Source of the DNA: Sphingopyxis sp. BE259
GTDB taxonomy: Bacteria > Pseudomonadota > Alphaproteobacteria > Sphingomonadales > Sphingomonadaceae
Reading direction: 5' to 3'
Length of the DNA stretch: 64,000 nt
Assembly: GCF_031457495.1 (NCBI RefSeq)
Contig: NZ_JAVDWM010000001.1
Coordinates: 3,274,001 to 3,338,000 of the forward strand
The translations under genes and the position numbers were made by a program. Positions within the stretch are counted from its first letter, which is position 1. Every line of letters begins with the position of its first letter. The notes beneath the pieces were generated by a model. That model saw only the letters and a program-made list of their open reading frames with translations, was not told the DNA's origin and did no database searches. Shown piece by piece: positions 1 through 64,000 of this stretch.

Positions 1-1426
1 TCACCAGATACCCATCCATCCCCTCCGGCCCGCTCTCGCTGCCAAAACCCGATTCCTTGATCCCGCCGAACGGCGTGTCGAGGGTCGAGATGACGAAGCT
101 GTTGATCCCGACCATCCCGCTTTCGACGCCATCGGCGATGCGGTTGATACGGCGGCCGTTCTCGGTGAACGCAAACGCCGCGAGGCCATAGGGCAGCCGG
201 TTCGCCTGCTCCAGCGCCTCGTCCTCAGTGCCAAACGGGCGGATCAGCGCCATCGGGCCGAATGGCTCGTGATTCATCGCGTCGGCGTCGAGCGGCACGT
301 CGGCAATTGCGGTCGGCTGAAAGAAATAACCCTCGCCCGTCGCCTCGCCGCCCGCGATCACCCGCGCGCCCTTCGCCTTGGCATCGGCGACGAGCGCCGC
401 CAGTGCCGGGGCGCGGCGCGCGTTGGCGAGCGGTCCCATCTGGGTATCCGCATCAAAGCCGCTGCCGATCTTCACCTTCGCAGTTCGTTCGGCAAAACCT
501 TTGACGAAGGCGTCATAAATGCCCTGTTGCACATAGAATCGCGTCGGCGAGATGCACACCTGTCCGGCGTTGCGGAATTTCTGTGTCACGACCTTGTCGA
601 GTGTGCTCTCCAGATCGCAATCGTCGAAGATCAGCACCGGGGCGTGACCCCCCAGCTCCATCGTGATCCGCTGCACCCGGTCGGCGGCAAGTTTCATCAG
701 ATGTTTGCCCACCGCGGTCGACCCGGTGAAGCTGACCTTGCGGATCACCGGGCTGGCGAGCAGATAGCGGCTGATCCTGTCGGGGTCGCCGTAAACAAGC
801 TGAACCACGTCGCCCGGAATGCCCGCGTCGGCGATGCAGCGCATGATCGCGCTGGTGCAGCCCGGGGTTTCCTCGGGCGCCTTGGCGATCACGACGCAGC
901 CCGCGGCGAGCGCCGGCGCGATCTTCTTGACCATCAGGTTGACGGGGAAGTTCCACGGGCTGAACCCCGCGACCGGCCCGACCGGCTGGCGCAGCACCAT
1001 CGTGCGCTGCCCCGCGGGACGTTGGAGCACGCGGCCCTCGATGCGCTTGCCCTGCTCGGCAAAATAATCGAACAGCCCCGCCGCCGACAGCACTTCGCCG
1101 CGCGCCTCGGCGATCGGCTTGCCCTGTTCGAGGGTCAGCAGCGTCGCGATATGCTCGACCCGTTCGCGGATGATGCCCGCGGCCTTGTGCATCAGCGCGG
1201 CGCGCTCATCGAAGCTCTTGGCGCGCCACACCGGCCAGCCACGCTCCGCCGCTGCCAGTGCCTCGTCAAGGTCGGCTGCGGTCGCGACCGGCAGTTCGGC
1301 GATCGTGGCTGCGGTCGCGGGGTTGTAAACCGGCCTCCCCTCGCGCCCCTCGCCGCTCCGCCAGGCACCGTTGATGAAAAGCTGAAGGTCGGCGTCGTAG
1401 GTGGCGGTCATGGGGGGAACTTTCAT
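1..1426 (-). CDS. gabD: NAD(P)-dependent succinate-semialdehyde dehydrogenase-like aldehyde dehydrogenase (3' end cut by window)
   Basis: Aldehyde dehydrogenase expected to oxidise succinate semialdehyde to succinate. The frame shows the family landmarks: a SPWNFP cofactor-binding motif, FTGSTAVGK, the general-base motif MELGGHAP, the catalytic-Cys motif RNAGQVC, and a C-terminal PFGGIKESGFGSE stretch running to GYLV at the window edge. About 475 residues are present, so only a few C-terminal residues should be missing. I chose the ATG at 1426 because GAGG lies 8 nt upstream; the in-frame ATG at 1411 has no such signal. The palindromic repeat at 1437-1519 sits immediately upstream in the leader. 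The family is secure; substrate specificity is an inference from overall resemblance to GabD. Confidence 0.86.
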   Translation of the reverse strand, partial: MKVPPMTATYDADLQLFINGAWRSGEGREGRPVYNPATAATIAELPVATAADLDEALAAAERGWPVWRAKSFDERAALMHKAAGIIRERVEHIATLLTLEQGKPIAEARGEVLSAAGLFDYFAEQGKRIEGRVLQRPAGQRTMVLRQPVGPVAGFSPWNFPVNLMVKKIAPALAAGCVVIAKAPEETPGCTSAIMRCIADAGIPGDVVQLVYGDPDRISRYLLASPVIRKVSFTGSTAVGKHLMKLAADRVQRITMELGGHAPVLIFDDCDLESTLDKVVTQKFRNAGQVCISPTRFYVQQGIYDAFVKGFAERTAKVKIGSGFDADTQMGPLANARRAPALAALVADAKAKGARVIAGGEATGEGYFFQPTAIADVPLDADAMNHEPFGPMALIRPFGTEDEALEQANRLPYGLAAFAFTENGRRINRIADGVESGMVGINSFVISTLDTPFGGIKESGFGSESGPEGMDGYLV

Positions 1427-1436
1427 TCTAGAGCCT

Positions 1437-1519
1437 CGTCATTGCGAGCGAAGCGAAGCAATCCAGGGTGGTTGACGCGGGCTCTGGATTGCCGCGTCGC
1501 TTCGCTTCTCGCAATGACG
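1437..1519. repeat. Palindromic intergenic repeat, family A copy 1
   Basis: Imperfect inverted repeat whose outer arms begin CGTCATTGCGAG and end CTCGCAATGACG, with CAATCCAG / CTGGATTG inside. Near-identical copies lie at 25508-25583 and 49504-49585. This copy fills most of the space between the aldehyde dehydrogenase start and the 3' end of the oxygenase gene. The right arm carries a short insertion compared with copy 2. The function is unknown; it would form a strong hairpin in the leader of the aldehyde dehydrogenase mRNA. Confidence 0.9.
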
Positions 1520-1537
1520 GTCGTGATATAGTCGCGC

Positions 1538-2137
1538 TCAGCGATAGTTAAAGCTGATGCTGATCCGTTCGCCTTTGCCGCTATGCGGCATCACTTCGTG
1601 GCGCAGCCAGCTTTCCCACAGGAACACCCGCCCCGCGACGGGCTCGGCATAGACGAAGGGCAGCAGATGCTCGGGCGCATCGTCGCTACGCCCCGGCGCC
1701 GCCATCAGCATCGCGAGCCGCGGGTCTTCCAGCTTCAGCGCGCCCGATCCCGGCGGCACCGTGACATAGAAGGTTCCCGACACGATGCTGTGCGGGTGGA
1801 TATGACCGCTATGCGTGCCGCCGGGTTTCAGAACATTGACCCACAGGCTGTCGAGTTTCAGCGGCTTGGCGAGGTCGAAATGCGCCGCTTTGGCGAACGC
1901 CTTCACTTCCTTGTCGAGCAGTCGCTTGAGGTCGTGGAACGCCGGGTCGCGCTCGGGCAGGTCGTTCAGGCTCGCGTAGCTGGTATAGCCCCTATAGCCA
2001 TGCGCGCGGCTCCACGCGCGCCCCGCGCCATCCTCTGCGGCGAACAACCGGCTGCTGTCTTCCAGCTCGGCGAGCAGATCGGGGGCGCCGATGTCGGCTT
2101 CATAGAAAAGACTGGCGAACAGCGATCGAACGGGCAT
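1538..2137 (-). CDS. Putative 2-oxoglutarate/Fe(II) oxygenase (TIGR02466-like)
   Basis: A protein of 199 residues. It has the double-stranded beta-helix oxygenase signature of the TIGR02466 group: WVNVLKPGGTHSGHIHPHS supplies an iron-ligand HxH region, followed by SGTFYVTVP and the EDPR turn. The C-terminal WLRHEVMP supplies the distal His and GERISISFNYR ends the fold. The substrate is unknown. I chose the ATG at 2137 because the conserved fold starts there, and longer upstream reading runs into the divergent SMP-30 gene. Only 46 bp separate the two divergent starts, so they probably share a promoter region. The family call is good; the biological role is not assigned. Confidence 0.8.
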   Translation of the reverse strand: MPVRSLFASLFYEADIGAPDLLAELEDSSRLFAAEDGAGRAWSRAHGYRGYTSYASLNDLPERDPAFHDLKRLLDKEVKAFAKAAHFDLAKPLKLDSLWVNVLKPGGTHSGHIHPHSIVSGTFYVTVPPGSGALKLEDPRLAMLMAAPGRSDDAPEHLLPFVYAEPVAGRVFLWESWLRHEVMPHSGKGERISISFNYR

Positions 2138-2183
2138 GATGGCCGCAAAGCACAGCAAGTGCGCGCACGCAAGGGAGACGGGA

Positions 2184-3104
2184 ATGGCCGAGTTCGAATT
2201 GATCGCCGACGGATTACGCTTTCCCGAAGCGCCGGTCGTCATGGACGACGGCAGCGTCATCGTCGTCGAGATCGAGGCCGGACGCATCACCCGCTGCTGG
2301 CCCGGCGGCAAGAAACAGGTCATCGCGACCCCCGGCGGCGGCCCCAACGGCCTGGCAATCGGCCCCGACGGCAAGCTCTATTGCTGCAACAACGGCGGGT
2401 TCAACTATGTCGAAAGCGATGGCTATCTGGCCCCGCATGGCATCGCCAGCGACTATTCGGGCGGCCGCATCGAATGCATCGATATCGAAACGGGCGCGGT
2501 CGAAATCCTCTATAAATCGGGCGATCATGGCGTCACCCTGCGCGGCCCCAATGACATCGTGTTCGACGGCCACGGCGGCTTCTGGTTCACCGACCATGGC
2601 AAGGTCGATTATGCCAAGCGCTGCCACGACATCGTCGGCATCTTCTATGCCAAGGCCGATGGCAGTTTCATCGAGGAAGTCATCTTTCCGTCGAACAACC
2701 CCAATGGCGTCGGCCTGTCGCCCGACGGCGACGCGCTCTACGCTGCCGAAACCTACACCTGCCGCCTGATGAAGTTCAACATCGTCGCCCCTGGGAAGGT
2801 CGCGCCCGACGCTGGCCCCGGCGGCCCCGGCATCCCACTGTATCGTCCCGCTGGCTATAAATTCTTCGACAGCCTGGCGGTCGAGGCGTCGGGGAACATC
2901 TGCGTCGCGACGATCGGCGAATGCGGCATTTCGGTCGTTTCGCCCGCGGGCGAGTTGGTCGAATTTGTCGCGACCGACGATATTTTCACCACCAACATCG
3001 CGTTCGGCGGCCCCGACCGACAGGACGCCTATATAACCCTGTCGGGGACCGGACGGCTGGTGAAGACGCGTTGGGCGCGGCCGGGGTTGCAGCTGCAACA
3101 TTGA
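2184..3104 (+). CDS. SMP-30/gluconolactonase/LRE family protein
   Basis: Calcium-dependent six-bladed beta-propeller lactonase family, 306 residues. Evidence is the run of blade motifs: FPEAPVV near the N-terminus (metal-ligand Glu), GPNGLAIGPDGKLY, GPNDIVFDGHGGFWFTDHG, SNNPNGVGLSPDGDALYAAE and FDSLAVEASGNICVATIG. Such enzymes hydrolyse sugar or other lactones; the substrate here cannot be read from sequence. I placed the start at the ATG at 2184 after an AGGGAG ribosome site, although the frame stays open upstream. The stop codon overlaps the first operator palindrome of the next toxin-antitoxin operon. Confidence 0.85.
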   Translation: MAEFELIADGLRFPEAPVVMDDGSVIVVEIEAGRITRCWPGGKKQVIATPGGGPNGLAIGPDGKLYCCNNGGFNYVESDGYLAPHGIASDYSGGRIECIDIETGAVEILYKSGDHGVTLRGPNDIVFDGHGGFWFTDHGKVDYAKRCHDIVGIFYAKADGSFIEEVIFPSNNPNGVGLSPDGDALYAAETYTCRLMKFNIVAPGKVAPDAGPGGPGIPLYRPAGYKFFDSLAVEASGNICVATIGECGISVVSPAGELVEFVATDDIFTTNIAFGGPDRQDAYITLSGTGRLVKTRWARPGLQLQH

Positions 3105-3135
3105 CTTAGCTAAGTGACTTAGCTAAATTAGCCAA
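3103..3135. promoter_or_regulatory. Tandem palindromic operator of the Phd/VapC operon
   Basis: Two copies of GACTTAGCTAA (3103-3113 and 3116-3126), each containing the perfect palindrome TTAGCTAA. A degenerate third copy, TTAGCCAA, lies at 3128-3135, immediately before the antitoxin ATG at 3137. The first site also forms a perfect 12-bp palindrome, ACTTAGCTAAGT (3104-3115). AT-rich tandem palindromes directly upstream of a phd/yefM-type gene are the usual layout for conditional autoregulation by antitoxin and toxin-antitoxin complexes. Function is inferred from position and symmetry. Confidence 0.7.
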
Positions 3136-3136
3136 T

Positions 3137-3394
3137 ATGACGATCGTGACCATCCACGAAGCGAAGACTAACCTGTCGCGCCTGATCGCCCGCGTCCTTG
3201 CAGGCGAAGATGTCACGATTGCGCGCGGCAAGGAACCGGTGGTCAAGCTGATGCCGGTGAAGGAGCCGCCAAAGGCGAAGCGCGTTTTGGGGACATTGAA
3301 GGGCAAAATCGACCTCGACGCCGGTTTTTGGGATCCCCTGCCAGAAGAGGATTTGGCGCTGTGGAATGGCGAAACTGGCCCAGAGGCGCAATGA
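3137..3394 (+). CDS. Type II antitoxin, Phd/YefM family
   Basis: An 85-residue protein with the Phd/YefM N-terminal DNA-binding fold: TIVTIHEAKTNLSRLIARV, then a beta hairpin ending in EPVVKLMPV. The C-terminal part is rich in charged and aromatic residues, as expected for the segment that folds onto the toxin. It should neutralise the downstream VapC-type RNase and repress its own operon through the TTAGCTAA palindromes just upstream. The ATG sits only one base after the last palindrome, so the leader is very short and no clear Shine-Dalgarno is visible. Its stop overlaps the toxin start (ATGA), indicating translational coupling. Confidence 0.88.
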   Translation: MTIVTIHEAKTNLSRLIARVLAGEDVTIARGKEPVVKLMPVKEPPKAKRVLGTLKGKIDLDAGFWDPLPEEDLALWNGETGPEAQ

Positions 3395-3777
3395 ACTTGC
3401 TGCTCGACACCCATGCGCTGATTTGGGCGGCCAATGAACCGGAGAAACTGCCCGACGCCGTGCGATCCGCCATCGAAGACCCGGACAATCATATCTGGAT
3501 CAGTGCGGTCTCGGCCATCGAGGTCGCGATAAAATTCCGTATCGGGAAGCTGGAAGGCGCTGACGAGCTTGCCGGACGCTTCGAAACGGTCATTGCAGGC
3601 TTCGGTTTTGGTCAACTGCCCATTTCGGTCGCCCATGCCAGTCTGGCGGGCCTGCTGCCGTTCGATCATCGCGATCCGTTCGACCGCATATTGATCGCTC
3701 AATCGCAGATCGAGCAATATGCGCTCGTCTCGAATGAAAAGATGTTCGACCAGCTCGGCGTCATTCGTTTCTGGTAG
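3391..3777 (+). CDS. Type II toxin, PIN-domain ribonuclease (VapC-like)
   Basis: A 128-residue PIN-domain protein. The acidic metal-binding residues are in the expected places: D6 in LLDTHAL, E44 in SAIEVAIK, D95/D98 in HRDPFDRILIAQ, and D120 in the C-terminal KMFDQLGV segment. Members cleave RNA, often tRNA or rRNA, in a Mg2+-dependent way; the target here is unknown. All catalytic positions look intact, so the toxin is probably active when released by the antitoxin. The ATG overlaps the antitoxin stop by 4 nt. The next gene starts 10 nt downstream and could be read through. Confidence 0.88.
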   Translation: MNLLLDTHALIWAANEPEKLPDAVRSAIEDPDNHIWISAVSAIEVAIKFRIGKLEGADELAGRFETVIAGFGFGQLPISVAHASLAGLLPFDHRDPFDRILIAQSQIEQYALVSNEKMFDQLGVIRFW

Positions 3778-3786
3778 GAGCCCGCG

Positions 3787-4476
3787 ATGCACGAGGAAAC
3801 CCACGCGGTCACCCGGATCGGCTGGTTGCGTGCGGCGATCTTGGGCGCCAATGACGGGATCGTTTCGACCGCCAGCCTGATCGCCGGGGTCGCCGCGGCG
3901 GGTGCCGCGCAATCGTCGATTCTGATGACCGGCACCGCAGGGCTGGTCGCGGGCGCAATGTCGATGGCGGCGGGCGAATATGTGTCGGTCAGCTCGCAGG
4001 GCGATGCCGAAAAATCCGACATCGAGCTGGAAAAACGCCACCTCGCCGCCGATCCCGAATTCGAGTTGGAGGAACTCACCCAAATCTATCAGCAGCGCGG
4101 GCTCGACCGCGCACTCGCCGAGCAGGTCGCGGTGCAGCTGACCGCGCACGACGCGCTCGACACTCATTTGCGCGACGAACTGGGGCTGACCGACGCGATG
4201 GCGGCGCGGCCGGGGCAGGCCGCTGCGGCTTCTGCCGCAAGTTTCGCGATCGGCGCGGTGCTGCCGCTCGCGACGGTGCTGCTCGATAGCGGCGACTCCT
4301 TGCCCTGGACCGTTTCGACAGCATCGCTGGTCTTCCTCGCCCTTCTCGGCGCGCTCGGCGCCCGGGCAGGCAACGCCCCGATACTGCGGCCCGTCGTCCG
4401 CGTGACCTTTTGGGGCGCGGCGGCAATGGCGGTGACGATCGCGATCGGATCGCTGTTTCACACCGCCATCGGCTGA
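3787..4476 (+). CDS. VIT1/CCC1-family membrane transporter
   Basis: A 229-residue integral membrane protein of the vacuolar iron transporter family, which moves Fe2+/Mn2+ across membranes. The diagnostic first helix, LRAAILGANDGIVSTASLIAGV, is followed by the GLVAGAMSMAAGEYVSVSSQ helix. A cytoplasmic charged segment (about residues 78-140, with many Glu and His) could bind metal. Three hydrophobic helices follow in the C-terminal half. Bacterial members are often annotated only as VIT family proteins and the ion is not proven. A GTAGGAG ribosome site precedes the ATG. It follows the toxin gene closely but need not be functionally linked. Confidence 0.85.
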   Translation: MHEETHAVTRIGWLRAAILGANDGIVSTASLIAGVAAAGAAQSSILMTGTAGLVAGAMSMAAGEYVSVSSQGDAEKSDIELEKRHLAADPEFELEELTQIYQQRGLDRALAEQVAVQLTAHDALDTHLRDELGLTDAMAARPGQAAAASAASFAIGAVLPLATVLLDSGDSLPWTVSTASLVFLALLGALGARAGNAPILRPVVRVTFWGAAAMAVTIAIGSLFHTAIG

Positions 4477-4568
4477 CGTTTGCGCCGCGGCGATTGTCAG
4501 CGCGGACTGCATCTGTATGACTGGCGCCCATCCCGCGTGGGCGGGCAAGACAATCGGAGGGGTCCGGA

Positions 4569-5672
4569 ATGAAAGCAACAAGCTGGGCGATCGACATCGA
4601 TCGCGACGATATCACGCAAGCCCAACTGGTCGCCGATCCCGACACGCCGCTCGCGTCGGGGCAGGTGCGCGTCCATATCGACAGCTTTGCGATGACCGCG
4701 AACAACATCACTTACGCGGTGTTCGGCAAGCCCGCCGGGCTATTTGGCAATGATCAGGGCTATTGGGATTTCTTTGCCGAACCGGGCAGCCCTGGCCGCC
4801 TGCCCGTCTGGGGATTCGCGACGGTGACCGAAAGCGCCGACGACGACGTCAAGGTAGGCGACCGCTTCTACGGCTATTATCCGATGGCGGAGGGTGCGGT
4901 GCTGACCGTCGGCAAGGCGGGACCGGGCGGCTTTACCGACGTCACCCCGCGGCGCACCACGCTGCCACCGATCTATAACCAGTATCAGCGGATCGAGGGG
5001 CTGGCCGACTATCGCGCCGCCGACCATGATTATTGGCCGGTGTTCCGCCCGCTGTTCCTGACCGGCTGGCTGATCGCCGACCAGTTCGAGGATGAGGGCG
5101 ATTATGGCGTCCAGCAGATCCTGATCGCCAGCGCGTCGAGCAAGACCGCGATCGGGCTGGGCTTTGCGCTCAAACAGCGCGCCGATCGCCCCGAAACGAT
5201 CGGGCTGACCAGCGCCGCCAATGTCGAGGCGCTTGCCGCGCAGGGCATTTACGACCGCGTGATCAGCTACGATCAGATCATGACGCTCAATGCGTCCACC
5301 CCCGCCGCGCTGGTCGACATGGCAGGCAATGGCGCGGTGACCCGCGTCGTCCACAGTCATTTCGGCGGCCAGCTCCAGGCATCGATCATCGTCGGCAAAT
5401 CGCATTGGGACGCGCAGGCCGATGTCGAGGGATTGCCCGGCCCCGAGCGCCAGGGCTTTTTTGCCCCCGGCCGCAGCCAGAAACGGATCGCCGACTGGGG
5501 AGGCGCGGTGTTCGGGCAAAAGATCGCCGCGGCGTGGCTGGCGTTCATGGATATTGCCCCGCGCCTGGCATCGGTCGATAAGCGCAGCGGCGGCGACGCG
5601 GCGCTCGCTGCCTATCGGGAAATGCTTTCGGGACAGGCCGACCCCCGAACGGGGATCGTCGTCGTCCCATGA
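4569..5672 (+). CDS. DUF2855 family protein
   Basis: A 367-residue soluble protein of the DUF2855 family, distantly related to the medium-chain dehydrogenase/reductase fold. An N-terminal GroES-like part contains LASGQVRVHIDSFAMTANNITY and FATVTES...VGDRFYGYYP. A central Rossmann-like stretch contains ILIASASSKTAIGLGFAL. No zinc-binding cysteines are evident. Members have no established reaction that I know of. The ATG follows GGAGGGG at good distance. It is probably monocistronic or leads into the small exported protein 48 nt downstream. Confidence 0.8.
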   Translation: MKATSWAIDIDRDDITQAQLVADPDTPLASGQVRVHIDSFAMTANNITYAVFGKPAGLFGNDQGYWDFFAEPGSPGRLPVWGFATVTESADDDVKVGDRFYGYYPMAEGAVLTVGKAGPGGFTDVTPRRTTLPPIYNQYQRIEGLADYRAADHDYWPVFRPLFLTGWLIADQFEDEGDYGVQQILIASASSKTAIGLGFALKQRADRPETIGLTSAANVEALAAQGIYDRVISYDQIMTLNASTPAALVDMAGNGAVTRVVHSHFGGQLQASIIVGKSHWDAQADVEGLPGPERQGFFAPGRSQKRIADWGGAVFGQKIAAAWLAFMDIAPRLASVDKRSGGDAALAAYREMLSGQADPRTGIVVVP

Positions 5673-5720
5673 GGGTCGTGAGCGAGCATCCCGTCGGTCT
5701 GCGCCGGAAAGGATAGATCC

Positions 5721-6125
5721 ATGCTCCGTACCCTGATCATCGCCGCCACACTCGCCCTGTCGCTCCCGGCCATCTCCACCGCCGCCGAACCGGCCGAGAC
5801 CTCCCCGACGCGCAAAGCCGATCTCGCCGATCGCGTCGCCGGTACCTACAAGGGCGCCGTAATTTCCGACGCGCGCGGGTCGTCGCGCGACAATGTCACG
5901 ATCACTGTCACCCGCGTCGGCCTGAACAAGGTCGAGATCACATCGGACTATCCGCGCATCCCGACCGTCACCATCCCTGTGGAAAAGGCGATGGACGCGA
6001 TCCTGGCGGCGAGCGGACCCTATGTGTTCCTGCTCGACACCGTCCGCGCGCCCGACCGGCTCGACCTCAGCATCGACGATGCCAGCTGGTACGGAACGCG
6101 CATCGCCAACCCCGCCGCCAAATAG
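5721..6125 (+). CDS. Small exported protein of unknown function
   Basis: A 134-residue protein starting with a clear Sec signal peptide: LRTLIIAATLALSLPAIS followed by TAAEPA, with likely cleavage after TAA or STA. The mature part is short, polar and beta-rich, with DNVTITVTRVGLNKVEITSDY and a DRLDLSIDDASW segment. I do not recognise a family. It ends 2 nt before the HAD phosphatase start, suggesting that it opens the transcription unit that continues through the CoA-transferase genes. Confidence 0.65.
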   Translation: MLRTLIIAATLALSLPAISTAAEPAETSPTRKADLADRVAGTYKGAVISDARGSSRDNVTITVTRVGLNKVEITSDYPRIPTVTIPVEKAMDAILAASGPYVFLLDTVRAPDRLDLSIDDASWYGTRIANPAAK

Positions 6126-6127
6126 GG

Positions 6128-6796
6128 ATGCCCTCCTCTCCCATGACCTACAGCACCGTGATTTTCGATTTCGGCGGCGTCATTACGTCGTCGCCGTTCG
6201 AAGCCTTTAATCGGCTGGAAGAGGAGCGCGGGCTACCGCGCGATTTTGTCCGCCGCGTCAACGCCGCCGATCCCGACAGCAATGCTTGGGCAAAGTTCGA
6301 GCGCGCCGAAATTGACGCCGCGACCTTCGACACCTTGTTCGCCGCCGAAGCCCGCACGCTGGGGCATGAACTGGAAGGCGAAGCGGTGCTCGCAGTGTTG
6401 GCGGGTGCGGTGCGCCCGGCGATGGTCACCGCGCTCGATACGCTCAAAGCGCGCGGGTTCACGATCGGGTGCATCACCAACAATGTGCCGTCGGGACACG
6501 GCGCGGGCATGGCGCGCAGCTTTGCCAAGGCCGAGGAAGTGGCGGCGATCATGGCACGGTTCGATCATGTCATCGAATCGAGCAAGGTCGGCGTGCGCAA
6601 GCCCGATCCGCGGATTTATCAGATGATGTGCGACGCGCTCGGGGTTGCACCAACCGCCTGCATCTATCTCGACGACCTTGGCATCAACTGCAAACCCGCC
6701 GCCGGGCTCGGCATGCACGCCATCAAGGTGACAAGCGGCGAACAGGCGCTTAAGGAGCTGTCGCAGATTCTGGACCTGGAGCTCTCTCACCCATGA
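6128..6796 (+). CDS. HAD-superfamily hydrolase (ACAD10/soluble-epoxide-hydrolase N-domain type)
   Basis: A 222-residue HAD-IA phosphatase-like protein. Motif I is [13 protein letters not shown] with nucleophile D14. The second Asp of the usual DxD is replaced by G16, as in YihX-like and ACAD10-like HADs. Motif II lies in CITNNV, the motif III lysine in [10 protein letters not shown], and motif IV in YLDDLG. Substrates of this branch are small phosphate esters; none can be named here. The start could also be the ATG at 6143, which begins right before the beta strand of motif I. The stop overlaps the scoA start (ATGA), so the two are translationally coupled. Confidence 0.82.
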
Positions 6797-7500
6797 AAAA
6801 GATCTATCCCGACGCCGCTGCCGCCCTCGACGGCCTCTTGTTCGACGGTATGCACATCTGCGCCGGTGGCTTCGGCCTGTGCGGCATCCCCGAACGGTTG
6901 ATCGATGCGATCCGCGATGCGGGCACCAACGGGCTGACGATCGCCAGCAACAATGCCGGGATCGACGGCGAAGGGCTCGGCAAGCTGCTCCGCACCCGTC
7001 AGGTCAAGAAAATGATCAGCTCGTATGTCGGCGAAAACAAGGAATTCGAGCGCCAATATCTGGCGGGCGAGCTCGAGGTCGAATTCTGCCCGCAAGGCAC
7101 GCTCGCCGAACGCTGCCGCGCCGGCGGCGCGGGCATTCCGGGCTTTTACACCAAGACCGGCGTCGGCACCGCGGTGGCCGAGGGCAAGGAGGTCAAGAAT
7201 TTCGACGGGCAGGATTATATCCTGGAACGCGGCATTTTTGCCGACCTCGCGATCATCAAGGGGTGGAAAGCCGACGAGAGCGGCAATTTGATTTTCCGCA
7301 AGACCGCGCGCAATTTCAACGCCCCGATGGCAACCGCCGCCAAAATCTGCGTTGCCGAGGTCGAGGAAATCGTCCCCGTCGGCAGCCTCGATCCCGACGC
7401 CATTCACCTACCCGGCATCTATGTGAAACGCATGATTATCGGCGCGCCTTACGACAAGAAGATCGAGTTCCGCACGGTTCGCCCGCGCGAGGCGGCGTGA
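6793..7500 (+). CDS. scoA: 3-oxoacid CoA-transferase subunit A
   Basis: The 235-residue alpha subunit of succinyl-CoA:3-ketoacid CoA-transferase, which activates acetoacetate or other 3-oxoacids by transferring CoA from succinyl-CoA. Evidence is the full-length family pattern: a [15 protein letters not shown] segment, [34 protein letters not shown], then [21 protein letters not shown]. The catalytic Glu is in subunit B. The gene is separated from scoB by a phosphatase gene, which is unusual because scoA and scoB are normally adjacent. The start overlaps the HAD stop by 4 nt, and its own stop overlaps the next ATG by one base. Confidence 0.93.
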
Positions 7501-8369
7501 TGCGCGCGTTCCCGATCACGGCGGCGTTGCTGCTGGCGGGCTGTGCGAGCGCGCCGGCCGCGGTGACAACGGCCCCGACTCCGCCCGCGACCATAGAAGC
7601 GACGAAGCCGCCAGTCGCGCTGCAATATCTCTACGGCTCAGCCGAAGCCGCCATCGCGGTACGCGCGACCAATACGCGCATCGCCGACTATGGCGTCGCC
7701 CGGATCAAGCAGCGGCCGACCGATAGCGTGGTTCTCGCCGCTGGTGCGACAATGGATGCGCCGCGCTTCGAACCGTGCGGAACCAAGCCCTACGCCGCGG
7801 TGTTCGACGCCGACGAGACGTTGATCTGGAACCTTGGCCCGATGCGCTATTTCGCCGAGCAAAACTCAACCTACGATCCCAAAATCTGGGACCAGTGGGA
7901 AAAAACCGGCGCGGGCAAGGCAGCCGCCATGCCCGGCACCGCCGAGATGCTGGCCAAACTGCGCGCCGCCGGTATCACCGTGATCGCCAACACCAATCGC
8001 AGCGCCGTCAATGCGAAGGGCAGCGAGGATACGTTGCGCGCCGCGGGCCTGGGCGAGTTCAAACATGGCGAAACCCTGTTCCTGATGGGCGACGATTCCA
8101 CCGGATCGAGCAAGGACGGGCGCCGCGCCACGATCGCCGCAAAATATTGCGTCATCCTGATGGCGGGCGACCAGCTCGGCGATTTCAGCCAGCAGTTCAA
8201 CGCCAAGGATCTGCCCGCCGCAACCCGCACCGCGCTTGCGACCGGCCCCGCCGCCGCCGCGCTGTGGGACAAGGGCTGGTTCCTGTTCCCCAACTCCGTT
8301 TACGGCCCGTGGGAAAAACTGGGCTGGGACGACACCTTCCCCTCCGACAAGAATTGGGAGCCGAAATAA
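7500..8369 (+). CDS. Lipoprotein acid phosphatase, e(P4)/class C HAD type
   Basis: A 289-residue outer-membrane or periplasmic lipoprotein: the signal peptide ends in LLLAGC, giving a lipidated Cys near residue 15. The HAD phosphatase core has [12 protein letters not shown] (DxDE motif I), a TNRS motif II region, and the C-terminal [22 protein letters not shown], typical of class C acid phosphatases / 5'-nucleotidase e(P4). These enzymes dephosphorylate nucleotides such as NMN outside the cytoplasm to allow uptake. The gene lies between scoA and scoB, with TGATG coupling to scoA and 1 nt before scoB. An envelope enzyme between two cytoplasmic subunits is odd. Confidence 0.87.
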
Positions 8370-8370
8370 G

Positions 8371-9006
8371 ATGCCCTGGACCCGCGACGATATGGCGGCG
8401 CGCGCCGCGCAGGAACTGCAGGACGGCTATTACGTCAACCTGGGGATCGGCATCCCGACGCTGGTCGCCAATCATATTCCCGCCGGGATGACGGTCACGC
8501 TCCAGTCCGAAAACGGTATGCTGGGCATCGGCCCCTTCCCCTATGAGGGCGAGGAGGATGCCGATCTGATCAACGCGGGCAAGCAGACGATCAGCGAAGT
8601 GCCGCAATCGGCCTATTTCAGCTCGTCGGACAGCTTCGCGATGATCCGCGGCGGCCATATCGACCTGACCGTCCTAGGCGCGATGGAGATTGCCGAAAAT
8701 GGCGACATCGCCAACTGGATGATTCCGGGCAAGATGATCAAGGGCATGGGCGGCGCAATGGACCTCGTCGCCGGGGTCAAAAAAATCATCGTCGTGATGG
8801 AGCACAACGCCAAGGACGGCAGCCCGAAATTCATCCCGGCCTGCACGCTGCCGCTGACCGGCAAGAATGTCGTCGACATGATCATCACCGACCTCGCGGT
8901 GTTCAAGCGCGACGATCACGACAACCCGTTCAAGCTGATCGAACTGGCGCCGGGGGTGACGGCGGAAGAGGTTGCTGCAAAAACGACGGCAAGCTACTCA
9001 TCCTGA
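8371..9006 (+). CDS. scoB: 3-oxoacid CoA-transferase subunit B
   Basis: The 211-residue beta subunit, partner of scoA. The catalytic glutamate motif is clear in [14 protein letters not shown]. Other family motifs are [17 protein letters not shown] near residue 25, the [15 protein letters not shown] helix and [14 protein letters not shown]. Length and motif order match the usual beta subunit, so the enzyme should be functional with subunit A despite the intervening gene. The HEPN-domain gene begins at the very next base after the stop, so the toxin-antitoxin pair is probably transcribed with the CoA-transferase. Confidence 0.94.
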
Positions 9007-9426
9007 ATGGATGACAAGCCTCCACCGCGGTCCCAGCTCCGCCTGGACAATTTTTCACGCGCCTTGTCAGGCCTGAAAGAAGCGGTTGATCTGCGCTACA
9101 GCCGCCCACTGACCGAACTGGAAAAGGCTGGAATGGTCCAGCGTTTCGAAATTGCCTGGGAATTGGGCTGGAAACTGCTGGCCGATCGGCTTTCGGAAGA
9201 ACTGGCACCACCAGAAGCGCTGACCCCGGCATCGACCATTCGCGCCGCCCACGCCGCCGGCATGATCGCTACGGCCGACGAATGGCTCGCGATGGGCAAG
9301 TTGCGCAACCAGCTGTCGCACACCTACAGCGAGCCGATCCGTGATCAGGGATTAAAACTGATCGCCGATCAATTCCTCGCGATATTGATCGCACTGAAAC
9401 GGGACGCCGATGCGCGTGGAGCATGA
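9007..9426 (+). CDS. HEPN-domain toxin, HepT/HI0074-like
   Basis: A 139-residue all-alpha protein of the nucleotidyltransferase substrate-binding (HI0074/HepT-like) family. It carries the HEPN signature R100-x4-H105-x-Y107 in LRNQLSHTY, the RX4HXY motif of HepT toxins. In the studied Shewanella system HepT is an RNase that is silenced when the partner MntA adds AMP groups to the motif tyrosine (established for that homologue). All three key residues are intact here. The frame starts at the base after the scoB stop and overlaps the partner gene by 17 nt. Toxin activity is inferred, not shown. Confidence 0.85.
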   Translation: MDDKPPPRSQLRLDNFSRALSGLKEAVDLRYSRPLTELEKAGMVQRFEIAWELGWKLLADRLSEELAPPEALTPASTIRAAHAAGMIATADEWLAMGKLRNQLSHTYSEPIRDQGLKLIADQFLAILIALKRDADARGA

Positions 9427-9751
9427 TGCCGTCGGCCTGTCGGTCGATGACATGCGGATCGTTGCCGAGATTCTCTCACGCTATGCCGAACATATCGACC
9501 GGGTGAGTGTTTTCGGCTCACGCGCAGCCCGCGCAGCGCGCCCGGGCTCCGATCTCGACCTTCTCCTGAGCGGGCCTATCGACTTCGCCGACATGCTGAA
9601 TCTCGGCGTCGCCTTTGAGGAAAGCGAGCTGTCCGTCGCGGTCGATCTGCAACATGAGCGCAATCTGATCGACCAGCGGGTGCGCGACGAGATTTTGAAA
9701 CGCTGCCGCCTTTTGTTCACCCATGATGATCTGATGAAGATCGAACCATGA
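9410..9751 (+). CDS. Minimal nucleotidyltransferase antitoxin, MntA/HI0073-like
   Basis: A 113-residue minimal nucleotidyltransferase. The catalytic pattern is exact: G36-S37, ten residues, then D48-L-D50 in VFGSRAARAARPGSDLDLL, with a third acidic residue at D79 in SVAVDLQ. Such proteins transfer AMP to the HEPN partner. The gene overlaps hepT by 17 nt in another frame, so production is coupled. The frame looks complete with intact active site, arguing that the module is a functional HEPN/MNT toxin-antitoxin pair. A short spacer of 39 nt follows before the next gene. Confidence 0.87.
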   Translation: MRVEHDAVGLSVDDMRIVAEILSRYAEHIDRVSVFGSRAARAARPGSDLDLLLSGPIDFADMLNLGVAFEESELSVAVDLQHERNLIDQRVRDEILKRCRLLFTHDDLMKIEP

Positions 9752-9790
9752 GCGGGCAGCGGGCCTCCGCGACGACCGCGGATCATCGCC

Positions 9791-10240
9791 ATGCCTGACG
9801 TCACCGCCAACCCCGGGTCGACCTGGTTGCTGATCGGCGGCGGATTGTCGGTCGCGGCGGCGCTGCTCCATATCGCGTGCATCTTTGGCGGCCCCGACTG
9901 GTATCGCTTCTTCGGCGCGGGTGAAGGCATGGCGCGCGCGGCGGCGCGTGGCGACTGGGCGCCGACCCTGATCACCCTGGCGATCAGCGCGATCCTGCTG
10001 ATCTGGGCTGCCTATGCCTTTTCGGCTGCGGGCATGCTCCCGCGCCTGCCGCTGCTGCGCACCGGATTGGTGACGATCACCGCCATCTATCTGCTGCGCG
10101 GCCTGATCTTTGTCCCGCTCCATTTTTGGCGGCCGCAACACACCGACGGTTTCGCGGTGTGGTCGTCGCTGATCGTCTTCATCTACGGCACGGTTTACGC
10201 CGTCGGAACGGTCAAGGCGTGGGACGACCTGAAGCCCTGA
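9791..10240 (+). CDS. Four-helix membrane protein of unknown function
   Basis: A 149-residue protein with four predicted membrane helices: WLLIGGGLSVAAALLHIACI, LITLAISAILLIWAAYAF, LLRTGLVTITAIYLLRGLIF and WSSLIVFIYGTVYAVGTV. Between helices 1 and 2 lies a polar loop with DWYRFFGAGEGMARA. No family assignment is possible from memory beyond small inner-membrane protein. The start codon lacks a strong ribosome site. It follows the HEPN/MNT pair by 39 nt and might be in the same transcript, but no functional link is apparent. Confidence 0.65.
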   Translation: MPDVTANPGSTWLLIGGGLSVAAALLHIACIFGGPDWYRFFGAGEGMARAAARGDWAPTLITLAISAILLIWAAYAFSAAGMLPRLPLLRTGLVTITAIYLLRGLIFVPLHFWRPQHTDGFAVWSSLIVFIYGTVYAVGTVKAWDDLKP

Positions 10241-10320
10241 ACCGTGCATGGGGGTGACGACGGCGAAAGTCGCGGCTAGAACGACGATCATAACTAGGTC
10301 GCAGTCCAGTCACGAGTTGC

Positions 10321-11595
10321 ATGAAGCGCGTTTTTAGCATTTCGATCGGCGCCGCCGTGCTGGCCGCCGCCGGCTGGTTCGGCATTCACGCCTTGGGCGG
10401 CAGCGCCCCGCTGGCCAGCGTTCCGATCCCGATCAAGCCGCCCGAAAATCTGCCTGATACCCCCGCTGAATGGCGCGGACGGATCGACTATCGCGCTCTC
10501 GACCAGCAATTGACCGACCTGTCGTTGCGCCCCGAAATGGCGGGGCTTGCCGTGGCGGTGGTCGAAGACGGCGAGCTGCGCTTCGTCCGCACCTATGGGG
10601 TCGCCGATGCCTCGACCGGCGCCCCGGTCACGCCGCACACGCTGTTTCGCTGGGCCTCGGTGTCCAAGACCGCCACCGGCGCGCTGGCGGCGGCGCTGGC
10701 CAAGGACGGGCGCGTCGATCTCGACCGGCCGATCGCGCGATCGCGCACCTCGCTCCGCCTGCCCGGCGGCGCCGAGGCGCGGGTGACACTTGAGGACGTG
10801 CTGGCCCAGCGCACCGGCCTGACCAAAAACGCTTACGACGAAAGGCTGGAGGACGGGCAGAGTCCGGCGCTGCTGCGCGCCAGCCTGCTCGGCGCGCCGC
10901 TGCAATGCGAACCCGGCACCTGCCACACCTATCAGAACATCGCCTTCGACGCCGCCAGCGAGATTTTGGGCGACGCGGCAAACGCGCTGTTCCCCGATGC
11001 GGTCGAAGCGCGCTTTTTCCGCCCGCTCGGCATGGTCAGTGCCGGTTATGGCATGGAGCGACTGACCGGCGCCAAGGATTGGGCCAGGCCGCACCGCGGC
11101 ACTCAGGTCCGCCCGGTCAAGGAGGCCTATTGGCGGGTGCCCGCCGCGGCGGGGGTCGAAAGCGACATCGTCGATTTCGCGACCTGGATGCAGGCGATGA
11201 TGGGCAGTCGCCCCGACGTGCTGCCCGAACCGGTGCTGGAAATCGCGCACCAGTCGCGCGTTCGCACCGAACCGCTATATGGCAGCGCCCTGCGCCAGGC
11301 GAACAGCGATGCGTCCTATGGCCTGGGCTGGCGGAATTTCACCTATGGCGGCCACCGGCTCGCGGGTCATTCGGGGGCGGTGTCGGGCTACCGCGCGACG
11401 ATGATATTCGAACCGGCGACGCGCACCGGCGTCGTCGCGCTGTGGAACAGCGACTGGGGCTTTCCGTTTCGCATCCCGTTCGCCGCGCTCGACAGCTATC
11501 ACCAGCGTGAGGACGCCCGCTGGCTCGACCTGGAAGACCTGCCGCCGGTGACGCGCGCCGCCATCTTACCGCCGACGGCCAAGTTGAAAAAATGA
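10321..11595 (+). CDS. Serine hydrolase, class C beta-lactamase/esterase fold
   Basis: A 424-residue protein with an N-terminal hydrophobic segment (residues 6-25), probably an uncleaved signal anchor or signal peptide. The penicillin-binding-like catalytic residues are all visible: S113-x-x-K116 in WASVSKT, the YxN motif Y204-Q-N206 in HTYQNIAFD, and the HSG triad near GHSGAVSGY in place of KTG. This is the family that includes AmpC, EstB and D-aminopeptidases, so the activity could be an esterase or peptidase acting in the periplasm. The His in place of Lys in the third motif favours esterase/peptidase over true beta-lactamase. Confidence 0.82.
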   Translation: MKRVFSISIGAAVLAAAGWFGIHALGGSAPLASVPIPIKPPENLPDTPAEWRGRIDYRALDQQLTDLSLRPEMAGLAVAVVEDGELRFVRTYGVADASTGAPVTPHTLFRWASVSKTATGALAAALAKDGRVDLDRPIARSRTSLRLPGGAEARVTLEDVLAQRTGLTKNAYDERLEDGQSPALLRASLLGAPLQCEPGTCHTYQNIAFDAASEILGDAANALFPDAVEARFFRPLGMVSAGYGMERLTGAKDWARPHRGTQVRPVKEAYWRVPAAAGVESDIVDFATWMQAMMGSRPDVLPEPVLEIAHQSRVRTEPLYGSALRQANSDASYGLGWRNFTYGGHRLAGHSGAVSGYRATMIFEPATRTGVVALWNSDWGFPFRIPFAALDSYHQREDARWLDLEDLPPVTRAAILPPTAKLKK

Positions 11596-11656
11596 CCCCC
11601 CTTGCCGCCTGATCGGCTGCCTGTGTATCAGGCGCGCGTTCGGGTCGAAGGGAGGA

Positions 11657-12640
11657 ATGGCGATGCGGATATTGCTGACCGGGTCGTCGGGCTGGCTGGC
11701 GCGTTTTCTGGCGCCATTGCTCGTCGAAAGCGGGCATTCGGTCATCGGCCTCGATGTCGTTCCCGGCGCGCACACCCGGATCGTCGGCACCGTCGCCGAC
11801 CGCGCGCTGATCGACCGGACGATGGGCGAGCACGGCATCGAGGCGGTGATCCACGGCGGCGCGCTGCACAAACCCGACATCGTCCGCTATCCGCGGCAGG
11901 CGTTCGTCGATGTCAATATCAGCGGGACGCTGAACCTGATCGAGGCGGCGGTGGCGGCGGGCAACGACCGGTTCCTGTTCACCTCGACCACCTCACTGAT
12001 GGTGCGCGCCGATGTCCGCGATGGCGCAGGCGAAACGGGTGCGTGGTGGATGGACGAGGATTTCGGCCCGCTGGCGCCGCGCAACATCTATGGCATCACC
12101 AAGCTCGCCGCCGAACAGGCGTGCCGGCTCGTCCACCGCGAGCGTGGCATCAACGTCGCCATCCTGCGCACCGGGCGCTTCTTTCCCGAGGATGACGACA
12201 CCCATGCTGTGCCGAGCGGCCCGAACCTCAAGGCCAATGAACTGCTCCACCGCCGCCTGACCGTCGAGGATGCCGCCGCCGCGCATCTCGCCGCGCTGGA
12301 GGCCGCGCCGAGGATCGGCTGCGACACTTTCGTCCTCTCGGCTCCGCCACCCTTTGCCCGCGACGACGCCGCCGAGCTTGCGCGCGACGCGCGGGCGGTC
12401 ATCGCGCGTTATCATCCCGACGCGGCCAACCTCTACGCGGCGGCGGGCTGGGTGCTGCCCGAAACGATCGACCGCGTGTACGACCCGTCGCGCGCCGAGC
12501 GCCGCTTCGGCTGGCGCGCCCAGACCGATTTCGGCGCCGTGCTCGCGGCACTCCGCGAGGGGAGCGCGCTGCCCTTCGCGCACGATCCCGCCTACACCTC
12601 TCCTATTGTCCGTCAGGAGCGCGAAGCATGTACGAGCTGA
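11657..12640 (+). CDS. NAD(P)-dependent epimerase/dehydratase (extended SDR)
   Basis: A 327-residue extended short-chain dehydrogenase. The N-terminal Rossmann motif is ILLTGSSGWLARFLAPLL (GxxGxxA type), followed by the acidic D of GLDVV. The catalytic YxxxK is in NIYGITKLAAEQ, with the partner Ser/Thr in FTSTTSL. The substrate is not identifiable; most relatives act on nucleotide sugars or reduce small carbonyls. The start is at ATG 11657 or two codons later at 11663, which is better spaced from GGGAGG. It overlaps the GST gene by 13 nt, so the two form an operon. Confidence 0.83.
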   Translation: MAMRILLTGSSGWLARFLAPLLVESGHSVIGLDVVPGAHTRIVGTVADRALIDRTMGEHGIEAVIHGGALHKPDIVRYPRQAFVDVNISGTLNLIEAAVAAGNDRFLFTSTTSLMVRADVRDGAGETGAWWMDEDFGPLAPRNIYGITKLAAEQACRLVHRERGINVAILRTGRFFPEDDDTHAVPSGPNLKANELLHRRLTVEDAAAAHLAALEAAPRIGCDTFVLSAPPPFARDDAAELARDARAVIARYHPDAANLYAAAGWVLPETIDRVYDPSRAERRFGWRAQTDFGAVLAALREGSALPFAHDPAYTSPIVRQEREACTS

Positions 12641-13308
12641 TCACCGCCAACCGCAATTATTCGAGCTGGTCGCTGCGCCCGTGGGTGCTGATGACCGCAC
12701 TCGGCATCGCGTTCGACGATCGCATCGAACCCTTCACCAAACCCGCCAATTACGAAGATTTCCGTCGCTTTTCGCCCACCGGGCAGGTGCCCGCGTTGCT
12801 GCACGAAGGGCGCACGATTTACGACTCGCTGGGCATCGCCCTCTATCTCGCCGACCGCCACGACGGCGTGTGGCCGACCGATCCCGACGCGCGCGCCTGG
12901 GCGCAGTGCGCCACCGCCGAAATGCACAGCGGCTTTGCGGCGCTGCGCAACGACTGCACGATGAACGTCGGGGTCCGCGTGACCCCCAAGCCGATGTCGG
13001 ACGCGCTGCAAGCCAATGTGGCGCGCATCCGCGAATTGTTCGAGGACGGACTGGCGAAATTTGGCGGGCCGTGGCTGGCCGGGCCGGATTTCGCCGCGGT
13101 CGACGCCTTCTTCGCCCCCGTCGCCTTCCGCATCCGTACCTATGGCCTCGACGTCGGCGCCGGGCAGGCGTGGGTCGATCACATTCTGGCACATCCGGCG
13201 ATGGTGGAGTGGGAACGCCAGGCGCTCGCCGAAAGCTGGCGCGAGGTCGGGCATGAGGAAGAACTGCGCGCGTGCGGGGCGATTACCGCGGATTACCGGA
13301 CGGGTTAA
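12628..13308 (+). CDS. Glutathione S-transferase family protein
   Basis: A 226-residue GST. The N-terminal thioredoxin-like domain starts YELITANRNYSSWSLRPWVL, with Ser in the position that activates glutathione. It continues with the cis-Pro segment GQVPALLHEGRTIYDSLGIALYL. The C-terminal helical domain contains WLAGPDFAAVDAFFAPV, the N-capping box of GSTs. The exact substrate is unknown; the NYSSWS start resembles the YfcF / maleylacetoacetate-isomerase-like group. It is probably co-transcribed with the epimerase. Its stop overlaps the convergent crtZ stop in the shared palindrome TTAA (13305-13308). Confidence 0.86.
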   Translation: MYELITANRNYSSWSLRPWVLMTALGIAFDDRIEPFTKPANYEDFRRFSPTGQVPALLHEGRTIYDSLGIALYLADRHDGVWPTDPDARAWAQCATAEMHSGFAALRNDCTMNVGVRVTPKPMSDALQANVARIRELFEDGLAKFGGPWLAGPDFAAVDAFFAPVAFRIRTYGLDVGAGQAWVDHILAHPAMVEWERQALAESWREVGHEEELRACGAITADYRTG

Positions 13309-13823
13309 TCGACCAGCGCCTCACGCACCACCGCGACCCCCGCTTCGCGCTGCACCTTCAACTCGGCCTTCAATTTCGCCGGATCGCGCGCAAAGACGAA
13401 ACCGAAGCTGACCCCGCCCTCTTTGCCGATCGTCGCATGGTGCAGCTTGTGCGCCTGCACCAGCCGCTTGGCATAGCCGCGCCGCGGCACCCAGCGGAAA
13501 TAGCGTTGGTGCACCAGCCCGTCGTGCACCACGGTATAGATGATGCCGTAAAACAGCACCCCCAGCCCGATCCACGTCCCCGGCGCCCACGCCGACGACC
13601 CCATGATCATCGGACTGCCCACCGCGAACATCGAAATGCTCAGCGCCGCGCCGAACAGGCCGAACAGATCGTTCTTTTCCAGCATCTTGTCATGCGGCTC
13701 ATGATGGTCGCGATGCCACGCCCAGCCAAAGCCGTGCATGATATATTTGTGGCTGGCCCACGCGACGAACTCCATCGCCACAACGGTGGCGACGATCAAC
13801 GCGATGATAGCGGGCAACGACAT
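13305..13823 (-). CDS. crtZ: Beta-carotene 3-hydroxylase
   Basis: A 172-residue membrane di-iron hydroxylase that adds 3-OH groups to beta-ionone rings, giving zeaxanthin. The histidine clusters that bind iron are all present: H25-x4-H30, H37-x2-H40-H41 with H44, H100-x4-H105, and H125-x2-H128-H129. Hydrophobic helices surround them (residues 4-22, about 57-75, 82-98). Sphingomonads make nostoxanthin-type carotenoids, which fits. No other crt gene lies in this window, so crtZ is unlinked from the core pathway here. It is convergent with the GST gene, sharing stop bases. Confidence 0.9.
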   Translation of the reverse strand: MSLPAIIALIVATVVAMEFVAWASHKYIMHGFGWAWHRDHHEPHDKMLEKNDLFGLFGAALSISMFAVGSPMIMGSSAWAPGTWIGLGVLFYGIIYTVVHDGLVHQRYFRWVPRRGYAKRLVQAHKLHHATIGKEGGVSFGFVFARDPAKLKAELKVQREAGVAVVREALVD

Positions 13824-13876
13824 GCGGCCGATATAAGCCCCTCACCCGGCCAGCGCCAGCCCAAGCGCCAGCATAT

Positions 13877-15550
13877 CTAGTCGCCGACGAACACCAATCG
13901 GTCGCGGAACTTGTGGCTGCGCGCGGTGGACGAAAAGCTGCTCTTCATCCAGCCGCCATCCTCGCTGAGATAATCAGCGTCGGTCAGCCCTTGGCCGCGA
14001 ATCTGGTTGATGAAGGCGCGCGATTTATAATGGTCGAACATCCGCAGAAATTCGGTCGCCATGATCGCGATCAGCCGCGGATCTTCGCTCAGAAAGGCGT
14101 TTTCGTCATTGCCTTGACAGCTTTCGTCGCTGAAGTTCGCCGACCCGAACAGCATTTGCGGGCGGGTACCGAACGGGTCGATGATCATCAGCTTGCTGTG
14201 GATCTTGTGGTTGCCGAACGCCTTGGCATCCCAATTGCGCCCCATATAGGTTTCGAGCCGCGACGGCACAAAATAGCGCGTGTTGTTCGTGGTCAGCGCC
14301 TCGACCTTCTTGCGCACGGTGGTGTTGGCCAGGCCATAGTGGAGCAATTCCTTCGGCTGCAACGCGATCGCCGTGACGATGGCAGGGTCGAGTGCGAACG
14401 GCGCGCTGGTCAGGACGCAGCTTTTTGCCGCGCCGACCAGTTCGACCGCCTTGTCGATGATGTCGAGCGTCCGCACCGGCGAGAAATATTGCGTGGCGAA
14501 CGGCCCGCCCCCCACCGCGGCGAGCCGCGCCTGCAGCGCCCCGACGCGGTTGCGCACCTCGGCCGGATCGCTCTTGGATGGCCCACGCGCCGGATCATCG
14601 GCCAGGATCAGCCAATAGTCGTGATAGGCGGCGGCGACGACCGGATCGTCCAGGATCACTGCGGCATTGGTCTGGTAATAAAAGGCGTTTTCGGAAAAAT
14701 TGGCGGTGCCGGTAAAGGTTCGCACCGGCACCCCGCCGACCAGCTGGACGACGAACTTGTTGTGGCTGATCTTCTGGATCGCGGCGCGCGGAGTCGCGAT
14801 GGCGGTCAGGCCGTGCGCGGCGAGCACCGTTTCGCTCTTGTGCGTCGCATGGTCGCCCGGCTTGGCGTGATAGACGATCCGCACATAGACCCCGCGCGCC
14901 TTTGCCGCCGCCAGCGCCGCCGCCACCTCGTCATCGAAAAATTCGTAGATGCCGACGCGCAGCGCGTGGCCGCCGCCCGCGCCATCGATGAAGCCGATCA
15001 ACGCCTCTTTCAGCCCGCGCGACAGCCAGCGCCACGCTGCCCCATCAGGAACGTCGCGCGGATGCGCGCCCTTGAAGCGGTCGAGATAGGCAAAGGCGGA
15101 CGTGACGCCGCGATTGACATAGGCGCCGACCCCCGCCGCCATTTCTGGCGACGGGCGCAGCTTGAGGGTCATGGGCGCTTCATCGGTGGTCAGTCCGCCC
15201 GGCGGGGTGCCGCGCACCGGAAAAATGTCGAAAATATAGCCGAGGCTGCTTTTCAGCGTGTAATCGCTCCAGCGGAAACGCTGGAACGGCGCCTCGCGCG
15301 ACGACACATCATAGCCATCGACCGGATCGCCCTTGAAGCGTTTCTCGCCGCGCAGCCAGTTCACCGCGACCACCTCGCCGCTGGCTAGGTCGACCTCGCT
15401 CTTGCGTACCGCAAAGCCGTGCAGGCCCGCTGCGTGCGCCGGATCGACGTCCCAGCCGAGCGAGATGCTGTGGGTGCCGACCAGCGCCGCGGCGCGATAC
15501 GGCCCCTGCGTCGTGCGGATGACGGGACGATAAGCGGGAATCGAAACCAT
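13877..15550 (-). CDS. Phospholipase D-like protein with one degenerate HKD motif
   Basis: A 557-residue protein with two PLD-type catalytic motifs. The first is H263-N-K265 followed at the Asp position by Leu (L270), then TFTGTANFSENAF. The second is complete, H451-S-K453-x4-D458, followed by LFGSANFSDES. An N-terminal domain of about 190 residues precedes them and is not recognised. The enzyme would hydrolyse or transfer phosphodiester groups; the substrate could be lipid or nucleic acid. I chose the ATG at 15550, which has AGGAGAG upstream. No signal peptide is evident. Whether the changed first motif still works is open. Confidence 0.82.
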   Translation of the reverse strand: MVSIPAYRPVIRTTQGPYRAAALVGTHSISLGWDVDPAHAAGLHGFAVRKSEVDLASGEVVAVNWLRGEKRFKGDPVDGYDVSSREAPFQRFRWSDYTLKSSLGYIFDIFPVRGTPPGGLTTDEAPMTLKLRPSPEMAAGVGAYVNRGVTSAFAYLDRFKGAHPRDVPDGAAWRWLSRGLKEALIGFIDGAGGGHALRVGIYEFFDDEVAAALAAAKARGVYVRIVYHAKPGDHATHKSETVLAAHGLTAIATPRAAIQKISHNKFVVQLVGGVPVRTFTGTANFSENAFYYQTNAAVILDDPVVAAAYHDYWLILADDPARGPSKSDPAEVRNRVGALQARLAAVGGGPFATQYFSPVRTLDIIDKAVELVGAAKSCVLTSAPFALDPAIVTAIALQPKELLHYGLANTTVRKKVEALTTNNTRYFVPSRLETYMGRNWDAKAFGNHKIHSKLMIIDPFGTRPQMLFGSANFSDESCQGNDENAFLSEDPRLIAIMATEFLRMFDHYKSRAFINQIRGQGLTDADYLSEDGGWMKSSFSSTARSHKFRDRLVFVGD

Positions 15551-15685
15551 GGGCCTCTCCTGTTCCAAAGCGCGACTCCAGAAGGGCCGCGCCATGCTAA
15601 GCATCTTTGCCGCCAACGCGACCGAAAATTGCGTTTCCTATCGCCACCGGCTTGCAATGTTGTGCGGCTGATCTAAGGCAACGCC

Positions 15686-17116
15686 ATGACTCGCCCCCGC
15701 ACCCTGTATGAAAAAATCTGGGACGCGCATGTCGTCGAACAGCGCCCCGACGGCACTTGCCTGATCTTCATCGACCGCCACTTGGTCCACGAAGTCACCA
15801 GCCCGCAGGCGTTCGCCGGGCTGCGTGCGAGCGGGCGCACCGTACGCCGCCCCGACCTGACGCTGGCGGTCCCCGATCATAATCTCCCGACGACGGCGCG
15901 CACCGATGCGGCGGGCAACCGCCTGCCGATCGCCGACGTCGAAAGCGCCGCGCAGTTGGCGGCGCTCGCGAAGAACGCCCCCGATTTCGGTATCCGCTAC
16001 ATCGACGCGGTCGCCGCCGAGCAGGGCATCGTCCATGTCGTCGGCCCCGAGCAGGGCTTTTCACTGCCCGGCACGACGATCGTCTGCGGCGACAGCCACA
16101 CCGCGTGCCACGGCGGCATCGGCGCGCTCGCCTTCGGTATCGGCACCAGCGAGGTCGAACATGTGCTGGCGACCCAGACTTTGCTGCTCCAGCCCGCCAA
16201 GACGATGGAAGTGCGCGTCGAGGGCGACGTCGGCCCCGGCGTCACCGCAAAGGACATCATCCTTCACATCACCGGCACCATCGGCGCCGCGGGCGGCACC
16301 GGGCATGTCATCGAATATACCGGCAGTGCGATCCGCGCGCTGAGCGTCGAGGGCCGCCTGACGGTCAGCAACATGGCGATCGAGGGCGGCGCGCGCGCCG
16401 GGCTGATCGCCGCCGACGCGACGACCTTCGCCTATCTGAAGGGCCGCCCCTATGCGCCCAAGGGCGCCGACTGGGAAGCCGCAGTTGCTTATTGGACCAG
16501 CCTAGCGACCGATCCCGGCGCGGCCTATGACAAGACCGTCGTCATCGACGCCGCCGACATCGCGCCCAGTGTCACCTGGGGCACCAGCCCCGAGGACGTC
16601 GTGCCGATCACCGGCTGCGTCCCCGCGCCGGACAGCTTTGCCGATCCGTCAAAACAGGCCGCGGCGGCGAAATCGCTCGCCTATATGGGCCTCGAACCCG
16701 GCACCCGGATGCAGGATGTGGCCATCGAGAATATCTTCATCGGCAGTTGCACCAACAGCCGCATCGAGGATCTGCGCGCCGCCGCCGCGGTCCTGAAGGG
16801 GCGGCGCAAGGCCGCCAACGTCAAATGGGCGATCGTTGTCCCCGGATCGGGGCTGGTGAAGGCACAGGCCGAAGCCGAAGGGCTCGACCGCATCTTCACC
16901 GACGCGGGTCTGGAGTGGCGCGAACCCGGCTGTTCGGCGTGCCTCGGCATGAACCCCGACAAGGTGCCCGCAGGCGAACGCTGCGCCTCGACGAGCAACC
17001 GCAATTTCGTCGGCCGCCAAGGGCCCGGCAGCCGCACGCACCTCCTCTCGCCCGCAATGGCCGCGGCGGCGGCGGTGACCGGCAAGCTGACCGACGTGCG
17101 GGAATTGATCGATTGA
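15686..17116 (+). CDS. leuC: 3-isopropylmalate dehydratase large subunit
   Basis: The 476-residue large subunit of isopropylmalate isomerase, which converts 2- to 3-isopropylmalate in leucine synthesis. The [4Fe-4S] ligand cysteines lie in [14 protein letters not shown] and [14 protein letters not shown]. Substrate-binding segments include [21 protein letters not shown] and the N-terminal [12 protein letters not shown]. Length is normal. An AAGG site lies upstream of the ATG. It is divergent from the phospholipase D gene, with 135 bp between. leuD does not follow directly: an exported metallo-hydrolase gene lies between, which is unusual. Confidence 0.97.
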
Positions 17117-17141
17117 GCATCGCGAAGTGGAGCGGAATGGC

Positions 17142-17993
17142 ATGATCTGGAAAGCTATCGCATCGGCCGCCGCGGCCCTGACCCTCGCCGCGCCCGCGCT
17201 GGCGCAGGACAAGCCCGCTCCAGCGGCAAAGGTCAGCCTGACCCGGCTGGATTGCGGCACGGTGCGCGTCAACCGGCTCAATGCCTTTTCGGATACCCAG
17301 GCCTATCCCGGACAGAGCCGCGATCTGACCGTCGGCTGCTACCTGATCCGCCACGGCGATCAGTTGATGCTATGGGATCTTGGCTTGCCCAGCGCGCTCA
17401 AGGGCGCCGCGTTCACCACCAGCGGTGATATGTCGGCCTCGGTCGGCCGCACGCTCGTCGAACAGCTCGCCGAACTCAGCATCAAACCGGGCGACATCGA
17501 CGTCGTCGGGATCAGCCATTTTCATTTCGACCACATTGCCCAGCTCCCAGATTTTCCGGCTGCAAAGCTCTATATCGGCAAGAGCGACTGGGACTTGCTT
17601 ACCCAGAGCCCCCCGCCCGCCTTTGTCAATCCGGCGCCTTTCACGCATTGGATCAGCGGCGGCGGCAAGGTCGAGCCGGTCGCGCGCGACCAGGATGTTT
17701 TCGGCGACGGTAGCGTCGTGATGCTCGACATGCCCGGCCACACCCCGGGCCACCACGCCCTGCTCGTCCGCCTTGCGGGCATGGGCCCGGTACTGCTGAC
17801 CGGCGACCAGGCGCATTTTCAGGAAAATTACGACAGCAATGGCGTGCCGACCTTCAACACCAACCGTGCCGACACGCTCGCCTCGTTCGACCGCTTCAAG
17901 ACGCTGGCGAAAAATCTGAAGGCGACGGTGATCCTCCAGCACGAACCGCGCGACATCGGCAAGCTGCCCGCGTTTCCAAAGGCGGCCGAATAA
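17142..17993 (+). CDS. Exported metallo-beta-lactamase-fold hydrolase (lactonase-like)
   Basis: A 283-residue periplasmic protein. The signal peptide (residues 1-21) ends ALA before QDKPAP. The zinc motif is H126-x-H128-x-D130-H131 in SHFHFDH, with the distal His in MPGHTPGHH, the bridging Asp in LLTGDQAHF, and a final His in ILQHEP. The overall pattern resembles the AHL-lactonase/AttM-like group of MBL proteins, but the substrate is unproven. I chose the ATG at 17142, with GGAG 9 nt upstream, rather than the GTG at 17127. It sits between leuC and leuD, one nucleotide before the leuD ATG. Confidence 0.84.
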
Positions 17994-17994
17994 A

Positions 17995-18588
17995 ATGACG
18001 CCCATCGAGAAAGTCGAAGGCCGCGCGATTCCGTTCGGGCTGAAGAATGTCGATACCGACGTGATCATCCCGGCCAAATGGCTGAAGACGATCAGCCGTG
18101 AAGGGCTTGGCCGGGGCGCGTTCGAAACGCTGCGTGCCGACCCCGACAATCTGTTCGACAGCCCCGAATTTGCGGGCGCGCCGATCCTGATCGCGGGCGA
18201 CAATTTCGGCTGCGGGTCGAGCCGCGAACATGCCGCCTGGGCGCTTGGCGACCTCGGCATCCGCGTTGTCATCGCGCCCAGCTACTCGGACATCTTCTCG
18301 GGCAATGCGGTCAAGAACGGCATCCTGCCCGTCGTCTTGCCGCAAGCGGCGATCGACCGGTTGATGGAGGTCGCAGCGACCGATCCGATCCATGTCGATC
18401 TCGACACCCAGACGGTAACGACGCCGTTCCAGGACCGTTTCGCCTTCGACATCGATCCGTTCCGCAAGATGTGCCTGCTGCAAGGGCTCGACGAGATTTC
18501 GCTGACCGAAAAAAGCGACGCGGCGATCGCGGCGCACGAACAGAAAATAGCAAAAACCCAGCCTTGGCTCACGCCGACGCTGGCATAA
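17995..18588 (+). CDS. leuD: 3-isopropylmalate dehydratase small subunit
   Basis: The 197-residue small subunit, partner of LeuC in leucine biosynthesis. The hallmark swivelling-domain motif [17 protein letters not shown] is present, as are the N-terminal [14 protein letters not shown] and the [15 protein letters not shown] segment. Length is typical. It begins 1 nt after the metallo-hydrolase stop and is followed 7 nt later by a quinone oxidoreductase gene. An AAGGAG site overlaps its own stop codon. The whole run is therefore likely one leuC-MBL-leuD-qor transcript. Confidence 0.96.
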
Positions 18589-18595
18589 GGAGAAG

Positions 18596-19594
18596 ATGAT
18601 GAAGGCTCTTTTGTCGACCGCCACCGGCGGCCCCGAAACGCTGACCCTGGGCGAATTGCCGCGGCCAACCGCAGGTCCGGGCCAGATCGTCATCGACGTC
18701 AAGGCCTGCGCGGTCAATTTCCCCGACACGCTGATCATCGAGGATAAATATCAGTTCAAACCCGCGCGCCCCTTTGCCCCGGGCGGCGAGGTCGCGGGCC
18801 TGGTTGCCGAGGTCGGCGAGGGCGTCACCGAATTCACGGTCGGCGACCGCGTCATCGCGGGCTGCGGCAATGGCGGCATGTCCGAAGCCGTCGCGGTGTC
18901 GGTGCATAATGTCTATCACCTGCCCCAGGCCCATGATTTCGCGGCGGGCGCTTCGCTGCTGATGACCTATGGCACCAGCATCCACGCGCTGGTCGATCGC
19001 GGCCACATTCAGGAAGGCGACACGCTGCTGGTCCTCGGCGCGTCGGGCGGGGTCGGGATCGCCGCGATCGAGCTGGGCAAGGCGTTCGGCGCGCGCGTCG
19101 TCGCGGGCGTTTCGAGCGAAGCCAAGGCCGAGGTCGCGCGCCAGGCGGGTGCCGACGCGGTCGTCGTCTATGGCTACCAGCCGTTCGACAAGGACGCGTC
19201 GAAGGCGCTCGCCGACAGCTTCAAGGCCGCGGTCGGCCCGAACGGCGCCAATCTGATCTATGACGCGGTCGGCGGCGATTATGCCGAACCGGCGCTGCGG
19301 TCGATCGCATGGGAGGGTCGTTATCTGGTGGTCGGTTTCCCCGCCGGTATCCCGCGGCTGCCGCTAAACCTGACCCTGCTCAAAAGCTGCGACGTCGCCG
19401 GGGTGTTCTGGGGCGCCTTTGTCGCGCGCGAACCGGCGCGCAACCGCGCCAATATCGCGCGGCTGTTCCAGCTGTGGGAACAGGGCAAGATCAACCCGCG
19501 GGTCACCGAGAGCTTCGCCCTCGCCGATGGCGGCAAAGCCATTGCCAAGCTGGGCGATCGCAGCGCGGTCGGCAAGCTGGTGGTCACAATCTGA
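18596..19594 (+). CDS. NAD(P)H:quinone oxidoreductase / zinc-type MDR dehydrogenase
   Basis: A 332-residue medium-chain dehydrogenase/reductase of the quinone oxidoreductase branch. An N-terminal GroES-like domain contains NFPDTLIIEDKYQ and FAPGGEVAGLVAEVGEGV. The cofactor Rossmann motif is LVLGASGGVGIAAIELGKAFGA. No structural zinc cysteines are visible, consistent with the zinc-free QOR type. Substrates may be quinones or alpha,beta-unsaturated carbonyls. AAGGAG precedes the tandem ATG ATG start (18596/18599). It ends the leucine gene run, although no role in leucine synthesis is known. Confidence 0.86.
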   Translation: MMKALLSTATGGPETLTLGELPRPTAGPGQIVIDVKACAVNFPDTLIIEDKYQFKPARPFAPGGEVAGLVAEVGEGVTEFTVGDRVIAGCGNGGMSEAVAVSVHNVYHLPQAHDFAAGASLLMTYGTSIHALVDRGHIQEGDTLLVLGASGGVGIAAIELGKAFGARVVAGVSSEAKAEVARQAGADAVVVYGYQPFDKDASKALADSFKAAVGPNGANLIYDAVGGDYAEPALRSIAWEGRYLVVGFPAGIPRLPLNLTLLKSCDVAGVFWGAFVAREPARNRANIARLFQLWEQGKINPRVTESFALADGGKAIAKLGDRSAVGKLVVTI

Positions 19595-19690
19595 CGCGAC
19601 TCGTCGCAACGATGCGCTGCGGTTAACCCTTTGGCAGGGGCCGCGTCCTATTGTCCGACGTCAGGACTGACTGGGCCATAGGGTGCAACG

Positions 19691-19984
19691 ATGGCGAATC
19701 GCCGCGTAAAGGTTGACGAAAGTAACGCGAGCATCGCGAATATTTCGCGCACCCGCCGCGCGCAGCTGGTGGCCGAGTTCGAGGGCGAACTGGGTATCGA
19801 CTACAAGGCCCGCGCCAAGGCCGCCGAGGCCGAACGCCGCTGGCAGGTTCGCAAGACTTTCATCGTGTGGACCGTCGCGCTGATCTTTTTCACCGTCGCG
19901 TGCCAGAAACTGTGGATCATGGGCCAGGACGTCGACAAGCCGTTCTCCGACCTCAATCCGATGGACAGCATCTTCGGCGAATAG
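19691..19984 (+). CDS. Small single-helix membrane protein of unknown function
   Basis: A 97-residue protein. A charged N-terminal two-thirds (rich in Arg, Lys, Glu; likely helical from about residue 35 to 55) is followed by one membrane helix, TFIVWTVALIFFTVACQKLWI. A short acidic tail ends NPMDSIFGE. The orientation is probably N-in. I do not recognise a family. It is convergent with sdhA, with 18 nt between stops, in the place where sdhB would normally lie in an sdhCDAB operon. Confidence 0.62.
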   Translation: MANRRVKVDESNASIANISRTRRAQLVAEFEGELGIDYKARAKAAEAERRWQVRKTFIVWTVALIFFTVACQKLWIMGQDVDKPFSDLNPMDSIFGE

Positions 19985-20002
19985 CCGAGACGGAGCCGGT
20001 CA

Positions 20003-21817
20003 TCAATAAACCCGCGCCTTCGGTTTGATATACTCCACATCATCCGACAGTGTATATTCGTGAACCGGGCGGTAATCGAGGCGGACGCCGCCGCCCTTGC
20101 CGCCCCAGCCGTCGAACCACGCCACGGTGTGCTTCATCCACTTGGCGTCGTCGCGGTTCGGGAAATCCTCGTGCGCGTGGGCGCCGCGGCTTTCCTTGCG
20201 GTTGAACGCCGAATGCATCGTCACCGTCGCCTGGCTGATCAGGTTGTCGAGCTCCAGCGTTTCGACCAGATCGGTATTCCAGATCAGGCTGCGGTCGGTG
20301 ATGCCGATGTCGTTCATCCGCTGATAGGTCTTGGTCAGCTTTTCCTTGCCCTCGGCCATCAGTTCATCGGTGCGGAACACCGCAGCGTGGGCCGACATGG
20401 CGCGCTGCATCTCCAGCCGGATTTCGGCGGTCGGCGAGCCACCCTTGGCATGGCGGAAATGGTCGAGACGGCCAAGCGCGAGGTCGGCGCTGCCCGCTGG
20501 CAGCGGCTGCTGCGCCGCGCCCGGTTTGATGATGTCGCGCAACCGATGCCCGGTGGCGCGGCCGAACACGACCAGATCGATCAGGCTGTTCGACCCCAAA
20601 CGGTTCGCACCATGCACCGACACGCAGGCGGCTTCACCGACCGCAAACAGGCCGGGAACGACGGTATCAGGGCCATCCTTGCCGAGCGTGACGACCTCGC
20701 CATGATAGTTACACGGAATGCCGCCCATATTATAATGGACCGTCGGCACCACCGGCAGCGGTTGCCGCGTCAGGTCGACGCCCGCGAACACCTTGCCGCT
20801 TTCGGTGATGCCGGGCAGCCGCTCGGCGAGCACCGCGGGATCGATATGATCGAGGTGCAGGAAAATATGGTCCTTGTGCGGGCCGACGCCGCGGCCTTCA
20901 CGGATTTCGAGCGCCATCGAGCGTGACACGACATCGCGCGACGCCAGATCCTTGGCCGACGGGGCATAGCGTTCCATGAACCGCTCGCCCTCGGAGTTGG
21001 TGAGATACCCGCCCTCGCCGCGCGCGCCTTCGGTGATCAGGACGCCTGCGCCATAGATGCCGGTCGGATGGAACTGGACGAACTCCATGTCCTGCAAAGG
21101 CAGCCCGGCGCGCAGCACCATGCCGCCGCCGTCGCCGGTGCAGGTGTGCGCCGAGGTCGCAGTGAAGTAGCTGCGGCCATACCCGCCGGTGGCCAGCACG
21201 ACAGCCTGCGAACGGAAGCGGTGAATGCTGCCGTCGTCCATGCACAGCGCAATGACGCCGCGGCACACCTTGCCGTCGGGGCCGTCTTCCATGATCAGAT
21301 CGAGCGCGAAATATTCGACAAAGAAGTCGGCGTCATACTTAAGCGACTGCTGGTACAGCGCGTGGAGCATCGCGTGGCCGGTGCGGTCCGCGGCGGCGGC
21401 GGTGCGCTGGACCGGCGGGCCTTCGCCCATATTCTGCATATGGCCACCGAACGGGCGCTGATAGATCGTGCCGTCGGCGTTGCGCGAAAAGGGCACCCCG
21501 GCATGTTCGAGCTCATACACCGCCTGCGGCGCTTCGCGGACCATATATTCGATCGCGTCCTGGTCGCCGAGCCAGTCGGAGCCCTTGACGGTGTCGTACA
21601 TATGCCATTGCCAATGGTCGGGCGAATTGTTGCCGAGCGATGCGGCGATGCCGCCCTGCGCCGCAACGGTGTGGCTGCGGGTCGGGAATACCTTGGTGAT
21701 GCACGCGGTCTTCAGCCCCGCTTCAGCCGAGCCCATCGTGGCGCGCAAGCCCGAGCCGCCGGCGCCGACGACGACGGTGTCATAGATATGGTCGATGATC
21801 TTGTAAGCGTCGGTCAT
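20003..21817 (-). CDS. sdhA: Succinate dehydrogenase flavoprotein subunit
   Basis: The 604-residue flavoprotein of complex II; it oxidises succinate to fumarate. The FAD Rossmann motif is [16 protein letters not shown]. The covalent-FAD histidine lies in [18 protein letters not shown]. The active-site and dicarboxylate-binding regions are [41 protein letters not shown] and [16 protein letters not shown]. The start at 21817 lies one base after the sdhD stop, so expression is coupled. The iron-sulfur subunit gene sdhB does not follow; a convergent small membrane protein gene lies there instead. Confidence 0.97.
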
Positions 21818-21818
21818 G

Positions 21819-22220
21819 TCACATGCCCCCCGGGCCGGCCACGACGGGTGCCAGCGCAATCCGGACGATCGTGAAGATCCCGTAGGCGGCGCCGCCGATG
21901 GCGTAGAAATTGAGCAGAACGGTCGCGAGCAGCAGCATCGGCCCGTGAACATAATCCTCGAGCAGCACGGTCAGGCCCAGCCGCAGATGCCAGAAGACGC
22001 TGACCACCATCAGGATCAGCGCCAGCGCGACCATCGGGTTCGCCGCCCATCGCAGCACTGCGGCATGATCGCCGAGCGGCAGACGGATCAGCGACACGAC
22101 GAAAAAGCCGACGAGCAGGATGTTGCCGAGCGCGGTCAGCCGCTGTTGCAGCCAGTGCTGCGAGCCATGACCCGACGAGCCAAGACCACGGACTTTGCCG
22201 AGATGCGTGCCGTCGCCCAT
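21819..22220 (-). CDS. sdhD: Succinate dehydrogenase membrane anchor subunit
   Basis: The 133-residue hydrophobic anchor of complex II. It has three membrane helices (around residues 35-52, 62-84 and 97-120). The conserved heme/quinone region is [18 protein letters not shown], with His and the DY pair. Length fits the family. I chose the ATG at 22220 because its codon overlaps the sdhC stop (TGATG), the usual coupling. It ends one base before sdhA begins. Sequence conservation in this subunit is low, so the call rests mainly on context and the His...DY motif. Confidence 0.9.
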
Positions 22221-22663
22221 CAGAGTGCCTCCGCCATGATATAAAGCCACGTCGCGGCGGTCGCGAACACGCCCGCGGCGATCACGACGGTCGACCACAG
22301 CTTGTTCGATTTCAGCTCATAGCCCGCGCCGGTGTCGAGCACGAAGTGACGCAGCCCCGAGAACAGATGCTGGAAAAACGCCCAGGTCAGCCCGACGAGG
22401 ACGATCTTGCCCAGGATGTTGGTGACCTGATGGAACAGGGTGATTTCGGGGCTGGGATCGTGCCACACACAGGCAACGAACGCCGCATAAGCCTCTGGTC
22501 CACCCGCGATGGCGCCAAGCCACCACAGGAACAGGCCGACCCCGGCAATCGCCAATCCATCCCCGCTGGCGCGGTGAAGGATCGATACCGCCATCGCGGG
22601 ACCCCATTTATATACCTGCAAATGCGGCGCGCGCGGGCGCGTATTTGGTTCGTTGCCAGCCAT
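22220..22663 (-). CDS. sdhC: Succinate dehydrogenase cytochrome b556 subunit
   Basis: The 147-residue cytochrome b subunit of complex II. The N-terminal signature is RPRAPHLQVYKW, then MAVSILHRASGDGL with the quinone-site Ser/Arg region. The heme-ligand helix is FFQHLFSGLRHFVLDTG. Three membrane helices are present (about residues 34-54, 80-100 and 122-144). It begins the sdhCDA run. The leader is in the 328-nt gap before the divergent cold-shock gene, which holds a perfect 15-bp inverted repeat. Confidence 0.95.
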   Translation of the reverse strand: MAGNEPNTRPRAPHLQVYKWGPAMAVSILHRASGDGLAIAGVGLFLWWLGAIAGGPEAYAAFVACVWHDPSPEITLFHQVTNILGKIVLVGLTWAFFQHLFSGLRHFVLDTGAGYELKSNKLWSTVVIAAGVFATAATWLYIMAEAL

Positions 22664-22991
22664 ATCAGCCCCGTTTCAAGACTCTCATCGGTCGATGGCC
22701 GCCGGTTTAGCGCCCCAGCCGCGATATGCAATTGCTTAGGGACAGAAGCCTGAAGACGGCCTGTCACGCTTTCGGCCCCTCATCGCGTGCGGATTTGCCC
22801 GGCGATCACCCCTATTTCTGTAAAATTGCCAAAAACCTTGACTTTTTGGCAATTTTATCTCACTTCAGGCTGGCTAACGTCGCCTGCGACGGAAATTTGA
22901 TGCCGACAGGCTGATACTTCCCTTCACGCGCTACCAGCTCCAAAGGCGCTTTTGCCCGAGGATCATCTGTTTTCGTGAAAGGAAACACCCC
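22664..22991. other. Divergent intergenic region between sdhC and the cold-shock gene
   Basis: A stretch of 328 nt without a supported gene, containing the upstream regions of both sdhCDA (minus) and the cold-shock gene (plus). The only conspicuous structure is the AT-rich inverted repeat at 22821-22857. The last part, ending GAAAGGAAACACCCC before the ATG, gives the cold-shock gene a strong ribosome site. I could not fix convincing -35/-10 pairs on either strand. Confidence 0.6.
22821..22857. promoter_or_regulatory. Perfect 15-bp AT-rich inverted repeat
   Basis: TAAAATTGCCAAAAA (22821-22835) and its exact reverse complement TTTTTGGCAATTTTA (22843-22857) flank the 7-nt loop CCTTGAC. It is strikingly AT-rich against the GC-rich background. 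It lies between the divergent sdhC and cold-shock promoters. It could be an operator, a protein-binding site, or a terminator-like hairpin in a long leader. A TTGACT, a possible -35 hexamer, spans the loop and the first base of the right arm. Role unproven. Confidence 0.75.
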
Positions 22992-23198
22992 ATGCCCATC
23001 GGCACCGTAAAATTCTTCAACACCGACAAAGGCTATGGCTTCATCGCCAACGAGGATGGCTCGGGCGACAGCTTCGTCCACATCACCGCCGTTGAGCGCG
23101 CCGGTATGTCGACGCTGAACAAGGAACAGCGCGTTTCGTACGAGCTGGAAACCGACCAGCGCGGCAAGACCTCGGCTGTCAATCTTCAGCCTGCCTGA
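22992..23198 (+). CDS. Cold-shock domain protein (CspA family)
   Basis: A 68-residue single-stranded nucleic-acid-binding protein with one cold-shock domain. RNP1 is KGYGFIAN and RNP2 is DSFVHITAVE. It begins PIGTVKFFNTDKGYGF, the standard family start. Such proteins melt RNA secondary structure and act as RNA chaperones in cold or stationary phase. The ATG follows GAAAGGAAAC. The long upstream gap may hold a regulated 5' leader, as in other csp genes. Two strong GC hairpins follow the stop. Confidence 0.95.
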   Translation: MPIGTVKFFNTDKGYGFIANEDGSGDSFVHITAVERAGMSTLNKEQRVSYELETDQRGKTSAVNLQPA

Positions 23199-23207
23199 AT
23201 GATTTCC

Positions 23208-23239
23208 GGTCCGGCGTCCTTTGGGCGCCGGGCCGGACC
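23208..23239 (+). terminator. GC-rich hairpin after the cold-shock gene
   Basis: GGTCCGGC (23208-23215) pairs with GCCGGACC (23232-23239), with further GGCG/CGCC pairing inside the loop. It starts 9 nt after the cold-shock stop codon. No T-run follows, so it may stabilise the mRNA end or act with the second hairpin at 23241. Confidence 0.55.
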
Positions 23240-23240
23240 A

Positions 23241-23263
23241 TCGCGGCGGTCAACCCGCCGCGA
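23241..23263. terminator. Perfect 9-bp hairpin between convergent genes
   Basis: TCGCGGCGG (23241-23249), loop TCAAC, CCGCCGCGA (23255-23263): a perfect stem lying 10 nt before the stop of the convergent membrane-protein gene. It would serve both directions as a terminator-like structure. No T-tract is present. Confidence 0.55.
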
Positions 23264-23272
23264 TCAGCACCG

Positions 23273-23779
23273 TCAGTCGCTCTTTTCGACGACGATATGC
23301 GGCCACTGCGCCGCCAGCCGATCGGCCCAGCGCTCATACGGCCACGGAATCACTTCCGCATCAAACCAGAACAGCCGGTCCCCGGCGCGGTCGTAGAGAT
23401 GCACCGCGTCATCGCTGTCATCCTGCCGGACGATCCGCAATTTGCCGATCTGCGAAGGATGAATGCGCCCTTCGTCACCGCCGCTGCTGCCGATCCGCCC
23501 CTGCCACCATACCAGGTCGCCCGTCACCGGATCGATCAAACTGCCGCGGTTCGGATTGGCCAGCATGTTGAGCCCGGCGCCGAACGCGATCAGCGCCCCG
23601 AACCCCTGCGCCAGCGGTACCAGCCACGGCGCACATTCGCGGCCATCGGCGCTGCAATTGTCGGCCGGGTCGATCACCGATCCCGCCCACAGAAACACCA
23701 GCCCTGTCGCCAGCAGCAACCACATCCGCACATCGGTCCGCGCACTGCGCCGATAGGATGGGATGTCTGCGCCGGTCAT
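23273..23779 (-). CDS. Membrane protein of unknown function with two helices
   Basis: A 168-residue protein. After a short polar N-terminus (TGADIPSYRRSARTDVR) come two membrane helices, MWLLLATGLVFLWAGSVI and LAQGFGALIAFGAGLNML, separated by a small loop with two cysteines (DNCSADGRECAPW). The C-terminal two-thirds is soluble, with a VWWQGRIG segment and tryptophan-rich WFDAEVIPWPYERW. I do not recognise a family. The start at 23779 is the first plausible ATG close to the divergent SleB-type gene; longer upstream reading would invade that gene. Confidence 0.65.
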   Translation of the reverse strand: MTGADIPSYRRSARTDVRMWLLLATGLVFLWAGSVIDPADNCSADGRECAPWLVPLAQGFGALIAFGAGLNMLANPNRGSLIDPVTGDLVWWQGRIGSSGGDEGRIHPSQIGKLRIVRQDDSDDAVHLYDRAGDRLFWFDAEVIPWPYERWADRLAAQWPHIVVEKSD

Positions 23780-23921
23780 CGCGCGATTGTATGCGAACGA
23801 CGTCAACAGGTCGCTAACGCCCCGCCGCGGCCCATCGCGCACGCACTGCAACATTTTATTGGCGTTTGCGCGTATAAGGGGGACGGACACCCCGTTTGCG
23901 CGAATCGGCGCGGGCGCGGCG

Positions 23922-25073
23922 ATGGAATTTGATGGACGCATGAAGCCCGAACTGAACCTGACCGCCCGTTCGACGTGGCGCGACCCGGCGCCGGAGAAAC
24001 CGGCGGGGCCGGGCCGCGCGTTTTGGGCGGCAATCATTGCGGTCATGGTGGTGGCCTGCCTTGCCTTCTTGCTATCGAGCGGACAGCTGCGCGCGCCCGC
24101 GGTGTTCGGCCCGTACAGCGTTTCGGTGCCGCTCGATTTTCGCGCCTACGACCCGGCGCGCTGGGCGATCATGAACGCCGGGGATTATGAAGACGCGCTG
24201 AAGATCGACCCCACGCTGCCCGATCCGGCGAGCGTCGGTTATGGCGATGCCGCGGCACTGCCCCCGACCGACCCGGCGCTGCTGCGCGACGAAGCCTTTG
24301 TCGGTCCGCCCGCCAAGCCCTATGTTTTTCGCGGGGTCACCGCGCTCGACCGCGAACGCGCGCATTATTGCCTGACCTCGGCGATCTATTACGAAGCGGC
24401 GTCGGAAACCGACGACGGGATGCGCGGCGTCGCGCAGACGGTGATCAACCGCGTCCGCCACCCCAGCTTTCCCAACACCGTGTGCGGCGTCGTGTTCCAG
24501 GGGTCGCAGCGCGCCGGGGTTTGCCAGTTCACCTTCAGCTGCGACGGCGCAATGGCGCGCAGCCCCAGCAAGCCCAACTGGCTGCGCGCCAGCCGCGTCG
24601 CGTCGGCGGCGCTGGGCGGCTATGTATTCCCTAGGGTCGGGCTTGCGACCCATTATCACACCCAGGCGATCTGGCCGCGCTGGGGCAAGAGCCTGGTAAT
24701 GACCAACATCGTCGGCGCGCATATCTTCCACCGCTGGCGCGGCCGCTGGGGAATGCCCGATGCCTTCCGCGCTCCGTACCTCGGCCGCGAACCGGTGCCC
24801 GGCCCCTATCTGCCGCTAGCCCAACAACTCGCGATCCTGAAGGGTCAGGGCATCGCCCCCGGCGCCGGCCCCGCACCGCTGCTTGCGGGTCCGGGCGTGC
24901 CCCTGCCCGATGTCGCCGCCGCGCCGTTGCCGGGGACAATGGCGCCCGCTGCGCCGGTCATCGCGCCGCCCGTCGCCGCGCCGGCCCCCACCCCGACCTA
25001 TACCGACCCGCGGCTCAACCAGTCGGGCCAGATCCGCGAAGAATTCCGCGGCAGCGGAGAGTGGAAACGTTGA
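23922..25073 (+). CDS. Cell-wall hydrolase, SleB/Hydrolase_2 family
   Basis: A protein of about 383 residues with an N-terminal cytoplasmic stretch, one membrane anchor (FWAAIIAVMVVACLAFLLSS) and a periplasmic SleB-type hydrolase domain. The domain is marked by YCLTSAIYYEAASETDDGM, RGVAQTVINRVRHPSFPNTVC and CQFTFSCDG, which include the catalytic Glu of these lytic enzymes. A Pro/Ala-rich low-complexity tail follows (last ~90 residues). It likely cleaves peptidoglycan during growth. The start is uncertain: ATG 23922 or ATG 23940; neither has a strong ribosome site. Confidence 0.82.
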   Translation: MEFDGRMKPELNLTARSTWRDPAPEKPAGPGRAFWAAIIAVMVVACLAFLLSSGQLRAPAVFGPYSVSVPLDFRAYDPARWAIMNAGDYEDALKIDPTLPDPASVGYGDAAALPPTDPALLRDEAFVGPPAKPYVFRGVTALDRERAHYCLTSAIYYEAASETDDGMRGVAQTVINRVRHPSFPNTVCGVVFQGSQRAGVCQFTFSCDGAMARSPSKPNWLRASRVASAALGGYVFPRVGLATHYHTQAIWPRWGKSLVMTNIVGAHIFHRWRGRWGMPDAFRAPYLGREPVPGPYLPLAQQLAILKGQGIAPGAGPAPLLAGPGVPLPDVAAAPLPGTMAPAAPVIAPPVAAPAPTPTYTDPRLNQSGQIREEFRGSGEWKR

Positions 25074-25116
25074 CGCAATCAGCCTAGTCTTCCTGCCACA
25101 GGATGAGGAGGCGACT

Positions 25117-25503
25117 ATGGGGCATGTCAAAGGCATCGGCGGACTGTTTTTCCGGGCGCGCGACCCCGACGCCCTGAACGCCTGGTACAAGGACCGGCTG
25201 GGCATCGGCGCCGGATGCAACGCCGACGAGAGCGGCCCGATCGACGAATGGACATGGGCTGTCGCCGCCGGGCCGCTGGTGTTCGCGCCGTTCAAGGCGG
25301 ACACCGATTATTTCCCCGCCGACCGCCAATATATGATCAACCTGCGCGTCGATGACCTCGACGCGGTGTTGGCCCCGTTTCACGCCGCGGGTGACGACGT
25401 CATCACCAAGGACGAATGGAACGATCCGGCGATCGGCCGCTTTGCCCGCGTCCATGACCCGGAGGGCAATCCGATCGAACTGTGGGAACCGCCCCAACCA
25501 TAA
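25117..25503 (+). CDS. VOC/glyoxalase-like domain protein
   Basis: A 128-residue protein of the vicinal-oxygen-chelate superfamily, with the two beta-alpha-beta-beta-beta units expected. The first starts GIGGLFFRARDPDALNAWYKDRL. The second contains MINLRVDDLDAVLAPFHAAGDDV and ends FARVHDPEGNPIELWEPP, with the metal-ligand Glu in IELWE. Small stand-alone VOC proteins include isomerases, dioxygenases and resistance proteins; the reaction cannot be fixed here. AGGATGAGGAGG gives a strong ribosome site. The palindromic repeat copy 2 follows the stop directly. Confidence 0.82.
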   Translation: MGHVKGIGGLFFRARDPDALNAWYKDRLGIGAGCNADESGPIDEWTWAVAAGPLVFAPFKADTDYFPADRQYMINLRVDDLDAVLAPFHAAGDDVITKDEWNDPAIGRFARVHDPEGNPIELWEPPQP

Positions 25504-25507
25504 TGGC

Positions 25508-25583
25508 CATCATTGCGAGCGCAGCGAAGCAATCCAGAGTGGCGTAAACCGCCCTGGATTGCTTCGCTGCGCTCGCAATGATG
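25508..25583. repeat. Palindromic intergenic repeat, family A copy 2 (perfect 30-bp arms)
   Basis: Left arm 25508-25537 and right arm 25554-25583 are exact reverse complements over 30 bp, beginning CATCATTGCGAGCGCAGC, with a 16-nt loop that itself has a GGCG/CGCC pair. It lies between the convergent VOC and HerA-like genes (stops 4 and 7 nt away), so it is positioned as a bidirectional terminator. It matches copies at 1437-1519 and 49504-49585. Confidence 0.93.
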
Positions 25584-25590
25584 CGTGTTG

Positions 25591-27303
25591 TTACCGCCCC
25601 TGGCTGCGCCAGCGCTTGACCACGCGCTCCAGAATCTCCGCCTCGCCGCCGGTCTCGCGCCACAGTTTCGAGAACAGCGGATCGCTCGATGCCGGCCGCT
25701 TGTCTTCCTCCAGCGTGTCGAGATAGACGCGGATCGGGATCGACACGCCTTCGCCGCAGACGATGCATTCGCGGTTGCGCAGCGCCGGGATCGAATCGAT
25801 GAACCCGCGCGCGCCTTCGGGCATGGCGGCTTTAACGAAATGCTGGTCGCGCTCGTTGTTGAGGCGCATCGAAATGATCGTGCCGCACTGCGACAGCACG
25901 CCTTCGGCCAGATCGGACGGACGCTGGGTGATCAGGCCCAGCGACACGCCATATTTGCGGCCTTCTTTGGCGATCCGCTCCAGGATCTTGCGGACCGCTT
26001 GCCCGCTGCCGACGTCCTTTGACGGGATGTAACGATGGGCCTCTTCGCAGACGAGCAGGATCGGACGTTGCGGTTCGCCGCGCGACCAGATCGCATAGTC
26101 GAAGGTCAGGCGCGACAGCACCGCGACGACGACCCCGGTAATGTCCGACGGCACCCCCGACACGTCGATGATCGAGATCGGACGGCCGTCGGACGGCAGG
26201 CGGAAAATCTTGCCGAGGAAACCCGCCATCGTGTCGGCGACCAACATGCCCGAGAACATGAAATTATAGCGCGGATCGGCGCGCATTTCCTCGATCTTGC
26301 CCTTGATCCGCATGAACGGCGCCGACGAGGTCGCCTTGTCGAGCTTGCCCATCTCGTTGGTCAGGATGCTCAGCAGGTCGGACAGCAGATAGGGAATCGG
26401 CGAATCGACCGTAATCTTGGTCATCCCCTCGGCCAGCCGGTTCTTGGTCCGCGCCTGAAGCAGGCAGCGCGACAACACGTCGCAGTCGGCCTGGCGGTCG
26501 CGGCCTTGCGCGGTGACGAACACTTCGCAATGTTCTTCGAAGTTCATCAGCCAATAGGGCATGGCAAGGTTATCGACGTCGAACAGCGCCCCGATGCCCT
26601 TGAACGCCGCCGAATATTCGCCGTGCGGGTCGATCATCACGATATGACCCTGTGGCGCGAGTTCGCAGATCTTGTGCAGGATCAGCGCCGCGCTGGTCGA
26701 CTTGCCCGTACCCGTCGATCCCAGCAGCGCAAAATGCTTGCCCAACATCGCGTCGACATACAGCGAGCCGCGAATATCCTTGGTCGGATAGACGGTGCCG
26801 ATTTCGACATGCGCGCGTTCGTCGGCGGCGTAAATCTGTTTGAGGTCGGCGCTGGTCGCTGCGAACACCTGGCTGCCCGGGATCGGATAGCGGGTGACGC
26901 CGCGGCGGAAATTCGAAATGCGGCCGGTGATCTTTTCCTCTTCGCCTTCGCCCAGGAAGTCGATGGTCGCGACGATCAGCCCCTCGCCGCGTTCGTGCAA
27001 TTGCTGATCGCGGATGCTGGCGATCAGCCAGATATTGCCGACGCGAACCTTGACCTGCGCGCCGACCTGGCCCGCCATCGCCACCGCGGCATCGCTGGAC
27101 GCCGACAATTTCCCGATCGTTACGGCGTCGAGCAGGATGCGTGAGGCCGAGCCCGAAATATCGATCACTTCGCCGATCATCAGATCGTCGCGATGATGAT
27201 TGATCACCGGCGCCACCGCCGCAGCCGCGCCGCCACCGGCGAGCCGCACATGCTGTGCCGCGGTCGAGTCTCCAGCGGGAAATCCGCCACCCTGCATGTC
27301 CAT
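25591..27303 (-). CDS. HerA-like DNA translocase/ATPase (DUF87)
   Basis: A 570-residue HerA/FtsK-superfamily ATPase. An N-terminal HAS-barrel-like domain (to about residue 150) contains IGEVIDISGSASRILLD. The Walker A motif is LLGSTGTGKST (about residues 193-203). Walker B is ILLVCEEAHRYIP. A later LGLITQRPSDLAEGVLSQ holds the sensor glutamine, and RLNNERD the arginine region. HerA proteins pump DNA at breaks, usually with the NurA nuclease; no nurA is nearby. I chose the ATG at 27303, since the frame continues upstream only through a TTG. It is likely monocistronic. Confidence 0.86.
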   Translation of the reverse strand: MDMQGGGFPAGDSTAAQHVRLAGGGAAAAVAPVINHHRDDLMIGEVIDISGSASRILLDAVTIGKLSASSDAAVAMAGQVGAQVKVRVGNIWLIASIRDQQLHERGEGLIVATIDFLGEGEEEKITGRISNFRRGVTRYPIPGSQVFAATSADLKQIYAADERAHVEIGTVYPTKDIRGSLYVDAMLGKHFALLGSTGTGKSTSAALILHKICELAPQGHIVMIDPHGEYSAAFKGIGALFDVDNLAMPYWLMNFEEHCEVFVTAQGRDRQADCDVLSRCLLQARTKNRLAEGMTKITVDSPIPYLLSDLLSILTNEMGKLDKATSSAPFMRIKGKIEEMRADPRYNFMFSGMLVADTMAGFLGKIFRLPSDGRPISIIDVSGVPSDITGVVVAVLSRLTFDYAIWSRGEPQRPILLVCEEAHRYIPSKDVGSGQAVRKILERIAKEGRKYGVSLGLITQRPSDLAEGVLSQCGTIISMRLNNERDQHFVKAAMPEGARGFIDSIPALRNRECIVCGEGVSIPIRVYLDTLEEDKRPASSDPLFSKLWRETGGEAEILERVVKRWRSQGR

Positions 27304-27373
27304 CAAAACGCCCCGCCTTCATTGGTCCCGATGGCGGTATCGCAGGTCAGGGTAAATATTGGCTAAAGGCAGT

Positions 27374-28147
27374 TCACCGGCGGCGGAATATCGCCGACGC
27401 GGCATAGCCGAGCAGCAGCGACAGGACCACCGCGGTAAGACCATAAAGAAAGCCGTGACGCTCTGCCGCCAGCGCGACGAAGCGTTCGAATCCAGCCTTG
27501 CGGATCTGGACGTCGCGCGAGGCGACCGCGATCACGCGGCCGCGGCTGATCAGAAAGGTTTCGGCGCGATAGGTGCCGACCGGCACCCGCGCCGGCACCG
27601 GAATGCGCGCCCGATAGAGCACCCCCTCGGTGATCTCGACCGCCGCCGGATTTTCATAGAACAGCCCGAGACGGCGATAGAGGTCGGTCAGCCCGGCTTC
27701 GAAGCGTTCGAGCTTGCTCGCCTCCGAAAAGCTCGACGGCGACATCGACAGGTTAGCGAGCCCCAGTTCAAAGATCGCTGCGGTGCGTTCGTCGACCAGC
27801 TTGTCGATCGGGCGCGACGATCCGATCGCATAGAAACCGGGCGAGGTTCGCAGCCGGATGCTGCTGGCGTTGACCCAGATGCCGGCGACGCGCCGCTTTT
27901 CGCGCAGCACGATCGGCCGCATCGGCCCCTTCAACACGACGACGATGTCGGCGCGGTCGTCGGGCAGGCGCTGGCCGGGATAGAGGATCGCGCCGAACAG
28001 CAGCAATTCCTCGCCGGTAAAGCTATACTGGATGTCGATCGCCCGGCTCGACACATCGGGAACCAGCCGCGGATCGGCGGCCTGCGTCGCCACCGGCGCG
28101 AACAGCAGCGCGGCGATCATCAATGGCAAGGCGCGCAGTCGGCTCAT
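27374..28147 (-). CDS. TIGR02186-like membrane-anchored periplasmic protein
   Basis: A 257-residue protein. A signal peptide (LRALPLMIAALLFAPVATQA) is followed by a periplasmic domain with FTGEELLLFGAILYPG, DIVVVLKGP and RVAGIWVNASS. Near the C-terminus is one membrane helix, FLYGLTAVVLSLLLGYAASAI, with an FRRR cytoplasmic end. This pattern matches the alphaproteobacterial TIGR02186 group, of unknown function. It overlaps the upstream TauE/SafE transporter by 4 nt (ATGA). It may be an accessory subunit of that transporter. Confidence 0.78.
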   Translation of the reverse strand: MSRLRALPLMIAALLFAPVATQAADPRLVPDVSSRAIDIQYSFTGEELLLFGAILYPGQRLPDDRADIVVVLKGPMRPIVLREKRRVAGIWVNASSIRLRTSPGFYAIGSSRPIDKLVDERTAAIFELGLANLSMSPSSFSEASKLERFEAGLTDLYRRLGLFYENPAAVEITEGVLYRARIPVPARVPVGTYRAETFLISRGRVIAVASRDVQIRKAGFERFVALAAERHGFLYGLTAVVLSLLLGYAASAIFRRR

Positions 28148-29052
28148 TGCACCGAATAAATTTCGTCGGGTCGGATGAACAGCCCGACCGCCATCTGCAA
28201 CGCCACCAGCAGGACGATCGCCGCGAGCGCCAACCGCAGATATTCGGGCCGCGCCTTTTGGGCGAAGCGTGCCCCGAACTGCGCCCCGACCACGCTGCCG
28301 AGCAGCAGCAGCCCGGCGAGCACGATGTCGACCGCGCCCGTCGTCAGCGCATGAACCATCGTCGTCGCGATCGTCACGAACAGGATCTGGAACAGTGAGG
28401 TGCCGACGACGACCTGCGTCCCCATGCCGAGCAGATACAGCATCGCGGGCACCATGATGAACCCGCCGCCAACCCCGAGCAGCATCGTCAGCACCCCGCC
28501 GACCATCCCGAGCAACAGCGGCGCGAGCGGGGAGATGTAGAGCCCCGAACGATAGAAGCGCCAGCGCAGCGGCAGGTTGGCCACCATCGGATGGTGACGC
28601 CGCTTGCGCGCCGGGGCGGGCAGCCCGGCTTGTGCAGCGCGAAAGCTACCCCACGCCTCGCGCCCCATGAACGTCCCGACGGTGCCGAGCAGCGCGACAT
28701 ACAGGACCGAAATCACCGTATCGATTTGCCCCCAGGCGGTGAGCAGTTCGAACAATCCGGCGCCGATCAGCGACCCGAGCAGACCGCCGGCGACCAGCAC
28801 CGCCCCCATTCGCAGGTCGACCCCGTCGCGTTCGAGATGCGCCATTACCCCCGATACGCTCGCCCCAGTGACCTGCGTCGCCGCCGACGCCGCCGCCACG
28901 GTCGGCGGAATGCCGTAAAAGATCAGCAAGGGCGTGGTCAGAAACCCGCCGCCAACCCCGAACATGCCCGACAGAAAGCCCACCCCGCCGCCGAGCAGCA
29001 CGATGACCAACGCATTGACCGACAAATTGGCAACGGGAAGATAAAGGTCCAT
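28144..29052 (-). CDS. Sulfite exporter TauE/SafE family permease
   Basis: A 302-residue inner-membrane permease with about eight helices in two repeats. The first repeat shows VIVLLGGGVGFLSGMFGVGGGFLTTPLLI and the second MVGGVLTMLLGVGGGFIMVPAML; the repeated GxGGGF motif is the family hallmark. Members export sulfite, sulfonates or other organic anions; specificity cannot be set. It is the first gene of a two-gene unit with the TIGR02186-like partner, with which it overlaps by 4 nt. Confidence 0.88.
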   Translation of the reverse strand: MDLYLPVANLSVNALVIVLLGGGVGFLSGMFGVGGGFLTTPLLIFYGIPPTVAAASAATQVTGASVSGVMAHLERDGVDLRMGAVLVAGGLLGSLIGAGLFELLTAWGQIDTVISVLYVALLGTVGTFMGREAWGSFRAAQAGLPAPARKRRHHPMVANLPLRWRFYRSGLYISPLAPLLLGMVGGVLTMLLGVGGGFIMVPAMLYLLGMGTQVVVGTSLFQILFVTIATTMVHALTTGAVDIVLAGLLLLGSVVGAQFGARFAQKARPEYLRLALAAIVLLVALQMAVGLFIRPDEIYSVQ

Positions 29053-29156
29053 GGCCCCGAATATGCTTCAGCGGCACCAGAACAGCGCCGATTCCATAGA
29101 CCCTAGACGATTTTTTCGGAGCGGGGAATCGGGTGGGCCGCTATTTTTGCGGCCGC

Positions 29157-30308
29157 TTAAAAGTCGGTGGCCAGGGTCAGCGCGACGCCACTTTCGGGTT
29201 GTGCATCGCCCGCAACCCGCTGGCGCCAGTCGAGCGCGATCCGGCTGCCCGCGCCGATGTCGGGCAGCCGCAGGGTGAGCCGAGGGCCAACATCGACGCG
29301 CGCCGCCCCAGGCTGCACCGCCCCCGCCGCCAGCGCGCCGAGCCGCAATGGCGACGTCGCATCGGGCCCAATCCGGCGGTCGATCACGATCGCGCCGTCG
29401 GCAAAGCCATCGCGCCGCCGCGCCCCAACGACGCCCGCCTGACCATAAGCCTCCAGCCGGAAACCATGCGCGAGGGCGACGTCCGATACGCCGCCACTGA
29501 CCATCGCGGTGAGCGCAGTGCGCCCCGCTTTCCCGATCGCGACCCGCTGTTCGACCGCAACATCGATCGGCCAATGCTCCAGCGGCGCAAAGGCGAGGCC
29601 GAACGCCAACTCGCGCTGGTCTGGGCGCCGCACCGCGATCGTCGCCCGGCCATAGGCGCGCATGCGGCCAGTGCTGCCGAACCCGTGGCTGAGCCGCAGC
29701 CCGGCCTGGCTGCCGCCCAGCTGGCTCGCTGCGGCAATGCCATCGGGCGCGTCCGGCGCGCCATCGCGCAGGTAGAGCCAGCCGGCAAGCGACCAGCCCG
29801 ACAATTGCCGCCGCATCCAGAACGGCTTGCCCTGCCCCGGATCAGAGCGGGCGGCGACCGGAAGCGGAAACCATGCCGGCCCGCCCGATGCCATCGCCGA
29901 TCGCGCCGCGCCGCCCGGTGATGGCGGCAACAGCCGGGCCATCAGTGCGAGGCGCAAGCTGTGGCGGTCGCCGCCGACGCCCGAAACCAGAGGCTGCCCG
30001 CTAGCGCCCGTCATCGGTATCGAACCGCTTGCCACCGGCACCGCCGCAAAACCGGCGCCCGGCGCCTGCATCGCGGGCAGCGATCGGGTGTCTGGGGCCG
30101 CCGCGATGCGATCGTCGTGATCGGCGATTGCCCCGGTTGCGGCGAAGGGAGACGGCGCCGACCAAGGCGTCCGAACGGCATCTGCCGACGCGGACCCCGC
30201 CGGGCTCCAATGGGCCAGCACCCGCACCACGGTCCAGCCGCCAACACACAGCAGCAGGAACCGCAGCGCCGGCGCATCGCGGCGCGCGTCCAACCGCCGC
30301 GCCATCAT
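29157..30308 (-). CDS. NfrA C-terminal-like outer-membrane protein (minimal)
   Basis: A 383-residue protein. A hydrophobic N-terminal segment (residues 16-33) acts as signal or anchor. A Pro/Ala-rich linker follows to about residue 160. From residue 164, FWMRRQLSGWSLAGWLYLRDG begins a region with alternating hydrophobic strands, ASQLGGSQAGLRLSHGFG and RAYGRATIAVRR, and it ends LTLATDF with the terminal Phe typical of outer-membrane beta-barrels. The pattern resembles the C-terminal domain of phage N4 receptor NfrA, without its long N-terminal repeat region. The ATG at 30308 overlaps the glycosyltransferase stop by 4 nt. The NfrA relation is from memory and moderately sure. Confidence 0.6.
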   Translation of the reverse strand: MMARRLDARRDAPALRFLLLCVGGWTVVRVLAHWSPAGSASADAVRTPWSAPSPFAATGAIADHDDRIAAAPDTRSLPAMQAPGAGFAAVPVASGSIPMTGASGQPLVSGVGGDRHSLRLALMARLLPPSPGGAARSAMASGGPAWFPLPVAARSDPGQGKPFWMRRQLSGWSLAGWLYLRDGAPDAPDGIAAASQLGGSQAGLRLSHGFGSTGRMRAYGRATIAVRRPDQRELAFGLAFAPLEHWPIDVAVEQRVAIGKAGRTALTAMVSGGVSDVALAHGFRLEAYGQAGVVGARRRDGFADGAIVIDRRIGPDATSPLRLGALAAGAVQPGAARVDVGPRLTLRLPDIGAGSRIALDWRQRVAGDAQPESGVALTLATDF

Positions 30309-31759
30309 CGCCGCGCCGCCGCGATCATGGCCGGATCGCCGGCCATATCGGACGCCCAATGCTCGGTCTTGTCCCAGATTACCTGCCCCGACCGCAGCAT
30401 CCGCCAATAGAGAATGATCGCTCGCCGCGCCGCGAGCATGGCGATGATGTTCGCCACAAACGCCCGCGGCACGGCGCGCGCACCCTCGCGCCAGCCGTAC
30501 CAGCATGTGGTGAAATAGATGCGCATCCCCAGCCGCCAGAGCAACAGTACCGCGTTCATCGCAAGCAGCCAGCGCATCCCATCCCCAAGCGTGGCCGGAT
30601 GCCATCCCAGCAACGCCTGCCCGGCCCAACCGATCGCCGTGACAAGCAGCCCGGCATAAGCTGCGAGCAGGATGATCGCTGCCAGCGGGGCGCGGCGATC
30701 GCGCCACAACATCCACCGCGCCAGCCAAAGCTGACCCGCCGGAACGCCGACCATCTCGCGCCGTGACCCGGGCCACCCAAGATGGTCCCAACCGGCCAGT
30801 GCAATCCCGGCGATCCACCGTGCTTTCTGTTTCACCGCGGCATCGACCGCGCCGGGAAATACGCCGCGCGACACGATCGAGTCGCCACTCCGCGACGCGG
30901 TCTCGACAAAGCGGGCGCCCAGGCCATAGGCGCCGATTACCATGCCGACCTCGTAATCTTCGGTCAGGCTGTCACAGCGAAACGGATTGCCGCCGCGGTC
31001 GATCGCCAGCAGCGCCAACACGCTGCGCGTCAAGGCGCAGCCGACCCCCGCCGACGGCATGGGCAAGCCGAGGCGCGAACGCACCACCAGTTCCTTGCCA
31101 TGCGCCTCGGCAAACTCGTCGCCATAATGACCGCCGATCCAGCGCGACCCGCTCCGGACCACCGGCGCGACCGGAATCTGCACCATTGCGTGATCGCACA
31201 GATACCGGCGATAGAGGGCAAGTTCGCCGGGATGCACATGATCTTCGGCATCGTGGAGGACGACCGCGGCAAAGCGCACACCCTCCGCCCGCTCATCCTC
31301 GCCCAGCGCCGCCCAGAGCCGATTGAGATTGTCGCCCTTGGTCGTCGGTCCGGCGGCAGCGCTGATAACCAGCCTCAGTCGCCGGTCGCGCACGATCAGC
31401 GGCGATATGGCAAACAGCGTCGCGGCGTCGTTGGGATAGCAGCCGACATACAGCCGGAAATCCTCATCCTCCCAGGCGGCGAGGGTCCGCTCGATCATCG
31501 CGGGCAGCACCCGCGCCTCGTCCCACGCCGGAACGAAGATCGCCAGCGTTCCGGCCAGCGGCGGCAGATCGCCGGGATCAAGGCAGTGTTCGCGGGGTTT
31601 TTCGGGACGCGTCCCCAGCCAAAATGCATCGAAAAACAGATCGTCGAGTCCGATCAGCAGAATACCCACCGATGCAAACAGCATCAGTTCGTGGCCAGCC
31701 CCAAGCACCAGCCATTCCAGCCATGCGGTCGACAGCTCCACCCACCAGCCCTGTACCAC
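30305..31759 (-). CDS. NfrB-like membrane glycosyltransferase (GT2), lacking the C-terminal regulatory domain
   Basis: A 484-residue processive-type family 2 glycosyltransferase. It has an N-terminal membrane helix (residues 23-40), then FVPAWDEARVL (nucleotide-sugar site) and KGDNLN. The acidic metal motif is HDAEDHVHP (D170-D173), the base motif TEDYE (266-270) and the acceptor motif Q311-K-A-R-W315. Several C-terminal helices precede a WDKTEH motif near residue 462, which NfrB proteins share. NfrB of E. coli continues with a cyclic-di-GMP-binding domain; this protein stops about 18 residues after WDKTEH. The GTG start at 31759 is uncertain. It should make or export a surface glycan with the downstream NfrA-like protein. 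Confidence 0.78.
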   Translation of the reverse strand: MVQGWWVELSTAWLEWLVLGAGHELMLFASVGILLIGLDDLFFDAFWLGTRPEKPREHCLDPGDLPPLAGTLAIFVPAWDEARVLPAMIERTLAAWEDEDFRLYVGCYPNDAATLFAISPLIVRDRRLRLVISAAAGPTTKGDNLNRLWAALGEDERAEGVRFAAVVLHDAEDHVHPGELALYRRYLCDHAMVQIPVAPVVRSGSRWIGGHYGDEFAEAHGKELVVRSRLGLPMPSAGVGCALTRSVLALLAIDRGGNPFRCDSLTEDYEVGMVIGAYGLGARFVETASRSGDSIVSRGVFPGAVDAAVKQKARWIAGIALAGWDHLGWPGSRREMVGVPAGQLWLARWMLWRDRRAPLAAIILLAAYAGLLVTAIGWAGQALLGWHPATLGDGMRWLLAMNAVLLLWRLGMRIYFTTCWYGWREGARAVPRAFVANIIAMLAARRAIILYWRMLRSGQVIWDKTEHWASDMAGDPAMIAAARR

Positions 31760-31875
31760 CGTGGCAGCGCGCCACCCACGTCGCCATTGCTATCGCGCGG
31801 CAGGGATTTGTAAAGCCGCGCTCATGCGGTTAGGGAAGCCGCGACGCCCCGCCAGACCATGGAGACAATCAGCGC

Positions 31876-33162
31876 ATGAGCATGGGTAATCCGCCTCGTT
31901 CGGTTTTGCGGGACTTTCTCGCGAGCGAGAGCGCGGGCGGGATGCTGCTCATTTTCGCCGCCATTTTGGCAATGATTGTCGCCAATTCGTCGCTCGGCAC
32001 CGTCTATCATGATGCTGTCCACGCGGTGACGGGTCCGGTGCTGACCGACAAGCTCGGCCCGATGACGGTTCATCTGTGGATCAATGACGGACTGATGGCG
32101 GTCTTTTTTCTGCTCGTCGGGCTCGAAATCAAGCGCGAGTTCGTCGACGGACGGCTCGCGAGCTGGGACCGGCGACGGTTGCCGTTCATTGCGGCGGCGG
32201 CGGGGATGGCCGTGCCCGCGGCGCTCTATTTGCTGTTTGCGGGGTCGACACCGGGCCTGGCCCAAGGCTGGGCGATTCCGGCCGCCACCGACATCGCCTT
32301 TGCGATGGGCGTGCTGGCCTTGCTCGGCCGCCGCGCGCCGACGTCGCTCAAGCTGTTTCTCGTCACCGTTGCGATCGTCGACGACATGGGCGCGGTCGCG
32401 ATCATCGCGCTGTTCTACACCGCCAAGATCAACTTGCTCGCGCTCGCCGCGGCGGCGGCGATCCTTGGCGCAATGTTTGCGATGGGCCGGTTCGGCATCA
32501 AAAGCCTGCCGCTCTACCTGCTTGCCTTTGTCTTTCTCTGGTATGCCATGCTGCTCTCTGGCGTTCACGCCACGATCGCCGGGGTTCTGGCGGCGATGGC
32601 AATCCCGTTCGAGCGCACCCCGGGCGCACCCGACAGCCAGACCTCGCCGCTCCACCGGCTCGAACATGGCCTCCATCCCTGGGTCGCCTTTGCGATCGTG
32701 CCGCTGTTCGGCTTTGCCAACGCCGGGGTCGATATGAGCGGCTTGACCGCCGAACAGCTGTTCGCGCCGTTACCGCTCGGTATCGCGGCGGGACTGTTCC
32801 TGGGCAAGCAGCTGGGTATTTTCGGCAGCGTCTGGCTGGCGGTCAAGCTGGGCATCGCGGGTAAGCTGCGCGGCGCGACCTGGCTGCAAATCTATGGCGT
32901 CGCGATGCTGTGCGGCATCGGCTTCACGATGAGCCTGTTCATCGGGGGCCTGGCTTTTCCCGGCGAGCCCCTGTTGATCGAAGAAGCCAAGATCGGCATC
33001 CTGATGGGGTCGCTTGCCGCGGCGCTGGTCGGGTTTGCGGTTCTGCGCTTCGCGCCGCTCCATCCTGAACATAATGCGGTTGAGCGCGAAACCGACGCCG
33101 AGATCGCCGCTGACGGCGATGTCGACGACACGTCCGAAGATCAGGAACCGGCAACCGCATGA
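31876..33162 (+). CDS. nhaA: Na+/H+ antiporter NhaA
   Basis: A 428-residue inner-membrane Na+/H+ antiporter, which exports Na+ and brings in protons for pH and salt homeostasis. The ion-binding aspartates are in VAIVDDMGAVAIIALFYTA, with the unwound-helix region ATDIAFAMGVLALLG. Other family landmarks are NDGLMAVFFLLVGLEIKREF and LSGVHATIAGVLAAMAIPF. About eleven helices are visible, followed by an acidic C-terminal tail (residues ~395-428). Alternative start at 31882. The stop overlaps the following DUF885 gene (ATGA). Confidence 0.95.
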   Translation: MSMGNPPRSVLRDFLASESAGGMLLIFAAILAMIVANSSLGTVYHDAVHAVTGPVLTDKLGPMTVHLWINDGLMAVFFLLVGLEIKREFVDGRLASWDRRRLPFIAAAAGMAVPAALYLLFAGSTPGLAQGWAIPAATDIAFAMGVLALLGRRAPTSLKLFLVTVAIVDDMGAVAIIALFYTAKINLLALAAAAAILGAMFAMGRFGIKSLPLYLLAFVFLWYAMLLSGVHATIAGVLAAMAIPFERTPGAPDSQTSPLHRLEHGLHPWVAFAIVPLFGFANAGVDMSGLTAEQLFAPLPLGIAAGLFLGKQLGIFGSVWLAVKLGIAGKLRGATWLQIYGVAMLCGIGFTMSLFIGGLAFPGEPLLIEEAKIGILMGSLAAALVGFAVLRFAPLHPEHNAVERETDAEIAADGDVDDTSEDQEPATA

Positions 33163-34514
33163 TGTCCAAATCGATCCTGGTGGCACTGGCCACCACCGTC
33201 ATCCTGTCGGGTTGCGCGGCGCGCCAAGCCGCCCGCGCTCCGGGCGAAGCCGATGTCGCGGCAATCGACGTGCGCCGCACCCCGGCCGCGGCGCAGGCGC
33301 TAAACGATATTGCCGCGACCTATTTGCGGCTGACGCTCGAGATCGGCACCCACGAGGACGGCTATATCGATGCCTATTATGGCCCGCCCGAGCTGAAAAC
33401 GGCGGCCGAGGCGGCGCCGCGCGACAAGCCGACATTGCTCGCCGCGACCCGCGACCTGACCGCCACGCTGACCGCCGTCGCCCGCCGCCTGTCCGACCCG
33501 CTCGACCGCCGCCGCGCCGCCTTTCTGCGCGCCCAATTGCGCGCCGCCGAAACGCGGCTGCTGATGATGCAGGGCACCCGCTTTGCCTTTGCCGACGAAG
33601 CCGAGCGGCTGTTCGGGGTCCGCCCGCAATTAAAGCCGCTCGCCAGCTACGACCAGTATCTGGCCGCGGTCGAGGCGCTCGTCCCCGGCGACGGCCAGCT
33701 TGCGGCGCGGGTCGAGGCCTATCTCGATGGCTTCACCATCCCAAAGGACCGGCTGCAAAAGGTTTTCGACGTCGCCATCGCGCGCTGCCGCGGCCGCAGC
33801 CTGGCGCATATTCCAATGCCGGGCGGCGAGAGCTTCCGGCTGGAGTTCGTCACCGGCAAAAGCTGGAGCGGCTATAATTATTACCAAGGCGCCTATCACA
33901 GCCTGATCCAGGTCAACACCGACCTGCCGATCCGCCTGTCGCGCGCGCTCGATCTGGGCTGTCACGAGGGTTATCCGGGGCACCATCTGCTCAATATGAA
34001 GCTCGAGGAAAAGCTGGTGAAGGAACGCGGCTGGAGTGAATTCAGCGTCTATCCGCTCTACAGCCCGCAAAGCCTGATCGCCGAGGGGACGGCGAATTAC
34101 GGCATCGATCTGGCGTTCCCCGAAGCCAGCAAGGCCGAAACCGAGCGCGACATCCTGATGCCGCTCGCCGAAATCGCCGTGCCGACGGACGATCGCTACT
34201 GGCAGCTTCTGAAAGCGACCAACGCGCTGTCCGGCGCACGGTTGACGATCGCGCAGCAATATCTCGACGGCATCATCGACCGCCCGGCCGCGGTCGCGCT
34301 GACCCAGAAATATCTGCTCGTGTCGGAAAAGCGCGCCGAACAATCGGTCAGCTTCACCGACCAGTATCGCAGCTATGTGATCAACTACGGCCTCGGCGAA
34401 GCCATGGTCCGCGCGCATGTCGAGCGCGGCAAGCCCAGCCGCGACGAAATGTGGCGCCGCATGGCAAAGCTGATCAGCGAACCGACACTACCATCGGACC
34501 TGCTCGCCCGATGA
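33159..34514 (+). CDS. DUF885-family lipoprotein (putative zinc-dependent hydrolase)
   Basis: A 451-residue exported lipoprotein: the signal peptide ends VILSGC, giving a lipidated Cys near residue 19. The body matches DUF885 proteins, with the putative metal site LGCHEGYPGHHLLNM (H-E...H-H) and a downstream EGTANYGIDLAFPE segment likely to supply another ligand. The fold is related to gluzincin-type peptidases, but no substrate is known to me. The start overlaps the nhaA stop by 4 nt, so the two are co-transcribed. The lipobox supports this start. Confidence 0.8.
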   Translation: MMSKSILVALATTVILSGCAARQAARAPGEADVAAIDVRRTPAAAQALNDIAATYLRLTLEIGTHEDGYIDAYYGPPELKTAAEAAPRDKPTLLAATRDLTATLTAVARRLSDPLDRRRAAFLRAQLRAAETRLLMMQGTRFAFADEAERLFGVRPQLKPLASYDQYLAAVEALVPGDGQLAARVEAYLDGFTIPKDRLQKVFDVAIARCRGRSLAHIPMPGGESFRLEFVTGKSWSGYNYYQGAYHSLIQVNTDLPIRLSRALDLGCHEGYPGHHLLNMKLEEKLVKERGWSEFSVYPLYSPQSLIAEGTANYGIDLAFPEASKAETERDILMPLAEIAVPTDDRYWQLLKATNALSGARLTIAQQYLDGIIDRPAAVALTQKYLLVSEKRAEQSVSFTDQYRSYVINYGLGEAMVRAHVERGKPSRDEMWRRMAKLISEPTLPSDLLAR

Positions 34515-34606
34515 CGCGCACCGCGCCCCTGTTATGGCTCGGCCAGTCGGGATCGCCGCGCCGCCCTCCGGCGGGGGTGTATCCGCGGGGTTGAGGAACG
34601 CACTCA

Positions 34607-34735
34607 AGCCCCTCCCCTTCAGGGGAGGGGCAGCGAGACTTGGCAGCTTGCTGCCTAGTCGCAGCGGGGTGGGTCCATCGGCCTCGCGTAAGGTCGATGG
34701 CCCCCACCCCAACCCTCTCCTGAAGGGGAGGGGCT
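34607..34735. repeat. Palindromic intergenic repeat, family B (129 bp with terminal inverted repeats)
   Basis: The 23-bp left end (34607-34629, AGCCCCTCCCCTTCAGGGGA...) and right end (34713-34735) are reverse complements with one mismatch. A second nested inverted pair, GGGGTGGGTCCATCG (34666-34680) and TCGATGGCCCCCACCCC (34694-34710), sits inside. The element fills the gap between the DUF885 gene and tryptophan dioxygenase, and ends 25 nt before the latter start. It has no coding capacity and resembles the short REP/MITE-type repeats of sphingomonad genomes. It would fold into a long hairpin as RNA. Confidence 0.85.
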
Positions 34736-34759
34736 AAGCAATGCTCAAGGGACACCCCC

Positions 34760-35539
34760 ATGCTCGACAAAACCGACATCCACGCCCGCCTCGAAGCCCC
34801 GGTCCTCAAGGACTATGGCGTTTATCTCGCCGTCGACCGCCTGCTCGCCTGCCAGAAACCGCTCGCCAACCTGGTCACCCCCGACGAACTGCAATTCCAG
34901 ATCGTCCATCAGGTCGAGGAATTGTGGATGAAGCTCGCCGCGTTCACGCTGGCCGAAATCGACGGTCACCTGCGCGATGGCCGGATCATGCGCGCGATCA
35001 CCCTGTTCGGCCGCGTCCATATGCTGCTGCGGATGATGACCGACCAGCTGGCGCTGATCGAAACGATGAGCCCCTATGACTATCAGGCGATCCGGCTCCA
35101 GCTCGGCAACGGGTCGGGGCAGGAAAGCCCCGGGTTCCAGATGCTCCTCACCCTGCCCGCCGGTCTATGGGACACCTATCGCTCGCTCTATCTTGAGCCT
35201 GCCCAAAATGCGTCAGGCGTCCGCACGCTCACCGACATCTACGACACCGGCTATGCCCATGACGAAGCCTATATGGTGGCCGAGGCGCTGATCGAATTCG
35301 ACGAGCTATTCCAGAAATTCCGCGCCCACCACATCTACCTCGTCCACCGCTCGATCGGCATGGGATCGAAAGCGATCAGCGGCCGCGCCGTCGATCTGCT
35401 CGACGCCGGCGCCCGCCACCGCTTCTTCCCCGAACTCTGGGCCATCCGCGCCCAGATGACCGATCGCTGGGGCGCCGAATATGGCGTCAAACGCGACAGC
35501 ATCCGGCATGGTGACGCGGGGCATGGTAGCGGGGTTTAG
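34760..35539 (+). CDS. kynA: Tryptophan 2,3-dioxygenase
   Basis: A 259-residue heme dioxygenase that opens the indole ring of L-tryptophan to N-formylkynurenine. Family motifs are ELQFQIVHQVEELWMKL, RMMTDQLALIETMSP, RLQLGNGSGQESPGFQ (substrate loop) and FRAHHIYLVHRSIGMG, which carries the proximal heme His. Length is typical for bacterial enzymes. No other kynurenine-pathway gene is adjacent; the gene stands alone after the repeat element. An ACACCCC leader gives no strong ribosome site, but the start matches the family N-terminus. Confidence 0.93.
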   Translation: MLDKTDIHARLEAPVLKDYGVYLAVDRLLACQKPLANLVTPDELQFQIVHQVEELWMKLAAFTLAEIDGHLRDGRIMRAITLFGRVHMLLRMMTDQLALIETMSPYDYQAIRLQLGNGSGQESPGFQMLLTLPAGLWDTYRSLYLEPAQNASGVRTLTDIYDTGYAHDEAYMVAEALIEFDELFQKFRAHHIYLVHRSIGMGSKAISGRAVDLLDAGARHRFFPELWAIRAQMTDRWGAEYGVKRDSIRHGDAGHGSGV

Positions 35540-35562
35540 GGCGTGATGACCGGCATCCGCCA

Positions 35563-36276
35563 TCACCCTGCCGGGCGGAAAAACAGGATCGTCAGCCCGA
35601 TCGAATTGCTGATCCCGTGCGAGATGATCAGCGGCCACAGGTTCCGGCGGAAGAGCAGAAACAGCAGGCTCGACACCAAGGCGATGATCCCCGTCGCGAC
35701 CCAACCGGCGAAACCCTGGTAGTAATAATGCTGCTGCCCAAAGAGCAACGCCTGTCCGATTCCGGCGAGCAGGGCGGCCAGCCGCAATCCAAAGAAGAGC
35801 GATTCGAGGCGCGAAAACAGCACCCCGCGAAATAGGATTTCTTCGGTGAAACCACCGATGATCCACGCGAGCGCCAACCAGAGCGCAAATTGCAGCGGAT
35901 TTCCGGGAACGCCACTGAACCGGTTCTGATGGCGCGCATCAAGGTCACGGGTGACCGCGTCGGGGACCCCGATCCATGCCTCTGCGGCCACGCGTGCAAA
36001 CTCGCCGGCCACGATCGTGACGATCAGCGCCAGGAGCGTGAAGCCGAGCAATCGCCACCAGCTTTTCGGACGCGACAGCCCGATAACGGGCCATGCAATC
36101 CCGCGTACGCGCAGCCGCCACAGCGCGACTGCCAGCGTCAGCAGCAGCGAAACCGGCCCCGCAAACGCCCACAGCGGTCCGATTTGCAACAGCCATTCCT
36201 TCGACGCGACCAGCACGCCGACGATCAGCACAAGATCAAGCGCGGCACCGCGCGGTCGCATCTCCAATTCGGCCAT
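35563..36276 (-). CDS. CPBP-family intramembrane glutamic protease
   Basis: A 237-residue multi-helix membrane protein of the CPBP/Abi (Rce1-like) family. The catalytic motif is GGFTEEILFRGVLFSRLE, with EE and the downstream R. The second and third motifs are in LLFGQQHYYYQGFAGW and WPLIISHGISNSIGLTILF, where His and Asn complete the site. Such enzymes process prenylated or other membrane peptides; in bacteria the targets are mostly unknown. I chose the ATG at 36276, after GAGGGGG, over an upstream ATG at 36330. It is convergent with tryptophan dioxygenase. Confidence 0.88.
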   Translation of the reverse strand: MAELEMRPRGAALDLVLIVGVLVASKEWLLQIGPLWAFAGPVSLLLTLAVALWRLRVRGIAWPVIGLSRPKSWWRLLGFTLLALIVTIVAGEFARVAAEAWIGVPDAVTRDLDARHQNRFSGVPGNPLQFALWLALAWIIGGFTEEILFRGVLFSRLESLFFGLRLAALLAGIGQALLFGQQHYYYQGFAGWVATGIIALVSSLLFLLFRRNLWPLIISHGISNSIGLTILFFRPAG

Positions 36277-36369
36277 TGCATCCCCCTCGCGAACCCCGGT
36301 TCGTCGCCCGATGTTCGGAGCCAGGGGCAAATGGGTTACAGCGGCTTGTGGCGATGTCGGCGACGCGCC

Positions 36370-37380
36370 CTAAATATCGACGACAATCTTCCCGAAATGG
36401 GCATTCGCGGCCTGATGCCGGAAGGCATCGGCGAGGCGGTCGAGGGGGAAATGGTCGCTGATGATCGGGCGAATTCCGTTCGTCTCGATCCCGGCGATCA
36501 TGTCGAGCTGTTGCCGGCGGCTGCCCACCGTCAGACCCTGCACGCGCAGGTTTTTTGCCATCAGCAGGCCGGTCTGCACCGGTCCGGCGAAGCCTGTGAG
36601 GACGCCGATCAGCGCGACATGGCCGCCGACGCGCGTCGCCATCATCGACTGGTCGAGCGTGCCTGCACCGCCGATTTCGACCACCGTATCCACGCCGCGC
36701 CCGCCGGTCAGTTCGAGCGCCTTGGCGCCCCATGCGGGAACCTCCTTATAATTGATCAGCTCATCGGCGCCGAGTGCTTTCAGCCGTTCGAGCTTGGCGT
36801 CGGACGAGCTGGTCGCGATCACCCGCGCACCCGCGGCCTTGGCGAATTGCAGCGCGAACACCGACACCCCGCCGCTGCCCTGCACCAGCACCGTCGACCC
36901 GGGCTGCGTCGCGCCGTCGACGAACAAGGCGCGCCACGCGGTCAGCCCGGCGCAGGTCAGCGTCGCGGCCTCGGCGGCGCTATACCCCTGCGGGACGCGC
37001 GTGAACCAATGTTGCGGCGTCACCACCACTTCGCGCGCATAGCCGTCGATCCCGTCGCCCGGTACGCCGCGGAACGCGGTCGCGGGCGGCGCGCCATCGA
37101 TCCAGTCGGGGAAGAAGATCGATACGACGGTGTCGCCGACTTTGAACTGCGTGACCCCCTCGCCCACCGTCTCGACGGTCCCGGCGCCGTCCGACATCGG
37201 GATGCGTCCCTCGGCGGCGGGGATCATCCCCATCACCACGGCATAGTCGTGGAAGTTGAGCGACGAGGCGGCCAGCCGAACGCGGATCTCGCCCGGCCCC
37301 GGATCGCCCGGGTCGGCGAGGTCGATCAGCGTCAGATTATCGAGCGAGGCGGGCGCGCGAAGCTGGACCGCTCGCATCAT
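36370..37380 (-). CDS. NAD(P)-dependent alcohol dehydrogenase / quinone-type MDR protein
   Basis: A 336-residue medium-chain dehydrogenase/reductase. The GroES-like N-terminal half contains LAASSLNFHDYAVVMGMIP, and the Rossmann motif is VLVQGSGGVSVFALQFAKAAGA. No catalytic or structural zinc-binding cysteine set is apparent. The ATG at 37380 overlaps the stop of the upstream deacylase gene (ATGA), so the two are coupled. The nature of the alcohol or enone substrate is not known; the pairing with an amidohydrolase may mean a shared degradation route. Confidence 0.84.
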   Translation of the reverse strand: MMRAVQLRAPASLDNLTLIDLADPGDPGPGEIRVRLAASSLNFHDYAVVMGMIPAAEGRIPMSDGAGTVETVGEGVTQFKVGDTVVSIFFPDWIDGAPPATAFRGVPGDGIDGYAREVVVTPQHWFTRVPQGYSAAEAATLTCAGLTAWRALFVDGATQPGSTVLVQGSGGVSVFALQFAKAAGARVIATSSSDAKLERLKALGADELINYKEVPAWGAKALELTGGRGVDTVVEIGGAGTLDQSMMATRVGGHVALIGVLTGFAGPVQTGLLMAKNLRVQGLTVGSRRQQLDMIAGIETNGIRPIISDHFPLDRLADAFRHQAANAHFGKIVVDI

Positions 37381-39116
37381 TCCGCCGCCATCGCCATTTC
37401 GACGCGCTGCGGACCGCGGATCACGCCGCCGGGGGTCGGCCCCTGCATTGTGCCCTCGCGGAAGGTGACTTCGCCCGACTTGATCGTCGCGACATAGCCG
37501 TCGGCTTTTTGCAGCAGGCGCTTGCCGCCCGCGGGCAGATCGAACGCCAGCCAAGGTTTGCCGAGCTTGATCGCATCCATATCGATGACGTTCAAATCGG
37601 CGAGATAGCCCGGCGCCAGCACGCCGCGATCCTCGAGCCCATAGAGCAAAGCGGTATCGCGGCACTGGCGCTTGACTGCATGTTCGAGCGCGATGCGCTT
37701 GCCTGCGCGGTCGCGGACCCAATGCTGGAGCATGAAGGTCGGCGACGCCGCGTCGCAGATCGTCCCGCAATGCGCGCCGCCGTCGGACAGGCTGTTCACC
37801 GTGTCGTCCGACGCCTGCAAATCCTCCAGGAAATTCAGGTTCCCGTCGCGGTAGTTGAGGATCGGGAAATAGATGAAGCCCTTGCCATCGTCCTTCATCA
37901 ACAGGTCATAGGCATATTCGGCTGGCGACACGCCCGCCGCCGCGGCGCGCCCGGCGATGCTTTCGTCCATCTTTGGTTCGTAGTTGAAGTCGGGGTCCAT
38001 TTCGAAATGGACCGGCCAGCCCTCGGCGACGATTTTCAGGAAATCGATGATGTCGCTGTCGGGCCAGACATTGTCCTCTCCGATCATCCGCGCCTTGAAC
38101 GCGGGGTCTTTCAGCTTCGCGAGCTGCGCCTCCCACGGCAGGTCGATGATCTCGTTCCATGCGGGTTTGAAGCGGAACGGATGCACCGTCCCCTGCCACG
38201 CCATGATGATGCCGTTGCCGCGCAGCGCGATCTGCGCGACGATGTTCGCACCGGTCGCATTCTGGCGCCGCATTTCGTCGATCTGTTCCTCGAGCGGCAG
38301 TTCCTTGGCGATCGATTGCAGCGCCGCGAAGGTCACCGGCAGGCCGGTTTCTCGCGACAGGTCGCCCATCCACTGAAACTCGTTCCACTCGCGCTTCAGA
38401 TCGCTCGCCATTTCGAACACGCCGTAACCGACCCGCCCCATCGCGCGGCCGATCGCGATCAGCTCCTCGGCGGTCGCGGTGGTGCCGGGGACGAGTTCAC
38501 CGTCGATCGATTTGTGCAGCACGGTGCGGCTGGTCGAGAAACCAAGCGCACCCGCGCGCACGCCTTCCTCTACGATCCGCGACATCTCCGCGATGTCCGC
38601 CTCGGTGGGGATCGCGCCGGGTTTTTCGCGGTCGCCAAGCACATAGGCACGCACTGCGCCGTGCGGAACGTGGCACGCCACATCGACGGTGCGCGGCAGT
38701 TTTTCGAGCGCGTCCATATATTCGGGGAAGGTTTCCCAGTCCCACGACACACCCTCGGCCAGCGCAGTGCCGGGGATATCCTCGACGCCTTCCATCAGCG
38801 AGATCAGCCAGTCGTGGCGGTCGGGTTTGGCGGGGGCGAAGCCGACGCCGCAATTGCCCATGACGACGGTGGTGACGCCGTGCCAGCTCGACGGCGCCAT
38901 TTCGGCATCCCACGTCGCCTGCCCGTCATAATGGGTGTGGACGTCGACAAAGCCGGGGGTGACGATCTTGCCGCTGGCGTCGATTTCTTCGCGCCCCACG
39001 CCCAGATTTTCGCCGACCGCGACGATGCGGTCGCCATCGACCGCGACATCGGCGGCGAAGGGCGCACCGCCCGTCCCATCGACGACGGTGCCGCCGCGTA
39101 TCACCAGATCAAACAT
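37377..39116 (-). CDS. N-acyl-D-amino-acid deacylase-like amidohydrolase
   Basis: A 579-residue metal-dependent amidohydrolase of the D-aminoacylase group. The N-terminal beta-sandwich and metal site are [15 protein letters not shown] followed by [17 protein letters not shown] (H60-x-H62). Further conserved regions are [27 protein letters not shown] and SDGGAHCG with a metal Asp. The C-terminal LKPG-like part closes the barrel. Members hydrolyse N-acyl-D-amino acids or related amides. It starts the two-gene unit with the alcohol dehydrogenase. No signal peptide is visible, so it should be cytoplasmic. Confidence 0.85.
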
Positions 39117-39241
39117 TCCGACTCTCCCGAACTTTTTAGTTTCACGAAGAAACCTATCATCAAAATCGCGCGATGCAAATAAACGGATGAATGGGCCGCG
39201 ATGCTGTTATACTGATGCGACACACCACGGGAGTCGATGCC

Positions 39242-39991
39242 ATGATCCGTCCGCTTACCCTCGCCCTGCTGCTCGCCCTGTCGGCGACCCCACTTGCCGC
39301 CAAAGAGGTCGCGGCGACCGACTACGCCGCCGCGCTAGCCGATCCGGCGCGCCCCGCCGCCGACCGCGAACGCGATGCCGCGCGCAAGCCCGCCGAACTG
39401 CTCGCATTCGCGCAGATCGCACCGGACGAACAGGTCGGCGATTTTGTCATGGGCGGCGGCTATGTCACCCGCCTGCTCGCCGCCGCGGTCGGCCCGGCGG
39501 GCAAGGTCCACGCCTTCCAGCCCGCCGAGTTCATCGCGTTCAAGGCGCAATATGGCACCGATCAGGCCGCGGTCGATTCCGCCTATGCCAATGTCGACGC
39601 CGTCGCGGGTCCGTTCGCGGCGCCCGCCTTTGCCGTACCGCTCGACACGATCATCACGGTGCAGAATTTTCACGATCTGTATCTGAAACCCTTTCCCGAA
39701 GGCACTGGCGACAAGGCAAGCGCGGCGCTGTTCGCCGCGCTCAAGCCCGGCGGAACGCTGGTGATCGTCGACCACAGCGCCGCGGACGGAACGGGGACAT
39801 CGCTGGCCGATAGTCTGCACCGGATCGACAAGGCGGCGGTTGTCGCGGCGCTGACCAAGGCCGGGTTCAAGCTCGAAGCCGAGAGCGACATCTACCGCCG
39901 CGCCGACGACCCGCGCACGACGAACGTGTTCGATCCCGCGATCCGCGGCAAGACCGACCAGTTTGCGCTGCGCTTCCGCAAACCCGCCTGA
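39242..39991 (+). CDS. Exported class I SAM-methyltransferase-like protein
   Basis: A 249-residue protein with a Sec signal peptide (IRPLTLALLLALSATPLAA, cut before KEVAA). The mature part has a methyltransferase-like Rossmann fold: VGDFVMGGGYVTRLLAAAVG stands where the glycine-rich SAM loop should be, GKVHAFQPAEF is the acidic strand, and LKPGGTLVIVDHSA is the post-motif strand. SAM is cytoplasmic, so an exported member is unexpected; the classical GxGxG loop is also weakened. It may be a pseudo-enzyme or act on another ligand. The gene starts at ATG 39242, divergent from the deacylase. Confidence 0.72.
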   Translation: MIRPLTLALLLALSATPLAAKEVAATDYAAALADPARPAADRERDAARKPAELLAFAQIAPDEQVGDFVMGGGYVTRLLAAAVGPAGKVHAFQPAEFIAFKAQYGTDQAAVDSAYANVDAVAGPFAAPAFAVPLDTIITVQNFHDLYLKPFPEGTGDKASAALFAALKPGGTLVIVDHSAADGTGTSLADSLHRIDKAAVVAALTKAGFKLEAESDIYRRADDPRTTNVFDPAIRGKTDQFALRFRKPA

Positions 39992-40000
39992 AAGAAACCC

Positions 40001-40306
40001 ATGGCCGACGACGATTATGTCTATGACGAGGTGAGCGGCGAATGGTTGTCCGCCGCCGACCTCGCCGCACGCGCCGCCGCCGATGCCGCGGGACCGGAGG
40101 TGCGCGATGCGGTCGGCAACCTGCTGAGCGATGGGGATTCGGTTGTGCTGGTCAAGGATCTGACCGTCAAGGGCGCGGGGCAGACGTTGAAGGTCGGCAC
40201 CGTGATCAAATCGATCCGCCTGACCGGCGACGCACAGGAAATCGACTGCCGTCACGACGGGATCAAGGGGCTGGTGCTGCGGGCGGAATTTGTGCGGAAG
40301 CGGTAG
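40001..40306 (+). CDS. PhnA/YjdM C-terminal-domain protein
   Basis: A 101-residue protein whose last 70 residues match the PhnA/YjdM C-terminal domain: VGNLLSDGDSVVLVKDLTVKGAGQTLKVGTVIKSIRLTG, then IDCRHDGIKGLVLRAEFVRK. Typical PhnA proteins begin with a zinc ribbon (CxxC pairs), which is absent here. It is replaced by YVYDEVSGEWLSAADLAARAAADAAG. The function of PhnA is not settled despite the old phosphonate label. It lies 9 nt after the exported methyltransferase-like gene and may be in its operon. Confidence 0.82.
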   Translation: MADDDYVYDEVSGEWLSAADLAARAAADAAGPEVRDAVGNLLSDGDSVVLVKDLTVKGAGQTLKVGTVIKSIRLTGDAQEIDCRHDGIKGLVLRAEFVRKR

Positions 40307-40353
40307 GGCGGCAAGCTGGCCGACGAGCGATCAACGACAGGGGGAAGACATCA

Positions 40354-41055
40354 ATGCCATCGAAGATATTTGGAATGAGCCTTGTTGCGGTTGCGCTGCT
40401 GTCACCGAACGCCGGCCAAACCAAGGTGACGGAGCCGCCGAAGATCGCGTCACCGACAAAGTTGAAATCGGGAGAAGGCGCGGTGCGGCTGTCGGTGCGC
40501 ACGCAAAAGCAGTTCACCGAAACCTTTTTCCTCTATTTCGTGCGGCTCGACGACAGCGGCAACGACAGCGATGCCTATGTCCGGATCGAGCGCGGCGCCG
40601 GGGTTCCGTTCGCCGGCAGCAATATGATCGATGTCAAACCCGTTATTTTTCGGATGCCGGCGGGCCGTTACCGCCTGCTGGGCTATACCATGCGATGCGA
40701 AGGCGTGCCTTTCGAAGGCGCGCTGTGTACCGGATCGATCAGCGGTCCGTTCCCGACCGGCTATTACAACAACCCTGCGCCGACCTTTGAGGTGAAGGAC
40801 GGCGGCTTTACCGACGTCGGCGATTTCATCCTCGAATATACCGGACCGCGACCGATCGGCGAAATCAACGGCATCGCCGAGGTCGACGAGCATCGGTCGG
40901 ACATTCGCTGGAAACCGATCGCGGCGCCCCGACCGGCCGCCTTTGCCGATCTTGGCGATGCGGGCGCGCCGGTGATCCCCGCCAAGTTCCAGTCGCGGAT
41001 CACCTGCGAAGCGCGACCGCAAGGCGTCATGCTGTATATCCCGTTCAACTGTTGA
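40354..41055 (+). CDS. Exported protein of unknown function
   Basis: A 233-residue protein with a cleavable signal peptide (KIFGMSLVAVALLSPNAG, cut before QTKVTEP). The mature domain is beta-rich, with FFLYFVRLDDSGNDSDAYVRIE, MPAGRYRLLGYTMRCEG and VKDGGFTDVGDFILEY. It has two Cys pairs (RCEG / LCTG and a C-terminal TCEARP...NC), suggesting disulfides. The GRYRLLGY strand resembles surface or lipid-binding beta-sandwich proteins, but I recognise no family. GGGGGAAG gives a good ribosome site. It is convergent with the acyl-CoA dehydrogenase gene. Confidence 0.65.
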   Translation: MPSKIFGMSLVAVALLSPNAGQTKVTEPPKIASPTKLKSGEGAVRLSVRTQKQFTETFFLYFVRLDDSGNDSDAYVRIERGAGVPFAGSNMIDVKPVIFRMPAGRYRLLGYTMRCEGVPFEGALCTGSISGPFPTGYYNNPAPTFEVKDGGFTDVGDFILEYTGPRPIGEINGIAEVDEHRSDIRWKPIAAPRPAAFADLGDAGAPVIPAKFQSRITCEARPQGVMLYIPFNC

Positions 41056-41067
41056 GCAGGGTAGGCG

Positions 41068-42357
41068 TTACCCCAACGTCCCCTTCCGCGGCCCCAGATA
41101 GCCGAACAAATACGCCCCCACCTTGCGCATCTGGATCTCCTCCGCGCCCTCGGTGATGCGGTAGCGGCGGTGGTGGCGATAGATATGTTCGAAGGGCTTG
41201 TGCCGTGAATAGCCGATGCCGCCATGGACCTGCATCGCGCGGTCGGCGGCTTCGCAGCACAGGCGGTTCGCCCAATAATTGCACATGCTGACCTTGTCCG
41301 ACAGCGTATGCTCGATCTCCTTGTGCGGGGTATTGTCCATGTCCCACGCGGTCTTGCGGATCAGCAGGCGCAGCATTTCGGCCTGGGTCGCCAGCTCGAC
41401 GAGCGGGAACTGGATCGCCTGATTGCGCGCCAGCGCCTCGCCGAACGGCTTGCGCGTCCGGGCGTATTTCACGCTTTCCTCGATACAGAACACCGCAGCG
41501 CCCAGCGATGACGCCGCCTGGCGGATTCGGTTCTGGTGGACAAAACTCTGCGCGATCGACAGCCCGCCGCCGACCGGGCCGAGCCGCGCACTGTCGGGCA
41601 CCCACACATTGTCGAACGTCATCCGCGGGTGGTCGGTCGGCATGTTGAAGGTCCACATATATTCGTCGACGGTCATCCCCGGCGTGCCGGTGGGGACGAG
41701 CAGGCAGGTGATCCCCTTCGCATCGCCGTCCTGACCGTCGGTGCGGCAAAAGGTCGCGCAGTGGGTGGCGACATGCATCCCGGTGATCCACATCTTGCGC
41801 CCGTCGATCCGCCAGCCGTCGATCCCATCGCGCGTCTCACGCACCCCGCGCGTTTCCATATGCGTCGCGTCGCTGCCATGATCGGGCTCGGTAAGCCCGA
41901 ACGCGGTGCGCCGCTTGCCCTCGAAGCCGCCGAGGATGAACTCCTGCTTCTGCTCCTCGCTCGTAGCGAATTGTTCGAACATCTCCACGAACGGGAAATT
42001 GCCGACGATGCTATGCTCGTTCTGCAGGTCGTTGTGCAGCCCCAGCCCCTTCGCCGCAAAATGCTCACGGATCACCGCCATCCACAGGTTCGACCCGTCT
42101 TGGCCGCCATATTTCTTTGGCGCCGAGAAGCGCCAATGCCCCGCCGCATCGGCCTTGCGCGTCGCGGCGCGCAGCAATTGTTCCCAGTCGTGGCGCGGCA
42201 GCCCCTGATTGTCCCAATCGGTGCGCGCATGTTCGCGGCGGTGGTCGAAAAACCGGATATTGTCGTCGGCCTCCTCCAGCGGCTTGATCTCGGCGTCGAT
42301 GAAGTCATCGAGTTCGTCCAGATACGCCTGCAACTCGGCGGGCATCGCAAAATCCAT
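41068..42357 (-). CDS. Acyl-CoA dehydrogenase (ACAD10/11-like context)
   Basis: A 429-residue FAD-dependent acyl-CoA dehydrogenase. Characteristic motifs are TAFGLTEPDHGSDATHMETRG (FAD/substrate loop), WITGMHVATHCATFCRTDG and VHQNRIRQAASSLGAAVFCIEESVKYA. The C-terminal catalytic region is RYRITEGAEEIQ, with the base Glu in its usual late position (about residue 403). The gene follows the phosphotransferase by 13 nt. The same two domains are fused in human ACAD10/11, where phosphorylation and elimination process 4-hydroxyacyl-CoAs. That role is an inference here. I chose the ATG at 42357 with GGGAGAGAGAC upstream. Confidence 0.9.
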   Translation of the reverse strand: MDFAMPAELQAYLDELDDFIDAEIKPLEEADDNIRFFDHRREHARTDWDNQGLPRHDWEQLLRAATRKADAAGHWRFSAPKKYGGQDGSNLWMAVIREHFAAKGLGLHNDLQNEHSIVGNFPFVEMFEQFATSEEQKQEFILGGFEGKRRTAFGLTEPDHGSDATHMETRGVRETRDGIDGWRIDGRKMWITGMHVATHCATFCRTDGQDGDAKGITCLLVPTGTPGMTVDEYMWTFNMPTDHPRMTFDNVWVPDSARLGPVGGGLSIAQSFVHQNRIRQAASSLGAAVFCIEESVKYARTRKPFGEALARNQAIQFPLVELATQAEMLRLLIRKTAWDMDNTPHKEIEHTLSDKVSMCNYWANRLCCEAADRAMQVHGGIGYSRHKPFEHIYRHHRRYRITEGAEEIQMRKVGAYLFGYLGPRKGTLG

Positions 42358-42370
42358 GTCTCTCTCCCTG

Positions 42371-43720
42371 TTATTCTTGGCCGCCCCAGGTTTCGCAGGC
42401 GCGCGCACGCGCCGCATATTTCGGGCTGTCGACGGCGCATTTGTCGAGCACCGCGCGGCGCAGTTTCGCGAGCAACCCGGTTTCGCCGAGGGTCATCGCG
42501 CCGCTCAGCAGCGCATCGGCCAGCGCCCGATCTTCGGCACGCGTTCCGGCATCCAGGTCGCGAATCACGATCCCCAGGGCGTTCATCGCTACCGCGGCCT
42601 GAAACTTCGCGTGGCCCGCAGCGCCGGGCTTGATCGCCGCGCCCAGCCAGTCGCGCACCGCCCGCACGATCTCGCCATTGGTCGGCTCGCCCGTCGGCGC
42701 CGCGGCGGCAGCAGGCGATAGCGGCAACGCCCTGCCCCGCTCGACCTCCGGCGCTTCCGTCTCCAGCAACAGCAACAGGTCGAGCTCTTGCTCGGCGGTG
42801 CGCCGCCCGACGACGACGCGCTCGACCGTCGGATCGGCGCCGCTGCGCCACGCCTGCCCCATCTGCAAGCAGCCCAGCGCCCACCACAGGGTCCGGTAGA
42901 CCAGCCAGAAACGAAAGCGGTCGGGATCCACCGGCCCGCCGCCCGCCGCTTCATAGGCCGCGAAATATTCGGCGAGGCTGCCGACTCCGAACGCGGTTCG
43001 ATCGAGCTGGCCGAATCGCCACACCGTCATGCAACCGAAAGCCAGATCCTCATGCGCGTCGCCGCGATGCGCCAACTCCCAGTCGAGCACGGCCGCCAGC
43101 CCGTCTCCATTGACCATGATATTGCCCATCCGGTAATCGCCATGCACCAGCACCGGGTCGGCAGGCAGCGGCAGATGCTCCTCGCACCAGCGGATCGCCA
43201 ACGCGATCACCGGCCGGTCGCCGCCATAGTCCAGAAAACGCGCCTTCAGCTCGGCCAGCGCCGCGCCGGTGTCCATCAGCGGGATCGCGGCGGGGATGGC
43301 GTCTGCCGGAATCGCATGAATGCGCGCCAACTCGCGGCCGAGGTCGGCGAGCAGCGACGGCGGCGGATCGGGCAATATCTTTGCAGGGTTCACCTCGGCG
43401 ATCACCCGCCGCATCACATAGCCGGTGCCGATGCCGTCGCCGTCCGTCAGCACCCCGACAACCTGGGGCGCCTTCACGCCTGCCGAATGGGCGGCGATCA
43501 CCAGCGCCGCCTCGTCGGCATGGCCATAGGGCCGCCCCGCCATATAATCCGCCGACGGCGCGCGGCGCAGGACATAGCCGCCCGCCCCGCCTGGCCCGGT
43601 CCAGTCGAACGCCCAGCTTTCCATATTGGCGCCGCCCGACAAACGGACGAGACCGGTCAATTCACCGGGGCCGACAATGCGGGTCATCAAGCCGGGAAGC
43701 GCGTGACTCAGGCTGCTCAT
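42371..43720 (-). CDS. APH-like phosphotransferase partnered with acyl-CoA dehydrogenase
   Basis: A 449-residue protein. An aminoglycoside-phosphotransferase-type kinase domain spans residues 15-330, with an ATP-site LSGGANMESWAFDW region, the catalytic loop H193-G-D-Y-R-M-G-N200 and the metal DWE motif at 213-215. A C-terminal domain of about 100 residues (from PTGEPTNGEIV) follows, of the kind often appended to these kinases. In ACAD11-type systems the kinase phosphorylates 4-hydroxyacyl-CoA so the dehydrogenase can remove phosphate. The gene starts the two-gene operon, 13 bp downstream of a 24-bp palindrome. All kinase residues look intact. Confidence 0.87.
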   Translation of the reverse strand: MSSLSHALPGLMTRIVGPGELTGLVRLSGGANMESWAFDWTGPGGAGGYVLRRAPSADYMAGRPYGHADEAALVIAAHSAGVKAPQVVGVLTDGDGIGTGYVMRRVIAEVNPAKILPDPPPSLLADLGRELARIHAIPADAIPAAIPLMDTGAALAELKARFLDYGGDRPVIALAIRWCEEHLPLPADPVLVHGDYRMGNIMVNGDGLAAVLDWELAHRGDAHEDLAFGCMTVWRFGQLDRTAFGVGSLAEYFAAYEAAGGGPVDPDRFRFWLVYRTLWWALGCLQMGQAWRSGADPTVERVVVGRRTAEQELDLLLLLETEAPEVERGRALPLSPAAAAAPTGEPTNGEIVRAVRDWLGAAIKPGAAGHAKFQAAVAMNALGIVIRDLDAGTRAEDRALADALLSGAMTLGETGLLAKLRRAVLDKCAVDSPKYAARARACETWGGQE

Positions 43721-43732
43721 CGGCCAATAGTG

Positions 43733-43756
43733 CTTGCAGTTTACGTAAACGGCAAG
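43733..43756. promoter_or_regulatory. 24-bp palindromic operator upstream of the kinase/ACAD operon
   Basis: CTTGC-a-GTTTAC | GTAAAC-g-GCAAG: symmetric except for one base pair, with a perfect 12-bp core GTTTACGTAAAC at 43739-43750. It lies 13-36 bp upstream of the phosphotransferase ATG (43720, minus strand), so a bound dimer would cover the promoter or start region. The shape fits a dimeric regulator such as a TetR or MerR-type (LiuR-like) repressor of acyl-CoA catabolism. No regulator gene is in the immediate neighbourhood. Confidence 0.68.
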
Positions 43757-43816
43757 CGAACATTTTGCTGCCCCGCCAGCGCGCGTGCCACGCCGAGAAA
43801 CGTCGCCGTAATGCGG

Positions 43817-44464
43817 CTAGCGGCGCAGACTTTTGAGCCGCCGATCATACCATTTTGCGGCGAAATGCAGCCCCCACGCCAACGGGATCGCCGCAAACAC
43901 CCAGTACCTGTCGGTCCGCGCGAGCAACCCTTCGTCGAGATGCATGGCATAGGCGAACAGAATGAGCATCGCGACCAGCGCGAGCATGATCGTCTGAAAC
44001 CAGTTATGCCCGCTGCCCAACCGCGCCGGGTCGATCGGCAGCGGCGCACGCGCGGCAACCGCGGCCTCGATGCCGTCGCGGCGGGTGCGCCAGCCCGCGA
44101 CATAGTCCCAGATTTCGATGCCGATCATGCCGACCTCGACGATGAAGACGCCCAGTCCGATTGCGGGCGCGTGAAAACGCTGCGGGATTGCCAGCAGGTC
44201 GAGCAGCCAGCCGCCGCCGAACACGATCGCGAGCAGCGCCCCGACCGCCCACATCGCCTGAAACGGAATCGCCGCGATCATCGCATCGACATGCGCCTCG
44301 ACCTCGCCGCGCCAGCGTGCGACTTCCTCGGCCTTCACCCCCCGCGCCCGCCCGTCGCGGCCGCGATAGGCCGGACCCATTGCCGTATCGACGAACCAGC
44401 GGTCGAACCGCCGCAGCTCGGAATCGCGCATCTGCCGCTGCTGGAATTCGTTGATCAGCGTCAT
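43817..44464 (-). CDS. Membrane protein of unknown function, four helices
   Basis: A 215-residue protein. An N-terminal soluble part (about residues 1-60, with QQRQMRDSELRRFDRWFVD) precedes four membrane helices: FQAMWAVGALLAIVFGGGWLL, IGLGVFIVEVGMIGIEIW, WFQTIMLALVAMLILFAYAM and YWVFAAIPLAWGLHFAA. A basic C-terminal tail (KWYDRRLKSLRR) suggests that the C-terminus is inside. No family is recognised. I chose the ATG at 44464 over an upstream one at 44497 because AGGGCGACC lies just before it. Confidence 0.66.
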   Translation of the reverse strand: MTLINEFQQRQMRDSELRRFDRWFVDTAMGPAYRGRDGRARGVKAEEVARWRGEVEAHVDAMIAAIPFQAMWAVGALLAIVFGGGWLLDLLAIPQRFHAPAIGLGVFIVEVGMIGIEIWDYVAGWRTRRDGIEAAVAARAPLPIDPARLGSGHNWFQTIMLALVAMLILFAYAMHLDEGLLARTDRYWVFAAIPLAWGLHFAAKWYDRRLKSLRR

Positions 44465-44609
44465 GGTCGCCCTCTGCTGCCCGCGGTGATACGGCAAGAA
44501 GTTTAAGGCGACACTAAACTGACGTAACTGAGCATTTCGCCGTTGGCCGATCCGGCGAGGCGGAAGTGAGGAAGCCGTTGCGGCCCACTCAAATCAGTAG
44601 GTCCTGACC

Positions 44610-44807
44610 CTAGCCCTTCTTGAACAGGGACTCGGCGATCGCCTTGTGGCTGGTCGCAGCGGCGCGGTGCGCCTTGACGCGCTCGATCTCGCCCACGAGC
44701 GTCGCGATACGGTCATCGAGTTCGGCCAGCGACAGCGGATCGAGCGGTTGTTTGGCCAGCGCCGCGAGAATGTCGTCGCGGCGGCGGGGAAGGTCGTCAT
44801 CATCCAT
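44610..44807 (-). CDS. DUF1192 family protein
   Basis: A 65-residue protein of the DUF1192 family, small alphaproteobacterial proteins of unknown function. The diagnostic stretch is DPLSLAELDDRIATLVGEIERVKAH, an amphipathic helix likely to form a short coiled coil. It ends with an IAESLFKKG segment. AGAGAGGAG lies upstream of the ATG. It is divergent from the PIG3-type oxidoreductase; the 106 bp between the starts should hold both promoters. Small length is normal for this family. Confidence 0.82.
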   Translation of the reverse strand: MDDDDLPRRRDDILAALAKQPLDPLSLAELDDRIATLVGEIERVKAHRAAATSHKAIAESLFKKG

Positions 44808-44913
44808 GGCGGCTCCTCTCTCTCGCTGGTCCCGCGGCGACTGTTGACCCGGTGCGCCACGCTGTCAATAAGGTGGCCGTGAGGGCGAATTGAAAAGTGG
44901 GGGAAATTTCAAC

Positions 44914-45915
44914 GTGACCAGCCTGCCAGCGAGCATGACCGCCGTCGCCATCAGCGCGCCCGGCGGTCCCGAGATGTTGGTGCCCGAACAGCGCCCGGTG
45001 CCGCAGCCCGCGGCGGGCGAGGTGCTGATCCGCGTCGCCGCCGCCGGTGTCAACCGACCCGACGTGCTGCAACGCATGGGCTATTACCCACCGCCGTCGG
45101 GGGCGTCGGACCTGCCGGGGCTGGAAATCGCCGGAACGGTCGTGGCGGTCGGACCGGGGAGCGATCCTGAACTGTTGGGGCAGGCGGTGTGCGCTTTGGT
45201 AGCGGGCGGCGGCTATGCCGAATATTGCGTGGCGCCCGTCGGCAGCTGCCTGCCGGTGCCCAAGGGCTTTGCGATGACCGAGGCCGCGGCGCTGCCCGAG
45301 ACCGTATTCACCGTCTGGCACAATCTGTTCGAGCGAGCGTGGGTGAAAGACGGCGATACGGTGCTCGTCCATGGCGGCACCAGCGGCATCGGGACGACCG
45401 CGATCGGCCTGTGCAAACTGTTCGATATCCGGGTCGTCGTGACCTGTGGCAGCGCCGACAAATGCGCCGCCGCGCTGGCGCTCGGCGCCGATCTGGCGGT
45501 CGATTATTCGACCGAGGATTATGTCGAGGCGGTCAAGACGTTCACCGGCGGACGCGGGGTCGATGCCGTGCTGGACATGGTCGGCGGCGATTATCTGCCG
45601 CGTAATCTGGCGTGCCTGGCCGAGGACGGGCGGCATGTGACGATCGCTTTCCAGCGCGGGATGAAGGTCGAGATCGACATCGCCGACGTGATGCGCCGCC
45701 GCCTGACCCTGACCGGATCGACGCTGCGCGCCCGCAGCGCCGACTTCAAGGCGGCGCTGGCCGACGAGATTCACCGCACCCTGTGGCCGCGACTGGCCGA
45801 GAGCGGCTGGAAACCCGCGATGGACCAGATTTTTCCGCTGGCCGAAGCCAGCGCCGCGCACGCCCGGATGCAGGCCGGCGACCATGTCGGCAAGATCGTG
45901 CTGATGGTAGCATAG
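44914..45915 (+). CDS. NAD(P)H-quinone oxidoreductase, PIG3/TP53I3 family
   Basis: A 333-residue medium-chain dehydrogenase of the PIG3 quinone oxidoreductase family. The N-terminus is MTAVAISAPGGPEMLV, then AAAGVNRPDVLQRMGYYPPPSGASDLPGLE (the family hallmark). The NADPH motif is VLVHGGTSGIGTTAIGLCKLF. I chose the GTG at 44914, with GGGGGA 9 nt upstream and a length that matches relatives; the ATG at 44935 would be seven codons shorter. It reduces quinones or enones with NADPH. A strong hairpin follows at 45988. Confidence 0.87.
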   Translation: MTSLPASMTAVAISAPGGPEMLVPEQRPVPQPAAGEVLIRVAAAGVNRPDVLQRMGYYPPPSGASDLPGLEIAGTVVAVGPGSDPELLGQAVCALVAGGGYAEYCVAPVGSCLPVPKGFAMTEAAALPETVFTVWHNLFERAWVKDGDTVLVHGGTSGIGTTAIGLCKLFDIRVVVTCGSADKCAAALALGADLAVDYSTEDYVEAVKTFTGGRGVDAVLDMVGGDYLPRNLACLAEDGRHVTIAFQRGMKVEIDIADVMRRRLTLTGSTLRARSADFKAALADEIHRTLWPRLAESGWKPAMDQIFPLAEASAAHARMQAGDHVGKIVLMVA

Positions 45916-45987
45916 GCCGGGACCGGGCGGCGCGCCGCGCCCCCTTGCCCCTTTCGCCAATCCGGTTTACAGCCGCCGCCATTATTC

Positions 45988-46009
45988 GGCCGCTCCGTGA
46001 GGGGCGGCC
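45988..46009 (+). terminator. Hairpin between the PIG3-type gene and trcR
   Basis: GGCCGCTCC (45988-45996) and GGGGCGGCC (46001-46009) pair over eight of nine positions around a GTGA loop, followed by the T-rich CTTATTATTT. This is a good rho-independent terminator shape, lying 72 nt after the oxidoreductase stop and 29 nt before trcR. It could instead attenuate trcR. Confidence 0.6.
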
Positions 46010-46038
46010 CTTATTATTTCCGCTTGGAGAAAATCGCC

Positions 46039-46704
46039 ATGGCCACCGCCGACGCCACCCCGCTGATGCCGCATGCGACCGCCGCCTGGCTGGTCGACAA
46101 CACCGGCCTGACCTTTATCCAGATCGCCGAATATTGCGGCATCCATATCCTGGAAGTGCAGGCGATCGCCGACGAGACCGCCGCGACCAAATATACCGGC
46201 CGCGATCCCGTCCGCGCGCACGAACTGTCGATGGACGAAATCGAAAAGGGTCAGAACGATCCGAACTACAAGCTCAAGATGAGCAAGCAGGCGCAGGACA
46301 CCATCCGCCGCACGCGCGGCCCGCGTTACACGCCGGTCAGCAAGCGCCAGGACAAGCCTGATGGCATTGCCTGGATCCTGAAGAATCACCCCGAGGTTTC
46401 GGACGGTGCGATCGGCAAGCTGATCGGCACGACCCGCAACACGATCGGCGCGATCCGCGACCGCAGCCACTGGAACAGCGCCAATATCGTCGCCAAGGAT
46501 CCGGTGACGCTGGGTCTGTGTTCGCAGCGCGAACTCGACGCGCTGGTCGCCAAGGCCGCGAAAAAGGCCGGCATCGCCGCGCCGACCGACAACCGGTTGG
46601 AGGGCGACCGCGAAGCGTTGCTCGAAGAACTGCGCGCCGAACGCACCGCTGCGAACGAAGCGCGCGCCGCCGAGGAAGCGGCCGAAGCGGCGGGCGAAGC
46701 CTGA
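46039..46704 (+). CDS. trcR: Cell-cycle transcriptional regulator TrcR (DUF1013)
   Basis: A 221-residue regulator conserved in Alphaproteobacteria. Its start, MPHATAAWLVDNTGLTFIQIAEYCGIHILEVQAIADE, is the family hallmark with a helix-turn-helix-like segment. A second DNA-binding-like region is IGKLIGTTRNTIGAIRDRSHWN. In Caulobacter the homologue promotes transcription of cell-cycle genes such as ctrA (established there). A Glu/Ala-rich tail closes the protein. I chose the ATG at 46039; an upstream GTG at 45997 falls inside the hairpin. The metallo-hydrolase gene starts 4 nt later, so they are likely one transcript. Confidence 0.93.
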   Translation: MATADATPLMPHATAAWLVDNTGLTFIQIAEYCGIHILEVQAIADETAATKYTGRDPVRAHELSMDEIEKGQNDPNYKLKMSKQAQDTIRRTRGPRYTPVSKRQDKPDGIAWILKNHPEVSDGAIGKLIGTTRNTIGAIRDRSHWNSANIVAKDPVTLGLCSQRELDALVAKAAKKAGIAAPTDNRLEGDREALLEELRAERTAANEARAAEEAAEAAGEA

Positions 46705-46707
46705 CCG

Positions 46708-47835
46708 ATGGCGGGCAGCGATGACGACAATATCCCGGCGGCCAGCGGCTCGCCGGACGCATCGCTGACCCAGGACGACAGCTTTACTGCGACCAGCCAC
46801 GCCGGGCTGACCTACCCCTGGGGCGATGCCGCGCCGGGGGCGGGCGAGACGATCCGCATTGCGCCGGGGATCAGCTGGGCGCGCATCCCGATGCCGGGGT
46901 CGCTCGGCCATATCAACAGCTGGCTGCTCGACGATGCCGATGATGGCGTCGCAATCGTCGATACCGGCATCTGTCTGACCATGTGTTCGGACGCGTGGAA
47001 GGCGCTTTATGCCGGGGCGCTGAACGGCAAGCGCATCACCCGCGTGATAGGCACCCACCTGCACCCCGATCATATCGGCCTGGCGGGCTGGATCGCGAAA
47101 AAGCAGGATGTGAAGCTGTGGATGACGCGCGGCGAGATGCTGACCGCGCGGGCGATCGTCGCCGATTCGTCGGACACCGCGCCCGACGAGGTGCTGGCGC
47201 AATCGCGCGCCGCGGGTTGGGACGACGCCGCGATCGAGACGCAGCGCACGCGCGGCTGGAATATGTTCCAGCGCATGATCTTCACCCTGCCGCGCAGCTA
47301 TGTGCGGATCGAGGACGGCGACCGCATCGACCTGGGTGCCCACCAGTGGCGCGTCGTCACCGGGTCAGGGCACAGCCCCGAACATGCGTGCCTGTGGAAC
47401 GAGCGCGAGGGCGTGCTGGTGTCGGGCGACCAGGTGCTGCCGCGGATCAGCTCGAACGTGTCGGTCAACATCACCGAACCCGACGCCGATCCGCTGGGCG
47501 AATGGCTGGCGTCGATCGACAAGCTGCTGAGCGTCGTACCCGCCGACGTCACCGTCTGCCCCGCGCATGGCGAGCCGTTCAAGGGGCTGCACGTCCGGTT
47601 GATGGCGCTGCGCGACGAACATCGGATGCGGCTTTATAATCTGGCCGAGGCTGCGGCCAAGGCGCCCATGCGTGCAGTTGACAGCTTCCCCCTGTTGTTC
47701 AACCGTCCGATCGGCGAGCATAATCAGGGGCTGGCGACCGGCGAGGCGCTGGCGCATCTGAAACGGCTGGAGGTCGAAGGCCGCGTCCGTCGCGAAGACC
47801 GCGACGGGGTCTGGTGGTATCACGGGGTGGCGTAG
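46708..47835 (+). CDS. MBL-fold metallo-hydrolase
   Basis: A 375-residue cytoplasmic metallo-beta-lactamase-fold protein. The metal motif is H117-L-H119-P-D121-H122 in GTHLHPDHIGLAGW. The distal ligands are the His of GSGHSPEHACLW, the Asp of VSGDQVLPRI and the His of CPAHGEPFKG. A helical C-terminal domain (from about residue 300) resembles those of LACTB2-like hydrolases. The substrate is unknown; thioesters or ribonucleotides are possible. It follows trcR with a 3-nt gap, suggesting a shared transcript with this regulator. Confidence 0.86.
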   Translation: MAGSDDDNIPAASGSPDASLTQDDSFTATSHAGLTYPWGDAAPGAGETIRIAPGISWARIPMPGSLGHINSWLLDDADDGVAIVDTGICLTMCSDAWKALYAGALNGKRITRVIGTHLHPDHIGLAGWIAKKQDVKLWMTRGEMLTARAIVADSSDTAPDEVLAQSRAAGWDDAAIETQRTRGWNMFQRMIFTLPRSYVRIEDGDRIDLGAHQWRVVTGSGHSPEHACLWNEREGVLVSGDQVLPRISSNVSVNITEPDADPLGEWLASIDKLLSVVPADVTVCPAHGEPFKGLHVRLMALRDEHRMRLYNLAEAAAKAPMRAVDSFPLLFNRPIGEHNQGLATGEALAHLKRLEVEGRVRREDRDGVWWYHGVA

Positions 47836-47884
47836 GGACGACGTGCTGACGGCGGCTTTGGGGTGGCTTCCCAACCGCCCTCCC

Positions 47885-48160
47885 TCAATCGCGCCGCTGC
47901 ATGATCCAGCTGAACGCCATCGCGTTGAATATCGTATACAGCCCATAGAGGATCAGCGCGGTAAACCAGCTCCGCGTCGCGATCGCCATCGCGCCGACGA
48001 GGAGCAGGAATTCGAAGATATAGGTGATGTGCGGCCCCGCCTTGTCGGCGAGCGGCCGGACCATCTGCTGGATCAGCGGGTCGTCGCTTTCCATGAAGGC
48101 GCGGTGCATCGCGAAATTGGCGATGCCGGCACAGAAAATGGCGATGAGGGCGATTACCAT
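47885..48160 (-). CDS. Small membrane protein of unknown function
   Basis: A 91-residue protein with three hydrophobic segments: VIALIAIFCAGIANFAM, HITYIFEFLLLVGAMAIAT and WFTALILYGLYTIFNAMAFSW. A short polar loop with MESDDPLIQQMVRPLADK separates the first two. No family is recognised. It is divergent from the DUF481 gene and convergent with the metallo-hydrolase gene (about 50 nt between stops). Confidence 0.64.
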   Translation of the reverse strand: MVIALIAIFCAGIANFAMHRAFMESDDPLIQQMVRPLADKAGPHITYIFEFLLLVGAMAIATRSWFTALILYGLYTIFNAMAFSWIMQRRD

Positions 48161-48292
48161 AGGTTTGCAAATGGGGCGGACGGGCTGGAAATGCCAGCCT
48201 CTTTCGGGTTATAGTCGGCCATCGCACCGCTTTGGCCTTGCGCCAAATATCGAACGAACCCGGCCTTGCGCCGCCAGCGAAGGACGTCTTCC

Positions 48293-49474
48293 GTGACCTC
48301 TCTCCCCCGACTGGCCGCGCTATGCCTGCCGCTCGCACTTGTCGCGTCCCCCGCCGGTGCGGCGCAGGAACTTGCGAACCCGCCGCAGCCGAACCCCGCG
48401 CTTGCCGATCCGGTGCTGGCCAACCCGATCCCGACCGCGCTGGTGCCGCTCGACCCGCCGTTGCCCGATGCTGTGCGCGCGATGCTCGACGCGGCTTTTG
48501 CCGGCGGCGAGAATGACGATGTCGAAGCCGTGGTCCGCATCGCGCGGATGACCAATCCCGGCAATGTCGGGGAAATCGACGCGCTGCTTGCCTTTTACCG
48601 CAGCGGGCATCCGGCGGTGAACCCGCCCGATCCGGTCGCCGAGATGCTCGCAGCCGCGATGGCCAGCGGCAAGGATGCCGACGTCGAGGCGGTAGCGAAG
48701 CTGGCGAAAAATACCCGGCCCGACGACGCGGGGGACATCGAGGCGCGACTGGCCGCCTATCGCGCCGAACGCCAGCGGCTGAAGGACGAGGCCGCCGCGG
48801 CGGCGCGCGCCAAGCTGGCGGCGTCGAAATTCTGGCAGAATTGGAAGGGCGAGGGACAGATCGGTGCGTCGCAGAGCAGCGGCAACACCAAATCGGCGGG
48901 GTTGAGCGCCGGGATCGCGCTGGCGCGGCAAGGTATCGACTGGACCCACAAGCTGCGCGCGCAGGCCGATTATCAGCGCACCAATGGCCGCACCTCGGTC
49001 GAGCGCTATATCGGCGAAATCGAACCGCAATATCGCGTCAACGACCGTGCCTTCGCCTTTGGGCTGGCGCGGTGGGAGCATGACCGCATCCTGGGATATG
49101 ACACGCGCTGGAACGTGTCGGGCGGGCTCGGGTACAAGCTGGTGGATACCAAGACGATGTCGCTCAGCCTGAAGGGCGGCCCGGCGTGGCGGCTGACCGA
49201 TTTTGTCCGCGGCGAAACCGACAGCGAATTGACCGCGCTGGGCGGGATCGATTTCGGCTGGCAATTGTCGCCGACACTGCGGCTGACGCAGGTGGCCTCG
49301 ACGATCGTCGGCGAAGCGAACAGCTCGACCAGTTCGCTGACCGCGCTCAATGCCAAGCTGACCGGCGCGCTGTCGGCGCGCATCGCCTATTCGGCGCAGA
49401 TCGACACCAGCCCGCCGCCGGGCATCGAAAGCGTCGACACCCAGACGCGGTTTACGCTGGTGTACGGCTTTTAG
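48293..49474 (+). CDS. DUF481 outer-membrane protein (YdiY-like)
   Basis: A 393-residue outer-membrane protein. The signal peptide (TSLPRLAALCLPLALVASPAGA) is followed by an Ala/Pro-rich helical part (to about residue 195) with repeated segments such as DDVEAVVRIARMTNPGNVGEIDALLAFY and a near copy, DADVEAVAKLAKNTRPDDAGDIEARLAAY. The C-terminal DUF481 beta-barrel begins WKGEGQIGASQSSGNTKS and ends FTLVYGF, a terminal Phe. DUF481 proteins are salt-induced, but their function is unsettled. I chose the GTG at 48293, with AAGGA upstream. Confidence 0.84.
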   Translation: MTSLPRLAALCLPLALVASPAGAAQELANPPQPNPALADPVLANPIPTALVPLDPPLPDAVRAMLDAAFAGGENDDVEAVVRIARMTNPGNVGEIDALLAFYRSGHPAVNPPDPVAEMLAAAMASGKDADVEAVAKLAKNTRPDDAGDIEARLAAYRAERQRLKDEAAAAARAKLAASKFWQNWKGEGQIGASQSSGNTKSAGLSAGIALARQGIDWTHKLRAQADYQRTNGRTSVERYIGEIEPQYRVNDRAFAFGLARWEHDRILGYDTRWNVSGGLGYKLVDTKTMSLSLKGGPAWRLTDFVRGETDSELTALGGIDFGWQLSPTLRLTQVASTIVGEANSSTSSLTALNAKLTGALSARIAYSAQIDTSPPPGIESVDTQTRFTLVYGF

Positions 49475-49503
49475 GGCGCGGTTGCGGACCGCCCAAGAAA
49501 CCT

Positions 49504-49585
49504 CGTCATTGCGAGCGAAGCGAAGCAATCCAGGGCGGTTTACGCCAACCTGGATTGCCACGTCGCTTTGCTCCTCGCAATGACG
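49504..49585. repeat. Palindromic intergenic repeat, family A copy 3
   Basis: Outer arms CGTCATTGCGAG...CTCGCAATGACG with the inner CAATCCAG / CTGGATTG, as in copies 1 (1437-1519) and 2 (25508-25583). The right arm shows the same kind of insertion as copy 1. It lies between the convergent DUF481 and M20 peptidase genes, 30 nt after one stop and 70 nt from the other. It is suited to a bidirectional terminator, as in copy 2. Confidence 0.9.
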
Positions 49586-49654
49586 TAGAGGATTGACCCG
49601 CGGTCCGTTGTTCCGGCCTACGACGAGATGGAGAAAGCGGACAAGCGCCGCGAC

Positions 49655-51190
49655 CTATTTGATCGCCGCCAGCGTGTAGAGAAATTCGGCGAAACCCATC
49701 GTCGCGTCGACCAGCCCGGCGACCTTGGGATTGGTCGAATCGATCAGGAAATATTCGTCGGGGGCGTGGGCGCCCGATCCGTGGCCGGTGCCGAAATGTC
49801 CTGCCGGGATCGACACCGGCGGCGCGGTGAAGGTCGCACCGGGCCAGCTGCCCGCGAGCCGCGCGTTGAGGTTGGTTGCGACGCCCATCCGCTTGTAGGT
49901 CGCCAGCGCAGTGCGGATCAGGCGGCTGTCCTCGGCGACTTCGGTCGGGTCGTAGCCCCCCGACACATTGACCTCGACATCCTTGAAGCCATGCTTGTCG
50001 AGATGGGCGCGCAGTTTCTGTGTCGCCTCGGCGCGGGTCTGGTTGGGGACGAGGCGCAGGTCGAGCTTGGCGACGGCGCGGCCGGGCAGGATCGTCTTGC
50101 CGCCGGGGCCGGTATAGCCCGCGACCAGCCCTTCGATATTGACCGTCGGTTCCTGCGCCAGCCGGATCAGCGCATCGTCATAGGCGAGGTTGTCGATCCA
50201 GTGCGTGACCCCCAGCGCCGCCTTTTGCTGCGCTTCATCCCCCGCCTTCGCAGCTTCGCGGATCAGCGCCTTCTCACGGTCGGTGAGCGGGCGGACATTC
50301 TCGAACCAGCCCTCGATTACGGGCTTGTTGCCGTCGGGGGTGACGAGCGTTTGCAGCGCCTGCACCAGCCGCCAGGCAGGCGAATCGACCATCGCCTTTA
50401 GGCTGGAGTGGACATCGCCCTTGGGCCCGCGGCCCCATTTTTCGCCGCTGGCGACCAGTTCGAGTTCGATGATCCCCTTCGACCCCAGGTTGACCGTGAC
50501 ATTGCCGTTGCGGCCCTGCGAGGCGAAGGGGATGAAGATGCCATCGCATTTCTTGAGCGCGGCAAGGATGTTGGGCTTGGTCGCGATCTGGCGGAAATGC
50601 GGCGAGCCGATCTCCTCCTCGCCCTCGCAGATCAGCACGATATTGACCGGCAGCTTGGCTTTCGCGGCGCGGATCGCGTGGAGCGCCGCAAGGAAGGTCG
50701 CCTCCGGCCCCTTCTGGTTGACCGCGCCGCGGCCCATGATCGCCTGCCCGAAACCGGGGCGCTCGACCATCCGGCCCTCAAGCGGCGGTGACGACCATTC
50801 GGCCGGGTCGAACTGTTTCACGTCATACATGAAATAGATGCCGAGCGTGCGCGGGGCGCCGACGTCGATCGTGCCGAACACCCCGGGCTGGCCGTCGGTG
50901 GGGACGATCTCGACATTGCCGAACCCCGCGTCACGCGCCAGTTCGGCCATATAGGCCGCGCCCTCGGCCATATTGCGGTTTTCGGCCGCAATCGAGGGCA
51001 GCGCGATCCAGTCGCGGATGCGCTTGATCGACGCCTCCTTGCCGGCCTCGGCGGCCTTGCGGATCGCGGCGCTCTGGCTGCTGGCGGCCAGGGCCGGGAA
51101 AGGCGCCATGACCGCAGCGCCCGCACCAAGCATGGCGGCGCCGCGAATCAGCTCGCGGCGGTTCGGTCGGTCGACGTTACGGAAATCCAT
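49655..51190 (-). CDS. Tat-exported M20-family metallopeptidase
   Basis: A 511-residue exported zinc peptidase of the M20/M25/M40 family. A twin-arginine signal is present: NRRELIRGAAMLGAGAAVMA, then FPALAAS. Metal- and substrate-site regions include the GIYFMYDVKQFDP segment near the expected metal-His/Asp, MGRGAVNQKGPEATFL, LICEGEEEIGSPH (catalytic Glu pair) and SGAHAPDEYFLID near the C-terminus. Members cleave dipeptides or deacylate amino acids in the periplasm. The usual HxD of the first metal motif appears as YDVKQ, so that ligand may differ. I chose the ATG at 51190 as start of the signal peptide. Confidence 0.85.
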   Translation of the reverse strand: MDFRNVDRPNRRELIRGAAMLGAGAAVMAPFPALAASSQSAAIRKAAEAGKEASIKRIRDWIALPSIAAENRNMAEGAAYMAELARDAGFGNVEIVPTDGQPGVFGTIDVGAPRTLGIYFMYDVKQFDPAEWSSPPLEGRMVERPGFGQAIMGRGAVNQKGPEATFLAALHAIRAAKAKLPVNIVLICEGEEEIGSPHFRQIATKPNILAALKKCDGIFIPFASQGRNGNVTVNLGSKGIIELELVASGEKWGRGPKGDVHSSLKAMVDSPAWRLVQALQTLVTPDGNKPVIEGWFENVRPLTDREKALIREAAKAGDEAQQKAALGVTHWIDNLAYDDALIRLAQEPTVNIEGLVAGYTGPGGKTILPGRAVAKLDLRLVPNQTRAEATQKLRAHLDKHGFKDVEVNVSGGYDPTEVAEDSRLIRTALATYKRMGVATNLNARLAGSWPGATFTAPPVSIPAGHFGTGHGSGAHAPDEYFLIDSTNPKVAGLVDATMGFAEFLYTLAAIK

Positions 51191-51268
51191 GGCTTGCTCC
51201 CCTGCGGTATAAGTTTCGCGAGGAGTGTTCTTCAAATCGAGCGGCATAGCAAGGATGCACCGGCGAGA

Positions 51269-51286
51269 TCCCGGTCTTCGCCGGGA
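51269..51286 (-). terminator. Short hairpin between fumarase and M20 peptidase genes
   Basis: TCCCGG (51269-51274), loop TCTTCG, CCGGGA (51281-51286): a perfect 6-bp stem about 30 nt after the fumarase stop on the minus strand. It is also similar to the CCGG/AAAGCCGGGG arms of repeat family D at 53785, so it may be a repeat fragment. Weak evidence as a terminator. Confidence 0.35.
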
Positions 51287-51316
51287 CAAGGGAAAGGGGG
51301 GACGGGCTGCGGCGTT

Positions 51317-52840
51317 TCACACCCCCGCCAGCAACCCCTCATCCTTGATCCGCTGCTGCCACAGTTTCGGCGCGTTGACGTGGACGTTCTGGCCTTCGCT
51401 GTCGACCGCCACCGTCACCGGGAAATCGCTGACCTCGAATTCGTAGATCGCCTCCATGCCCAGATCGGCGAAGCCGACGACCTGGCTGCCCTTGATCGCG
51501 CGCGCCACGAGATAAGCCGCGCCGCCGACGGCCATCAGATAGGCGCTCTTGTGCTTGGCGATCGATTGCGTCGCGGCGGGGCCGCGTTCGGCCTTGCCGA
51601 CGCAGGCGAGCAGGCCTTGCTCCAGCATCATGTCCATGAACTTGTCCATGCGCGTCGCGGTCGTCGGGCCAGCGGGGCCGACGACTTCCTCGCCGACCGG
51701 ATCGACCGGGCCGACATAATAGATGACGCGGCCCTTGAACTCGACGGGGAGCTGTTCGCCCTTGGCCAGCATGTCGGCGATGCGCTTGTGCGCGGCGTCG
51801 CGGCCGGTGAGCATCTTACCGTTGAGCAGCAGGCGGTCGCCCTGTTTCCAGCTTGCGACGACGTCGGGCGTCAGGGTGTCGAGGTCGACGCGGATCGCCG
51901 CTTTGTCGGGCGCCCAGTCGATCTGCGGGTAATCGGCGAGCGCGGGCGGTTCGAGGAAGGCGGGGCCGCTGCCGTCGAGCGTCACATGCGCGTGGCGCGT
52001 CGCCGCGCAATTGGGAATCATCGCGACCGGCTTCGACGCGGCGTGGGTCGGCCAGTCGGCGATCTTGACGTCGAGCACGGTGGCCAAGCCGCCCAAGCCC
52101 TGCGCCCCGATGCCGAGCGCATTGACCTTTTCATACAGCTCGACGCGCAGTTCCTCGGTCGGGTTCGACGGCCCGCGCGCAAGCAATTCGGTCATGTCGA
52201 TCGGGTCCATCAGCGACTGTTTCGCCAGCAGCATCGCCTTTTCCGCCGTGCCGCCGATGCCGATGCCCAGCATCCCCGGCGGGCACCAGCCGGCGCCCAT
52301 CTGCGGCACCATTTCGAGTACCCAGTCGACGATCGAGTCGCTGGGGTTCATCATCTTGAACTTCGACTTGTTCTCGCTGCCGCCGCCTTTTGCGGCGACG
52401 TCGATCACAACCTTGTTGCCCGGCACCATTTCGACATTGAGCACCGACGGCGTATTGTCCTTGGTGTTCACGCGGCTGAACGCCGGGTCGGCAAGGATCG
52501 AGGCGCGCAGCTTGTTTTCGGGGTGGAGATAGGCGCGGCGGACGCCCTCATCGACCACCTGTTGCAGGCTGCGGGGGCTGTCGAGGCGGCAGTCCATGCC
52601 CCATTTGATGAAGACGGTGACGATGCCGGTGTCCTGGCAGATCGGGCGGTGCCCCTCGGCGCACATGCGGCTGTTCGACAGGATCTGCGCCATCGCGTCC
52701 TTCGCGGCGAGCGAGACCTCGCGTTCGTAGGCGGCGCCGAGCGCGCGAATATAATCCATCGGGTGGAAATAGCTGATGTACTGGAGCGCGTCGGCGATGG
52801 TTTCGACCAGGTCGTCCTCGCGGATGATGATGTTGTTCAT
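51317..52840 (-). CDS. Fumarate hydratase, class I (iron-sulfur)
   Basis: A 507-residue class I fumarase, which hydrates fumarate to L-malate with a [4Fe-4S] cluster. Cluster-binding and active-site motifs are HRPICQDTGIVTVFIKWG, CPPGMLGIGIGGTAEKAML and PNCAATRHAHVTLDGSG. The C-terminal half (from about 330) contains GRVIYYVGPVDPVGEEVVGPAGPTTATRMDKF, typical of FumA/FumB-type single-chain enzymes. Its start and length are typical. Together with sdhCDA and sucC it completes several TCA steps in this window. It is not in an obvious operon with its neighbours. Confidence 0.95.
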   Translation of the reverse strand: MNNIIIREDDLVETIADALQYISYFHPMDYIRALGAAYEREVSLAAKDAMAQILSNSRMCAEGHRPICQDTGIVTVFIKWGMDCRLDSPRSLQQVVDEGVRRAYLHPENKLRASILADPAFSRVNTKDNTPSVLNVEMVPGNKVVIDVAAKGGGSENKSKFKMMNPSDSIVDWVLEMVPQMGAGWCPPGMLGIGIGGTAEKAMLLAKQSLMDPIDMTELLARGPSNPTEELRVELYEKVNALGIGAQGLGGLATVLDVKIADWPTHAASKPVAMIPNCAATRHAHVTLDGSGPAFLEPPALADYPQIDWAPDKAAIRVDLDTLTPDVVASWKQGDRLLLNGKMLTGRDAAHKRIADMLAKGEQLPVEFKGRVIYYVGPVDPVGEEVVGPAGPTTATRMDKFMDMMLEQGLLACVGKAERGPAATQSIAKHKSAYLMAVGGAAYLVARAIKGSQVVGFADLGMEAIYEFEVSDFPVTVAVDSEGQNVHVNAPKLWQQRIKDEGLLAGV

Positions 52841-52912
52841 GGGTGCAGCCCCCTTTGCCCTGTTTTCCAGATTCGCGCCTCCCTAGACCCGGCGGCGCGG
52901 GGTGGAAAGGGG

Positions 52913-53752
52913 TCAGGTGCGGCGGCGGCCGAACCCCCGTCGCGGCGGGGCGGCGGCTTGCGGTTCGCTGCTGTTGGCGGCGGCGGTCGGGACGAAATCG
53001 ACCAGCGGGCGTTTCTGGACCAGCGCGCGCCAGCTGCCCACGACGGCCAACGCGAGCAGCAGGAGCCAGCCGCCCGCCGCCGAGGGAACCAGCGCCCAGG
53101 CAAAGGCCGTGGGGGTAATAATCGCCATCACGGTCGGGATCGCGGCGAGGATCGCGACGGTGCCGAACAGCGCCCACCAGCGACCGAGTTGCGTCGCCGC
53201 CACCCCGATGACGACGTTGGTCACGGCGAGGAGGAGGAACTTCGCGGCCACCGGATAGGGCAGGCTGGCCATGGCGGGCGAATATTCGCCCGCGGTAAAG
53301 GCGGCCTGGATGTCGAAGAGGAGCCAGTTTTCATAACCATCGCATAACGCCGCCGCGACCGGGAGCGCCGCCGCGGCGAGCAGCGGTCGCGCCCGCAACT
53401 CGCGCCAAAGCGCGATACAGCCGCTGGTCAGGAAGCCCGCATAAAGCAGCATGTAGAGATAATCCTGCTCATTCCCGGCGCGCATCGCAGCGAGGCGCGT
53501 CACCTGTTGCGGGTCGGTGAAAAAGCCGAAGATCGCCTCGAGGTCGGCCTGACTCCCAGCAAATTCAAAGGCGAGGACAGGGGCGCCATAGCCCGACGCG
53601 ATGTCATGGCCGGTCGGCGGAAAGACCTGACCGAGATGGAGGCCAAACAGGACCACCGCGATGCCGAAACCCAGCGTCCAGAGCCACGAGCGTGTCGGCG
53701 CGGGCGGTCGGTCACGCTGTGCTTCGATCCAGTGCTGAAGCCCCCCGACCAT
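52913..53752 (-). CDS. Multi-helix membrane protein of unknown function
   Basis: A 279-residue integral membrane protein with about seven helices, including WTLGFGIAVVLFGLHLGQVF, YLYMLLYAGFLTSGCIALWRE, LLAAAALPVAAALCDGYENWLLF, LLLAVTNVVIGVAATQLGRW and LFGTVAILAAIPTVMAI. A large N-terminal loop (residues 40-98) lies outside the membrane. The C-terminus is soluble and Pro/Arg-rich (APPRRGFGRRRT). I do not recognise a family. It is upstream of and in the same direction as fumarase. Confidence 0.65.
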   Translation of the reverse strand: MVGGLQHWIEAQRDRPPAPTRSWLWTLGFGIAVVLFGLHLGQVFPPTGHDIASGYGAPVLAFEFAGSQADLEAIFGFFTDPQQVTRLAAMRAGNEQDYLYMLLYAGFLTSGCIALWRELRARPLLAAAALPVAAALCDGYENWLLFDIQAAFTAGEYSPAMASLPYPVAAKFLLLAVTNVVIGVAATQLGRWWALFGTVAILAAIPTVMAIITPTAFAWALVPSAAGGWLLLLALAVVGSWRALVQKRPLVDFVPTAAANSSEPQAAAPPRRGFGRRRT

Positions 53753-53784
53753 CGCGGGCGCTTACCCCGGTCGCACCAGTCGCT

Positions 53785-53869
53785 GTTCCCCGGCGAAAGC
53801 CGGGGTCCAGGGCGTCATCATCTGACGCCTGCTTCCTGCCGCCCTGGACCTCGGCTTTGGCTGGGGAAC
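53785..53869. repeat. Palindromic intergenic repeat, family D
   Basis: The left arm 53785-53814 (starting GTTCCCCGGCGAAAGCCGGG) and right arm 53840-53869 are reverse complements over 27 of 30 positions, with a 25-nt loop. It lies in the 172-nt gap between the membrane-protein and Zur-like genes. It resembles the short dispersed repeats of sphingomonad genomes. It has no coding capacity. Confidence 0.82.
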
Positions 53870-53924
53870 GGCTTTTACCTGTCTGTCGAATATCGTGGCC
53901 AACTGCGGAGCGCGCTCACGCACC

Positions 53925-54389
53925 CTATTGGCACTCGGCGCATTTGCCGCGCACTTCGATCACCGGACGTTCGGCAGCAAAACCCGTGGCATCCGCCGCG
54001 GCGCGGACGCCGCTCGACAATTTGTCATTGTCGATATGGACCGCGCTGCCGCATTCGTCACAGATCAGGAAGATACAGTCGTGCAGGCAGCCGGGATGGC
54101 TGTTGGCGACAAAGGCGTTGGCGCTTTCGACCCGGCGGACGAGGTTGTTGGCGACGAACAGGTCGAGGATGCGATAGACGCTGTTCGGCGCGACGCGCTT
54201 GCCGCGCGCCTTCGACACGATGTCAGCGATTTCATAGGCACTCGCGGGTTTGCCGATCGCGGCGACCGCATCAAAAATCTGCGCGCGCATGTCGGTCCAC
54301 GCTTCGCCCGCGCCCTCCAGCGCGGTCTGCGCTGCCTTCGCGAGCGAGGCGCCGCTGGCCTCGACGTGCGGATGATCATGCTTGCCCAT
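53925..54389 (-). CDS. zur: Fur-family transcriptional regulator, Zur-like
   Basis: A 154-residue metal-sensing repressor. The winged-helix domain contains FDAVAAIGKPASAYEIADIVSKARGKRVAPNSVYRILDLFV (read as two parts, helix-turn-helix then recognition helix). The metal and structural zinc residues are in HPGCLHDCIFLICDECGSAVHI (Cys-x2-Cys pair) and the C-terminal CAEC. A His-rich N-terminus (GKHDHPHVEA) also fits Zur proteins. The gene lies next to a MerC-like gene with a Zur-box-like palindrome upstream, which supports a zinc rather than iron role. Confidence 0.84.
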   Translation of the reverse strand: MGKHDHPHVEASGASLAKAAQTALEGAGEAWTDMRAQIFDAVAAIGKPASAYEIADIVSKARGKRVAPNSVYRILDLFVANNLVRRVESANAFVANSHPGCLHDCIFLICDECGSAVHIDNDKLSSGVRAAADATGFAAERPVIEVRGKCAECQ

Positions 54390-54506
54390 TGGCTGTTCCT
54401 CAGGCGCGCGAAAGCCCGCGCTAGCAATCGCATTAATGTAGGCCGTTTAACCGCCCCCCGCAAGCGGCGAACCGGTCCATTCCGGTGCCGGAGATCAGTG
54501 GCGTCG

Positions 54507-54953
54507 TCAGTGTCTGGCGCGGCGGTTGAGGTCGTGGCCGAGCGCGACGACCGCGACGCCGATCATCGTCGCCAGCACTTCGCTGCCGTCATGCGGCCGC
54601 GACAGCGCGCCCGCCATCATCCCCAACCCGAAGCTGCCGACCGCAAACGGCATCATATAGCCGTGGCTGAGCACACCCGACACAAGGGTGATGAGCGCAA
54701 AGCCAATTGCGATGATCAGACCGATTTCGTGGAACAGATGATTGTCGAGAAACACCCCGCCGACCGACGCGACCGACGCGAAAACGATCGTCGTTGCCAA
54801 GCAGTGGACCAGGCACAGTCCCGACAGGCCCATTGCGAGCTGGTCGCCCGACAGCGAGGTCAGCGGCCGTGCATCGCGCGCAGCCCGGACGATCGCGCCG
54901 ACGCGCGTCAGGACAGGGGCAGGGCTGGCGACTTGGGTCACCCGATTCTCCAT
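54507..54953 (-). CDS. MerC-domain membrane protein
   Basis: A 148-residue inner-membrane protein of the MerC family, with four helices from residue 35 on: LAMGLSGLCLVHCLATTIVFASV, HEIGLIIAIGFALITLVSGV, a helix around MMPFAVGSFGLGMMAGAL, and MIGVAVVALGH. Helix 1 carries the Cys and His of LCLVHCLATT, the metal-binding pair of MerC. Canonical MerC imports Hg2+; a chromosomal copy next to zur more likely moves zinc or another metal. I chose the ATG at 54953. A Zur-box-like palindrome lies about 20 nt upstream. Confidence 0.83.
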   Translation of the reverse strand: MENRVTQVASPAPVLTRVGAIVRAARDARPLTSLSGDQLAMGLSGLCLVHCLATTIVFASVASVGGVFLDNHLFHEIGLIIAIGFALITLVSGVLSHGYMMPFAVGSFGLGMMAGALSRPHDGSEVLATMIGVAVVALGHDLNRRARH

Positions 54954-54972
54954 TGGGGCAATTGCGATGCCG

Positions 54973-54985
54973 GATATGGCATAAC
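54973..54985. promoter_or_regulatory. Possible Zur box upstream of the MerC-like gene
   Basis: GATAT-GGC-ATAAC (read on the minus strand as GTTATGCCATATC): an AT-rich near-palindrome spaced like the GTTATnnnATAAC core of alphaproteobacterial Zur sites, 20-32 nt upstream of the MerC-like ATG. A weak -35/-10 pair (TTGTAA ... CATATC, minus strand) would overlap it. The adjacent zur-like gene supports the reading. Confidence 0.5.
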
Positions 54986-55054
54986 ATGACAAAGGTTACA
55001 ATGTCTCATTGCCGCCATTGTGATATTATCATCCCCCATCGAGGGGGAACGGAG

Positions 55055-56722
55055 CTATGCTTCTTCTTCCGTCCTGAGCGCCTTGCGGTCGAGCTTGCCG
55101 ATCATCGTCTTGGGCAGGTTCAGCCGAATTTCGACGGCCTTCACCCGTTCATGCTTGCCAAGCTGCGGGTTGAGCCACGCCGCGAGCGCCTCGCCGGAAA
55201 TCTCGAAGCCCTCCTCCAGCGTCACGAACGCCTTGGGCGCCTCGCCGCGATAGGCGTCGGGAACGCCAAGCACGATCGCTTCCTTGACCGCCGGATGCTC
55301 GTAAAGCTGCGCCTCGATCACGCTCGGATAGACTTTGAAGCCGCCGACCGCGATCATGTCCTTCAGCCGGTCGACGATGCGGATATAACCACCGTCCTCG
55401 ACCACCGCGACGTCGCCGGTGCGCAGCCACCCGTCGGCAGTGAAGCTGTCGAGATCGGCATCGGGCCGGTTCCAATAGCCCTGCATGATCTGCGGCCCCT
55501 TCACTGCCAGCTCGCCCGGGTCGCCGTCGGGCGCGTCGCGGGTCGGGTCTTCCTTGTCGAGCAGGCGGATGTGGGTGGCGGGCAGCGGCTGGCCGATCGT
55601 GCCGGGGCAGACCGGGCCTTCATAGGGGTTGGTCGCCACCACCCCCGAGCTTTCGGTGAGGCCATAGCCTTCGACCAGCGAAGCCCCGGTTGCGGCGGTG
55701 AATTTCTCGCGCAGTTCGGCGGGCATCGGCGCGCCGCCCGAGATACAGATGCGTAGCGAAGAGAAATCGGTCGTCGCCAGATCGGCATGGTCGAGCAGCG
55801 CCTGATACATCGTCGGCACCCCGGGCAGCGCGGTCGTTTTCGTGCGGGTGATCGCCGCAAGCGCCTGTTTCGCATCAAAGCGCGGCAGCATCGTGATCGA
55901 ACCGCCGTTGAGGACGGTGCGGTTGAGCACACAGGTGTTGGCAAAGACGTGGAAGAACGGCAGCACGCCCAGGATGCGGTCCGCCGCACCATGGTCGGGG
56001 TCGATGCTGTTCACCTGCCGCGCATTGGCGGTCAGGTTCTGGTGGGTCAGCTTGGCGCCCTTGGGCGTGCCGGTGGTGCCGCCGGTATATTGGATCAGCG
56101 CGATGTCGGTTTCGGCGTCGATCGCTACCGGATCGGGCCGACCGTCATTGGCGATCAGCGCCGAAAAGCGGATGACGCGCGGGTCGGACGGGATGGGTGC
56201 AATCTCGGCCCGCTTGAACATTCGGTAGAGCATCGATTTGGGTGCCGGCAGTCCCCCGGCGACCGAGCCGACAACGAGCCGCTGAAGGCTCGACCCGTCG
56301 AGCACCTTGAGCGCGGTGGGGAGCAGCGCCGCGGCGCTGACCGTGAACAGCGTGTCGGTGCCCGAATCCTCGACCTGCTCCTCCAGTTCGCGGGCGGTGT
56401 AGAGCGGCGAGAAATTGACCACCGTCGCCCCGGCGGCGAGGGCGCCATAATAAGCGGCGACATAATGCGGGACGTTGGGCAGGAACAGCCCGACCCGACT
56501 GTCCTTGCCGATGCCAAGCTGTTGCAGCCCGCGCGCGACCCGCGCCGCGCCGCGCGCAACCTGGGCATAGCTGAACCGCCGACCCATGAAATCCAGCATC
56601 GCCGCATCGCCGCGCCGTGCGACGCTGGCGGCGAGCATATCGGGCAACGACAGCGACGCAAACTCCTGGTCCCACGGCGTGGGATGATGATAATCGGTCG
56701 ACCAGGAAAAGCGGCTGTCCAT
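55055..56722 (-). CDS. Long-chain fatty acid-CoA ligase (FadD-like)
   Basis: A 555-residue AMP-forming acyl-CoA synthetase, which activates fatty acids to acyl-CoA using ATP. The P-loop is YTGGTTGTPKGAKLTHQN. The adenylate motif is ISGGAPMPAELRE with VEGYGLTESSGV. The hinge and C-terminal domain contain GWLRTGDVAVVEDGGYIRIVDRLKDMI and the catalytic Lys in LPKTMIGKLDRK. Length and start are typical of FadD. No fad operon surrounds it. The MerC-like gene follows 100 nt downstream and probably has its own promoter. Confidence 0.9.
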   Translation of the reverse strand: MDSRFSWSTDYHHPTPWDQEFASLSLPDMLAASVARRGDAAMLDFMGRRFSYAQVARGAARVARGLQQLGIGKDSRVGLFLPNVPHYVAAYYGALAAGATVVNFSPLYTARELEEQVEDSGTDTLFTVSAAALLPTALKVLDGSSLQRLVVGSVAGGLPAPKSMLYRMFKRAEIAPIPSDPRVIRFSALIANDGRPDPVAIDAETDIALIQYTGGTTGTPKGAKLTHQNLTANARQVNSIDPDHGAADRILGVLPFFHVFANTCVLNRTVLNGGSITMLPRFDAKQALAAITRTKTTALPGVPTMYQALLDHADLATTDFSSLRICISGGAPMPAELREKFTAATGASLVEGYGLTESSGVVATNPYEGPVCPGTIGQPLPATHIRLLDKEDPTRDAPDGDPGELAVKGPQIMQGYWNRPDADLDSFTADGWLRTGDVAVVEDGGYIRIVDRLKDMIAVGGFKVYPSVIEAQLYEHPAVKEAIVLGVPDAYRGEAPKAFVTLEEGFEISGEALAAWLNPQLGKHERVKAVEIRLNLPKTMIGKLDRKALRTEEEA

Positions 56723-56856
56723 CGCGGGTTACGATCCTCTCGAATTGGGGGTTCCTTACACTAGGGTCAGTAAGCATCGATTTGCAACCGGGCTCGCTTG
56801 CAGCCCGTCATCGGTGCGGCTAGGCAGCGGAGGTCGTTCTCGCCAGGGGTTTTGCC

Positions 56857-57393
56857 ATGTTGCAGCTGTCATCGCGCTTTGCCGCGCCGCTTATCCTCCT
56901 CATCGGCGCGGTCGCCGTGCCGGCCGCCGCAAAGGACAAGGCGCCGCCGGCTCGTCCGGCACAGATCCAGGAACTTTATGCGTGCCGCGACATCGTCGAT
57001 CCGGCCGCGCGCCTCGCCTGTTTCGACCGCGAAGTCGGCGAACTGTCGACCGCCGACACGGCGCGCGAGATCACCTTTACCGACCGTGACACCGCCAAAA
57101 AAGCGCGGCGCGGCCTGTTTGGTTTCTCCTTTCCCAAGCTCGGCGGCATTTTCGGCGGCGACGAGGACGAGGTCAAGGAAATCGAAACGACGATCCGGTC
57201 GGTCAGCATCGACCGTTCGGGCAAATATACGCTGGCGATGGAAGACGACGCCGTGTGGGTGCAGATCGACACGACCAAGCTGCCGCGGCAGCCCAAGCCG
57301 GGACAAAAGGTGAAGATCAAGGTCGCGACGATGGGCAGCTATTTCGCAACGATCGACGGCGGCCGCACGATTCGCATGAAGCGCGACCGCTGA
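56857..57393 (+). CDS. Exported protein of unknown function
   Basis: A 178-residue protein with a Sec signal peptide (LSSRFAAPLILLIGAVAVPAAA before KDKAPP). The mature part starts QIQELYACRDIVDPAARLACFDREVGEL: a short helix with two Cys (about 18 residues apart) of the kind seen in several periplasmic proteins. A basic patch KKARRGLFGFSFPK and a beta-rich C-terminal half (IETTIRSVSIDRSGKYTLAME) follow. I recognise the RLACFD pattern but no named family. It is 26 nt before the PabB-PabC gene. Confidence 0.66.
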   Translation: MLQLSSRFAAPLILLIGAVAVPAAAKDKAPPARPAQIQELYACRDIVDPAARLACFDREVGELSTADTAREITFTDRDTAKKARRGLFGFSFPKLGGIFGGDEDEVKEIETTIRSVSIDRSGKYTLAMEDDAVWVQIDTTKLPRQPKPGQKVKIKVATMGSYFATIDGGRTIRMKRDR

Positions 57394-57418
57394 TCGCCGC
57401 GCGCGGCCGCGCGAGCGC

Positions 57419-59269
57419 ATGATGGCGGGGCGCGTGATGGCGGGAGACGCCGCGATACCGACGGCAGCGCCGGGCACGCCGCCCTTTGTCCTGCTCGACG
57501 ATGCGCGCGTCGACGGTGCGGCGGCGGCGCGACTGTTCGTCGAACCGGTCGAGATATTGACCGCCCCGTCGGCGGCAGACATCCCCGACTTGCTGACAGC
57601 GATTGAGGCCGCGCAGGGACGCGGACTGCATGCCGCGGGCTATCTGGCCTATGAAGCGGGGCACGGGCTGGCACCGGCCTGGCGCGGCGGCGTCGGCACG
57701 GCGGCGGGGTCCGAAGCAATGCCGCTCGGCTGGTTCGCGCTGTTTGAACATGTCCAGCGGATCGACGCCGATGCGGTCGCGGCGCACTTGCCCGATCCGG
57801 CGGGTGCATGGATCGGCGCGGTGACGCCGCTGGTGACCCGCGCCGACTATCTGGCGCGGGTCGCGGCGGTGCTGGCGCTGATCGAGGCGGGCGACATCTA
57901 TCAGGCGAATTTGACCTTTCGCGCCGAGGTGCCGGTGCTGGGCAATGCGCTGGCGATCCACGCGCGGCTGCGGCAGACGGCGCGCGCGGGCTATGGCGGG
58001 GTGATCTGGACCGGCACACAAGCGATCGTGTCGCACTCGCCCGAACTATTCTTTGCGCTGCGCGGCGGGCAAGTGATGGCGCGGCCGATGAAAGGCACGG
58101 CGGCGCGATTGCCCGATGCCGAAGCCGACGCGGCGGCGGCGCGCGACCTGGCCGATGATCCGAAACAGCGCGCCGAAAATCTGATGATCGTCGATCTGAT
58201 CCGCAACGATCTGTCGCGCGTCGCGGTGCCGGGGTCGGTCGCGGTGCCCGACCTGTTCCGCGTCGAGAGCTTTCCGACGATCCACCAGCTCGTCTCTGAC
58301 GTCAGCGCGCGCCTGCCCGGCGGCGTCGGCGCGGTCGATGTCCTGCGCGCCGCGTTTCCGTGCGGATCGATCACCGGCGCCCCCAAGGTGCGGGCGATGG
58401 AGATCATCGACGCATTGGAAGGCGATGCGCGCGGCATCTACACCGGGTCGATCGGATTCATCGAGCCTGGCGGCGATGCGGCGTTCAATGTCGCGATCCG
58501 CACGTTGGTCTTTCCCGATTCCAGCGACTTGCATGGCGGCGCAAATCGCGCCACGCTGGGACTGGGTTCGGGAATCGTCGCCGACAGCCAGCCGGCTGAC
58601 GAATGGCGCGAATGTCTGGCGAAGGGGGAATTTGTGGCGGCAGCGGGGGCGCGTTTCGACCTGATCGAAACCATGTTCTTCGATCCGATCGAGGGCGTCC
58701 AGCGGCTGGAAGGTCATCTGGCGAGGATGAAAGCGAGTGCCGAGGCGCTTGGCTTTGCCTTTGATCGGCATGGTGCGCGCAACAGCCTGCAATCGGCGAC
58801 CTTTCGCCTGCGTCACGCGGCGCGGGTGCGGATGCGGCTGGCGCCGTCGGGGGCGCTGGCGGTTGAGGTGTCGCCGCTGCCGCGGCTCGCCGAACTGCCG
58901 GTGCCGGTGGCGGTGCGGCCAGTGCCGATGGCCGCCGATGATTTTCGGCTGGCGCACAAGACCAGCCAGCGCGCCGACTATGACGCGGCACGGCACGACA
59001 GCGGCGCCGCCGAAGTCGTGTTTGTGGACGAGCCGGGTTTCGTGACCGAGGGCAGTTGGAGCAATATCTTTGTCGAGCGCGACGGCCAGTTGCTCACCCC
59101 GCCGCTGGCGCTGGGGCTGCTGCCCGGGGTGCTGCGCGCCGAGCTGATCGACAAGGGCCGCGCGGTCGAATCGCATCTGCGGCTCGCCGATCTGGCGGAC
59201 GGCTTCTTTATCGGCAATTCGCTGCGTGGGCTGATCCCGGCGCGATTGGCGAAGGAAATCGCGCCGTGA
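57419..59269 (+). CDS. pabBC: Fused aminodeoxychorismate synthase component I / aminodeoxychorismate lyase (PabB-PabC)
   Basis: A 616-residue two-domain protein for 4-aminobenzoate (folate) synthesis. The first ~400 residues are a chorismate-utilising PabB: EAGDIYQANLTFRAEV, RPMKGTAARLPDA (the PIKGT active-site motif with Met), NLMIVDLIRNDLSRVA and GSITGAPKVRAMEIID. The last ~200 residues are a PLP class IV lyase: LAHKTSQRADYDAAR holds the cofactor Lys, and VTEGSWSNIFVE and LLPGVLRAELI are family motifs. Fused PabB-PabC proteins are known. The glutaminase PabA is not here. A structured hairpin follows 40 nt after the stop. Confidence 0.9.
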   Translation: MMAGRVMAGDAAIPTAAPGTPPFVLLDDARVDGAAAARLFVEPVEILTAPSAADIPDLLTAIEAAQGRGLHAAGYLAYEAGHGLAPAWRGGVGTAAGSEAMPLGWFALFEHVQRIDADAVAAHLPDPAGAWIGAVTPLVTRADYLARVAAVLALIEAGDIYQANLTFRAEVPVLGNALAIHARLRQTARAGYGGVIWTGTQAIVSHSPELFFALRGGQVMARPMKGTAARLPDAEADAAAARDLADDPKQRAENLMIVDLIRNDLSRVAVPGSVAVPDLFRVESFPTIHQLVSDVSARLPGGVGAVDVLRAAFPCGSITGAPKVRAMEIIDALEGDARGIYTGSIGFIEPGGDAAFNVAIRTLVFPDSSDLHGGANRATLGLGSGIVADSQPADEWRECLAKGEFVAAAGARFDLIETMFFDPIEGVQRLEGHLARMKASAEALGFAFDRHGARNSLQSATFRLRHAARVRMRLAPSGALAVEVSPLPRLAELPVPVAVRPVPMAADDFRLAHKTSQRADYDAARHDSGAAEVVFVDEPGFVTEGSWSNIFVERDGQLLTPPLALGLLPGVLRAELIDKGRAVESHLRLADLADGFFIGNSLRGLIPARLAKEIAP

Positions 59270-59312
59270 CGGAGATGGGCTGAATCTGTTACCGCGCTAA
59301 AGCAGTGGACGG

Positions 59313-59355
59313 GAGAGTCAGCCCGGCCGTAAGACCGGGCGCTGTCTGTCCTCTC
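59313..59355. other. Nested hairpin element between pabBC and the aminotransferase
   Basis: An outer pairing GAGAG (59313-59317) with CTCTC (59351-59355), and an inner perfect stem GCCCGG (59321-59326) / CCGGGC (59335-59340) with CAG/CTG between. It lies 44 nt after the pabBC stop and 130 nt before the aminotransferase ATG. It may be a terminator or a structured leader; I could not match it to a known riboswitch class. No T-run follows. Confidence 0.45.
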
Positions 59356-59488
59356 GGTCGGTGCTGCGCTGCATAGGTAAATTATCAACCAGCGCGCTTG
59401 CGAATGTCAGACGAAGGCTTTAGGCGCGGCCCCGCGCAATTTCCTGTCAAATCGCCGCCTGTCCGCGCCAGCCACGGAAAGTATCGTC

Positions 59489-60700
59489 ATGTCGTTCAAG
59501 CCGCATATCTCCGCCGCCCTGAAACGCATCCAGCCGTCGGCAACGCTCGCGATGACCGCGCGCGTATCGGCGCTGAAGGCCGCGGGCGTGGATGTGATCG
59601 GGCTGAGCGCGGGCGAGCCCGATTTCGATACGCCTGATTTCGTCAAGGAAGCGGCGATCGAGGCGATCCGCAATGGCCAGACCAAATATACGCTGGTCGA
59701 CGGCACCGTGGCGCTGAAAGAAGCGATCCGCGGCAAGTTCCGCCGCGACAACGGGCTGGAATTCGGGCTCGACCAGATTTCGGTCAATGTCGGCGGCAAG
59801 CACACCTTGTTCAACGCGCTGGTCGCGACGGTTGACAAAGGCAACGAAGTCATCATCCCGGCGCCCTATTGGGTCAGCTATCCCGACATTGTCGCCTTTG
59901 CGGGCGGCACGCCTGTGATCATCGAGGGCAGCGCGGCGCAAAATTACAAGATCACCCCCGCGCAGCTTGACGCCGCGATCACCGATAAGACGCGCTGGGT
60001 GATGCTCAACTCGCCGTCGAACCCGTCGGGCGCCGCCTATTCGGGCGCCGAGCTCGACGCATTGGGTGAAGTCATCCGCCGCCACCCGCATGTGATGGTG
60101 ATGACCGACGATATGTACGAGCATGTCTGGTATGCTGATTTCGCTTTTACCACCTTTGCGCAGCGCTGCCCCGACCTGATCGACCGCATCCTGACCGTCA
60201 ACGGCTGTTCGAAAGCCTATGCGATGACCGGCTGGCGCATCGGTTACGCCGGCGGCCCGGCGTGGATCATCAAGGCGATGGGCAAATTGCAGTCGCAATC
60301 GACGTCGAACCCCTGCTCGATCGCGCAGGCCGCCGCGGCGGCCGCGCTCGGCGGTCCGCAGCAGTTCCTCGACGACCGAAACGCCGCGTTCAAGAAGCGC
60401 CGCGACATGGTCGTCGCGATGCTTAACGATGCCCCTGGGTTGACCTGTCCCACCCCCGATGGTGCCTTCTATGTCTATCCCGATGCCTCGGGCTGTATCG
60501 GCAAGAAGACCCCCGACGGCAAGGTGATCGACAGCGACGAGGCGCTGATCGACTATTTCCTCGACAGCGCAAAGGTGGCGGCGGTCCATGGCGGTGCCTT
60601 TGGCCTCTCGCCGGCGTTTCGGGTCTCCTATGCGACGTCGGAGGCAGTGCTGAAGGACGCTTGCGTACGGATCCAACAGGCGTGCGCGGCGCTGCGCTGA
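59489..60700 (+). CDS. Aspartate aminotransferase, class I PLP-dependent
   Basis: A 403-residue PLP aminotransferase of fold type I, subgroup I-gamma (AspC of Rhizobium/Sphingomonas type). Family motifs are GLSAGEPDFDTPDFVKEAA, the Schiff-base region NGCSKAYAMTGWRIGYAGG (PLP Lys) and the C-terminal FRVSYATSE with the substrate Arg. It interconverts aspartate and glutamate with their oxo acids; some relatives also act on prephenate or aromatic substrates. An ATG after ACGGAAAG starts the family N-terminus (SFKPHISAALKRIQPSATLAM). Confidence 0.92.
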   Translation: MSFKPHISAALKRIQPSATLAMTARVSALKAAGVDVIGLSAGEPDFDTPDFVKEAAIEAIRNGQTKYTLVDGTVALKEAIRGKFRRDNGLEFGLDQISVNVGGKHTLFNALVATVDKGNEVIIPAPYWVSYPDIVAFAGGTPVIIEGSAAQNYKITPAQLDAAITDKTRWVMLNSPSNPSGAAYSGAELDALGEVIRRHPHVMVMTDDMYEHVWYADFAFTTFAQRCPDLIDRILTVNGCSKAYAMTGWRIGYAGGPAWIIKAMGKLQSQSTSNPCSIAQAAAAAALGGPQQFLDDRNAAFKKRRDMVVAMLNDAPGLTCPTPDGAFYVYPDASGCIGKKTPDGKVIDSDEALIDYFLDSAKVAAVHGGAFGLSPAFRVSYATSEAVLKDACVRIQQACAALR

Positions 60701-61097
60701 GCTGGCCAACCGCCGTTCGCACGGATCAAGATACCGTTTGTCCTGAGGAGCCATTGAGCTTGTCGAAATGGTGTCTCGAAGGGCCGCCGCGCAGGCGTCC
60801 TTCGAGACGGGCCTTCGCCTTCTCTCAGCCCCTCCTCAGGACAAGCGGAGTTTCGTTCTCGATTTCACGATAGAGTTTTCAGCCCGCATAGGAATTCTGT
60901 ACCGACCGGTCTTGTAATGTCGGCGGCGGAGCCTATTTGAACCTGAACGGCGGTTAAGCGCCCGGTTCACCGGATAGTAAGCCATCCTGTTTAGGGTGAC
61001 GGACATCACTGCACGGTTGGTCGGGGCGCGCCACATCGTCGGTGTAACCAAAGCGGTTTTGGCCGCGAACCAAGATAGATGAAAAAAGAGGCTCCCC
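60701..61097. other. Intergenic region after the aminotransferase
   Basis: About 400 nt without a supported gene. It contains repeat family C (60734-60848) and then about 250 nt of mixed sequence with no clear hairpin. A ribosome site (AAAAGAGG) at its end serves the small ORF at 61098. Nothing else could be identified in it; no convincing promoter could be fixed. Confidence 0.6.
60734..60848. repeat. Palindromic intergenic repeat, family C
   Basis: Outer arms CCGTTTGTCCTGAGGAG (60734-60750) and CTCCTCAGGACAAGCGG (60832-60848) match with one mismatch in 17. A perfect inner 10-bp pair, GTCTCGAAGG (60773-60782) and CCTTCGAGAC (60799-60808), nests inside. The element resembles a dispersed repeat seen widely in Sphingomonadales. 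It lies 33 nt after the aminotransferase stop and is non-coding. Confidence 0.85.
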
Positions 61098-61205
61098 ATG
61101 CTCAATCTCTTCCGCTCCGACTGGTTCTTGTCGATGCTCGCCGGCTTCGCGATTGGCGCGACCTATATCGTGCTCAACCAGCCCATGCTGCCGATCCCCG
61201 CGTGA
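61098..61205 (+). CDS. 35-residue membrane peptide coupled to msrA
   Basis: A short frame reading MLNLFRSDWFLSMLAGFAIG followed by ATYIVLNQPMLPIPA. It has one hydrophobic segment (residues 10-27) and a polar N-terminal FRSDW. A ribosome site AAAAGAGG lies 8 nt upstream of the ATG. Its TGA overlaps the GTG start of msrA by 4 nt (GTGA at 61202-61205), a hallmark of translational coupling in this window. These features argue that it is a real gene. The function is unknown; it could be a leader that regulates msrA translation or a small membrane protein. Confidence 0.6.
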   Translation: MLNLFRSDWFLSMLAGFAIGATYIVLNQPMLPIPA

Positions 61206-61891
61206 CGCAAGCGCGCCGCGCACCGTTCAGCCGTATTATCGCGACACTCGTCGCGGGCGCGATCGTGGCGCAATGCGCCCCGGCGCAGGCCGAAAGCGTC
61301 GTCAAGCTACCCGCTGCCGCCGTTGATCCGGCGGTCAAGGCGAAGCGCGCGACCGCGGTGCTCGCGGGCGGCTGTTTCTGGGGTGTCGAGGGCGTCTTTG
61401 CCAATGTGAAGGGCGTCATCTCGGTCGAATCGGGCTATCATGGCGGCAGCGCCGCGACCGCGAAATATGAACTGACCCACGACGGCAAGTCGGGCCATGC
61501 CGAGGCGGTACGGATCGTCTATGATCCGAGCCAGGTCAGCTATGGCAGCTTGCTGCGCGTGCTGTTTTCGGTGGTCGCCGATCCGACGCTGAAGAACCGC
61601 CAAGGGCCGGACGTCGGATCGCAATATCGCGCCGCGATCGTCCCGCTTGACGCGACGCAGCGCCAGGTCGCGACCAGCTATCTGGCGCAGATCGGCAAGG
61701 GCCGATATTTCGCCAAGCCGATCGTCGTGCCGGTCGAAAGCTACAAGCGTTTTTACCGCGCCGAGGTCAATCATCAGGATTTCATGCGCCGCAACCCGTC
61801 GAACGGCTATATCGTCCGCTGGGACGCGCCGAAGCTGGCGGCGCTGAAACGACTGTTCCCGGCCATGGTCCGCGCGTCCCCCGCACCCTGA
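61202..61891 (+). CDS. msrA: Periplasmic peptide methionine-S-sulfoxide reductase
   Basis: A 229-residue MsrA that reduces oxidised methionine in proteins. The GTG start at 61202 gives an N-terminal hydrophobic signal (FSRIIATLVAGAIVAQCAPAQA) with cleavage likely before ESVVK, so the enzyme should be in the periplasm. The active-site motif GGCFWGVEGVF holds the catalytic Cys. Other landmarks are VESGYHGGSAATAKYELTHDGKSGHAEAV and YKRFYRAEVNHQDF near the C-terminus. No msrB lies nearby. It is coupled to the 35-residue peptide gene by a GTGA overlap. Confidence 0.9.
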   Translation: MTQARRAPFSRIIATLVAGAIVAQCAPAQAESVVKLPAAAVDPAVKAKRATAVLAGGCFWGVEGVFANVKGVISVESGYHGGSAATAKYELTHDGKSGHAEAVRIVYDPSQVSYGSLLRVLFSVVADPTLKNRQGPDVGSQYRAAIVPLDATQRQVATSYLAQIGKGRYFAKPIVVPVESYKRFYRAEVNHQDFMRRNPSNGYIVRWDAPKLAALKRLFPAMVRASPAP

Positions 61892-62016
61892 CGGCCGCGC
61901 CGTTCCCCCACTCGTCGCGCCAGAAGAATCGTTCATCGCAAACTGCTGGTCCCCCTTGCGCACCTGCGAGACCACAAGGCCGGGGATTTTGTATAAGTCG
62001 CAGGTGCGGGGTTAGC

Positions 62017-63156
62017 ATGAAATTTGCGTTATCGGGCCGGCCGCTCCTCGCCATGACGATGAGCGCTGCGGTGCTTGCGGGGTGCGTCAGCAGCGCGGCG
62101 ATCGTGCCGCCGCCGCGCTCGCAGGCGGCGGTGCCCAAGCCCGCAGGTTCGGTGACTGTGCCGATCGGCCAGCCGGTGCGATCGGCGATGCCGCGCCCGG
62201 TCGGCCCGCTCGACCCTGGTTTTCGGCGCCCTCCCGCCGGGCTGACCGAGCGCATCCATTTTCTGTGGCGCGCCTTTCCGGGCAAGACCGGGATTGCGGT
62301 GCAGCGGATCGACGGCGAATGGGCGATTGCCGAACGCGGCGGTGACCTGTTCCCGCAACAGAGCGTGTCGAAACTGTGGGTCAGCCTGACGGCGCTTGAT
62401 GCGGTCGATCAGGGGCGCATCCGGCTCGATCAGCCGGTCAGGATTGGTCCGGAAGACGTGACCCTGTTCTATCAGCCGCTTGCGGCGCGCGTCCGCGCCC
62501 AGGGGTCGGTGACGATGACCGTCCGCCAGCTCATCGAAACGGCGATCACCCAAAGCGACAACACCGCGAACGACAGCCTGCTGCGCACCGTGGGCGGACC
62601 GGGCGCGGTGCGCGCCTATCTGGCCAAGAAAGATCTGGGGGCCATCCGCTTCGGGCCCGGTGAACGGCTGCTCCAAAGCGGCATCGCCGGGATGGCCTGG
62701 CAGCAAAGCTATTCGGTCGGCCGCAATTTCGAGGCGGCGCGATCGGCGCTTTCGCCGGCAACCCGCCGCGCCGCGATGGACAATTATCTCGCCAGTCCGA
62801 TGGACGGCGCCAGCCCGACGGCGGTTGCCAGCGCGCTGGCCCGGCTGGCGCGCGGCACCTTGCTGTCGCCCGAATCGACCGAATATCTGCTGGGCGTGAT
62901 GAGCCGGACAAAAAGCGGCCCGAAGCGGCTGAAGGCCGGCCTGCCGCCGGGCTGGAAATTCCTGCACAAGACCGGGACGGGCCAGAATCTGGGTGGCATG
63001 ACCGCGGGCTATAACGACATCGGCATTGCCACCGCCCCCGACGGCACGCGCTATGCGATCGTCGTGTTCATGGGCAGCACCACCTCACCCATTCCGGCGC
63101 GCATGGCCTTGATGCAGGCGGTATCGAGCGCGGTCGCCGAATTTCATGGAAGATAA
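62017..63156 (+). CDS. Class A beta-lactamase-like serine hydrolase lipoprotein
   Basis: A 379-residue protein with a lipobox (VLAGC, C23), so it is probably lipid-anchored outside the cytoplasm. After a Pro-rich linker (residues 24-75) comes a class A beta-lactamase fold. It has S116-x-x-K119 in QQSVSKLWV, S180-D-N182 in TQSDNTANDSLL and K318-T-G320 in FLHKTGTGQ. An Ω-loop-like GERLLQ (E216) stands where the deacylating Glu should be. All catalytic motifs are intact, so hydrolysis of beta-lactams or cell-wall peptides is possible. Its length is greater than usual because of the linker. The activity is untested. Confidence 0.84.
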   Translation: MKFALSGRPLLAMTMSAAVLAGCVSSAAIVPPPRSQAAVPKPAGSVTVPIGQPVRSAMPRPVGPLDPGFRRPPAGLTERIHFLWRAFPGKTGIAVQRIDGEWAIAERGGDLFPQQSVSKLWVSLTALDAVDQGRIRLDQPVRIGPEDVTLFYQPLAARVRAQGSVTMTVRQLIETAITQSDNTANDSLLRTVGGPGAVRAYLAKKDLGAIRFGPGERLLQSGIAGMAWQQSYSVGRNFEAARSALSPATRRAAMDNYLASPMDGASPTAVASALARLARGTLLSPESTEYLLGVMSRTKSGPKRLKAGLPPGWKFLHKTGTGQNLGGMTAGYNDIGIATAPDGTRYAIVVFMGSTTSPIPARMALMQAVSSAVAEFHGR

Positions 63157-63162
63157 TCGCTG

Positions 63163-63468
63163 ATGCGGATCGCTATTCTCTCCCTGTCGGCGCTCGCCTT
63201 AGCCGCCTGCGCCACTCCCGAAACGCGGCTCCGCACCGGACTGGTCAACGCCGGCCTGTCGCAATCGATCGCGTCGTGCATGGCCGAACGGATGGTTGAC
63301 CGGCTGTCGCTGCTCCAGCTGCGCCGCCTGGGTTCGCTATCGACCCTGAAGGACAAAAGAATGAGCGACTTGTCGCTCAACCAGTTCCTCCACAAGGTCC
63401 GCGCCCTGAAAGACCCCGAGATCTTGACGGTCACGACAAGCTCGGCCGCGCTCTGCGCTTTTCGCTAG
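63163..63468 (+). CDS. Small lipoprotein of unknown function
   Basis: A 101-residue protein with a lipoprotein signal: RIAILSLSALALAAC, lipid Cys near residue 16, then ATPETRLRTGLVNAGL. The mature part is helical and mixed, with an internal Cys (SCMAERMVDRL) and a C-terminal AALCAF. No family is recognised. It starts 6 nt after the beta-lactamase-like gene ends and may be co-transcribed with it. Confidence 0.68.
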   Translation: MRIAILSLSALALAACATPETRLRTGLVNAGLSQSIASCMAERMVDRLSLLQLRRLGSLSTLKDKRMSDLSLNQFLHKVRALKDPEILTVTTSSAALCAFR

Positions 63469-63570
63469 GCAAGATTATCTGGGGCGCTGCGGGGTAGCCT
63501 TGCCCGCCAACTTGTGCTTAGGCGGCGCCAATTCTCCCCGCCCCAAGACTCGAAAGGCCCGGCAGACCTC

Positions 63571-64000
63571 ATGAACATCCACGAATATCAGGCGAAAGAA
63601 CTGCTCGCGAAATATGGCGTTGCGGTGCCCAAGGGCATTGCCGCGATGAGTGTCGAAGAAGCTGTCGCCGCGGCGAAGCAGCTCCCCGGGCCGCTTTACG
63701 TGGTGAAATCGCAGATTCATGCGGGCGGCCGCGGCAAGGGCAAGTTCAAGGAGCTCGGCCCCGATGCCAAGGGCGGCGTCCGCCTCGCCAAGACGATCGA
63801 AGAGGTTGAAGCGCATGCGAAAGACATGCTCGGCAACACGCTGGTGACGATCCAGACCGGTGACGCCGGCAAGCAGGTCAACCGCCTCTACATCACCGAC
63901 GGCGCCGACATTAAGCAGGAATTCTATCTCGCCTTGCTCGTTGATCGTGGATCGAGCCGCGTCGCGGTCGTCGCTTCGACCGAAGGCGGCATGGACATCG
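63571..64000 (+). CDS. sucC: Succinyl-CoA ligase (ADP-forming) beta subunit, partial
   Basis: The first 143 residues of the beta subunit of succinyl-CoA synthetase, cut by the right edge of the window. The start [20 protein letters not shown] is unmistakable, followed by the ATP-grasp region [20 protein letters not shown] and [18 protein letters not shown]. It forms or cleaves succinyl-CoA with ADP or GDP in the TCA cycle. The gene is complete at the 5' end; no strong ribosome site is visible before the ATG. It is the last gene of the window and probably continues with sucD. Confidence 0.95.

Follow-up and report, generated by a model that had tools for sequence, protein, structure and literature searches.

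The closest described relatives of the locus analysed here are NfrB and NfrA of Escherichia coli. In two papers on this system, NfrB is presented as a c-di-GMP-controlled glycosyltransferase making an exopolysaccharide, postulated to be ManNAc-based, that acts as the first receptor of phage N4, and NfrA as an outer-membrane protein and proposed exporter that is bound by gp65 (PMC8669469, PMC8669472). A survey reported there found MshEN in 1,705 of 1,841 NfrB homologues, occasional alphaproteobacterial members, and linkage of NfrB homologues to WecB-type epimerases in cases without a further copy (PMC8669469, PMC8669472).

Within the window, by which we mean the whole 64,000-nucleotide stretch of Sphingopyxis sp. 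BE259 DNA that was analysed, a first-pass annotation had described two genes overlapping by ATGA, and we recovered both open reading frames with this overlap on the minus strand (Table 1). The pair is not a chance arrangement, because the first product matches the curated family NF011307 with an E value of 1e-200, the exported second product has 543 homologues at E <= 0.01 (8000 candidates scored; 120 of the 543 listed), and the pair is kept across genera. The E. coli and window loci share gene order, overlapping genes, the GT2 catalytic motifs, the WDKT.H boundary and a C-terminal barrel homologous to NfrA_C proteins (PMC8669469, PMC8669472). They differ in size and domain content, much as had been noted at first pass: E. 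coli NfrB has 745 residues with MshEN at 542-628, whereas the window glycosyltransferase has 484 and no MshEN, and E. coli NfrA has 990 residues with TPRs and NfrA_C at 809-977, whereas in the window protein of 383 residues no TPR was found, and a WxxxR helix with a disordered linker comes before the barrel. The description of the locus as a compact, stripped-down NfrBA thus holds for both genes.

Table 1. Features of the NfrBA-type pair and its neighbours, in window positions.
Feature	Positions	Strand	Basis or remark
HerA-like ATPase	25591-27306	minus	PF01935 9e-46; 34/40 genera
TIGR02186/Alph_Pro_TM protein	27374-28147	minus	PF09608 8.4e-76; 36/40 genera
TauE/SafE (TSUP) permease	28144-29052	minus	PF01925; same strand downstream in 36/40 genera
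NfrA-like outer-membrane barrel protein (predicted), exported, without TPR	29157-30308	minus	383 aa
Predicted 12-strand beta-barrel, strands between residues 171 and 380	29157-29798	minus	AlphaFold model
Disordered, fast-evolving linker, residues 34-167, at the place of the NfrA TPR scaffold	29808-30209	minus	pLDDT, dN/dS
N-terminal hydrophobic helix, residues 12-33, with W25 and R29 (WxxxR)	30210-30275	minus	AlphaFold model, family alignment
ATGA stop/start overlap of GT2 and barrel gene	30305-30308	minus	sequence
Compact NfrB-type membrane GT2	30305-31759	minus	484 aa, GTG start
NhaA antiporter, divergent upstream, other border of locus	31876-33162	plus	TIGR00773 428.7 bits, cut-off 254; upstream in 29/40 genera

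The glycosyltransferase is a clear member of NF011307 (667.6 bits against a curated cut-off of 431) and scores below the curated cut-off of NF008411, which describes c-di-GMP-activated NfrB (259.4 bits; cut-off 1170). Its family is already catalogued as NF011307 (PRK14716.1-5), under the name 'glycosyl transferase family protein', which is silent on function, on the barrel partner and on the missing regulation. Pfam assigns the protein to PF13641/PF13632, and a phmmer search of the PDB gave no match up to E 10. The expected membrane GT2 with all catalytic motifs and a WDKTEH ending was borne out by the presence of the active-site motifs HDAED, TED and QKARW (QxxRW), whose positions, apart from the T of TED, do not vary among 14 aligned sequences, E. 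coli NfrB being one of them. After WDKTEH 17 residues remain to the C-terminus, at a place where E. coli NfrB continues into a helical and MshEN region; Pfam found no MshEN in the window protein, and no sequence is left for it behind the GT domain. Relatives show a gradation behind this domain, with MshEN in E. coli NfrB and one family genome (G220), one helical hairpin in two order-level proteins (L066, L071; by eye) and nothing in the window protein, and MshEN was not found in the order-level glycosyltransferases scanned (L064, L066, L076, L081, L065). In a 76% complete genome (G410; L174) the glycosyltransferase gene carries one in-frame stop at query residue 378.

Direct searches of the second product against Pfam, NCBIfam and PDB sequences gave no match, and its link to NfrA is drawn from order-level relatives only. 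Among 16 order-level genomes, ten match NfrA_C, the same ten carry the glycosyltransferase, and the two genes adjoin in all ten. Using as template 15 order-level or TPR-type proteins, each of which matches PF13283 (NfrA_C), we found by hhalign that the last 223 columns of 21 barrel proteins of the genus align with NfrA_C proteins at E 5.8e-13, and that the last 221 columns of 39 family proteins do so at E 6.6e-18. As controls, reversing the template gave E 0.34, and shuffling its columns in 20 runs gave E 0.42-0.99. The homology covers the whole barrel up to the last residue. The first-pass annotation had seen an exported barrel-like protein resembling the C-terminal part of NfrA and had named comparison of this region with the NfrA C-terminal domain, a structure prediction and a survey of sphingomonads as checks; all three came out in its favour, with the profile similarity to NfrA_C proteins, the barrel in the model and the joint conservation of the two genes. 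E. coli NfrA alone reached only E 0.17 against the family barrel profile, at NfrA 737-844. PF13283 itself (gathering score 25 bits) matched none of the 21 genus rows at E <= 10, none of the 39 family rows at E <= 0.1 and, in six-frame search, none of 25 genomes of the genus. The alignments comprised 15 of 20 order-level regions (leaving aside L065, L067 and L069, with unclear frames or starts, and L077 and L078, in which no glycosyltransferase was found) and, in two further sets, 10 and 40 of the 120 barrel-protein homologues listed; where named, the listed homologues are called 'hypothetical' or 'uncharacterized' proteins. Pfam found no TPR in the 39 family or 21 genus barrel proteins, whereas TPR models match at least 11 of the 15 order-level NfrA_C proteins (TPR_2 alone matches 11). 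By profile comparison, then, the second gene's product is a divergent NfrA with its TPR part gone.

The AlphaFold model of this protein contains a 12-strand barrel, a disordered linker (pLDDT < 50 at residues 34-71 and 73-167) and one N-terminal helix, and we predict an outer-membrane barrel. Comparison of the model with PDB folds returned OmpG and autotransporter barrels, which are generic matches; it listed no NfrA and is uninformative on NfrA membership. Of 69 inward-facing strand residues, 13 are R/K and 9 D/E, which gives no clear pointer to an acidic polymer.

Across the Sphingomonadaceae the glycosyltransferase was matched in 184 of 199 genomes at E <= 0.001 (90 of 96 genera), a few of these matches being weak (e.g. 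G073, 8.3e-4) and possibly other GT2 enzymes; 164 lie above the curated cut-off. These family counts were taken from tallies and genome rows. The barrel gene lies directly downstream of the glycosyltransferase in 39 of 40 genera read in detail, a survey that says little on genera lacking the glycosyltransferase, because the 40 were picked by hand among those with a match above cut-off. In the fortieth genus (G263; L135) the barrel gene is recognisable only at its N-terminal part. In 35 of 39 genera other than that of the window the two genes likewise share exactly 4 nt, a script having taken the first start codon close to the glycosyltransferase stop as the barrel start. Within the genus of the window, 73 of 80 genomes carry the glycosyltransferase and 75 match the barrel profile, including all 73 with the glycosyltransferase, where matches include fragments at contig ends and one genome (G009) is counted despite an interrupted glycosyltransferase gene; the two barrel-only genomes hold relics. 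The pair is a real, family-wide reduced NfrBA system, and its compactness is typical of the clade rather than special to the window's genome.

Three things had not been noted at first pass: the conservation of the flanking genes, a WxxxR helix at the N-terminus of the barrel protein, and the recurrent loss of the pair. Behind the pair, at 25591-29052, the TSUP, TIGR02186 and HerA-like genes form a same-strand run that is conserved in 34-36 of 40 genera; the middle product scores 182.7 bits against TIGR02186, under the cut-off of 255.25. Among 70 high-quality genomes of the genus, TSUP is kept in all 70 and the glycosyltransferase in 65, and in the five that lack it (G010, G013, G034, G035, G385) NhaA, TSUP, TIGR02186 and HerA are all present. 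C-terminal remnants of the barrel gene, differing in length, are left in G010 and G034. Mapped by parsimony onto a tree built from three flanking proteins in 23 genomes, the absences require three losses, two of them forced by well-supported branches (bootstrap range 2-3), and 20 of 500 shuffles gave a number as low; the number of loss events is small because the losses are clustered on this tree. We count two or three losses of the pair within the genus, with the flanks retained. Outside the genus, NhaA and TSUP stand side by side without the glycosyltransferase in G116 and G220.

Both genes also evolve faster than the four neighbours tested. At 18 pair-bearing loci (two of a distant type, L084 and L085, the interrupted L093 and the five loss loci lacking the pair were set aside), median pairwise dN/dS was 0.232 (glycosyltransferase) and 0.327 (barrel protein), compared with 0.071-0.143 in these neighbours. 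Residues 41-160, in the linker, are the fastest-changing part (median 0.604; 116 of 153 pairs), against 0.209 for the barrel part.

We consider it probable that the pair is a reduced NfrB-NfrA system in which the GT2 would polymerise a nucleotide-sugar at the inner membrane and extrude the chain, the small barrel would pass it across the outer membrane, and the WxxxR membrane helix and disordered linker would replace the TPR scaffold, most simply by keeping the exporter beside the synthase. By analogy with E. coli, where the ManNAc polymer is itself postulated, the likely substrate would be UDP-ManNAc. With the MshEN region absent, synthesis would not be gated by c-di-GMP through the synthase, so that control would have to come from transcription, from the supply of substrate or from some further partner. 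The pair is most likely a two-gene synthase and exporter of a surface glycan that is not gated in this way.

In an alternative reading, the GT2 would act on a lipid or on a glycolipid of the cell surface, and the barrel would be an unrelated porin or adhesin that travels with it through linkage. The tasks of GT2 enzymes are diverse, sphingomonads carry glycosphingolipids, and the fold matches of the barrel are generic; nevertheless the joint inheritance of the two genes, their short overlap, their joint loss and the homology of the barrel to NfrA_C proteins make this improbable. Another alternative keeps the reduced NfrBA system and changes the substrate, the polymer in this clade not being ManNAc-based. 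The window's genome has one putative Epimerase_2 gene (UDP-GlcNAc 2-epimerase; C1:2448985), which is unlinked to the pair and lies, with a WecC-like dehydrogenase (by eye), inside a Wzc/Wza-type EPS cluster (L144 8884-11323; gene names by eye). UDP-ManNAc is thus probably available in this genome, and its use as substrate is proposed by analogy. A WecB-type Epimerase_2 gene was found in 190 of 199 family genomes, and its presence says little in favour of ManNAc because most of the family carries one, possibly for other polysaccharides. The unlinked epimerase favours a changed substrate, as do four genomes with a glycosyltransferase match and no epimerase match, namely G289 (94% complete, 660 contigs) and three that are less than 90% complete (G240, G338, G365). 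G015 had been a further candidate for such a counter-example and was rejected, the gene being cut by a contig end. Against a changed substrate, the epimerase adjoins the glycosyltransferase in three members of the order (G038, G050, G055), and four of five high-quality epimerase-less family genomes also lack the glycosyltransferase (G242, G257, G299 and G348, three of them from one genus), compared with 14 of 187 overall at E <= 0.001. On this evidence a non-ManNAc polymer seems rather unlikely.

Two further alternatives concern the N-terminal helix and the losses. The N-terminal helix could be an ordinary cleaved signal peptide, with nothing standing in for the TPR scaffold; its position, positively charged start and length fit, its pLDDT is only about 60-70, and the window protein has an AxA-like stretch after it (by eye). 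Yet W25 is kept in 39 of 40 family rows and R29 in all 40, across genera, and such residues are not usually conserved in signal peptides. The WxxxR motif is present in 38 of 39 family proteins, where shuffling predicts 5.8, and in all 21 genus proteins, where it predicts 5.0, as opposed to 1 of 15 order-level NfrA_C relatives (1.2 expected). In this respect the helix seems unlike an ordinary signal, and a near-invariant WxxxR in TPR-less proteins suggests an uncleaved inner-membrane anchor in place of the scaffold. We put the signal peptide at somewhat under an even chance. It is a tentative proposal, held with a little less confidence still, that the second protein spans both membranes, its uncleaved WxxxR helix docking on the synthase, the linker crossing the periplasm and the barrel exporting the chain, so that a tether would have replaced the TPR scaffold and given a two-protein secretion machine without the MshEN switch, near-core in one family and lost repeatedly, perhaps under phage pressure. 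As to the losses, fast evolution and recurrent loss are as expected of a surface structure under changing selection, and plain dispensability would look similar. That the pair is merely dispensable, with neither phage nor other surface selection at work, fits with a median dN/dS below 1 for every gene and region and with the clustering of the losses. A tblastn search with N4 gp65 against 50,697 phage records, which matched 189, is also in keeping with it: no sphingomonad phage stood among the 60 listed of the 189 rows or under the ten commonest first names, with up to 5 further records outside these. The full retention of TSUP in genomes from which the glycosyltransferase has gone, and the faster evolution of the pair than of the four tested neighbours, speak against dispensability, to which we assign an even chance.

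The proposed reduced NfrBA system can be set beside other glycan machines. Among known synthase-dependent secretion systems, dependence on a c-di-GMP switch and on a TPR scaffold is common. BcsC, PgaA and PelB, which are TPR proteins with 16-strand barrels, have the same proposed role, whereas the window barrel has 12 predicted strands and no TPR was found with it. KdgM and NanC are import porins, and we found no sequence link between glycan porins of their type and the window barrel. YbcH had no match in 60 relatives, in a search run without a positive control. NfrBA-type pairs from other families of the Sphingomonadales (e.g. L064, L066, L071, L072) have the glycosyltransferase beside the NfrA_C protein as in the window, although these NfrA_C proteins mostly have TPRs and lack WxxxR, unlike the window protein. 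Our search of the open literature on NfrA/NfrB, N4 adsorption proteins, sphingomonad phage receptors and the neighbour genes, with subscription papers outside its scope, found no description of the pair; within that scope, neither the identity of the barrel nor the lack of a scaffold, the WxxxR helix or the pattern of loss had been described. A near-core two-gene version showing neither c-di-GMP switch nor TPR scaffold would indicate how few parts a machine of this kind requires, and it is small enough to reconstitute. The pair may also be a candidate receptor for sphingomonad phages, for which its loss from an otherwise kept neighbourhood offers a testable reason.

In one genome of the genus (G009) the glycosyltransferase gene is interrupted by a phage-like element of about 10 kb (L093, G009:C63, about 4300-14480) with integrase, AAA helicase/primase, large terminase, HK97-type capsid, prohead protease and portal genes. 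No tail gene was found among the 7 ORFs searched, and the element has no direct repeat of att length, the longest exact match being 11 bp; it resembles a capsid-forming phage satellite.

Four family genomes match PF13283. Two of them (G087, G220) are of the order-level type by glycosyltransferase score, and in the other two (G154, G190) the matches lie away from the compact glycosyltransferase. In G220 (L079, L167) there is no compact glycosyltransferase between NhaA and TSUP, and an NfrB with MshEN (701 aa) is encoded elsewhere together with an NfrA_C protein. The NfrA_C genes of G154 and G190 (L077, L078) lie near an MTA-phosphorylase-like gene with no glycosyltransferase in the examined stretch, each an apparent orphan NfrA in a genome with a compact glycosyltransferase elsewhere, and an MTA-phosphorylase-like gene is also found near the NfrB/NfrA system of G220 (by eye).
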